Shown: in pieces, positions 1-37,012 of the stretch
Layout: each line of letters opens with the position of its first letter
Position numbering within the stretch: position 1 is the stretch's first letter
Assembly (NCBI GenBank): GCA_020725265.1
Contig: DYFK01000026.1
Span: forward strand, 1-37,012
Direction: 5' to 3'
DNA from: Hydrogenophilus sp.
GTDB lineage: Bacteria; Pseudomonadota; Gammaproteobacteria; Burkholderiales; Thiobacillaceae
Length of the DNA: 37,012 nt
Program-made: the position numbers and the translations under genes
Notes under the pieces: generated by a model
Told to the model about the DNA's origin: nothing
Databases searched by the model: none
The model's input: only the letters and a program-made list of their open reading frames with translations

Positions 1-3000
1 GCTCCAGGTGATCGCCTGGTCAATGCCGTCGGCGGTGTAGATGTAGGCGCCGCCGCCAATGAGGGCGTCGCCGGCGAGGTTGTACAGGTGGCCGCTGTAT
101 TGGCCGCCAATGCGCAGCCAGGCTCGCGTGCCCAGGTCGTGGTGGCCGATGACGATGGCGTTTGTCAGGTCGTCGGGCGCCGGGCCGGGGTGGTAGCCGC
201 CATCGCCGGCGGGGGCGCCGGTGTGCCAGATCGGGGTGCCGCCGCTGAGGTTGGCGATGTGGCCGATGGCGTCGCCCTTGAGGTCGACCTCGCCTCGGTT
301 GACCAGCGTGCCGCTCCAGGTCACCAGGGCGCTGTCGGCGACCCAGGTCTGGCCAACGTCGACGTCGATGCCGGTAACCGCGAGGTCGAGGTGGCCGCGC
401 GCGATCACTTCGCCGTCGCCGGGACGGTGCAGGATGGGCGCCTGGAGTCGGGCGTCGCCGAAACTGCCGACCACGCCTTGGTTGGCGTAGTCGCCCACTT
501 CCAGGTTCAGCGTCTGGTCGGCCAGAACAATGCCGCCGGCATGGTTGTGGAACAGTCCGTCCAGCACGATGTCGATGATCCGCGCCGGGCCGGTCACGCC
601 GTACAGCGTGCCGGCGTTGACGAGGTGCGTGGCGCGGATCGATAGCCGTTCGTCCGTTCGCAGCGTGCCAAGAGCGCCGTTGATGAGGCCGCCGCTGGTC
701 TGGAGGATGAGGTCGCCCTGGCTTTCCATGCGCGCGCCGGGGCCGCCGCTGGTGATGCCGCCGCCGCCGATGAGTGCGTTCAGGCCGCCAACGCCGGCGC
801 GCAGCCGGCCCTGGTTTTGCAGGGCGTCGGCGCGCAGTTCGATGCGCGCGCCAATGAGTTCGCCGAGCAGGTCGGCTTGCGGGCCAAGGTTGGCGAGTGC
901 GCCCGACAGGTCGAGGTCGAGGCGGCCGCCGGCTTGCAGTTTGCCGCCGTGGTTGACCAGGCCGCCGGCCTGGAGGTCAAGATCGCCGCCGGCCTGGATC
1001 AGGCCGGTGTTGGTGGTGGGGGTGGCGGCGCCGTGGTTGGCGTGGGTGTAAAGGTCGTTGACGCTGCGCCGGTTGTCGAGCGTGCCGGCAACGCGGATGC
1101 GCAGGTCGCCCTGGCTTTCCAGTACGCCCTGGTTGTCCAGACTGTCGGCGTCGAGGTCGAGGCGGCCGCCGGCGTGGATGCGGCCGATCTGCTGGGTCCA
1201 GCGGTAGTCGGTGGTGGGGTCGAGGGGGCGCGGTGGGCTGCCGTCCGGGTAGGCGGTCTGGGCGCAGACGTGGGGGTCGGCGACGCAGGTGTCGCCTTCC
1301 CACAGGGTGTTGGCGAGATGGCCGACCTGGATGGCCAGGTCGCCGGCGGCCTGGATGCGTCCGCCGTTGGCGAGTTGGCTGCCCTGGAGGGCGATGTCGC
1401 CGCCCAGCAGGTCGCCGGTGTTGTCGATGCCGCCGCCGTGCACGACAAGTTGGCCGGCGGCGCCAAGCGTGCCGGTGTTGACGAGGCCGCCGGCGATGTC
1501 GATGGCGTCGCCGGTGATGTGGCCGCGATTGTGGGTGGAGCCCAGGTGGAGGCTGGCGCCGTCGAGGTCGCCGTCGTTGTCCAGACTGGCGAGCCGCAGG
1601 CCGAGGCCGGCGATCCGGCCGGTGTTGAGGGTGTGGCCGGCGATGTCGAGGCTGTCGCCGTGGAGCAGGCCGGTGTTGACGAGGCCGGCGCGTAGGTCGA
1701 TGGTTTCGGCGGCGGTCAGTCCGTGGTTGTCGTAGCCGCCGCCCTGGTGGAGAAGCAGTCCGCCGGTCTGGATGCGGCCGTGGTTGACGAGCCCGGTGCT
1801 GGTGAGCGCCATGCCGCTGGCGGCGCCGAACACGCCCTGCTGGCCGAGGGTGATCTGGCCGTCGGCGTGGGCATCCAGCCGGCCGGTGGCGTACAGGCCG
1901 CCGGCGGTGACCAGATTGCTGGTGATGTGGCGGGCCTTGAGCTTCAGGTCGCCTTCGGCTTGCAGGCGACCTTCGTTGACGAGGTCGCCGGCTAGTTCCA
2001 GGTCGAGCCCTTGCGCGAGTTGGAGGTCTCCGAGGTTGAGCAGCCGGCCGCCGGCTTCGAGCCGGGTGGCGCCCAGCAGCCGGCTGTCGCCGTGGAATTC
2101 GAGGTCGGCGGCGGCCCGCGCGGTGAAGGCGCCGTTGGCGGCGATCCGCTGGCGGAAGACGATGCTGCCCTGCGCGCTTTCGGCGCCGAGGTCGCCCGTG
2201 ACGATCAGGTCGCCGAGCAGGTCGAGATCGCCGCCGGCGGTCAGCAGGAGGTCACCGGCGATTTCGACGTCGCCGCCGAGTTCGATGCCGCCTTGCGCGC
2301 TGGCGAGGCTGCCGCGCTGGAAGCGGACGTCGCCGCCGATGCGAAGGCCGTCGTGGCCGCGCAGGTCGACGTCGGCCTGGCTGGCGAGCGCGCCGCCGAT
2401 TTCGACGCGTCCGCCGCCGGCGAGCGTGAGCGGGCCGTTGGCGCGCAGGTCGCCGCCAACGCTTACGCCGTCGCCGGCGAGCGCGTCGAGGCTGCCAAGG
2501 ATGAGCAGGTCGCCGCCGTGGTTCTGGGCGCCGCCGGCGTGCAGCCAGGCTTCGCCCTGGATGTGGCTGTCGCCCTGGGTGGCGAGAACGCCGCCAGTCT
2601 GGACCCGGTGGTCGCCGCCGGTCCACAGGTCGCCGCCGACGCGGGCGTCGCCGCCGATTTGCAGGCTGGCGTCGCCGCCGATGAGCTGGTCGCCGCCGAT
2701 ATGGTGGTGGCCGCCGGTGTGGGCTTGGTAGTCCCCGGCGTAGCGGAGGTCGTCGTCGAGCGTCAGGTTGCCTTGGGCCGACAGGCTGGCGAGCGCGCCG
2801 GGTTCGGTGCCGCCCAGCAGGCTTCGCGCGCGGATGTCGGCTTCGCTTGCCAGCTGGATGCCGCCGGCGGCGGCAAGGTAGCCGGCGATGGCGATGTCGC
2901 CGCGGGCGACGATGGCGAGGGTTTCGGCAATCAGGTTGCCGTTGACGTCGTATTCGCCGCCGGCGTCGGCGATCAGTTCGCCGAGCGCGAGCACGGCGCG

Positions 3001-6000
3001 CAGGCGTGTGTCGCCGCCGCTGTCGGTGCGCAGGTCGCCGCCGGCGCGCAGTTCGCCCGCGCTCAATCCGCCCAGGGCGGCCAGTTCGAGTCGGCCTTGG
3101 GCTTGCGCGTCCCCGTTCAGGGTGAGGTCGGTTTGGGTGCGCAGGTGGAGGTTTCCGGCGCTGGCAACGTCGCCGACCACCCGGAGGTCGCCGGCCGCGG
3201 CGGCGTCGATGTCGCCGTCGGCGATGAGGTCGCCTTGCGCGTCGAGGGCGCCGGCTGCGGTCAGCGTCAGGCGGCCGCCGATCCGGGCGCCGGCCAGCTC
3301 GAGCCGGGCGCCGGTCAGCCGGGCGTCGCCGCCGACGCGCGCTTCGTCGCCAAGCCGGAGGTCGCCGCCTTGGGCATGCAGCGTGGCATGGCCGCCGGCA
3401 TGGAGGCCGTCGCGCAGTTCGATGCGCCAGGCTTCGGCCGTAAGGTCGCCACCCGCCCGGACTTGGCCGCGCAGTTCCAGGAAGCCGCCGGCGATGAGCC
3501 CAAGGTCGCCGTTGGCCGCCAGGTCTCCGGCGATGCCAAGGTCGAGGCCGGCCTGGCTGCGCAGGTCGCGGCCGGCTTGCGCGCCGGCCAGTTGTTGGCG
3601 GCCCGCGCGGCTCAGGCTGACGAGGTCGCGGCCGGCTTGCAGGGTGCCGGCCTGGAGGTCACCCAGGGCGTCGAGCACGAGGTCGCGGCCGGCCAGCAGG
3701 TCGCCGGCTTCAATGACGCCGGCCCGGCTTTCGAGGTGGAGGTCGTCCAGGGCGAGGACGTCGCCGAGATGGAGGTCGCCGAGGGCGGCAATGCGCAGGT
3801 CCCGGTTGCTCTTCAGGATGCCATCCGCGCGCAGGCCGCCGGCGCCGACCAGCAGGTCGAGTCCGCCACCGGTGAGCAGCGCGTCCGCCAGGATCAGGCG
3901 ATCCGCGTCCAGTCGGGCATCGCCGCCAATCCGGGCGGGGCCGCCGATTTCGATCCGGGTCGCGCGCGCTTCCAGGGCGCCCGCTTCCAGGGCGCCGGTC
4001 GACAGGTCGTGCCCGGCGATCAGGCGCATGCCGGTCGATGCGCGGGTCGCGCCGTCGATCCGAAGGTCGCCGCCGGCTTCGAGCGCAAGTTGGTCGCCGG
4101 CCTGGAGATCGCCGCCGTACCGCATGTCGCCGCCGGAGCGGGCGCGTAGGGCCGCGCCGGCCTGGAGGTCGGCGCGCACGTCGAGGTCGCCGGTCGTGTG
4201 CAGCACGATGTCGTCCCGGGCAACCAGGGTGTGCTCGAACGACAGGTCGGCGCCCGCGGCGAGTAGGCCGCCGCCACTGGCGCGCAGAATACCGCCGGCG
4301 CGCAGCCGGCCGTCGGCGATGAGTCGGAGGTCGCTCGCGCTCGCGTCGCCGTCCAACCGGAGGTCGCCGGTGGTTTGCAGGTCGAGCGCGCCGCCGGCGG
4401 TGAGCGCGGCGTCCAGGTGGAGTCCGCCGCTTCCCGCGCGGGCCATGAGGTCGCCCGCGCTGGTGAGCGCTCCGGCAAGGTGCGCGCCCGTCGCCGACAG
4501 GGTGAGACCGCCGGCGTCCATGGTGCCCAGCGCGGACAGGGTGCCGCCCGCGATCAGGGTGGCCTGGCCGGTGACGTGAAGGTCGCCAGCCAGGGTGAGG
4601 TGGCCGCCGGTTCGCAGGTCGAGTTCGCCGCCAATGCGCATGCCGTCGGCGAAATGGCCGTCGTCGGCGCAGGACAGTTGGGCGTTGCCGCGCACTTCGA
4701 GCGCGCTCCAGACGTTGAGCGCGCCATCCAGGGCAAGCCGGAAATCGCCTTCGATGATGTGGCTCCGGCCCTCCACGCCAAGGTCGAGGGCGTGGCCTTC
4801 GATGGCGATGAGGGGGGCTTGGATGCCGCCTTCGACGCGCAGCGTCCGTCCCCCGAGTTCGAGCCGGTTGCCGGCGGTGGCCGTGCCGGTGAGGTTGAGC
4901 CCGATGCCGGCGCGGGCCACGAGGTCGCGGCCGGCAAGGAGGTCGCCGCCCAGGTCGAGCCGGGCGGCGGTAAGGACGAGGTCGTCGCCGGCAACCGTCC
5001 GGCCTCCAAGTTCCAGATGGGTGCCGGCTTCGAGGCGGAGGTCGCGGCCGGCGGCAAGCTCGCCAGCCATGACGAGGCTGCGCGCGGCGGTGGCCGAGAG
5101 GGTCGCGCCTACGTTCAGGGTGCCTTGCTGGACGATGTCTCCGCCTGCCAGACGGGCGTCGCCGGCGGCGTCGGCGCGGCTGCCGGGGCCACCCAGCTTG
5201 AGGCCGCCGACGGCTTGCAGGTCGAGCACGCCTCGTGTGGCAAGGTCGCCGCGCGTTTCCAGGTCGCCGCCGGCGCGCAGTTGGAGGTCGCCGACGGCGG
5301 CAAGCCCGCCGTGGGCTTCGAGATGGCCGGCCGAGCGGCCGGTCAGCCGGCCGCCGGCGTCGATGTCCTGGCGCAGGGTGAGATTGCCGGCGCTGTCGAG
5401 GTGGATGTCGCCGACGGCGGCAAGCCGGCCCAGGTCGACGTCGCCATTGGCGCGCAGGTCGATGCCGCGCTGGTAGGCAACCAGCGGGCCGCCGAGACGG
5501 ACGCCCGGGCCGTGGTCCGTGGCGACGATCTTGATCTGGCCGGCGGTCATGGCGCCAACCAGACTGGCGTCGATGGCGAGCGCGGGCATGGCGCCGGCGT
5601 CAGGGGCGGTCGCGTCGGCGGGTTCGGTCGCGTGGCCGCCTTCGGTCGTTTCCCGTACCAGTCCGGTGCCGGCGGCCAGTTGAATGCTGGACAGGGCCTG
5701 GTTGAGGTAGTGCGCGCGCAGCGGTGCGTCCAGCAACAGACTGGCGCCGATCAGGTCGAGTCGGCCAACGGTGCCTTCCAGTCCGGCGCCCTCGATGACG
5801 ATCCGGCCGCCACGCACGTCGTAGCCCAGCCCTTCGGCTTGGTCGAAGCCGGATTGCGCGCCCTGACGGTCGAAATAGACCGGGCTGCCGGTGACCAGCC
5901 CGAGTCGCGGGGTGTTGACCACGCCGCAACCCGCGCAGACCAGTCCGTTGGGGTTGGCGATGATGACTTCGGCCGGGGCGCCGAACACTTCGATCGTTCC

Positions 6001-6477
6001 CGACAGCCGCCCCGGTGCCCCGGCGACGGTGACTTCGTTGACGATGATCCGCGCGGGGCGCCCCGCCATAAGGTTGGGATTGCCGCCAACCTGTCCGCCC
6101 AGAAGACTGCTTCCCCCCGTCAGGCTGTTGTTGAGAATGAGCCCAAGGCCGTCCACGTCGAACCGTTGATATTGGTTGAGCGACAGCCCTCCAGCATTGG
6201 GCGCGGTGATGTCGATCCGGGGCACCCCCAACGCGCTCTCGCCCAGCGTCGGTCGAAACACGATCGCGGCGTTCGGGTCGGCAATCACCCCAGCATGCCC
6301 AACTGCCATGCCCACACGAAATCCAACGTCGCCATACGGTTGGATCGCACTCCATCCAAACAGCATCAACACCACGCTCGACAAGCGGCGAAAATGGACC
6401 GAGTGCCCCTTGTCCGCCCGCCCTTTTCCAAAATCATCGCTCGACAAGGCTTTGTTTGTTTTCCTCAACGCACCCAT
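1..6477 (-). CDS. Large filamentous-haemagglutinin-type two-partner secretion exoprotein (TpsA), 3' end outside window
   Basis: This reading frame stays open from its ATG to the window edge (2159 codons) without a frameshift; the C-terminus is not visible. The start at 6477 is preferred over an in-frame ATG at 6504 because GGGGAG lies 7 bases upstream. Residues 1-30 are basic and polar, and 31-46 form a hydrophobic segment, consistent with an extended signal peptide. Residues about 64-300 are a canonical TPS domain: VIADPNAAI, FDVDGLGLILNNS, NPNL at 133-136, NPNG at 175-178, and the CAGCG Cys pair at 181-184. Residues about 340-1480 are a long run of AGGDLxL-like repeats of roughly 20 residues, as expected for a right-handed beta-helix. 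After about 1480 the repeats change to the classic haemagglutinin form (LVNTG, LDNQG). It is expected to be exported by Sec, then through the TpsB encoded at 6950-8629, to become a surface adhesin or a CdiA-like toxin carrier. The missing C-terminus would decide which. Confidence 0.93.
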   Translation of the reverse strand, partial: MGALRKTNKALSSDDFGKGRADKGHSVHFRRLSSVVLMLFGWSAIQPYGDVGFRVGMAVGHAGVIADPNAAIVFRPTLGESALGVPRIDITAPNAGGLSLNQYQRFDVDGLGLILNNSLTGGSSLLGGQVGGNPNLMAGRPARIIVNEVTVAGAPGRLSGTIEVFGAPAEVIIANPNGLVCAGCGVVNTPRLGLVTGSPVYFDRQGAQSGFDQAEGLGYDVRGGRIVIEGAGLEGTVGRLDLIGASLLLDAPLRAHYLNQALSSIQLAAGTGLVRETTEGGHATEPADATAPDAGAMPALAIDASLVGAMTAGQIKIVATDHGPGVRLGGPLVAYQRGIDLRANGDVDLGRLAAVGDIHLDSAGNLTLRQDIDAGGRLTGRSAGHLEAHGGLAAVGDLQLRAGGDLETRGDLATRGVLDLQAVGGLKLGGPGSRADAAGDARLAGGDIVQQGTLNVGATLSATAARSLVMAGELAAGRDLRLEAGTHLELGGRTVAGDDLVLTAARLDLGGDLLAGRDLVARAGIGLNLTGTATAGNRLELGGRTLRVEGGIQAPLIAIEGHALDLGVEGRSHIIEGDFRLALDGALNVWSALEVRGNAQLSCADDGHFADGMRIGGELDLRTGGHLTLAGDLHVTGQATLIAGGTLSALGTMDAGGLTLSATGAHLAGALTSAGDLMARAGSGGLHLDAALTAGGALDLQTTGDLRLDGDASASDLRLIADGRLRAGGILRASGGGLLAAGADLSFEHTLVARDDIVLHTTGDLDVRADLQAGAALRARSGGDMRYGGDLQAGDQLALEAGGDLRIDGATRASTGMRLIAGHDLSTGALEAGALEARATRIEIGGPARIGGDARLDADRLILADALLTGGGLDLLVGAGGLRADGILKSNRDLRIAALGDLHLGDVLALDDLHLESRAGVIEAGDLLAGRDLVLDALGDLQAGTLQAGRDLVSLSRAGRQQLAGAQAGRDLRSQAGLDLGIAGDLAANGDLGLIAGGFLELRGQVRAGGDLTAEAWRIELRDGLHAGGHATLHAQGGDLRLGDEARVGGDARLTGARLELAGARIGGRLTLTAAGALDAQGDLIADGDIDAAAAGDLRVVGDVASAGNLHLRTQTDLTLNGDAQAQGRLELAALGGLSAGELRAGGDLRTDSGGDTRLRAVLALGELIADAGGEYDVNGNLIAETLAIVARGDIAIAGYLAAAGGIQLASEADIRARSLLGGTEPGALASLSAQGNLTLDDDLRYAGDYQAHTGGHHHIGGDQLIGGDASLQIGGDARVGGDLWTGGDHRVQTGGVLATQGDSHIQGEAWLHAGGAQNHGGDLLILGSLDALAGDGVSVGGDLRANGPLTLAGGGRVEIGGALASQADVDLRGHDGLRIGGDVRFQRGSLASAQGGIELGGDVEIAGDLLLTAGGDLDLLGDLIVTGDLGAESAQGSIVFRQRIAANGAFTARAAADLEFHGDSRLLGATRLEAGGRLLNLGDLQLAQGLDLELAGDLVNEGRLQAEGDLKLKARHITSNLVTAGGLYATGRLDAHADGQITLGQQGVFGAASGMALTSTGLVNHGRIQTGGLLLHQGGGYDNHGLTAAETIDLRAGLVNTGLLHGDSLDIAGHTLNTGRIAGLGLRLASLDNDGDLDGASLHLGSTHNRGHITGDAIDIAGGLVNTGTLGAAGQLVVHGGGIDNTGDLLGGDIALQGSQLANGGRIQAAGDLAIQVGHLANTLWEGDTCVADPHVCAQTAYPDGSPPRPLDPTTDYRWTQQIGRIHAGGRLDLDADSLDNQGVLESQGDLRIRVAGTLDNRRSVNDLYTHANHGAATPTTNTGLIQAGGDLDLQAGGLVNHGGKLQAGGRLDLDLSGALANLGPQADLLGELIGARIELRADALQNQGRLRAGVGGLNALIGGGGITSGGPGARMESQGDLILQTSGGLINGALGTLRTDERLSIRATHLVNAGTLYGVTGPARIIDIVLDGLFHNHAGGIVLADQTLNLEVGDYANQGVVGSFGDARLQAPILHRPGDGEVIARGHLDLAVTGIDVDVGQTWVADSALVTWSGTLVNRGEVDLKGDAIGHIANLSGGTPIWHTGAPAGDGGYHPGPAPDDLTNAIVIGHHDLGTRAWLRIGGQYSGHLYNLAGDALIGGGAYIYTADGIDQAITWS
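2611..2715 (-). repeat. GGD-dense six-residue repeat inside the large exoprotein
   Basis: On the plus strand the 9-mer GTCGCCGCC starts at 2611, 2629, 2647, 2671 and 2689, with a one-base variant at 2707. Spacings are 18, 18, 24, 18 and 18 bases. On the coding strand each copy encodes Gly-Gly-Asp, so GGD recurs every six (once eight) residues. This is much denser than the roughly 20-residue coil spacing elsewhere in the protein. A His-rich stretch (TGGHHIGG) lies at its N-terminal side. It is a local sub-repeat, not a separate element. Confidence 0.8.
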
Positions 6478-6660
6478 GCGTCGTCTCCCCGGTTCAACTG
6501 TCATGTTTGGTCTGCGATATCGAAGTCGATTTCACGGCCCGCTTCCAGTAAGCAGACCGGCCGGCAACAGCCAGGCCAGCGCTGGCGGTCGGATGGAACA
6601 TCCCGGGCGGCGTGGGTCGATGCCAAGCCCGTGCTTTTCCGCGCACAGTCACGGTTACCG
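6478..6660 (-). other. Intergenic leader of the large exoprotein, with a 12-bp palindrome
   Basis: This 183-base gap separates the 86-aa membrane protein from the large exoprotein. It holds a perfect palindrome, GCCAGCGCTGGC, at 6575-6586 and the strong ribosome binding site GGGGAG just before 6477. It is much longer than the gaps between the other genes of the locus (7 and 28 bases), so it could hold its own promoter or a processing site. I could not identify a convincing -35/-10 pair. Confidence 0.4.
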
Positions 6661-6921
6661 TTACCGGGCGGACACCGGAAAAAAGCACGCGACCCATTCG
6701 GCCTGGGTCAGACAGCCGCGCAGGCTATCCCAATGCGGCTGCGCGATCTGGCCCACAATCAAGCCAACCGCCGACAAAGTCAGCGCGATCGCCAGCACCC
6801 GTTCCCGGGGCGGGCCGGCTCGCGTGTACCAGCGGCTCAACCACTCCAGTGCAAGCCAGGCCAGATATGCCGCCGGCAGCCCCAGCGCCAACACGAAAGC
6901 GAGCGGTATCGTGGTGCTCAT
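6661..6921 (-). CDS. Small two-helix membrane protein between TpsB and the large TpsA
   Basis: This 86-aa protein is not recognised. Residues about 5-27 and 42-60 are hydrophobic and look like two membrane helices. They are joined by a short loop with the charged run RAGPPRER. The C-terminal tail (about residues 61-86) contains two Cys and several Trp. The ATG at 6921 is supported by AGGGAGA 7 bases upstream and lies only 28 bases after the TpsB stop, so the gene is probably co-transcribed. By location it may assist export or stability of an exoprotein, but this is inference. The ordered reading frame, good ribosome binding site and membrane-protein composition argue that it is real. Confidence 0.75.
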   Translation of the reverse strand: MSTTIPLAFVLALGLPAAYLAWLALEWLSRWYTRAGPPRERVLAIALTLSAVGLIVGQIAQPHWDSLRGCLTQAEWVACFFPVSAR

Positions 6922-6949
6922 TGGATCGTCTCCCTGTTCTGTTGATCAT

Positions 6950-8629
6950 TCAGAATTGATAGGTAATGTTGAAGTTGATCCTCGGCCCACTTCCGGTGGA
7001 CAGGCCAGGCGGACGCGCGAGCGGCCAACCGGCCAGGATCTCCGCGCTGCCTCGACGCGCGCCGACACGCGCGCCCAGTCCGGCGCCGAGCAAGCGCGCC
7101 CAGTCATCGTCGGCAAGCGTTTTCACCATGCCGGCATCGATGAACAGATAGGGCTCGGCGCGCAGTCGTCCCCCCAGTAGAGGGGGCAGATCCCCACGTG
7201 CGATTTCATTGCGCAGTACGAAACCGCGGTCTCCCCCCTGAGCCGACTCCGGGAAACCACGCACGCTGGAGACGCCACCAGCAAAAATCTGTTCGGAGGA
7301 GTACAGCGGGTGGCGACTCCATTGGCCACCCATGCGGCTCCGCCAGATGTAGCCATCCAGGACCGGCAGGCTCGCGCTGGCGGCCGCTTCGTATTTGATG
7401 AATCTGGAGCGCGCGGCTCCGGCCGGCATGTCGGACGGATCGCGATCGGCGCCGAACCAGCTCAGCCCGCGTGTGATGCCGGCATCAAGGGTCCATTGCC
7501 CGATTGCCGTGCCAATGCGCGCGCGCATGAGCCGATTGAGCCCGATTCGTGCGGTGGTCTGGGTTTGCGGCGTCAGCCTGACGTTGTTGACGTGGCGTTC
7601 CGACTGTCGTCTCGATACGGTGAGATCCATCGCCGTTTTGGTACGTTGATCTCGATGCACGATCCGATGGAGTGTCAGCGCATAGCTGTTCGAAGTGCCG
7701 TGGACAAGCGCGGTGTGTCCGATGAGATTCTGGTATTCCGACCAGGAAGACATGAATGAAAGCGTGTGGTACCCAAGCGGCAGCGAAAATGCACCGTACA
7801 CGGCATTGGTCTCCATGCTGCTGGTGAGACCGACAGACAGCGACTCCATGAGGCCAAGCATGTCACCGGTTTCCACATCGGTACGCAGCCGGAATCGACC
7901 GGTGCCGGGAGCGCCCTGGTTGTCGCCGGTCAGTTGGTAACGCGCGGAGTCGCTCTGTACGTTGATCAGTTCGACGAGGGAGCCTCCCGGCCGGGCACCG
8001 GGTTTGATCTGAATCTGGACGTTGTTGCGGCGCAGGCGGTTGAGCTGATCGACAGCCTGCTCGATATCTGGAAGACGCAGGATGTCACCTCCCCGGATCG
8101 GTAGCGCCAGGCGAACACCGAAGCCTGCCTCTCCGGATGACACATCACGACCGTTGTAGCGTATCGATTCGATTCGGCCAGGCACGATCGCGATGACGAG
8201 TTCGCCATCGGACAGATTCCGGCTGGCGACGTATGCCCGCGAAGTGATGTAGCCCGCCGCGACCAGGGCTCGGTTCAAACGGTCAAGCAGCAGGTTGATC
8301 CGGTTGACTCCAAGCGGCTTGCCCTCGAATGGGGCAACGATTTGCCGAAAAATTCGCTCATCCAGCAAAACCTCATCCTGTCTGGAGATGGCGCGGATTT
8401 GGAAGACCGGCCCCGGCTCGGGCAGGAGCTCGGGGGTATCGCCGAAAGTATCCGCGCCTGCGTCGGGGATTTCGATTTCCGCTTCACCGCGTTCGAGCAC
8501 GCGTTCGCGCGCTTTTTCGAGTTGCTCTCGATGCAGGCGCTCTCCGGGATCCCTGACTGGTGGTGGCGTTTGCGCTTGTGCCAGGCCAGTCATGCCGATT
8601 GCGAGCAGTACGTATCCAAGTCGTCGCAT
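6950..8629 (-). CDS. ShlB/FhaC/HecB-family two-partner secretion transporter (TpsB)
   Basis: This 559-aa outer-membrane transporter of the Omp85 superfamily moves TpsA exoproteins from periplasm to surface. Residues 1-19 are a clear signal peptide ending AQA. Residues about 75-151 form the first POTRA domain (FQIRAIS to IVPGRIESI) and about 152-225 the second. The rest is a 16-strand-type barrel with the family VRGF motif at 456-459, a FIDAG motif near 491-495, and a C-terminal strand ending in Phe (ITYQF). A TTG codon at 8656 would add nine residues, but it lies inside the upstream gene. The ATG at 8629 gives the perfect signal peptide and has AGGCGG just upstream. It starts 7 bases after the stop of the compact exoprotein gene, so the two are almost certainly one transcript. 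Confidence 0.95.
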   Translation of the reverse strand: MRRLGYVLLAIGMTGLAQAQTPPPVRDPGERLHREQLEKARERVLERGEAEIEIPDAGADTFGDTPELLPEPGPVFQIRAISRQDEVLLDERIFRQIVAPFEGKPLGVNRINLLLDRLNRALVAAGYITSRAYVASRNLSDGELVIAIVPGRIESIRYNGRDVSSGEAGFGVRLALPIRGGDILRLPDIEQAVDQLNRLRRNNVQIQIKPGARPGGSLVELINVQSDSARYQLTGDNQGAPGTGRFRLRTDVETGDMLGLMESLSVGLTSSMETNAVYGAFSLPLGYHTLSFMSSWSEYQNLIGHTALVHGTSNSYALTLHRIVHRDQRTKTAMDLTVSRRQSERHVNNVRLTPQTQTTARIGLNRLMRARIGTAIGQWTLDAGITRGLSWFGADRDPSDMPAGAARSRFIKYEAAASASLPVLDGYIWRSRMGGQWSRHPLYSSEQIFAGGVSSVRGFPESAQGGDRGFVLRNEIARGDLPPLLGGRLRAEPYLFIDAGMVKTLADDDWARLLGAGLGARVGARRGSAEILAGWPLARPPGLSTGSGPRINFNITYQF

Positions 8630-8636
8630 ACGCCGC

Positions 8637-10637
8637 CTACCAGAAGAAAAAGCCAAGGTGATCCTCGATGACCACCGGATCGGCGCTTGGCGGCTCGATG
8701 ACCCGGATCAGGCCTTCGACCCCCTGGGCGGCAGCGAAATATCCACGTTCCTGTATGGCCTCGCCATGCAGGACCAGCCTGCCGAATTGGGCGGTGAATC
8801 CTCCCCCCTGGTCGGCGGCCTGTATGCGCGCCCAATTGTGGCCGAACAAGGATTTGAGCCCTTGATCCCGCCACAGCGCGGTGTGAACGGGTTTCGCGCG
8901 GGCAATGATTTCAGGGCTTTCCAGGATGACGTCGCCCAGGGCTAGCACGCCTCCACCCTCATTGACGATCCGTTCGCCGGCCCGAATATGGATGTTTCCA
9001 CCGGCACTGATCTGGCCGCCAACCAGGGTTTCGCTGGATCTTGCGCGCTTGTCGCAGATGAACAGCAGACATGATTGACGGTAGCTGAAGGACCCGACCG
9101 AATGTGCCCGGGTTTCCATTTCGTGGTCGATGTCGATGAAGAGATCTCCGTCATTGGAGAATATGTGACCACCGAGGTTTTTGATGTCGGCCGCCTTGAT
9201 CTCCATGTCCTTGTCGGCGACCCAGTACGCCAACTGGGAGGGGTCCGTGAGTTTTCCCATATCCACGCTGTAGCCGGATTTATGCCTTTCCAGCAATCCG
9301 AACAGAACGGATTCGGAGCGGGACCAATCGATGCGGCCCGGTCCGGCTTCGTGCAGGGTTTCGTTGATCGCGTTGCCTTCGGTCTCCATGCGCAGGGCAC
9401 CGTTGGAAAGAATGCGTGCACCGACGGTGACGATGCCCTGCCGCGCGAATACACCGATGTCGTCGGCGCCGCCGAATACGATGGCACCGGCTCCACCCGG
9501 CTCGGATCGATGTTCGAGCGTACCCTCGGTCACGAGCGTTACTGCATGAGGCGTGGCTTCTTCGCCCATATCCCGCATGCCTCCGGAGAGGATGCCGCCA
9601 ACGTTGCGTATGCCGGTTTGGGCATCGATAAGCAGGCTACCGGATGCGGAGACCGTGGACTGCCTGTCCTCCTCGTTGACTTGATCAAAGGTTCCGGTCA
9701 CGACGCGAACCTTGCCCGCCGCGCGCACGCTTCCTCCACGTTGTTCGACCCGGCCGGAGGAGGTAAGCAGAAAATCTCCGGAAGAAGCCAGCAGGTCTCC
9801 GGCATTGCGCACCCCGGCGCCGGCATCGGTCACCCATATCTCGATGCGGCCGGAGGTGATGCCCGCACTGGTGGAGACATCGACTGCGAGCGCGGTCGCG
9901 GCAACCCCATCCTCCGCTGCGGAGTGATATGCCCAAGGCGTGAGATTGTCGGTCGGCGAGGCGGCGGTATCGAAACTCGTTTCCGAACCTCCCGCCACGA
10001 CCCTGACAAGAGCGCTTGAAGAGCTGTAAGCGTTGGTGACAGGTCCTTCGATGCCAACCCGCCTGGCGATCAATTCGAGGCGGATGAGATCCGCGTTCAA
10101 ACCTTCTTGTCCGATCACGATTTCGCCTTCGCGGGTGGACAGGTCGACGTATCGCTGGACAAGACCGGGCGCAAGTTCGACGTCGCGCAATCCGACTTTG
10201 CCGGTCCCAAGCGCGACGCTTCCGAAATTGATGAAGCCTCCGCCGTTGATCCGGATTCCGTTCTGATTGGCAAGTATCAGATTGGCGCGGGGACCGTCGA
10301 TGGAGAGCGGGCCGGCGATGTGGGATGGCGAGGTGGAAAAGACCTCCGCCACGATGGTACGAGCTTGCACACCCTCATTGAGGAAGCGCGCACCGGCTAT
10401 GCCGACGTCGAACGTGCTGAAGGCATTGTAGGAAACATCGTTGATGACGCTCGCCGGCACGATGTCGAAGCGTCCGGAATCCACGCGCTCGACGATGGTG
10501 TTCGTGGTTCCCCGCGCGACGATGTTGCCTTCCGAGGCAAGTACGCCCTGGGTCACACAAGCAATCAGCGTTGCTGCCGCCGTTGCGGCGGACACGCGTT
10601 CCACATTGAATAACGATGACATTCCGGTCAATCGCAT
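8637..10637 (-). CDS. Compact two-partner secretion exoprotein (TpsA-like), first gene of the locus
   Basis: This 666-aa exoprotein begins with a signal peptide (residues about 1-35, ending GVLAS). The TPS domain follows: NAFSTFDVG near 71-79, FLNEGV near 85-90, and NQNGI at 124-128 where most family members have NPNGI, then GGGFINFGS. It lacks the Cys pair found in the large exoprotein. The remainder has haemagglutinin-like beta-helix repeats (VRNAGDLLASSGDFLL, IKNLGGHIFSNDGDLF). A short Cys pair, CLLFIC, lies near residue 525, and the protein ends in the aromatic tail HLGFFFW. It is short for a TpsA; whole FHA-type proteins are usually several times larger. The ATG at 10637 is supported by GAGGG 8 bases upstream. 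It probably uses the transporter encoded directly downstream. Confidence 0.92.
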   Translation of the reverse strand: MRLTGMSSLFNVERVSAATAAATLIACVTQGVLASEGNIVARGTTNTIVERVDSGRFDIVPASVINDVSYNAFSTFDVGIAGARFLNEGVQARTIVAEVFSTSPSHIAGPLSIDGPRANLILANQNGIRINGGGFINFGSVALGTGKVGLRDVELAPGLVQRYVDLSTREGEIVIGQEGLNADLIRLELIARRVGIEGPVTNAYSSSSALVRVVAGGSETSFDTAASPTDNLTPWAYHSAAEDGVAATALAVDVSTSAGITSGRIEIWVTDAGAGVRNAGDLLASSGDFLLTSSGRVEQRGGSVRAAGKVRVVTGTFDQVNEEDRQSTVSASGSLLIDAQTGIRNVGGILSGGMRDMGEEATPHAVTLVTEGTLEHRSEPGGAGAIVFGGADDIGVFARQGIVTVGARILSNGALRMETEGNAINETLHEAGPGRIDWSRSESVLFGLLERHKSGYSVDMGKLTDPSQLAYWVADKDMEIKAADIKNLGGHIFSNDGDLFIDIDHEMETRAHSVGSFSYRQSCLLFICDKRARSSETLVGGQISAGGNIHIRAGERIVNEGGGVLALGDVILESPEIIARAKPVHTALWRDQGLKSLFGHNWARIQAADQGGGFTAQFGRLVLHGEAIQERGYFAAAQGVEGLIRVIEPPSADPVVIEDHLGFFFW

Positions 10638-10663
10638 TTCCCTACCCTCTTATCTATTGATAT

Positions 10664-10679
10664 CCCGGGATTTCCCGGG
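10664..10679. promoter_or_regulatory. Inverted repeat upstream of the compact exoprotein
   Basis: The arms CCCGGGA and TCCCGGG are separated by two bases, 27 bases upstream of the ATG at 10637. This could be an operator or an RNA hairpin in the leader of the secretion locus. No regulator can be assigned from sequence alone. Confidence 0.35.
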
Positions 10680-10985
10680 CTCCCTGTCACATCCGATGTA
10701 TTTGCCCTAACCCTTGGGGATTGTTATCGAGCCCACCCCACGCTGATTTCATGGGGCCTCCGAACTACGCGGAGCGCGGTCGGCCCAAACGATTCGTGCC
10801 GAAAAATGCCGAAAACGATTACCACCGTCAATGTCGTACATCACGGATGATCGCGATCAAGAACCTGTGCCCATCACGCCAACATCGCGAAAAACCATGC
10901 GTTCCAGTCCACCGTGGACGTACACCAGGAATGTCGGTTGACCGACGAAACGCGCGTTCAATGCCATGAACGGTTGTGAGTAATT

Positions 10986-11011
10986 GCCGGATTTGGCCTG
11001 AGCCATCCGGC
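10986..11011. promoter_or_regulatory. Strong hairpin in the nuclease leader
   Basis: GCCGGAT at 10986-10992 pairs with ATCCGGC at 11005-11011, and an inner GGC-CTGA-GCC extends the stem across a two-base bulge. No T-run follows, so it is not a standard terminator. It lies about 100 bases upstream of the nuclease start and could be a leader structure or a repetitive extragenic palindrome. Confidence 0.4.
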
Positions 11012-11072
11012 TCACGCACCACCCTGTCGTGGGTCATCCGGCTGTTACAGGCGGACGCAAGAATGGCCCGGC

Positions 11073-11089
11073 CGCCATCGCCGATGGCG
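11073..11089. promoter_or_regulatory. Inverted repeat just upstream of the nuclease ribosome binding site
   Basis: CGCCATCG and CGATGGCG are perfect 8-base arms around a single C. The repeat ends 11 bases before the GGAG that serves the start at 11112. Its position suits an operator or a structure that affects translation. Confidence 0.35.
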
Positions 11090-11111
11090 ATCCATTGCCG
11101 GAGACCCGCTC

Positions 11112-14100
11112 ATGAATGCCCGCCTGAAACCCGTGGCCGCCCTGCTCTGCCTGGCCGGTCTGTTGCCCCTCACCCTCAACGCCCTGGCCGCCGGGGATGT
11201 CGTCATCAGCCAGATTTACGGCGGTGGCGGCAACAGCGGCGCGACCCTGAAACACGATTTCATCGAACTGTTCAACCGGAGCGGCGCGCCGGTGACGGTG
11301 AACGGCTGGACGGTGCAGTACGCATCGACCACCGGCTCCAGCTGGCAGAAGACGGCGCTGGCCGGCACCCTGCAACCGGGCCGTTACTATCTGGTGCGCC
11401 AGGCGCAGGGTAGCGGCGGCAGCGTCGATCTGCCGACTCCGGACGCGGCCGGCACCATCGCCATGTCGGCGAGCGCCGGCAAGGTGGCCCTGGTCAGCAA
11501 CGACACGACCTTGACCGGTAGCGCGCCGACCGGCGCCCACATCGTCGATTTCGTCGGCTTCGGCCCGGGCACCAATGCCTCGGAGACGGCGCCGACCTCG
11601 CCCAATCTGACCAACACCACGGCCGCTTTGCGCGCCGGTGGCGGTTGCGTCGATACCGATCACAACCTCGACGATTTCGCCAATGCCGCGCCGGCGCCGC
11701 GCAACAGCGCCAACCCGGCCAACGTCTGCGGCACGCCGGCGAACGCGCCGGTGGTGGCGGTGTGTCCGGCCAATCTGGCGCTGTCGCAGGGTCAGACCGG
11801 TGCGCTGGAACTGTCGGCGAGCGATGCCGACGGCATCGTCGACAGCGCGCTCCTGGTTTCCGCGCCGGTGGCCGGCATCGGCCTGACCGGCTTCACGCCG
11901 GCCGCCGGCGTCGGTGCCAGCGCCGAAGCGACGCTCGAAGTCGCCGGCTCGGTCGGTGCTGGTCAGTACGCGGTCGAGGTGAAGTTCGCCAACGCCGAGG
12001 GCCAGGAAGCCAGTTGCGCGATCCAGGTCAGCGTGGTCGGTCTCACCCGCATCTTCAACATCCAGGGTAGCGGCGTGGTCAGCCCGATGGCTGGCGCCAA
12101 GGTGACCACCGAAGGCGTGGTCACGCTGGTCACCAACAACGGTTACTTCATGCAGGACGCGGAAGGCGACGGCGATGACGACACTTCCGACGGCATCTTC
12201 GTCTACACCGGCTCGACGCCGGCCGTCGCCGCCGGCGACCGGGTCCGGGTCCAGGCCACGGTCACCGAGTACGCGGTCGGCACCGGTGCCGCCGCGCAGG
12301 CCAATCCGGTCACGGAATTGACCGGCGCGATCACCCAGGTGCTCGATTCGGGATACACGGTCGAACCGGTCACGATCGTCTTCCCGGAGGCGGTCGAAGG
12401 CGACCTGGAGCGCCATGAGGGCATGCTGGTGCGCATCGAGGTGCCGCTGACCGTGTCGCAGAACTACTTCCAGGGCCGCTACGGCCAGGTCACGCTGTCG
12501 GCCGATGGCCGTCTGGAGAAGCCGAGCAACCTGTTCCCGGCCGCCAGCGCGGAAGCCGCGGCGATGGCCGACGACAACGCCCGCCGCCGCATCCTGCTGG
12601 ATGACGGCAGCAGCCTGCAGAACCCCAATCCCATCCCCTATCTGGGCGAAGACGGTACCCTGCGCGCCGGCGACCTGCTGCCGGACGGCGTGGTCGGCGT
12701 CATCGACTACGGCCTGGCCACCAGCGACAGCGCCGGTCTGAGCGATTACAGGATCCACCCGGTGGTCGCGCCCGTGATCGAGCGCGCCAACCCGCGCGCG
12801 GCCACGCCGGAGCTGGTGCCGGGCAATGTCCGCGTGGCCAGCTTCAACGTGCTCAACTATTTCACCACCATCGACCAGACCGGTGCCCAGTGCTTCCCGA
12901 GCATGACCCGGAGCGACTGCCGGGGCGCGGACAGCGTCGTCGAGTTCGAGCGCCAGAAGGTCAAGATCGTCAACGCGCTGAAAGCCATCGATGCCGACGT
13001 GGTCGGCCTGATGGAGATCGAGAACAACGGCAACCTGGCGGTCCAGGATCTCACCGACGCGCTCAACGCGGCGATCGGCACCACCGCCTACGCGCCAGTC
13101 GCGCTGCCGGCCGGCGGCACCGGCGGCGACGCCATCCGGGTGGCGCTGATCCACAAACCGGCGGTGGCCGGCGCGTTCGGCGGCGCGGTCAGCGATACCG
13201 ATCCCATCCACAACCGCCCGCCGCTGGCGCAGACCTTCGCGCTCACCAACGGCGAACGCTTCACCGTGGTGGTCAACCACTTCAAGTCGAAGGGAAGCTG
13301 CCCGGCCAGCGGCCCGGATGCCGACCAGGGCGACGGCCAGGGCTGCTGGAACGCGCTGCGCGTCGAACAGGCCGAACGCCTGGCCGCGTTCGCGACCGGT
13401 CTGGGCGGCGGCAACGCGCTGTTGATCGGCGACCTCAATGCCTACGGCAAGGAAGACCCGATCCTGAAACTCGCCGAACTCGGCTATCAGGATCAGATCG
13501 CCCGCTTCGGCGACTTCAATTACTCCTACGTGTTCGACGGCGAAGCCGGCTATCTCGACCACGCGCTGGCCGGTCCCGATCTGGCGACGCGCGTCGCCGG
13601 GGTCGGCCACTGGCACATCAACGCCGACGAGCCGTCGGTGATCGACTACAACACCGAGTTCAAGCCGCATGACGTCTATGGCCCGCACCCGTTCCGCTCG
13701 TCCGATCACGATCCGGTCATCGTCGGCCTCGGCCTGTACCGGGACATCGTCGGCGGCGCCGGCCGCGACACGCTGGTGGGCACAACGGGCGACGACATCC
13801 TGATCGGCGGCCGTGGCGCCGATACGCTGACCGGCAACGGCGGCCGCGACCGCTTCGTCTACACCAGCGTGCTCGACGGCACCGATACGATCACCGATTT
13901 CACCTCCGGCGAGGATCGCATCGTGCTGACCGGGCTGCTCGCCAGTCTGGGCATCGCCAACGTCAATCCGCTCGCCAGCGGCCACGTGGTCTGCCAGAAC
14001 GCCGGCTCCAACGCGGTCGTCCACGTCGATCCCGATGCCGCCGGCCCGCTCGCGCGCCGCGCGCTGGTGCAAGTTCGCGGCCAGCAGTGCGCCAACCTGG

Positions 14101-14126
14101 CCCAACCCGGCAATTTCGAGTTCTGA
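11112..14126 (+). CDS. ExeM/NucH-family secreted endonuclease with C-terminal RTX repeats
   Basis: This 1004-aa protein begins with a signal peptide (1-27, LNALAA). A lamin-tail-like domain follows at about 28-150 (VVISQIYGGGGNSG, DFIELFNRSG). The middle is the usual ExeM N-terminal region, with IQGSG, YFMQDAEGDGDDDTSDGIFVY and an OB-like section. The DNase I-type catalytic domain spans about 573-870: SFNVLNYF, LMEIENNG near 631-638 (metal-binding Glu), VVNHFKSKG, GDLNAYGKEDP near 773, and SSDHDP near 863. Residues about 880-920 carry RTX calcium-binding repeats (GGAGRDTLVG, GDDILIGG, GADTLTGN). They are followed by a type I secretion C-terminal target-like domain (DRFVY to GEDRIVLTG). It is expected to degrade extracellular DNA or RNA for nutrient recovery or biofilm turnover. 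GGAG lies 8 bases before the ATG. Confidence 0.93.
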   Translation: MNARLKPVAALLCLAGLLPLTLNALAAGDVVISQIYGGGGNSGATLKHDFIELFNRSGAPVTVNGWTVQYASTTGSSWQKTALAGTLQPGRYYLVRQAQGSGGSVDLPTPDAAGTIAMSASAGKVALVSNDTTLTGSAPTGAHIVDFVGFGPGTNASETAPTSPNLTNTTAALRAGGGCVDTDHNLDDFANAAPAPRNSANPANVCGTPANAPVVAVCPANLALSQGQTGALELSASDADGIVDSALLVSAPVAGIGLTGFTPAAGVGASAEATLEVAGSVGAGQYAVEVKFANAEGQEASCAIQVSVVGLTRIFNIQGSGVVSPMAGAKVTTEGVVTLVTNNGYFMQDAEGDGDDDTSDGIFVYTGSTPAVAAGDRVRVQATVTEYAVGTGAAAQANPVTELTGAITQVLDSGYTVEPVTIVFPEAVEGDLERHEGMLVRIEVPLTVSQNYFQGRYGQVTLSADGRLEKPSNLFPAASAEAAAMADDNARRRILLDDGSSLQNPNPIPYLGEDGTLRAGDLLPDGVVGVIDYGLATSDSAGLSDYRIHPVVAPVIERANPRAATPELVPGNVRVASFNVLNYFTTIDQTGAQCFPSMTRSDCRGADSVVEFERQKVKIVNALKAIDADVVGLMEIENNGNLAVQDLTDALNAAIGTTAYAPVALPAGGTGGDAIRVALIHKPAVAGAFGGAVSDTDPIHNRPPLAQTFALTNGERFTVVVNHFKSKGSCPASGPDADQGDGQGCWNALRVEQAERLAAFATGLGGGNALLIGDLNAYGKEDPILKLAELGYQDQIARFGDFNYSYVFDGEAGYLDHALAGPDLATRVAGVGHWHINADEPSVIDYNTEFKPHDVYGPHPFRSSDHDPVIVGLGLYRDIVGGAGRDTLVGTTGDDILIGGRGADTLTGNGGRDRFVYTSVLDGTDTITDFTSGEDRIVLTGLLASLGIANVNPLASGHVVCQNAGSNAVVHVDPDAAGPLARRALVQVRGQQCANLAQPGNFEF

Positions 14127-14151
14127 CCCGCACCCCATCGAGCAAACCCAT

Positions 14152-14174
14152 GCGCCCGGCCCGATGCCGGGCGC
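14152..14174. promoter_or_regulatory. Perfect hairpin between the nuclease and PEP-CTERM genes
   Basis: GCGCCCGGC and GCCGGGCGC are perfect 9-base arms around a 5-base loop, 26 bases after the nuclease stop and just before the AGGAG of the next gene. No T-run follows. It may attenuate transcription or protect the upstream transcript end. Confidence 0.5.
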
Positions 14175-14190
14175 GCTTCAGGAGATCCCC

Positions 14191-14724
14191 ATGTCACAGT
14201 CCGTTTCCTTCCTCCCCGGCCGGCTCGCCCGCCTGCTTACCCTGGTCCTGCTGCTGGGCGCCGCGCCCGTCCAGGCCGCGCTGCTCAGCTACGATTTCGC
14301 CGGCACCCTGACCGATGGCTCGCTGGCCGGCGAAACGTTTTCCGGCCGCTTCAGCTTCGATGACGCCGGTCTGCTCGGCATTGACAGCGAATATCTGGGC
14401 CTGGCCAGCCTGAATCTGAATTTCCTGGGTCGCCAATACGGTCTGGATGACGCCGACGCGCCGCCGGAAGCGGCGTTCTGGGATGGCGAACTGGTCGGTA
14501 TCGGCTTCACCATCAGCCTGGACGACCCGTGGTTCGGGCTGATGTCCGGCTTCTTCGATCTCAGCGAGGCCTATTTCGCCTATCAGCCGGCCAACGGCAT
14601 GCCCGGTTACGGCGACGTTTCCTACCGGCCGACGACCTCCACCAACGTGTCCGAACCGGCGACGCTGCTGCTCGCCGGCCTTGGCCTACTCGGCCTCGCC
14701 GGGATCAGGGCGCGTCGCCGCTGA
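14191..14724 (+). CDS. PEP-CTERM sorting domain protein
   Basis: This 177-aa secreted protein has a signal peptide at about 1-30 (ending APVQAA) and a middle domain of unknown function beginning LLSYDFAGTLTDG. This opening is common in PEP-CTERM proteins. The C-terminus is the exosortase sorting signal: SEPATLLLAGLGLLGLAG, then the basic tail IRARRR. The usual Pro before Glu is Ser here (VSEPATL). Such proteins are cut by an exosortase and moved to the surface or exopolysaccharide matrix; no exosortase gene is in this window. The ATG at 14191 is chosen over upstream starts because AGGAG lies 6 bases before it and it gives the signal peptide. The last 20 bases overlap the convergent regulator gene. 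Confidence 0.92.
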   Translation: MSQSVSFLPGRLARLLTLVLLLGAAPVQAALLSYDFAGTLTDGSLAGETFSGRFSFDDAGLLGIDSEYLGLASLNLNFLGRQYGLDDADAPPEAAFWDGELVGIGFTISLDDPWFGLMSGFFDLSEAYFAYQPANGMPGYGDVSYRPTTSTNVSEPATLLLAGLGLLGLAGIRARRR

Positions 14725-15496
14725 CCGGCTCGATCAGGCCCAGGCGCAATCCCTCGGACACCGCCTGGGCGCGATTGCGGGCCTTCAACTTGGCGCGCAG
14801 GTTCTGGACATGGTTCTTGGCGGTCGCCGCGCTCACGCCCAGGCACTCGCCGATCGCCGGGTTGGACAGGCCGTCACGGACCAGAGTCAGCACTTCCCTT
14901 TCCCGTACCGTCAGCAGCGGGGTCGGCGCGGCCGCGGACGTGGTCGTGGCCTCCTCGGCCAATACCCGCGCATAACTGGCGGCCAGGGTCGGCAACAGCA
15001 GTTCCAGCAAGGGCGCGTAGCGGCCGTCCGGGCGCGGCAGCCGGAACAGGCCGAACCAGCTCTGCACGCCGCCATCCGGCGCGGCCACGCCATGCGCGGC
15101 CATGTTGCGCAGCTCCAGCCTGGACAGTTTCTCCAGCCAGTGCGGCGCGCACGCCGACGGCGGCCCACCGTCGAAACACAGACAGGGGCGGCGCGCGGCG
15201 CGCCAGTGCCGGATCGCCTCGGTGATGAAGCCGCCACGCGGATGGCAGGCGGCCTCGAAATGGTTGGCGCGGAAATAACGCGTTGCCGTGAAATAGCGCA
15301 GCCGGGTGCCGGCCGGATCGTGACCACCCGCCGCGCAGATCAGGATTTCGTGTGGCAGCAGCGCCTGCAACGGCCCCTGCGTCCAGGCGAAGAACTGGCT
15401 CGGCTTGCGAACCTCGGCGCCGGCGGCGAGCACGGCGATCAGGCGGTCGCGGTCCTCGACGCCGAGCAGATCGCGGATTTTTCGGGTAAGCGGCAC
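14705..15496 (-). CDS. epsA: EpsA-type LuxR-family transcriptional regulator
   Basis: This 263-aa protein has a LuxR helix-turn-helix at about residues 195-255 (LLTVREREVLTLVRDGLSN, IGECLGVSAATAKNHVQNL). A long N-terminal domain lacks receiver or autoinducer-binding motifs. The layout fits EpsA, the regulator tied to exopolysaccharide and exosortase/PEP-CTERM systems in methylotrophic and related betaproteobacteria. Its convergent, overlapping position with a PEP-CTERM gene supports this. The start is a GTG at 15496: an in-frame TAA lies a short way upstream and no ATG falls between. No clear ribosome binding site is visible. A generic LuxR regulator is the alternative. Confidence 0.82.
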   Translation of the reverse strand: MPLTRKIRDLLGVEDRDRLIAVLAAGAEVRKPSQFFAWTQGPLQALLPHEILICAAGGHDPAGTRLRYFTATRYFRANHFEAACHPRGGFITEAIRHWRAARRPCLCFDGGPPSACAPHWLEKLSRLELRNMAAHGVAAPDGGVQSWFGLFRLPRPDGRYAPLLELLLPTLAASYARVLAEEATTTSAAAPTPLLTVREREVLTLVRDGLSNPAIGECLGVSAATAKNHVQNLRAKLKARNRAQAVSEGLRLGLIEPVSGDAP

Positions 15497-15591
15497 GGGC
15501 TCGCGGACGATCGGACGGAGAGCCGGCTTTTATAACGACCGCGCGTGACAGACTGATTGCGGACTTGTTGCCAGCCGCCCGCCGGACCCGG

Positions 15592-16551
15592 TTACGCCGG
15601 CGCCAGGGTCTCCAGGAAGACGCGCAGGTCCGTCGGCAGCGGCGCTTCCAGAACCAGCGGCTGGCCGGTGAGCGGATGCGCGAGTTCGAGCCGGGCGGCA
15701 TGCAGGAACATGCGCCGGAGTCCGTGCCGCCGGAGCTCGCGATTGGCCTCGACATCGCCATATTTGGTATCGCCGGCGATGGCATGGCCAAGCGCGGCCA
15801 GATGCACGCGGATCTGGTGGGTGCGGCCGGTCTTCAGTTCCGCCTCGATCAGGCTGAGGCCGGCGCCCGGGCCGCCGTAACGACGCTCCAGCCGGAAGAT
15901 GGTATGCGCGCGCTGGCCGTCCGGATCGACCGCGACCCGGCGCTCGCCCTCGGCATCCAGGTAGCGGCGCAACGCCAGCTTGACGTGACGCACCGGATCG
16001 CGCCAGCGGCCAAGCGCCAGCGCCAGATAGGTCTTGCGCGTTTCGCCGTCGCGCAGCATGCGGTGCAGCTCGACCAGCGCCGAACGCTTCAGCGCCAGTA
16101 CCAGCACGCCCGAGGTTTCCTTGTCCAGGCGATGCGCGAGTTCCAGAAAGCGCGCGTCGGGCAATTCCAGACGCAACTGCTCGATCACGCCCAGACTGAC
16201 GCCGCTGCCGCCATGCACCGCCTGGCCGGAAGGCTTGTCGATCACCAGCAGGCTGTCGTCGCGATAGATCGCCCGTTCCAGCAATGGCCGGCCGGACGGA
16301 ACGCCGGACGGTGTCGCCACCTTTTCCGCCACCCGCACCGGCGGGATGCGGATTTCATCATGCTCGGCGAGTTTGTATTCCGGGCGTGCCCGGCGCCCGC
16401 TGACGCGCACCTCGCCCTCGCGCAGCATCCGGTAGACCCGGCTCTTGGGCACGCCCTTGAGCATCCGGAACAGGAAGTTATCGATGCGCTGGCCAGCCTG
16501 TTCAGGGCCGATCGTGATCTTGACAACCGCCGCTTTCGCCGTTGATTCCAT
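15592..16551 (-). CDS. rluC: 23S rRNA pseudouridine synthase RluC
   Basis: This 319-aa enzyme isomerises uridines of 23S rRNA (positions 955, 2504 and 2580 in E. coli). An S4 RNA-binding domain lies at about 17-75 (QRIDNFLFRMLKGVPKSRVY). The RsuA/RluA catalytic domain spans about 90-305, with the active-site motif HRLDKETSG near residue 140 (catalytic Asp) and RTHQIRVHL near 235. Divergence from rne is the same order as in E. coli and supports RluC rather than RluD. The ATG at 16551 has no clear ribosome binding site. TATACG lies only 3 bases upstream, so a leaderless transcript is possible. A much longer open frame through rne in this frame is not coding. Confidence 0.93.
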   Translation of the reverse strand: MESTAKAAVVKITIGPEQAGQRIDNFLFRMLKGVPKSRVYRMLREGEVRVSGRRARPEYKLAEHDEIRIPPVRVAEKVATPSGVPSGRPLLERAIYRDDSLLVIDKPSGQAVHGGSGVSLGVIEQLRLELPDARFLELAHRLDKETSGVLVLALKRSALVELHRMLRDGETRKTYLALALGRWRDPVRHVKLALRRYLDAEGERRVAVDPDGQRAHTIFRLERRYGGPGAGLSLIEAELKTGRTHQIRVHLAALGHAIAGDTKYGDVEANRELRRHGLRRMFLHAARLELAHPLTGQPLVLEAPLPTDLRVFLETLAPA

Positions 16552-17010
16552 TACCGTATACTCGCGCAGCTCAAAAAACGTGCAATCAGGGGCGTTGAAG
16601 ATCCTGCCCGCGCACCGATGATGAGTTCCGGTTGTCTCGCTCACCGGCCAGGCCGACCGCCCCCCGTGTTTCATCGATGTCGAAAAATCCGTCCGCGCCA
16701 GAGCGCGCGGGAGCGCCAAAGCGCCGGATTGCCGTCGATGCCGGCACCCGTGGGCGCGGCGGGAAAGCAGTGATGGTAACGCAATTGATACGCGCGACCC
16801 GCGCCCGGATTGAGTTCCGCCGGCTCCGGCCGACGGCACGACACGACGAACCAGCAACCATGCACCAGTCGAACAGCGACACGAACAATCACGCCGCCTG
16901 ATCCCCTGCCTCGCATCGCCGCGGTCCGATCGAAGATGACGATAACGCCAACGATCGATCCAGCGGCGGGGTTTGTCGCCCCGGGGCGCGAGAGCGCTGG
17001 GGTATAAAAC
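16552..17010 (+). promoter_or_regulatory. Long rluC-rne divergent region containing the rne leader
   Basis: This is a 459-base gap without a credible gene. In E. coli the rne 5' leader is about 360 bases and mediates feedback control by RNase E; a gap of similar length here may play the same role (inference from synteny). Near its 3' end, GGGG and CCCC arms followed by CCCCGGGG (about 16973-16987) could fold just before the start. No clear sigma-70 promoter was identified. Confidence 0.45.
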
Positions 17011-19803
17011 ATGAAACGCATGCTGTTCAACGCGACGCAGGCGGAGGAACTCCGCGTCGCCATTGTCGATGGCCAGAAACTGGTCGACCTCGACATCGAA
17101 TCCGCCAACAAGGAGCAACGCAAGGGCAACATCTACAAGGCCGTCATCACCCGTGTCGAGCCTTCGCTGGAAGCCTGCTTCGTCAACTACGGCGCCGAGC
17201 GCCACGGCTTCCTGCCGTTCAAGGAAATCGCCCGCTCCGCCATTCCCGGCGCCGAGAAGGCCGATTTCAGCCGCGGCCGCATGCAGGATCTGCTCAAGGA
17301 AGGCATGGAGCTGATCGTCCAGGTGGAGAAGGACGAGCGCGGCAACAAGGGCGCCGCGCTGACCAACCAGGTCAGTCTGGCCGGACGCTACCTGGTGCTG
17401 ATGCCGAACAACCCGCGCGGTGGCGGCGTCTCCAGGCGGATCGAGGGCGAGGACCGCAACGAGCTGCGCGACGCCATCGCCCAGCTCGACATCCCGTCCG
17501 GCATGAGCCTGATCGGCCGCACCGCCGGCATCGGTCGCAACGTCGAGGAATTGCAGTGGGACCTGAACTACCTGCTGCAACTCTGGAACGCCATCGACGG
17601 CGCCGCCCAGGGCCAGAAAGGCGCTTTCCTGATCTACGCCGAATCCAGCCTGGTGATCCGCGCCATTCGCGATTACTTCACGCCGGACATCGGTGAACTG
17701 CTGATCGACGAGCCGAACATCTGCGAACAGGCCAAGCAGTTCATGGCCCACGTGATGCCGCCCAACGTCAACAAGGTCAAGCTCTACACCGACCCGGTGC
17801 CGCTGTTCTCGCGCTTCCAGATCGAACACCAGATCGAAAGCGCCTATTCGCGCATGGTCAGCCTGCCGTCCGGCGGCGCCATCGTCATCGATCACACCGA
17901 GGCGCTGGTCGCCATCGACGTCAACTCGGCGCAGGCGACCAAGGGCGGCGACATCGAGCAGACCGCGCTCAACACCAATCTGGAAGCCGCCGACGAAGTC
18001 GCCCGGCAGTTGCGCTTGCGCGACCTGGGCGGCCTGATCGTGATCGATTTCATCGACATGGAGAACCAGAAGAACCAGCGCGAAGTGGAGGAACGTCTGC
18101 GCGACGCGTTGCACCACGACCGCGCGCGCGTGCAGACCGGCAAGATTTCCCGCTTCGGCCTGCTGGAACTGTCGCGCCAGCGCCTGCAGCCCAGTCTGGG
18201 CGAAACCAGCTACGTGACCTGCCCGCGCTGCTCCGGTACCGGCCACGTGCGCAGCACCGAATCGTTCGCCTTGCACCTGCTGCGGATGCTTCAGGAAGAG
18301 GCCATGAAGGACAACACCGGCGCGGTGCATCTACAGATCCCGGTCGACGTCGCCACCTTCCTGCTCAACGAGAAACGCCACGACATCCTGGCCATCGAAG
18401 CGCGCCACCGGGTCGAAATCATGCTGATCCCCAACATGCATTTCGAGACGCCGCGCTACACCCTTGCCCGCTTGCGCCATGACCAGCTCAACCTGGTCGA
18501 GACGTCGGCGCCAAGCTACAAGATGGTGGAAAAGCCAGCCGAGGAAGAGGCGCAACCGCGCGCCAACGGCGCCGCCAAGCCGGAACGCGCCCAACCCATG
18601 GTGCAGGGCATCACCCCCAACCAACCGGCACCGACACCGTCGGCGCCCGTCCAGGCCGCGCCGGGTGCCGACAGCCCCGCCAAGCCCGGACTGTTCGGCC
18701 GCATCTTCGGCTGGCTGCGCGGGCTGAACCCGGAAGAAGCACCAGCCCAGCCGGCCGAGACCAAGAAATCCGAACCGCGTCGCGAGCGCGAACCCCGCCG
18801 CGACAAGCGCGAGGGCCGCGACAACCGCGCGGGCCGTGGCGAGCGCGAGAACCGCGAAAACCGGGAAGCCCGTGGCGACAAGGAACGCCGGCCACGCCCG
18901 GACAAGCCGGAACGTGGCGAACAAACCCGCGAACCCCGTGAAGTCCGCGAACCACGCGAACCCCGTGAAGCCCGCGAGCCACGCGAACCCCGTGAAGCCC
19001 GCGAGCCTCGTGACACCCCGGCCGAGCGTCCGGAACGCGGCGAACGTCCGGAACGCGGCGAACGTCCGCGTCGCGAACGCCAGCCGGCCACTGAACAGAA
19101 CCGGCCGCGCGAGCCCCAGCCGCGCGAGACCCAGGCCCCCATCGCGGCCGAGGCGGTCGAGGAGACCTCCGGCGAGATCACCGGCGAAGAGCGGGAAAGC
19201 CGCCGGCGTGGTCGCCGGGGCGGACGTGGCCGTCGAAGCGAAGGCCGTCCGGAAGGCGCGGCCGAAATCGCTGGCCAGACCGTGAGCGAAATCGTCGCCG
19301 GGGAAAGTGGAGAAGCTGGCCAGGCCACCCCGGCCAGCGCGCCCACGGCCACGCTCGAACCCCTGGTCGTTCATGTCGAACTGCCAGCCGAAACCCCTGT
19401 TCCGGCCGAGGCCCCGGCCAAGCCGGAAACCGCGGGCCCGGCAGCTGGGAAACCGGCGGACGCCCTGACGGCGGTGGGTCTGGAATTGGTCGAGACCGCC
19501 GGTACCCCGCCAGCGGCGGCCCCGACCGCCGATGGTGATACTCCGGTGTCCGGCGAGACGCCGCGCCGCCGACGCGGCCGCCGCTCCAGCTCGACCGCCG
19601 AGCCGGCGGAGCCGCTGGTGCTGGTGGAAACCTCGGCACCGGTCGAGGCCGCGCCGGAATCTCCGCAACCGCCCGGTGAATGGGGTCCGCCTTCGAACCC
19701 GCGTCGCCGCGCCCGGCCCAAGACCGCCACCGAACCGGCGGAACCCCTGGTGCTGGTGGAAACCGGATCCGGCGAGGACAGCGCCAAGCCGCGCGAGCCC
19801 TGA
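17011..19803 (+). CDS. rne: Ribonuclease E
   Basis: This 930-aa endoribonuclease is the core of the RNA degradosome. The N-terminal half (1-510) is catalytic: it opens [20 protein letters not shown], an S1 domain lies at about 38-120, and the catalytic aspartates fall at D303 (VAIDVNSA) and D346 ([10 protein letters not shown]), the same numbers as in E. coli. The Zn-link CPRCSGTG starts near 404. The C-terminal half (about 511-930) is low-complexity and presumably disordered. It holds a short conserved [13 protein letters not shown], resembling the membrane-targeting amphipathic helix. An Arg/Glu-rich RNA-binding region with tandem repeats follows, then an Ala/Pro/Glu-rich tail with repeated LVET motifs. 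The start has GGGG 8 bases upstream. A hairpin terminator follows the stop. Confidence 0.97.
18928..19008 (+). repeat. 27-bp tandem repeat in the RNase E tail
   Basis: Three units (18928-18954, 18955-18981, 18982-19008) each encode the nine residues REPREXREP, where X is Val or Ala. They differ at only a few bases. The segment is part of the basic/acidic RNA-binding region and is a likely site of copy-number variation between strains. Confidence 0.85.
19027..19062 (+). repeat. 18-bp tandem repeat in the RNase E tail
   Basis: Two identical copies of CGTCCGGAACGCGGCGAA encode RPERGE twice, and a partial third copy runs to about 19068. It follows the 27-bp repeat with an 18-base spacer. Confidence 0.85.
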
Positions 19804-19822
19804 TCCGTCCGCCACCCGCCCC

Positions 19823-19856
19823 GCCCCGCCGCGCTGCCCGCCCGGCGGGGCTTTTT
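19823..19856 (+). terminator. Rho-independent terminator of rne
   Basis: GCCCCGCC (19823-19830) and GGCGGGGC (19844-19851) are perfect 8-base arms around a 13-base loop, followed at once by TTTTT. It lies 20 bases after the rne stop. The stop codon of the convergent gene (19855-19857) sits at the end of the T-run. Confidence 0.9.
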
Positions 19857-20571
19857 ACGTCCGTCCTCCCGCCGGCGCGCCGGCCAGCCACTCGATCAGA
19901 TGCCACTGGCCTGGCCGGATCGCCCAGATTGCGTAGTCGCGGGGTCGTTCCGGACACAATCCCGCGCAGTCATGGTCGTGGATGATCAGTTCGCCGCCCC
20001 GCCAGAACCGTGCCAGCAAGGCGTCCAGCTCGAGCGCGCCCGCCAGCGCGAGCTCCGGCCAATGGTCGGGCGCGCGCGTGGTCGAGGCCAGATCGTGCCA
20101 GCTCGCCCAAGGCTGCCCGGCCAAGGCCGCCGGCAGACTGTCCAGCCAGACGCGCCGAGCCTCCGGGTCCGGGGATTGGCCGACCAACGTCTGGCCGAGC
20201 AGGTTGCAGAACAGGAAGGCGGCTCCGGCATGGCACTCCACCAGACGGAAGAATCCATCCGGCTCGACGAACCCGGCATCGTCCTCGAAGCGGATGCCGG
20301 GTCGGCGCCGCGCCAGGATGAAACGCGCCAGCGGGTCCGGCTCCAGCGCGACGATGTCGTCGAAACGCGCGAGGAAGGCGGGATCGAGGGCATAGCCGCC
20401 GCTCGGACCGACCAGCACCAGCCGTCGGCTGGCCGGCTGCCACGCCGTCAGCCAGTCGCGGACGCGGTCATGGAAAGGTACCCAGAGCCGTCGATGACGA
20501 AAGGCGGCGAAGTGGTAGCGCAGACCACCGCTCGGATGCAGCAGGCGTGGCATGCGCCAGGCCGCCGGCAT
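19855..20571 (-). CDS. Unknown protein with a methyltransferase-like Rossmann motif
   Basis: This 238-aa soluble protein is not recognised with certainty. Residues about 50-100 resemble the first strands of a class I SAM methyltransferase: RRLVLVGPSGGYAL is a possible glycine loop, and IVALEPDPLAR is a possible acidic ribose-binding end of strand 2. The latter half contains WHDLASTTRAPDHWP and GGELIIHDHDCAGL. No catalytic motif can be named. The ATG at 20571 is preferred to the adjacent TTG at 20574. It starts 13 bases after the lon stop, so the two genes are probably co-transcribed, and its stop lies in the rne terminator. Confidence 0.75.
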   Translation of the reverse strand: MPAAWRMPRLLHPSGGLRYHFAAFRHRRLWVPFHDRVRDWLTAWQPASRRLVLVGPSGGYALDPAFLARFDDIVALEPDPLARFILARRRPGIRFEDDAGFVEPDGFFRLVECHAGAAFLFCNLLGQTLVGQSPDPEARRVWLDSLPAALAGQPWASWHDLASTTRAPDHWPELALAGALELDALLARFWRGGELIIHDHDCAGLCPERPRDYAIWAIRPGQWHLIEWLAGAPAGGRT

Positions 20572-20584
20572 CAACGCCCGTCGT

Positions 20585-22993
20585 TCACGCGCCGAACACC
20601 AGGCGCGCCACGTCCCTGTAGTGGCCGACGAAGCTGACCTGGAGACCGGACTTGACGTAATCCGGCAGGCGCTGGAAGTCCGGTTCGTTGGCGCGCGGCA
20701 GGATCAGCTCGTGGATGCCGACGCGCTTGGCGGCGATCACCTTCTCGCGGATGCCGCCGACCGGCAGCACCTGACCGGTCAGGGTCAGTTCGCCGGTCAT
20801 CGCCAGCGGCCGGTCGATCTTCTCGTTGCGCGCCAGTGAAAGCAGCGCGGTGGCCATGGTGATGCCGGCCGACGGGCCATCCTTGGGCGTGGCGCCCTCC
20901 GGCACGTGCAGATGGACGAAGGCCTCGTCGAAGAATTTCGCGTCGGCCTTGTAGATTTTCAGATGGCTGCTGATGTAGCTGTAGGCGATCTCGGCCGATT
21001 CCTTCATGACGTCGCCAAGCTTGCCGGTGAGCTTGAAACCGCGGTTGAGCGTATGCACCTTGGTCGCCTCGATGGTCAGCGTGGCGCCGCCCAACGCGGT
21101 CCAGGCCAGACCGGTGACAACGCCGATGCCGGTGGACGGCTTCTCCGGCGTATACGGCGGCTCGGGAATGAAGTCCTCCAGGTTGTCGGTGGTGACGCGC
21201 AGTTTGTCGGCTTCCTTGCGCACGATCATGACCACGCTCTTGCGGATCACCTTGCCGAGATTCATCTCCAGTTGCCGCACGCCGGCCTCGCGCGCGTAGC
21301 CCTCGATGATCCTGCGCACCGCCGCATCGCTGATGCTGATCTGGCCGCGCGTCAGACCGGCTTTCTTCAACTGCTTGGGCCACAGGTGATGCTTGGCGAT
21401 GGCGACCTTCTCTTCCATCAGATAACCGGACAGGCGGATCACCTCCATGCGGTCGAGCAACGGGCCGGGGATGGTGTCGAGCTGGTTGGCGGTGCAGATG
21501 AACAGCGTCTTCGACAGATCGAAGCGCACGTCCAGATAGTGGTCGAGGAACTCGGAATTCTGCTCGGGATCGAGCACCTCCAGCAGCGCCGAGGCGGGAT
21601 CGCCCTGGTAGGAGGCGCCGATCTTGTCGACCTCGTCGAGCATGATCACCGGGTTATGCGATTCCACTTCCTTGATCGCCTGGATGAACTTGCCGGGCAT
21701 GGCGCCGATGTAGGTGCGGCGATGGCCCTTGATCTCGGCCTCGTCGCGCATGCCGCCGACCGAGAAGCGGTAGAACTTGCGCCCCAGCGCGCGCGCCACC
21801 GAACGGCCGATGGAGGTCTTGCCGACGCCGGGCGGGCCGACCAGCAACAGGATGGAGCCGGCCACCTCGCCTTTCATGGCGCCCACCGCGAGAAACTCGA
21901 TGATGCGTTCCTTGACGTCGTCGAGACCGTCGTGATCGGCATCCAGGATCTTGCGCGCGCGCGCCAGGTCGAGCTTGTCCTTGGTGTACCTGCCCCAAGG
22001 CAGGCTGGTCAGCCAATCCAGGTAATTGCGCGTGACCGTGTACTCCGGCGAGCCGTGTTCGAGGCCGGCCAGCTTGTCCATCTCCTCGCCGATCTTCTTG
22101 GCCGCGTGCGCCGGCAGGGTCAGCTTGGCGACGCGGTCGCGATACAGATCGAGATCGGCGGTGCGGTCGTCCTTGGCGATGCCGAGTTCCTTCTGGATCG
22201 CCTTGAGCTGTTCGCGCAGGAAAAATTCGCGCTGCTGGCGCGTCATCTTCTCTTCCACCTTCTCCCGAATCTGGGTTTGCAGGCGAGCGACTTCCAGTTC
22301 CTTCTTGATCAGCAGCAGCACCTTCTGCATGCGCTTGCGCAGGTTCAGCGCTTCCAGCACTTCTTGCAGCTTCTCCTTGGGGGCGGTGGTCAGACTGGCG
22401 GCGAAATCGGCGAGCAGGGCCGGCTCGTTGGGCGAGAAGCGGTTGAGGAAGAACTTGAGTTCCTCGCTATACAACGGGTTGAGCGGCAACAGATCCTTGA
22501 TCGCGTTGATGATCGCCAGCGCGTAGGCCTTGGTTTCCTCGCCACCGCCGGACTGGCGGGTCTCCGCCGGGTATTCGACACGGGCGAAATACGGCGCCTT
22601 GCCGGACAACCATTCCGCGATCTTGAAGCGGGTGACGCCCTCGGCGATGAACTGGATCTTGCCGTCCGAACGCATCGGGTGATGCATGCGCACCAGCGTG
22701 CCGATGCCGTGGAAATCCTCGGGCCGGGCATCGTCCGAGACGTCTCCGCGCACCAGCACCAGGCCGACCAGATGATGACCGGATTCGCCGATGCGCTTGA
22801 CCGTCTCCATCCAGGGCCCTTCGTTCATGATCAGCGGCAGGGTCTGCGCCGGAAAGAACGGTTTTTCCGTCAGCGGCAACAAGTGGATGGTCGCCGGCAG
22901 CGTCTGTGCCGGCAGGTTGGCGGTGGTGGTCGCGCCGGCATCGTTCTTGTCGAGAATTTCGCCCTCCAGGGGCTGGCTGTGCTCTTCGGTCAT
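20585..22993 (-). CDS. lon: ATP-dependent protease Lon
   Basis: This 802-aa cytoplasmic AAA+ protease degrades misfolded and regulatory proteins. The N-terminal LAN domain covers about 36-235 ([20 protein letters not shown]), and a coiled-coil section follows. The AAA+ module has Walker [10 protein letters not shown] at 385-393, Walker [12 protein letters not shown] near 445-455 and [18 protein letters not shown] between them. The C-terminal protease domain has the catalytic Ser at about 708 (DGPSAGIT) and Lys near 750 ([12 protein letters not shown]). The length is normal for the family. The ATG at 22993 has no strong ribosome binding site. A possible heat-shock promoter lies about 30-60 bases upstream. 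Confidence 0.97.
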
Positions 22994-23018
22994 GGTCGTG
23001 TCATTTCAGAGTGGGCCC

Positions 23019-23051
23019 ATGATGGGTATGGCCATGGCACGCCTTTTCAAG
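23019..23051 (-). promoter_or_regulatory. lon: Possible sigma-32 promoter of lon
   Basis: On the minus strand CTTGAAA (23051-23045) matches the heat-shock -35 element. GCCATAC (23032-23026) or CCCATCAT (23026-23019) could be the -10. The spacing of the first pair, 12 bases, fits; the second is longer than usual. lon is a classic heat-shock gene, which makes this plausible, but the -10 match is imperfect. Confidence 0.4.
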
Positions 23052-23072
23052 TTCACCCCCGACAACCGGTCC

Positions 23073-24275
23073 TCAGCCGTGATTCAGCCCCATCGCCTCG
23101 CGTACGTCGCGCATGGTCTCGCGCGCCAGGTCACGCGCTTTCTCGCAGCCGTCGGCGATGATGTTGCGCACGGTGTCCGGCTCCTCGGTATAGGCGCGGG
23201 CGCGCTCCTGGATCGGCGCCAGCTCGGCGAGCACGGCGTCGATCACCGGCTGCTTGCACTCGATGCAGCCGATGCCGGCCGACACGCAGCCCTGGCGCAC
23301 CCAACCCTTGACGTCGTCACCGGAATAAACCTCATGCAGTTGCCAGACCGGGCATTTGTCGGGATCACCCGGATCGGTCCGGCGCACCCGGGCCGGATCG
23401 GTGGGCATGGTGCGGATCTTGCGCGTGACCGATTCGGCATCCTCGCGCAGGGCGATGGTGTTGTTGTACGACTTGGACATCTTCTGGCCGTCCAGACCGG
23501 GCATGCGCGAGGCGGCGGTGAGCAGCGCGCGCGGCTCGGTCAGGATCATCTTGCCGCCGCCTTCCAGATAGCCGTACAGCCGTTCGCGGTCACCCAGCGA
23601 CAGGTTCTGCGCCTCCGCCAGGATGGCGCGCGCGGATTCCAGCGCTTCCTCGTCGCCCTCCTGCTGGAAGCGGGTGCGCAGTTCGCCGTACAGCTTGGCC
23701 TTCTTGCCGCCCAGCTTCTTGACCGCCGCCTGCGCCTTCTCCTCGTAGCCCGGCTCCTTGCCGTACAGGTGATTGAAGCGACGGGCGATCTCGCGCGCGA
23801 ATTCGATATGCGGCACCTGGTCCTCGCCGACCGGCACCTGGTTGGCGCGGTAGATCAGGATGTCGGCGCTTTGCAGCAGCGGATAGCCGAGGAAGCCGTA
23901 GGTCGACAGATCCTTCTCGGTCAGTTTTTCCTGCTGATCCTTGTAGGTGGGCACCCGCTCCAGCCAGCCCAACGGCGTCATCATCGACAGCAGCAGATGC
24001 AGTTCGGCGTGCTCGATCACGCTGGACTGGATGAACAGGGTCGACTTGGCCGGGTCGACCCCGGCCGCCAGCCAGTCGATCACCATCTGCCGGGTGGCAT
24101 CCTCGATCGCCAGCGGATTGTCGTAATGCGTGGTCAGCGCGTGCCAGTCGGCCACGAAGAACAGGCACTCGTATTCGTGCTGAAGCCGGATCCAGTTCTT
24201 GAGGACGCCGTGGTAATGGCCAAGGTGCAGGCTGCCGGTGGGGCGCATGCCGGAGAGGACGCGGTCGCTGTACAT
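23073..24275 (-). CDS. trpS: Tryptophanyl-tRNA synthetase
   Basis: This 400-aa class I synthetase charges tRNA-Trp. It has the HLGH signature at residues 17-20 (GSLHLGHYHG) and KMSKS at 265-269. Between about 165 and 245 there is a charged section (KAQAAVKKLGGKKAKLYGEL) that makes it longer than the roughly 335-residue E. coli enzyme. I recall 400-residue forms as common in betaproteobacteria. The gene follows the site-2 protease gene by about 40 bases on the same strand. No clear ribosome binding site precedes the ATG. Confidence 0.96.
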   Translation of the reverse strand: MYSDRVLSGMRPTGSLHLGHYHGVLKNWIRLQHEYECLFFVADWHALTTHYDNPLAIEDATRQMVIDWLAAGVDPAKSTLFIQSSVIEHAELHLLLSMMTPLGWLERVPTYKDQQEKLTEKDLSTYGFLGYPLLQSADILIYRANQVPVGEDQVPHIEFAREIARRFNHLYGKEPGYEEKAQAAVKKLGGKKAKLYGELRTRFQQEGDEEALESARAILAEAQNLSLGDRERLYGYLEGGGKMILTEPRALLTAASRMPGLDGQKMSKSYNNTIALREDAESVTRKIRTMPTDPARVRRTDPGDPDKCPVWQLHEVYSGDDVKGWVRQGCVSAGIGCIECKQPVIDAVLAELAPIQERARAYTEEPDTVRNIIADGCEKARDLARETMRDVREAMGLNHG

Positions 24276-24316
24276 GGGTGTGGGGTCGCGGGTGACGGGG
24301 TTGGGACGGAATCAGA

Positions 24317-25021
24317 TCAGTTCAGGACCATCTGGATCAGGGCCAGCAGCGCGATCGGTTCGATGCCGAACAGGATCGCGGCCAGATGAATCAGCGCCCG
24401 GATCAGCGGCCACATGATCAGGCCGAGCACGCCCAGGAACATCAGGCCGATCAGGATGAACAGGCCATAGGGCTCGACCCGGGCGAGGCCGTAGGCCAGC
24501 CGCGGCGGCAGCAGGCTGACGGCGATGCGGCCGCCATCGAGCGGCGGCAGGGGAATCAGGTTGAGTACCATCAGGATGGCGTTGATGAACACGCCGGCGG
24601 CGCCCATCAGCGCCAGTGGCATCGCGAAGGCGCTGCCGGGCATGGCCAGCGCGACCTTGATCATGCCCGCCCAGATCAGCGCCATCAGCAGATTGGCGCC
24701 GGGGCCGGCGGCGGCCACCCAGAGCATGTCCTGGCGGGGGCGGCGCAGGTTGCCGAAATTGACCGGCACCGGCTTGGCCCAGCCGAACAGGATGCCGGCG
24801 CCGCCCGACAGCTTGGACAGGATCAGGATGGCGGCGGGCACGATCAGGGTGCCGACCAGATCGATGTGCTTGAGCGGGTTGAGGGTGATGCGGCCTTCCA
24901 TCTCGGCGGTGCGGTCGCCGAAGCGCAACGCCGCGTAGCCGTGCGCGGCCTCGTGCAGGGTGATCGCGAAGATCACCGGCAAGGCGAATACGGAAATCTT
25001 CTGTATCAGATTAAGTTCCAA
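24317..25021 (-). CDS. Site-2 protease family (M50) zinc metalloprotease
   Basis: This 234-aa integral membrane protein has about five or six hydrophobic segments. The zinc-binding HEAAH lies at residues 23-27 in the first helix, and the second metal motif NLIPLPPLDGGRI lies near 155-168. This is the short form without PDZ domains. The start is a TTG at 25021 with AAAGGA 7 bases upstream. It begins 27 bases after the yciO stop and is followed by trpS, a string common in betaproteobacteria. Its substrate is not evident from sequence. Confidence 0.93.
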   Translation of the reverse strand: MELNLIQKISVFALPVIFAITLHEAAHGYAALRFGDRTAEMEGRITLNPLKHIDLVGTLIVPAAILILSKLSGGAGILFGWAKPVPVNFGNLRRPRQDMLWVAAAGPGANLLMALIWAGMIKVALAMPGSAFAMPLALMGAAGVFINAILMVLNLIPLPPLDGGRIAVSLLPPRLAYGLARVEPYGLFILIGLMFLGVLGLIMWPLIRALIHLAAILFGIEPIALLALIQMVLN

Positions 25022-25048
25022 AGATATTCCTTTGAATATTAAGGGATA

Positions 25049-25672
25049 TCAAAAACCGATCCGCGCCAGATCGCCGGTTCCCGCGCGGATCAGTTCCGGC
25101 GCCGGGCCAGTCAGGTCGACCACCGTGGTCGGTTCCATGCCGCAATAGCCGGCCTCCAGGATCACATCCACGCGCGTGCCCAGGCGCTCGCGGATTTCGT
25201 CCGGATCGTTGAGCGGGTAATCGTCGCCCGGCAGTTGCAGGGTCATCGACAGGATCGGTTCGTCGAGCTCCGCCAGCAGCGCGGCGACCACCGTGTGCTC
25301 GGGCACGCGCAGGCCGATGCTGCTGCGCTTGGGATGTTGCAGCCGGCGCGGCACCTCGCGCGTCGCTTCCAGGATGAAGGTGTAACCGCCCGGCGTCGCC
25401 GCCTTGAGCAGGCGATATTGCTTGTTGTCGACCCGCGCGTAGCGGGCGATTTCGGACAGGTCGCGGCAGATCAGCGTGAAGTGGTGTTTCTCGTCGACCT
25501 CGCGCAGCGCGCGGATACGCTCCATGCCATCCTTGTTGCCGATCATGCAGCCGAGCGCGTAGCAGGAATCGGTGGGATAGACCATGACACCGCCGGCGCG
25601 CAGTAACTTGACCGTTTCGCGCACCAGGCGGATCTGCGGATTGTCCGGGTGCAGGTTGAAGAACTGACTCAC
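25049..25672 (-). CDS. yciO: L-threonylcarbamoyladenylate synthase family protein, YciO type
   Basis: This 207-aa protein is of the Sua5/YciO/YrdC fold, with VMVYPTDSCYALGC near 30-43, HHFTLICRDLSEIA, TPGGYTFILEAT, KRSSIGLRVPEH and a C-terminal VVDLT. The family makes threonylcarbamoyl-AMP for the t6A modification of tRNA; the YciO branch may have a related or weaker role. The start is a GTG at 25672 overlapping the stop of the upstream PHP gene (GTGA), so translation is probably coupled. A longer open frame upstream lies within that gene and is not used. Confidence 0.93.
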   Translation of the reverse strand: MSQFFNLHPDNPQIRLVRETVKLLRAGGVMVYPTDSCYALGCMIGNKDGMERIRALREVDEKHHFTLICRDLSEIARYARVDNKQYRLLKAATPGGYTFILEATREVPRRLQHPKRSSIGLRVPEHTVVAALLAELDEPILSMTLQLPGDDYPLNDPDEIRERLGTRVDVILEAGYCGMEPTTVVDLTGPAPELIRAGTGDLARIGF

Positions 25673-26502
25673 GCCCAGTGCTCCCAGATCGGTCGGCAAC
25701 GCTCCGGCAACGGCATCAGCCGGCCCAGCTCGCGCCCGCCTTCGCCAGGCGCGTGGAAATCGGAGCCGGCCGAGGCCGACAGACCGAATTCGACCGCCAG
25801 ATCGGCGAACAACGGCACCTGATCCGGCGTATGGCTGCCGGTCACCACCTCGATGCCCTGACCACCGGCGGCCCTGAACTCGGCCAGCAGCAGACGCATC
25901 TTTTCCTTGCCCATGGTGTAACGGCCGGGATGCGCCAGCACCGCCACGCCGCCGGCGCCACGAATCCAGGAGACCGCCTCGGCCAGTCCAGCCCATTCGT
26001 GATGGACGTAGCCCGGCTTGCCCTTGACCAGATACTTCTTGAACACCGTCTTGACGTCCTTGACCACGCCACGCTCGACCAGAAAGCGGGCGAAATGGGT
26101 GCGCCCGATCAGCGCCCGGTTGCCGGCATGGGCATAGGCGCCTTCCAGCGCGCCGACGATGCCGAGCCGGGCCAGTTCGTCGGCCATGCGCCGGGCGCGC
26201 TCGCCACGGCCGCCGCGGTTGCGCGCCAGGCCGGCGGCCAACGCCGGATCGGCGGCATCGATGTCGAGCCCGACGACATGCACGGTGGCGCCGCCCCAGG
26301 TCACCGAAACCTCGACTCCGCCGATCAGCCGGATTCCGAATCGCCGCGCCGTTTCCCGGGCTTCGGCCAGACCGGACACCTCGTCATGGTCGGTCAGGGC
26401 GAGCACACCCACGCCCATGGCGGCCGCGCGCTCGACCAGCCCGGTCGGCGACAGCAGACCGTCCGAGGCGGTGGAATGGCTATGGAGGTCGTGAACGATC
26501 AT
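25669..26502 (-). CDS. rnm: PHP-domain phosphoesterase, RNase AM (YciV) type
   Basis: This 277-aa metal-dependent phosphoesterase has the PHP motifs [12 protein letters not shown] (residues 4-15), LTDHDEVSG, the central [24 protein letters not shown] and GSDFHAPG. In E. coli the YciV/RNase AM enzyme trims short RNAs 5' to 3' and hydrolyses 3',5'-bisphosphate nucleotides, and it is adjacent to yciO as here. The ATG at 26502 fits the family N-terminus. An in-frame ATG at 26583 would add 27 unrelated residues, and its first bases form part of a likely extended -10 box. No good ribosome binding site is seen. Confidence 0.92.
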
Positions 26503-26578
26503 GGTGGGGGCCGTTTGCCCGACTCGCGCCGATGGCGCGAGCGAAAATAACGGCGGATGGATTGAGGCGCGGGCCGGA

Positions 26579-26587
26579 ATCATAGCA
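26579..26587 (-). promoter_or_regulatory. Possible extended -10 promoter for the rnm-yciO-M50-trpS run
   Basis: On the minus strand TGC-TATGAT (26587-26579) is one base from the ideal extended -10. It would start a transcript about 70 bases before the ATG at 26502. The -35 region is not recognisable, as is often so for extended -10 promoters. It lies in the 155-base gap divergent from yciB. Confidence 0.4.
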
Positions 26588-26657
26588 AAATGCCCGCCGC
26601 CCTTCCCTTACCATTACGCGCGCCACGTCCGGAACGGCGGCGCCGAGGCAGCAAACC

Positions 26658-27266
26658 GTGAAAATCCTGTTCGATCTCTTCCCCATCATCCTGTTCTTCG
26701 CCGCTTACCAGTTCGGCGAGGCCAATACCGAACTGGCGCGCTCCTGGCTGGCCCTGCTCGGCATCGAACTGGAAAGCGAGGCCAAGCCCGGTGTCTACCT
26801 GGCCACGCTGGTCGCCATCGTCGCCACCTTCATGCAGATCGGTTGGGTCTGGCTGCGGCACCGCAAGGTCGAGAACATGCTGTGGATCTCGCTGATCCTG
26901 ATCGTGGTGTTCGGTGGCGCCACCCTGTTCCTGCACGACGAAGCCTTCATCAAATGGAAGCCGACCGTGCTCTACTGGCTGTTCGCGCTGTCGCTGGGCC
27001 TGGCGCCGATCCTGTTCGAACGCAACCTGATCCGGCTGATGATGGAAAAGCAGGTCAGCCTGCCGGAAGTCGTCTGGACCCGGCTCAATCTGGCCTGGGC
27101 CGGTTTCTTCACCTTCATGGGCATCGCCAACCTGTGGGTGGCGATGACCTTCTCCACCGACGCCTGGGTCAATTTCAAGATGTTCGGATCGATCGGCCTG
27201 ATGATCGTGTTCATCATCGGCCAGACCTTCTACCTGTCCAGACACATCAAGGAGGAAGCGGAATGA
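26658..27266 (+). CDS. yciB: Inner membrane septation protein YciB (IspZ family)
   Basis: This 202-aa inner membrane protein has about five or six helices. It opens [19 protein letters not shown], has [14 protein letters not shown], the conserved [19 protein letters not shown], and [16 protein letters not shown]. YciB is linked to cell envelope synthesis and septation; the molecular role is unclear. The start is a GTG at 26658 with GAGG 9 bases upstream. The last four bases overlap the next start (ATGA). Confidence 0.95.
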
Positions 27267-27568
27267 GTCTGTTCTACGCGATCGTCGGCGAGGACGCGCC
27301 CGACAGCCTGGACAAGCGGCTGGCGGCGCGCCCCGCGCATCTGGAACGCCTGCGCGCGCTCCAGGCCGAGGGCCGCCTGCTGCTGGCCGGCCCGTTCCCG
27401 GCCATCGACAGTATCGATCCGGGGCCGGCCGGGTTTTCCGGCAGCCTGATCGTCGCCGCCTTCGACAGCCTGGACGACGCCCACGCCTGGGCCGAGGCCG
27501 ATCCCTACGTCGCCGCCGGCGTCTATGCCAGCGTCAGCGCGAGGCCGTTCAAGAAAGTGTTGCCCTGA
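27263..27568 (+). CDS. YciI family protein
   Basis: This 101-aa small ferredoxin-like-fold protein opens [20 protein letters not shown]. It has [22 protein letters not shown] and [13 protein letters not shown], both typical of YciI. The catalytic role of the family is not settled. AGGAGG lies 7 bases upstream of the ATG inside yciB, and the next gene starts within its stop codon. Confidence 0.94.
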
Positions 27569-27834
27569 TGTCCGACACCATCGCCGAAATGAAGGCGCGA
27601 CTCGACGTCCTGGCCCCCGAGCATCTGGAAATCGTCGACCAGTCCGCCCTGCACGCCGGCCACGAAGGCGCCAGATCCGGCGGCGGCCACTATCAGCTCA
27701 CCCTGGTCTCGCCACGCTTCAGCGGCCTTGGCCAGGTCGCCCGCCACCGCGCCGTCTATCAGGCGCTCGGCGATCTCATGAGCCAGCGCGTGCACGCGCT
27801 GTCGATCACCGCGTTGGCGCCGGAAGAACTCTGA
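27568..27834 (+). CDS. BolA family protein
   Basis: This 88-aa protein has the BolA class II KH-like fold, with the motifs LAPEHLEIVDQSALHAGH, HYQLTLVSPRFSG, RHRAVYQALGDLM and VHALSITALAPEEL. BolA proteins partner with monothiol glutaredoxins in iron-sulphur and iron homeostasis, and some bind DNA. The start overlaps the upstream stop by one base (TGATG). It is probably translationally coupled to the YciI gene. Confidence 0.94.
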   Translation: MSDTIAEMKARLDVLAPEHLEIVDQSALHAGHEGARSGGGHYQLTLVSPRFSGLGQVARHRAVYQALGDLMSQRVHALSITALAPEEL

Positions 27835-27910
27835 ACGCGAAATCGACTCCTTGCCTCCGGCGCTCGCGTTCCGCGAGCGCCATTCACATTCAACAACCCC
27901 GGGAATCCAG

Positions 27911-28738
27911 ATGAAATCCAGCCTCGCCAGTCTCCTGACCGCTTCCGCGCTCGTCCTGCCCCTGTCCATGCCCACGGCGCACGCCGCCGAAATCGACGGC
28001 AACACGCCGATCGCGCGCGTCAACGGCGTCGCCATTCCGGTCATTCACGCAGCCTTCATCAAGCAAAGCCGGGTCAACCGAGGCGCCAACCCGGAGACGC
28101 TGACCGACGAATCGATCCGCGATGCCCTGATTTCGATGGAAGTCATGGTCCAGGAAGCCCTGCGCAAGAATCTGGACAAGGAGGCGAGCGTGGCCGCCGC
28201 GCTCGATCTCCAGCGCAAGGAATTGCTCAGCCAGGCGGCGGTCGAGGATTACGCCCGCGCCAACCCGGTCGACGAGGCACTGGTGCGCGCGGAATACGAC
28301 AAGGCCAAGGCCGCCGCCGGCGACAACGAATACCGGGTGCGCCATATTCTGGTCGACAACGAGAAGGAAGCCCGGACCATCATCCAGACGCTGGCGCGCA
28401 AGAACAAACCGCCCAAGTTCGAGGAACTCGCCAAGAAGCATTCCAAGGACAGCTCCGCCCAGGAAGGCGGCGATCTGGGCTGGGTGCTGCCGGCCAATGT
28501 CGTCCCGGAATTCGCCAACGCGATGGTCAAACTGAAGAAAGCCGATTTCACCCGGATACCGGTCAAATCGGAGTTCGGCTGGCACGTCATCAAACTGGAA
28601 GACAGCCGCAAGCTCGAATTCCCCAGCTATGAAGAACTGCGCGGCCGCATCGCCGGCCAGATCCGGCAGCAGATGCTGCGCAGGTACATCAGCGAAGTCC
28701 GCTCCACCGCGCGCATCGAGCTGATCGGCAAGCCCTGA
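27911..28738 (+). CDS. Periplasmic parvulin-type peptidyl-prolyl isomerase
   Basis: This 275-aa protein has a signal peptide at 1-25 (ending TAHAA). An N-terminal SurA/PrsA-like chaperone helix region covers about 30-135. The rotamase domain covers about 138-235: YRVRHILVDNEKEA, FEELAKKHSKDSSA, GGDLGWV, FGWHVIKLED. It probably helps fold exported proteins. The ATG at 27911 gives the signal peptide and has GGGAA upstream; an upstream frame start at 27851 does not. It is the last gene of the yciB operon, an order common in betaproteobacteria. Confidence 0.93.
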   Translation: MKSSLASLLTASALVLPLSMPTAHAAEIDGNTPIARVNGVAIPVIHAAFIKQSRVNRGANPETLTDESIRDALISMEVMVQEALRKNLDKEASVAAALDLQRKELLSQAAVEDYARANPVDEALVRAEYDKAKAAAGDNEYRVRHILVDNEKEARTIIQTLARKNKPPKFEELAKKHSKDSSAQEGGDLGWVLPANVVPEFANAMVKLKKADFTRIPVKSEFGWHVIKLEDSRKLEFPSYEELRGRIAGQIRQQMLRRYISEVRSTARIELIGKP

Positions 28739-28749
28739 CCCGGGCGCCG

Positions 28750-28781
28750 ACCGCCCGCGCTATCGACATGGCGCGGGCGGT
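28750..28781. terminator. Hairpin between convergent parvulin and SapC genes
   Basis: ACCGCCCGCGC (28750-28760) and GCGCGGGCGGT (28771-28781) are perfect 11-base arms around a 10-base loop. It lies between two convergent stops and probably ends both transcripts. It has no T-run, so it is a hairpin of the non-canonical kind. Confidence 0.6.
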
Positions 28782-28788
28782 GTCCGCG

Positions 28789-29502
28789 TCACATTGCCGG
28801 GCGCATCAGCGCGGACAGGGTCGCGAAGTTGGTCAACGAGGACAGATGCGCCATGGCCAGCGCGTAGTGGCCGTTGCGCACGAAATCCAGCAATTCGCAG
28901 GACGGCAACGCGTCCAGACGGGCCTTGTCGACGCACAGCAGATTGCCCAGCAACGATCGATTTCCCTCGCTGGTCACCTCGGCGTTGAACGGAGTCAGCA
29001 GGTCCAGACGCAACAGATCGGCCAGGAACAGATTGGTGCGGGCATGGGCCAGCAGAAACTCATCCATGAACGCGCTGGCTTCCATCAGGGTTGGCGTCGG
29101 CGCGCCGTCCGGCTCGAACAGCGGCTCGCCATCATCGGCGCCGACCCCCTCGAACGCCATGTCCAGACCGAGCAGCAGGACATCGTCCCGATCGACCGCG
29201 ACGAACGGATAACGACGCACGTAGGCCGGCACGTAATTGGCCGGGCGCCAATGGCCGGTCGCATCCACCCAGAGATTGCCGGTATCGGGAAAGCCCATCA
29301 CCACCACCGCCATCGGCCGGCCACCCTCGTCGCGCGCGAACACGATCGGATAGGTCTTGGCCGCCTCCATGAATTCATCGACCACGATCGGACAATCCCT
29401 GAGGCCGGCGGCATAGCCGATATCCTCAGCGCGTTTCAGGCGCAGATCGCCGTGTTGTTCGCTGTCGAGGATCTCGACCTGGCGATAAAGGGGTCCGTTC
29501 AT
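28789..29502 (-). CDS. SapC family protein
   Basis: This 237-aa protein opens MNGPLYRQVEILDSEQHGDL. It contains CPIVVDEFMEAAKTYPIVFA, MGFPDTGNLWVDATGHW, PAYVRRYPFVAVD, LFEPDGAPTPTL and a C-terminal NGHYALAMAHLSSLTN. The pattern matches the SapC family, named from Campylobacter S-layer loci; its activity is not known. The ATG at 29502 is chosen because GGAG lies about 6 bases upstream and it matches the family start. It follows the large glycosyltransferase gene by 20 bases and is the last gene of that operon. Confidence 0.9.
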   Translation of the reverse strand: MNGPLYRQVEILDSEQHGDLRLKRAEDIGYAAGLRDCPIVVDEFMEAAKTYPIVFARDEGGRPMAVVVMGFPDTGNLWVDATGHWRPANYVPAYVRRYPFVAVDRDDVLLLGLDMAFEGVGADDGEPLFEPDGAPTPTLMEASAFMDEFLLAHARTNLFLADLLRLDLLTPFNAEVTSEGNRSLLGNLLCVDKARLDALPSCELLDFVRNGHYALAMAHLSSLTNFATLSALMRPAM

Positions 29503-29522
29503 GTTGTCTCCAGTCGTTGGTT

Positions 29523-32500
29523 TCAATTCGGCAGCCAGGCTTTCAGCCAAGCATCGAGATTATCTTCCAACATCCAGTTGGACTGAATGTACTCGCGCAA
29601 TGCGTCGCCACGCCGCGCCAGCGCGTCCGGATCGGCGACATGCTCGCGAATGGCGTCGACCCAGTTCTTGAACTTGTTGGGCACGCGCGTGACCGGGTAG
29701 GCGCCCTTGTAGGGCGTGATGTCGGTGCAAATCACCGGGTAACCGAGCACGCCATATTCGAGCAGACGCAGATGGCTCTTGGCATGGTTGAACGGCACGT
29801 CCTCCAGCGGCGCGACGGCGAGATCCAGGTTCAGGCTGGCGAGTTTGGCGGGATAGTCGTCAAGTTTCACCGGTGGGTGGAATTCCTTGATCAACGGCTT
29901 GAGCGACTCCGGACACATGCCGAAGAACACCCAGTCGACCTCATCCAGCGTCGCCTTGACCACGTCGATGATGACGTCCAGATCGCCATGGTGGGTGACG
30001 CTGCCGGCCCAGCCGACACGCAACCTTTCACCCTGACGGCGTGAAGGCGTGAGCTCGCCCCAGACCGCGCGCTCGATGAAGTTGGGCACGGCGACCACTT
30101 CGCCGGTATAGCCCCGGTATTCCTCGGCGAGATATTCGGTGGACACCACCAGCCGGTCGCACATGCCGACCCCCTTGCGGAACTGCTTGTGCAATTCCTT
30201 GTTGGCGACGAACTGGGACTTGCGCGGGTTCTTGATCGGCACGTTGGTGATCAGGTCATCGATCTCGAATACCCGGAAAGCCTTGCTGTGGCGGGTATAG
30301 CGTTCGAACAGGGCAAGCTGCTCCGGCGTCACCTGGCGTTGGACGACGATGGCATCCGGCGCCATGCGCAACACCTCGGGCACACTGATGTAGCTGCCGG
30401 TCTCCCAGCCCTGGACGCGGCCGGCGGCGATCAGCGCGCGCATCGGCGAGATGATGCGGTACTCGCCGCAGCCCATGCGGTCGGCCGGATGCGCCAGGAT
30501 GCGCGGCCGCGGCCGCCATTCCGGATCCCAGGTCAGGGCGGGCGCGATCTCGATCAGCCCGGAGCGATCGTGCAGGCACAGGTTGCGGTTGAAATGGGGG
30601 TCGCTGGCGATCTGGCTCGGCCATTTGTCGTACATCGCCCGTGCCTCCGCCTGAAAGCGCTCCAGCCGCTCCTCGCGCTTGCGCTGTTCGACATTGCCGG
30701 TCTGGCTTACCGAGCCCTCGTGCAACAAGGTGGCGAACGGCGTCCACACCACCAGCAAGCCCTTCTCGCGGACCTTGAGACAGAGGTCGACATCGTTGTA
30801 GGAAACCCTGAACAGGGTTTCGTCGAGCCCGCCAACCTCGGCATAGAGGGAACGGGGAATCATCAGGCAGGCCGCGGTCACCGCCGAGAAATCCTGGACC
30901 AGTTGCGCGCGGCCGAAATAGCCGGGTGCCTCGCTGTCCTGTTCGATGAACAGATGATCGGCCGGCTTGCCGCCCAGGCCGAGAATGACACCGGCATGCT
31001 GGAGCAGGCCGTTCGGATAGAGCAACCGGGCGCCAACGATGCCGACTTCGGGACGCTGCGCGTGCGCGACCATCTCGTCCAGCCATTGTTCGTGCAGCAC
31101 GGCGGTATCGTTGTTGAGCAGCAGGAGGTAATCCCCCCTCGCCTCGCCCGCCGCCATGTTGTTCATCGCCGAGAAGTTGAACGGATGCGGGTACGGCAGC
31201 ACGCGCACTTTCGGGTGCGCCGCCATCCGGTCGAGATACGCGCGCGCCTCCGGCTCGGTGGTGCCGTTGTCGACCAGCAGCAGCTCGTACTCGCTGTACT
31301 CGGTCTTGCCCAGGAAACTGTCGACACAGCGCTTGATCAGGTCGGGCCGATCCTTGGTCGGCACGATCACCGAAACCAAGGGTCGCGCGCCATGCTTGTA
31401 GAACACATGGAAAGTGCCCGGCAACAGGCCGTCGCCAATCACCGCCGCCTGGCCGCACCGGTCCAGATGCGCCTGAAGCGCCTCCTTGCGCGCCGCCAGC
31501 ACGTCCTCGGTGGCGCGCGTGCAATGGCCGCCCTCGACATGGCGGTGATAGAGCACATCGGCAATGTGGCCGATGCCGCCGGCGCCGACCCGTTCATAGG
31601 CCCGCATCAGCAAATCCCAGTATTCCACGCCCTCCATCTCGGGGCGGTAGCCCCCCAGTTCGACGAACAGCGCGCGTCGGGTCAGCATCAGACCACCGAA
31701 CGAATACGGCGCGCTACGACACAGGTCGATGTTGAAATCAGGCTTGAAATACGGGTTGCCGCGCTTGCCCTCGGCATCCAGGCTGTCCTCGTCGCTGAAA
31801 CAGACCGACCATTCCGGATGCCGCCCGATCTTGTCGGCGAAGGCGAACAGCGCATGCATGGCGAGACCGTCGCCGGATTCGAGCATGCCCACCCAGTCAG
31901 CCCGTGTTTCCGCGAAAGCCTGGTTGAGCAACGCCAGCGGCGATGCCTGGCCGATCTCCAGCCAATCGATGTTGTCGACTTCGTTGATCACTTCCGGCAT
32001 CGGCGATTCGGCGACGATGGTCAGATGCCAGTTTTGATAGAACTGCCGCCCGAGCGCCTGGATCAGATCACCCAGACCCCATTCCATCTCCGTCCAGACG
32101 ATGACTCCGATGTGGAAGCGCGGACGCCCGGGCAACCGTTCCAGCCGTTCGGTGATCCACTCCAGATCGCGCGACACCAGCGCATGCCCGGCCTGCCAGA
32201 CCTCGTAGAGTTGCTCCGGAGACGGACGGTTCGCGGATGGAGACTCGGCGGCGGGCATGGGCGGCGCGGCCGTATCGATCCGTTCACGCGGCGGCGCGGC
32301 GGCGAGCAGCTCGCCATACACCCGGGCATATTCGGCCGCGCGTACCTCCACCGTGTGCCGGGCCTGAACCGTCGCCTGCGCGGCGCGCGCGATGGCCAGC
32401 CGGCGATCGGGATGATCGATCAGCTCGCACAGGGCGTCGTACCAGGCCCGTTCGGTGTTCGGAACCTTGATGCCGGTGATACCGTGCTCGACTTCCGCGT

Positions 32501-34403
32501 ACGGCTCCAGATCGGAAAAAATGCCCGCCGCGCCAGCCGCCGAGTATTCCAGCCACTTGATGTTGCTCTTGCACCGGTTGAACGGGTTGTCCTCCAGCGG
32601 CGCCAGGGCGATATCGAACTCGAACTTGGGCAAGGTACGCGCGTACAGATCGTAATCCGGCACGAAATCCAGGGAAGTCACCGACTGGTACTTGCGCAGG
32701 CGCTCCGGCGTGATACCCATGCAAACCAGCTGGACCCGGCGGCCATAGCGCTTGAGCACCCGTTCGAGCGCCGACTCGATCAACGCATAATCGACACGAT
32801 GCGTCAGGGTTCCGGTCAACGCGATGCGCACCGGGCCATCCCGCAGCGCCGGTTCCCGGTACAGCGTGGCGAACTCGATCGAATTGGCCAGCACGTACAC
32901 CCGCTTCGGCCGCGCCACCGCGCGTAGCGCATCGGCCAGCGCCGGCGTGGAAACGATGACCGCGTCGACCCGGTCGATGACCGAGAGGATGAAGTCGCGG
33001 CTTCCTTGGGCTTGGCCATGAAGAGGATTGTCTGGCGGCAGATCGAACAACAGATCATCCATCTCGAATACCACCGGCAAGCCACTGCCGAGCAGGTACT
33101 CGACATACTCCCGATGTTTTTCAAGCACGTAATACCGCTGGAGGATGACCAGGCTGGCGTGCTCCAGCAATCCAAAATCACTGAAATGCCCTTCGCCGCT
33201 GGTTTTCGGCTTGACCGCCCAAATCAGCTCGAAGCCTGGGGAGAGTCGACGGAATGGCTGCGATAACCTGATCCGTGAGCACGCCCAGGCAACATCGTCG
33301 CCGGAATAGACCAGCAGCCGCCTCGCCATCTGCTCGGGTATCGCGGCCGCATGGGCCGACAGCAACGCGCGAGCGCCGGCATGATCCGGATTGCGAGCCA
33401 GGATCTCGCGCAGCAGCGCGACGGCTTCCTCGGGCTCCCCCAGATACGCCGGAGCGGGAACGTATTCCAGGATGGTCCTGGCGGCGCCAACCAGGAAATC
33501 ATCCCGATGCGCGGCGACCCATTGCCGCATCACCGACATCGCCTTGTCGCCTCCGAACTTGCGGGCAATATCGAGCAGCCCATCACCGGTGAGCCAGCGC
33601 ATCTGGTTGGCCTTGGCGAGCAGACGGATCGGCATCGGCCAGCGGTCGGACTGGAAAATCAGATCGTAAAAGTGCAAGTGGTCATAGCCGGAACGGTTGT
33701 CGCCAATCAACCTCTCCGTCTCGGCCTCGCCATGCTTGCGATAGTTGCCGAGTACCTCATGGATGTAGCAAGCGGGCCCCAGGCTCAGGAAGTTCATCCA
33801 CAGGAACCAGTCGCCGACGTGATGCAATTGCGCGGGCGTGATGCCACCCGTCGCATCACAGATCGCCCGGCGAAACAGACAGATCGAATTGGTGATCCAG
33901 TTGTGCGCGAGCAGCACCGCCGAGTCGTCATATACGCCACTGGCATGATGCGGAATGGTGATGCGGATCTCGGCGCCATGGTTCACGGCGCCTGGCCGAT
34001 CCACATACATGCGCCAGGCGGTGTAGGCGAAACCACACTCCGGATGCTGATCGAGCGCGGCCACGGTGCGCGCCAGGAAATCCGGCTGCCAATGGTCATC
34101 GGAAGACAGGACCACCACCAGTTCACCACCCACGAGGTCATAAGCCTTGTTCACACTGGCCCGTAGCCCAAGGTTGGTGTCGTTGCGCAGATAGCGAATC
34201 CTGGCATCGCGCGCGCCCCAGGCCCTGGCGAGGCTTTCCGTATCGTCCTCGGATGCATTGTCGATGACCAACACCGTGAAATCGGTGTAAGTCTGCGAGA
34301 GCACCGACCCCAGACATTCGTCCAGGTAGCGACCGTAGTTGTATGTGGGAATGATGATGCCGACCTTGGCGGCGGTCGCGGGTACGGAGACGGGTGTATC
34401 CAT
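29523..34403 (-). CDS. Giant multi-module glycosyltransferase
   Basis: This 1626-aa protein has several glycosyltransferase modules. Residues about 12-250 are a GT2 domain (VGIIIPTYNYGRYLDECL, LSSDDHWQPDF). About 320-350 look like one TPR (EEAVALLREILARNPDHAGA). About 365-700 are a GT4-like domain (FEMDDLLFDLPP, IALAPLEDNPFNRCKS). About 757-1000 are a GT2-like module with CFSDEDSLDAEGKR. About 1005-1240 are a second GT2 (SVIVPTKDRPDLIKRCVDSF, LLLLNNDTAVL, YNDVDLCLKVREKG). About 1298-1626 are a second GT4-like domain (FEIDDLITNVP, LAVAPLEDVPFNHAKS). The two GT4-like domains are clear paralogues. It is probably a cytoplasmic enzyme building a surface glycan or glycosylating protein; the sugars cannot be told. 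The ATG at 34403 has AGGAA upstream and lies 7 bases after the FkbM stop. Confidence 0.92.
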   Translation of the reverse strand: MDTPVSVPATAAKVGIIIPTYNYGRYLDECLGSVLSQTYTDFTVLVIDNASEDDTESLARAWGARDARIRYLRNDTNLGLRASVNKAYDLVGGELVVVLSSDDHWQPDFLARTVAALDQHPECGFAYTAWRMYVDRPGAVNHGAEIRITIPHHASGVYDDSAVLLAHNWITNSICLFRRAICDATGGITPAQLHHVGDWFLWMNFLSLGPACYIHEVLGNYRKHGEAETERLIGDNRSGYDHLHFYDLIFQSDRWPMPIRLLAKANQMRWLTGDGLLDIARKFGGDKAMSVMRQWVAAHRDDFLVGAARTILEYVPAPAYLGEPEEAVALLREILARNPDHAGARALLSAHAAAIPEQMARRLLVYSGDDVAWACSRIRLSQPFRRLSPGFELIWAVKPKTSGEGHFSDFGLLEHASLVILQRYYVLEKHREYVEYLLGSGLPVVFEMDDLLFDLPPDNPLHGQAQGSRDFILSVIDRVDAVIVSTPALADALRAVARPKRVYVLANSIEFATLYREPALRDGPVRIALTGTLTHRVDYALIESALERVLKRYGRRVQLVCMGITPERLRKYQSVTSLDFVPDYDLYARTLPKFEFDIALAPLEDNPFNRCKSNIKWLEYSAAGAAGIFSDLEPYAEVEHGITGIKVPNTERAWYDALCELIDHPDRRLAIARAAQATVQARHTVEVRAAEYARVYGELLAAAPPRERIDTAAPPMPAAESPSANRPSPEQLYEVWQAGHALVSRDLEWITERLERLPGRPRFHIGVIVWTEMEWGLGDLIQALGRQFYQNWHLTIVAESPMPEVINEVDNIDWLEIGQASPLALLNQAFAETRADWVGMLESGDGLAMHALFAFADKIGRHPEWSVCFSDEDSLDAEGKRGNPYFKPDFNIDLCRSAPYSFGGLMLTRRALFVELGGYRPEMEGVEYWDLLMRAYERVGAGGIGHIADVLYHRHVEGGHCTRATEDVLAARKEALQAHLDRCGQAAVIGDGLLPGTFHVFYKHGARPLVSVIVPTKDRPDLIKRCVDSFLGKTEYSEYELLLVDNGTTEPEARAYLDRMAAHPKVRVLPYPHPFNFSAMNNMAAGEARGDYLLLLNNDTAVLHEQWLDEMVAHAQRPEVGIVGARLLYPNGLLQHAGVILGLGGKPADHLFIEQDSEAPGYFGRAQLVQDFSAVTAACLMIPRSLYAEVGGLDETLFRVSYNDVDLCLKVREKGLLVVWTPFATLLHEGSVSQTGNVEQRKREERLERFQAEARAMYDKWPSQIASDPHFNRNLCLHDRSGLIEIAPALTWDPEWRPRPRILAHPADRMGCGEYRIISPMRALIAAGRVQGWETGSYISVPEVLRMAPDAIVVQRQVTPEQLALFERYTRHSKAFRVFEIDDLITNVPIKNPRKSQFVANKELHKQFRKGVGMCDRLVVSTEYLAEEYRGYTGEVVAVPNFIERAVWGELTPSRRQGERLRVGWAGSVTHHGDLDVIIDVVKATLDEVDWVFFGMCPESLKPLIKEFHPPVKLDDYPAKLASLNLDLAVAPLEDVPFNHAKSHLRLLEYGVLGYPVICTDITPYKGAYPVTRVPNKFKNWVDAIREHVADPDALARRGDALREYIQSNWMLEDNLDAWLKAWLPN

Positions 34404-34410
34404 GCGGTTC

Positions 34411-35613
34411 CTAGCGGGTTCTTGCGTTTTCAGTTGTTTCCGTCGACGCCGCGTCCCGCCAGCGCTCCGACGGAATCGCGTAGATCACGGCGCCGGTGCC
34501 ACACCAGCCATGCATGCGCATGAGAAAGCGGTAATCGGCGAGCGTTTCCATCAGGAACTCGGCGGTCCGCCAGAGCCCGTCGCGGTTGTGATAGACGGTC
34601 ACGGCCAGGATCGGCCGCTGCTGGCGCAGCATTGCGGCGCCACCTTGCAACGCGTCCAGTTCCCCTCCTTCGAGATGAAGCTTCGCGAACGTGGCGGGAA
34701 AAGCCAGATCGTCCAGACGGCAGGCCGGCACTTCACCATCGACTCCAGCCATCAGGCGGGATGCCAGGCCCATGCCTTGGGCGAAGGTCCGAGTGCCAGC
34801 TTCCCCGGCCAGCGCGCACTCACGAACCTCGATCCGCGCCGCCTGATCGGAAGGCAGGCTAGCGACCCAGGCACGCAAGTGCGCGGCGTTGCATGGATCC
34901 GCCTCGACCGCCAGAACGGCACTGAAGTGACCGTCCATGATCGTCAGCCAGCGCGCGATGATCGACCCATGATGAGCGCCGGCATCCAGCATTGCCTCGT
35001 CTGGCCCGAGCGCGTTCAGGACTGGCTCGATGAAATAGCGATCGTCGATGCGCACCGGCGCGTTGCTGAACGACCATTCCTCGCGGGCGACCCGCCAGGC
35101 GAGAAACTGAAGATGAGCAGCGCGTGAACAGTCGTCATGCCAGCGGTCAAGAACGCCAGCGATGCGAGCCCGATCTTCCACGCCCAATGCCCCGGCGAAC
35201 CAGCCGTTTCCCATGGGCAGACGGTCTGCGTAGGCTTCGAGCACGTCGTAGACCGGCACGACATTTCGCCAGCCAAGCTCGCTCAGCGCATCGTGGATGG
35301 GTTGATACGGCGCCGTGACCACGCACACCGCGATCAGGTGGGTATCTCGATCGGCGACCGGTGCCGCGCCTGGCGCGAACACCGGGATACGGCCCGCGAG
35401 CCGTGCCGAAGGCACGGACGAACGATCGAGCGCGTAGGCAACAGGAATATCCAGTCTGGCGAACAGATCCGCCGCGAGCAGGCCCAGCTTGCCAGCGCCA
35501 TACAACACGAGGGGACGGTCAACCATTCGCGGTCCGAGATCGTTTCGCGATACCGCGAGCCGCGCGAGCAACTCCCGCGCCTGGCTTGAATCAGGTGGCG
35601 ACGCGAAATTCAA
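34411..35613 (-). CDS. FkbM-family methyltransferase with N-terminal nucleotide-binding-like domain
   Basis: This 400-aa protein has two parts. Residues about 30-150 resemble a Rossmann-type sugar-modifying domain (PLVLYGAGKLGLLAADLF). About 200-390 are the FkbM methyltransferase, with AMLDAGAHHGSI (motif I), AVLAVEADPCNAAHL and the FkbM-typical KLHLEGGELDAL. It probably O-methylates a sugar of a surface glycan. The start is a TTG at 35613, served by GGAGG 7 bases upstream and overlapping the upstream stop (TTGA). A TTG at 35640 would extend it into the previous gene without a ribosome binding site. Confidence 0.88.
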   Translation of the reverse strand: MNFASPPDSSQARELLARLAVSRNDLGPRMVDRPLVLYGAGKLGLLAADLFARLDIPVAYALDRSSVPSARLAGRIPVFAPGAAPVADRDTHLIAVCVVTAPYQPIHDALSELGWRNVVPVYDVLEAYADRLPMGNGWFAGALGVEDRARIAGVLDRWHDDCSRAAHLQFLAWRVAREEWSFSNAPVRIDDRYFIEPVLNALGPDEAMLDAGAHHGSIIARWLTIMDGHFSAVLAVEADPCNAAHLRAWVASLPSDQAARIEVRECALAGEAGTRTFAQGMGLASRLMAGVDGEVPACRLDDLAFPATFAKLHLEGGELDALQGGAAMLRQQRPILAVTVYHNRDGLWRTAEFLMETLADYRFLMRMHGWCGTGAVIYAIPSERWRDAASTETTENARTR

Positions 35614-36899
35614 CGTCCTTCCTCCATCCGGCGCGCCCAACGCGCCAATCTGCGATCTTCCGGAAAATGGTCCCGGAAGTGGAATACCGAACTTTTCGTT
35701 TTCTCATACAAATAGTGTGGGCCGGACGGCATGTCGATCTCCTGCTCGTCATCGGAAAAACGCCATGCCTCGTCCCCTTGGCAGACCCGGAACCAGTCGG
35801 CCGGAGTTTCACCGAAGATTGGCCGGAAGTCGAATGAGCTGCGTTCGTCTCCAAGCACCACCTGGTAATGCTCTCGCAGGCGGTCAGCGGTATTGCCGAT
35901 GGCGAAACGTCGGCGAACTTCCTCGGCCGCGCTCGTCGAAAGTCGCCGACGCTCACCAGGATTGGCTGCCAAGTAGTCCATTGCATTGGCGAAGGCAGCC
36001 GGGCCATCCACGATCAAACCGGTGACACCGTGCCTGACCAGTGCGCGCTCGGCTGGATTGTCCAGCACCACGGGCACCACGCCCATCGCCATCGCCTCCA
36101 GCAGCGCGTTCTCGGTGGTGCCGTAATGCAGCGGATTGAGCAGATAGGCAGCGACATCGAACCGGGCCAACTCGGCCGCCACATCGGTACGGTAACCGCG
36201 CAATTCCAGACGCGAGGACAAACCACGTGCCTGGGCGCCAGCCAGCAGCCCGGTTGCCGATGCTGGATCGCCCACCAGGATCAGCTTGAAGCCTGGCAGG
36301 CTTACCGCCGAGAGATATTCAAGCAAGTCCGGGTGCAGCTTGGCAAAATTCAGTGTACCCAGGTAGCCGACCCGCATTTCTTTCTCGACCGGGCGCTCGG
36401 GTACTGGCGGCAGATCGTCGAAGCCCCCGGAACTGTGCACCACGTCGATCCGTGCCCGGATGGGCGCGGCCAGGGTGGCAAGCCCAGGACTGGACCAGGA
36501 ACAAGGCGAAGTGAACAGGAAGCGGTGCGGCGCGGCGGCAAATGCCGGGGGGATCACCGGCGGATGAAGGCCCGAGACGTGGCTCCAGACCAGCAGCCGC
36601 ATGGCTGGCAGCTCCCCGCCCGCCAACCATGCGGCCACCTTCGGATGGTGCCACCACTCGACCTGCACGAGATCGGCGGCACGAACCAGCCGGTCCAGCT
36701 CGCCCCGCTCCGGGCAGACCACCAGTCGGCCGCCATGGGTACTCAGATGGTCCGCGAACTGGGTCTTCTCGGGCCGTTCCAGACAGGCCACCACATGGCG
36801 GATGCCATCTCGGCGGCGAGCCGACTCCGCCACCACGCGGGAGAGCACCTTGCCAACGCCCCCGCCCAGGTGGGCCGTGATATGTAGCAATTCAATCAA
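35610..36899 (-). CDS. GT4-family glycosyltransferase
   Basis: This 429-aa retaining glycosyltransferase has the GT-B fold. Residues 1-170 are the acceptor half (LLHITAHLGGGVGKVLSRV). About 175-345 are the donor half, with RVGYLGTLNFAKLHPDL, LILVGDPASATGL and the nucleotide-sugar motif GTTENALLEAMAMG near 262-275. A C-terminal extension of about 85 residues (PADWFRVCQGDEAWRFSDDE) has no family match known to me. The start is uncertain: a TTG at 36899 gives the natural N-terminus but has no ribosome binding site, only a run of seven A. It is the first gene of the glycan operon in this window. Confidence 0.88.
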   Translation of the reverse strand: MIELLHITAHLGGGVGKVLSRVVAESARRRDGIRHVVACLERPEKTQFADHLSTHGGRLVVCPERGELDRLVRAADLVQVEWWHHPKVAAWLAGGELPAMRLLVWSHVSGLHPPVIPPAFAAAPHRFLFTSPCSWSSPGLATLAAPIRARIDVVHSSGGFDDLPPVPERPVEKEMRVGYLGTLNFAKLHPDLLEYLSAVSLPGFKLILVGDPASATGLLAGAQARGLSSRLELRGYRTDVAAELARFDVAAYLLNPLHYGTTENALLEAMAMGVVPVVLDNPAERALVRHGVTGLIVDGPAAFANAMDYLAANPGERRRLSTSAAEEVRRRFAIGNTADRLREHYQVVLGDERSSFDFRPIFGETPADWFRVCQGDEAWRFSDDEQEIDMPSGPHYLYEKTKSSVFHFRDHFPEDRRLARWARRMEEGR

Positions 36900-37012
36900 T
36901 TTTTTTGCCGTGACAGGCGCGTGCTGGACTCGCTAAGTTGGAACAACCAACGCGAGCGCGAAAAATTGTCTTTTCAAGCTCGAAGATCATCCAGGGATGC
37001 CGGGTGGCTTAG
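36900..37012 (-). other. Upstream region of the glycan operon
   Basis: These 113 bases run to the window edge and contain no gene. They hold a small hairpin, GTTGG-AACAA-CCAAC, at 36937-36951 and a more A/T-rich stretch that probably carries the operon promoter. No confident -35/-10 pair was found. Confidence 0.35.

What the first reader, a model, noticed from the sequence alone, without database searches (positions are those of the whole stretch)
1..10637. One TpsB transporter flanked by two unlike exoproteins and a small membrane protein
The minus-strand order is compact exoprotein (666 aa, NQNGI, no Cys pair), TpsB, 86-aa membrane protein, FHA/CdiA-type exoprotein (over 2159 aa, NPNL/NPNG, CAGC pair). 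The first three are separated by 7 and 28 bases, the last by 183. TPS systems usually pair one TpsB with one cognate TpsA, so one transporter serving two different TPS-domain classes, possibly aided by a dedicated membrane protein, would be unusual. The co-export is inference.
Basis: partly seen in the sequence, partly recalled or inferred. Interest (0 to 1): 0.72.

Follow-up and report, generated by a model that had tools for sequence, protein, structure and literature searches.

The report
One secretion pore, two exoproteins
A bacterial gene cluster encodes one outer-membrane export pore between a compact, conserved exoprotein and a giant toxin-type exoprotein, and the same cluster recurs in many related bacteria, some with no other such pore found, so one pore probably exports both.

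Summary
In detail: on the minus strand lie a compact TPS-domain exoprotein (smallA, 666 aa), one TpsB, an 86-aa ORF, and a giant exoprotein (bigA) cut by the contig end. The arrangement is a recurrent cassette, mostly of Burkholderiales. Of 80 smallA loci, 76 have TpsB directly downstream, 65 a parvulin-type PPIase, and 70 a bigA-type exoprotein on one side (never both sides); the other 10 are cut by contig ends. Nine of 34 genomes checked have exactly one TpsB and exactly two TPS-domain proteins, all at this locus. SmallA is under purifying selection, is predicted as a continuous beta-helix, lacks the NPNL motif and carries a near-invariant Cys pair. Best reading: a CDI-like TPS system whose transporter exports two unlike TpsAs; export itself is untested and smallA's role unknown. 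The 86-aa protein has no support as a dedicated factor. Multi-substrate TpsBs are published; I did not find this cassette in nine searches of an open library.

The parts
8637..10637 (-). smallA: compact TPS-domain exoprotein, 666 aa; likely signal peptide, TPS domain about 44-298, motif NQNG without NPNL, Cys523/Cys528
   Evidence: AF2 beta-helix, mean pLDDT 91.6, pTM 0.87; Foldseek best match FHA secretion domain 1rwr; Cys pair in 51 of 52 aligned rows
6950..8656 (-). TpsB transporter (ShlB barrel + two POTRA domains); likely start ATG at 8629
   Evidence: ShlB 228.7 bits; best solved relative CdiB 6wim, E 8.8e-53, then FhaC
6661..6921 (-). 86-aa ORF with two hydrophobic segments; unassigned, seen only at this locus as far as searched
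   Evidence: no Pfam, NCBIfam or PADLOC hit; two weak hits elsewhere in 101 genomes
1..6504 (-). bigA: N-terminal 2168 aa of a giant CdiA/FHA-type exoprotein (NPNL, NPNG, CAGC); cut by the contig start; likely start ATG at 6477
   Evidence: C-terminal part probably at the end of contig C9 (L035:15218-18142 -), PF13332 repeats and Tox-REase-7

Best explanation
The locus is a contact-dependent-inhibition-like two-partner secretion cassette in which one TpsB exports two structurally different TpsA proteins. BigA is a CdiA-type filament with a variable toxin-like tip (here probably a restriction-endonuclease-fold domain, with an unassigned ORF behind it as candidate immunity gene). SmallA is a compact beta-helical protein whose gene is tightly coupled to tpsB; it passes through the same pore and probably works with bigA at the cell surface as an adhesin, anchor or display partner. 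Shown: gene order, its conservation, a single detected TpsB in several genomes, purifying selection on smallA, the predicted fold. Inferred: bigA's continuation on C9, secretion of smallA, use of the shared pore, and any role in toxin display.
For: TpsB follows smallA within 200 nt in 76 of 80 named loci. In 80 loci where both genes were scored (76 named plus the window, L037, L057, L060; L057 and L072 are one locus) the nearest in-frame start of TpsB overlaps smallA's stop or lies within 20 nt in 71. BigA-type frames: downstream in 44, upstream in 23, on both sides in 0, unseen in 13; 3 of the 13 found upstream in whole genomes. Nine of 34 genomes: exactly one ShlB-family TpsB and exactly two TPS domains, on one contig at the locus. 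SmallA dN/dS 0.05-0.39 in 10 pairs, at most 0.11 in 9. Confident beta-helix. BigA C-termini differ between loci, and 5 of 10 scanned match pretoxin or toxin families; an Imm8 gene follows one bigA.
Against: No secretion data. SmallA lacks the NPNL motif that bigA has, so recognition by the same POTRA domains is not self-evident. Distance correlations do not single out smallA-TpsB co-adaptation: over 53 loci TpsB-PPIase (0.948) is as high as TpsB-smallA (0.944), and POTRA correlates least with smallA's TPS part (0.808). Three of nine genomes with this TpsB clade have no smallA, so the clade's TpsB occurs with bigA alone. BigA's two parts lie on different contigs and share no overlap. One of 80 loci (L139) shows smallA without a TpsB downstream.
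Confidence: 0.72

Rival explanations
1. TpsB exports both, but smallA is an independent adhesin that merely shares the pore and operon; it has nothing to do with toxin delivery.
For: SmallA's fold resembles FHA and HpmA secretion domains, then HxuA and EtpA; three relatives have TpsB-PPIase-bigA without smallA, so bigA seems to work without it; two loci of 80 have bigA on the opposite strand; in the genomes of L081 and L105 a second bigA-sized TPS gene lies 13-14 kb further on, so the bigA partner is not strictly single.
Against: A bigA-type gene is found in all 70 of 80 loci that are not cut short. The one smallA-TpsB pair without an adjacent bigA (G435) has a bigA-type gene on another contig.
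Confidence: 0.35
2. SmallA is a regulator or plug of TpsB rather than a secreted product: it binds the POTRA domains and its disulfide hairpin stalls it in the pore until bigA is delivered.
For: Near-invariant Cys pair (51 of 52) at a predicted hairpin (strands 512-524 and 527-534); disulfide loops anchor HMW1 and HxuA in their TpsB (PMC5422565 and PMC8151025, passages); tight coupling to tpsB.
Against: The pair lies about 140 residues before the C-terminus, within the predicted helix, not in a terminal tail; an intact beta-helix of some 600 residues is more than a plug needs.
Confidence: 0.15
3. BigA uses another transporter (such as the C24 TpsB) and the window TpsB serves smallA only.
For: A second TpsB exists in this genome.
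Against: The C24 TpsB has its own adjacent TpsA with a different TPS type; nine genomes show no second TpsB; the TpsB clade occurs with bigA as the only TPS-domain protein in G138, G231 and G360, each with one TpsB found.
Confidence: 0.05
4. The arrangement is a chance or decaying juxtaposition; smallA is a truncated former exoprotein.
For: One locus has a split smallA frame (L128) and one shows no TpsB (L139); lower GC3 of smallA and TpsB than of several neighbours suggests recent arrival in this genome.
Against: Order kept over 80 loci, purifying selection, complete predicted fold.
Confidence: 0.02

Closest known systems
CdiB/CdiA contact-dependent growth inhibition systems (E. coli type)
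   Same: TpsB closest among solved structures to a CdiB; large TpsA with TPS domain, FHA repeats, probable toxin-like C-terminus and a downstream ORF as candidate immunity gene
   Different: A second, compact TpsA is coupled upstream of tpsB; relatives mostly carry a PPIase gene too; delivery untested
Burkholderia bcpAIOB CDI systems (PMC3415462, abstract and passages)
   Same: Burkholderiales; an extra small gene beside tpsB; polymorphic toxin tip
   Different: Order A-I-O-B with a predicted lipoprotein BcpO before bcpB; here compact TpsA-TpsB(-PPIase), with bigA on either side. The 86-aa ORF lies after tpsB. No direct sequence comparison with a named bcp locus was run
Moraxella MhaB1/MhaC/MhaB2 (PMC3699455, one passage)
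   Same: One TpsB secretes two TpsA proteins; flanking gene order recalled, not read
   Different: Both Moraxella TpsAs are FHA-like adhesins; here the two differ in size, TPS type and C-terminus
Bordetella FhaC with FhaB, FhaL, FhaS; Neisseria TpsB2 with five TpsAs (PMC10449530, passages)
   Same: One TpsB, several TpsA substrates
   Different: Described there as relaxed specificity and orphan TpsAs, not as a fixed cassette coupling a compact TpsA to tpsB
Par27 of Bordetella (PMC8151025, passages)
   Same: Parvulin-type PPIase that binds FHA; most relatives of the window locus carry a parvulin-type gene after tpsB
   Different: None between TpsB and bigA in the window or in L071-L076; a par27 mutant still secreted FHA according to that paper

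Membership tests
Two-partner secretion (type Vb) | TpsB with ShlB-type barrel and POTRA domains | tested here: met
Two-partner secretion (type Vb) | TpsA with N-terminal TPS domain beside tpsB | tested here: met
   both exoproteins over the Pfam cut-off
Two-partner secretion (type Vb) | TpsB-dependent secretion of the TpsA | not testable with these tools
   needs a tpsB mutant
Contact-dependent growth inhibition (CdiBAI) | Large TpsA with FHA repeats and a toxin domain at its C-terminus | tested here: inconclusive
   Tox-REase-7, 34.8 bits vs cut-off 25, on the C9 fragment, whose link to bigA is inferred
Contact-dependent growth inhibition (CdiBAI) | Immunity gene directly after the toxin | tested here: inconclusive
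   a 295-aa ORF directly follows but matches no Pfam, NCBIfam or PADLOC family
Contact-dependent growth inhibition (CdiBAI) | Contact-dependent killing and specific immunity | not testable with these tools
   needs competition assays
FHA/HpmA-type TPS domain (NPNL family), for smallA | NPNL motif and its hairpin | tested here: not met
   no NPNL in smallA frames of 80 loci, although its nearest solved relatives are FHA and HpmA
FHA/HpmA-type TPS domain (NPNL family), for bigA | NPNL motif and its hairpin | tested here: met
   NPNL in the window; 47 of 55 bigA N-termini in the 80 loci
HMW1/HxuA-type C-terminal anchor | Disulfide loop in the C-terminal tail left in the periplasm | tested here: inconclusive
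   Cys pair in 51 of 52 rows, but about 140 residues from the C-terminus and inside the predicted helix

The most novel reading that the evidence does not exclude
SmallA is a third core component of a distinct class of CDI-like systems: a compact TpsA that shares the CdiB-type pore with the toxin filament, is exported first, stays at the pore through its disulfide hairpin, and is required to display or trigger the toxin filament.
Probability: 0.3. Interest if true: 0.78.

Novelty: new variant of a known kind. Interest (0 to 1): 0.6.

Why it matters
TPS systems are usually described as one transporter for one cognate exoprotein (PMC3297439, one passage, with FhaC named as the exception). A widespread cassette that couples one transporter to two TpsAs of different TPS type offers natural strains in which only one TpsB was found, for testing how POTRA domains recognise substrates, and may hold an overlooked component of CDI-like systems in Burkholderiales.

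Tried and rejected
A TpsB at bigA's far end: none found. BigA exported by the C24 TpsB: that pair is separate. The 86-aa ORF as a conserved aid: no support. Specific co-evolution of smallA with TpsB: over 65 loci TpsB correlated with smallA and bigA at 0.965 each, with near-zero smallA-bigA partial correlation, but over 53 loci a PPIase control was as high, so these figures show shared history only. SmallA as a degraded exoprotein: rejected. The PPIase as a constant part: missing in 15 of 80 loci, five of them cut short. The first genome-contig scan, with TpsB, found nothing. Regions L039-L046 were fetched but not analysed further. A parsing slip left the table empty; one search is the repeat. 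Literature: nine searches listed no paper that I recognised as describing this cassette; only listings were seen except for passages of PMC5422565, PMC3699455, PMC3415462 (abstract too), PMC10449530, PMC2632755, PMC8151025, PMC3297439 and PMC7474880. The library lacks most subscription papers.
Full report
Observation. The four minus-strand ORFs exist as described. SmallA and bigA both carry a TPS domain above the Pfam cut-off, the middle gene is a ShlB/POTRA TpsB, and the 86-aa ORF matches nothing. The window is a complete contig (C23) of a 36-contig genome, given as 96.65% complete, so bigA is cut at base 1.

Far end of bigA. The genome's only PF13332 matches lie in the last 1.5 kb of contig C9, within an open-ended 974-aa frame that runs off that contig. 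The frame ends in Tox-REase-7 (34.8 bits, cut-off 25) and is followed by a 295-aa ORF without family. A homologue of bigA in G219 (L057, 3447 aa) matches most of the window part at residues 384-1954 and the C9 part at 2392-3276, in that order. The genome has three TPS domains; smallA and the C24 exoprotein end in their own stops, so bigA is the only one lacking a C-terminus. That C9 continues bigA is likely but inferred: the last 400 bases of the two contig ends share no 15-mer. ShlB hits occur only on C23 and C24, so no second TpsB was found behind bigA on C9.

Relatives. Among 149 relatives, smallA had kin over most of its length only in G105; the 22 same-genus genomes had none, three of them showing weak TPS-domain hits. 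In a draw of 399 genomes of the order, nine passed 1e-20: the window's own, G219, G186, G105, G467 and G435 with short smallA-like frames, and G138, G261 and G231 through larger exoproteins. In 369 genomes of the class only the window's own passed. A scan of genome contigs with ten smallA proteins found 168 relatives, of which the tool kept the best 80; counts below are for those 80. L072 and G219/L057 are the same Delftia tsuruhatensis locus, and L131 and L132 are two contig ends of one organism (G186) and may be one locus.

Gene order in the 80 loci. TpsB follows smallA within 200 nt in 76. The four misses are L128 (smallA split into two frames, with TpsB after the second), L137 and L148 (contig ends) and L139 (no TpsB seen). 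A PPIase-type frame lies downstream in 65; the 15 without it are L071-L076, L102, L135, L136, L140 and five loci cut within 1.3 kb. A bigA-type frame lies downstream in 44, upstream in 23, on both sides in 0, and was not seen in 13; some are partial or broken frames (L104 has two pieces, L115 and L139 short ones). Of the 13, whole-genome searches placed one upstream, 11-22 kb away, for L098, L107 and L146; the other 10 have one flank under 3 kb. BigA is on the opposite strand in two (L076, L135). Flanks were at most 10 kb: in the genomes of L081 and L105 a second bigA-sized TPS gene lies 13-14 kb further downstream, with no further TpsB hit between, so two bigA genes per cassette can occur. 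A second TpsB on the same strand is seen in 1 of 80 (L144). A plasmid search found 79 records, 14 covering at least 80% of smallA; of six examined, all have smallA then TpsB, four have a PPIase (B. ambifaria, P. phymatum, P. largidicola, B. stagnalis), and Thioclava and Tritonibacter do not. A large TpsA is upstream in B. ambifaria and P. phymatum, downstream in P. largidicola and B. stagnalis, on the opposite strand in Thioclava, and only a short piece at the edge of the stretch in Tritonibacter.

Single-TpsB genomes. ShlB and TPS-domain searches of 34 genomes holding the locus (31 chosen by me from the 80 loci, plus G467, G105, G186) gave exactly one TpsB and exactly two TPS domains in nine: G467 (89% complete), and those of L071, L072, L073, L074, L075, L092, L094 and L135, in each case on one contig at the locus. 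The other 25 have two or more TpsB hits. Several are draft assemblies, so an unassembled TpsB cannot be excluded. The window's own genome has two TpsBs and three TPS domains. This is the strongest evidence that one pore serves both.

The TpsB clade. In 399 genomes of the order, 42 had a TpsB at E <= 1e-60 with a model that includes several of these same proteins. Eight score 553 bits or more; a ninth (G186) is cut by contig ends. SmallA is beside TpsB in six of these nine (G000, G105, G219, G435, G467, G186). It is absent in three (G138, G231, G360), which have TpsB-PPIase-bigA and one TPS domain in the whole genome. Of nine lower-scoring loci fetched, eight have TpsB next to a bigA-type gene without smallA or PPIase, and the ninth (G244) shows neither exoprotein type. 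In a quick TpsB tree the three smallA-free loci form one group (SH-aLRT 99), the window groups with Delftia, Acidovorax, Paracidovorax and Comamonas (99), and upstream against downstream bigA needs two changes among the rows so labelled.

SmallA itself. dN/dS is 0.05-0.39 in ten close pairs, at most 0.11 in nine. AF2 on 52 sequences gives a continuous beta-helix, pLDDT 91.6, pTM 0.87. By sequence the solved relatives are FHA and HpmA secretion domains only; Foldseek adds HxuA, EtpA and HMW1 at weaker E-values. No NPNL in its frames in 80 loci, against 47 of 55 bigA N-termini. NQNG marks the window and seven other rows of 82, all but L076 being its nearest kin; all 82 have NPNG or NQNG. The Cys pair 523/528 is kept in 51 of 52 rows, the other having a gap; 77 of 78 have C-x(2-5)-C in the second half. 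The Cys pair in bigA's TPS motif is not general: 16 of 69.

BigA as CDI-like effector. C-termini of 10 bigA frames (of 18 listed) were scanned: five matched Pfam, all with DUF637 (one below its cut-off), three also with PT-VENN, one with Gln_amidase and one with Tox-REase-5; five matched nothing. An Imm8 gene follows one bigA.

The 86-aa ORF. Two hydrophobic stretches. Two weak hits in 101 genomes besides itself, with no TPS gene in flanks of about 1.5 kb. Elsewhere the place holds a PPIase or, in the window's nearest kin, a gap of some 70-80 bases or overlapping frames.

Results against. Distance correlations are high for all genes of the cassette, the PPIase included, and smallA's TPS part correlates least with the POTRA region. 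Three genomes of the TpsB clade do without smallA. No step of secretion was tested.

Known ground. Several TpsAs per TpsB are published: FhaC with FhaB, FhaL and FhaS, and Neisseria TpsB2 with five (PMC10449530, passages); MhaC with MhaB1 and MhaB2 (PMC3699455, one passage). PMC3297439 (one passage) calls this exceptional. The two TPS-domain families and the disulfide anchor come from PMC5422565 and PMC8151025 (passages). PMC3415462 (abstract and passages) describes bcpAIOB.

Verdict. A real, conserved variant of a CDI-like TPS system. Shared export is likely; smallA's job is open.

Noticed in passing
window 11112-14126 (+): ExeM/NucH-family extracellular nuclease with lamin-tail and RTX repeats next to the TPS locus.
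   Followed up: partly
L036 (contig C24) 5734-13529: A second, separate TPS pair (TpsB plus a 2031-aa TpsA with a different TPS type, NPNG without NPNL) in the same genome.
   Followed up: partly
window 6950-10637: SmallA and TpsB have GC3 of about 0.69-0.70 against 0.87 for bigA (0.79 for its first 420 codons) and 0.82-0.92 for several genes further right, suggesting foreign origin.
   Followed up: partly
window 29523-34403 (-): A 1626-aa protein with several glycosyltransferase domains.
   Followed up: no
window 27851-28738 (+): A separate parvulin-type PPIase, which could stand in for the one missing from the cassette.
   Followed up: no
L066 6814-13690: Between bigA and smallA of Paraburkholderia phymatum lie an Imm8 gene, a DUF637 protein and several small ORFs, like a store of spare toxin-immunity modules.
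   Followed up: no
L061 and L193 (G435): SmallA-TpsB-PPIase without an adjacent bigA; the genome's bigA-type gene starts near the end of another contig and only two TpsBs are found.
   Followed up: partly
genomes of L081 (G854:C40) and L105 (G866:C15): A second bigA-sized TPS gene 13-14 kb beyond the first, on the same strand, with no further TpsB hit between: possibly three TpsAs on one TpsB.
   Followed up: no
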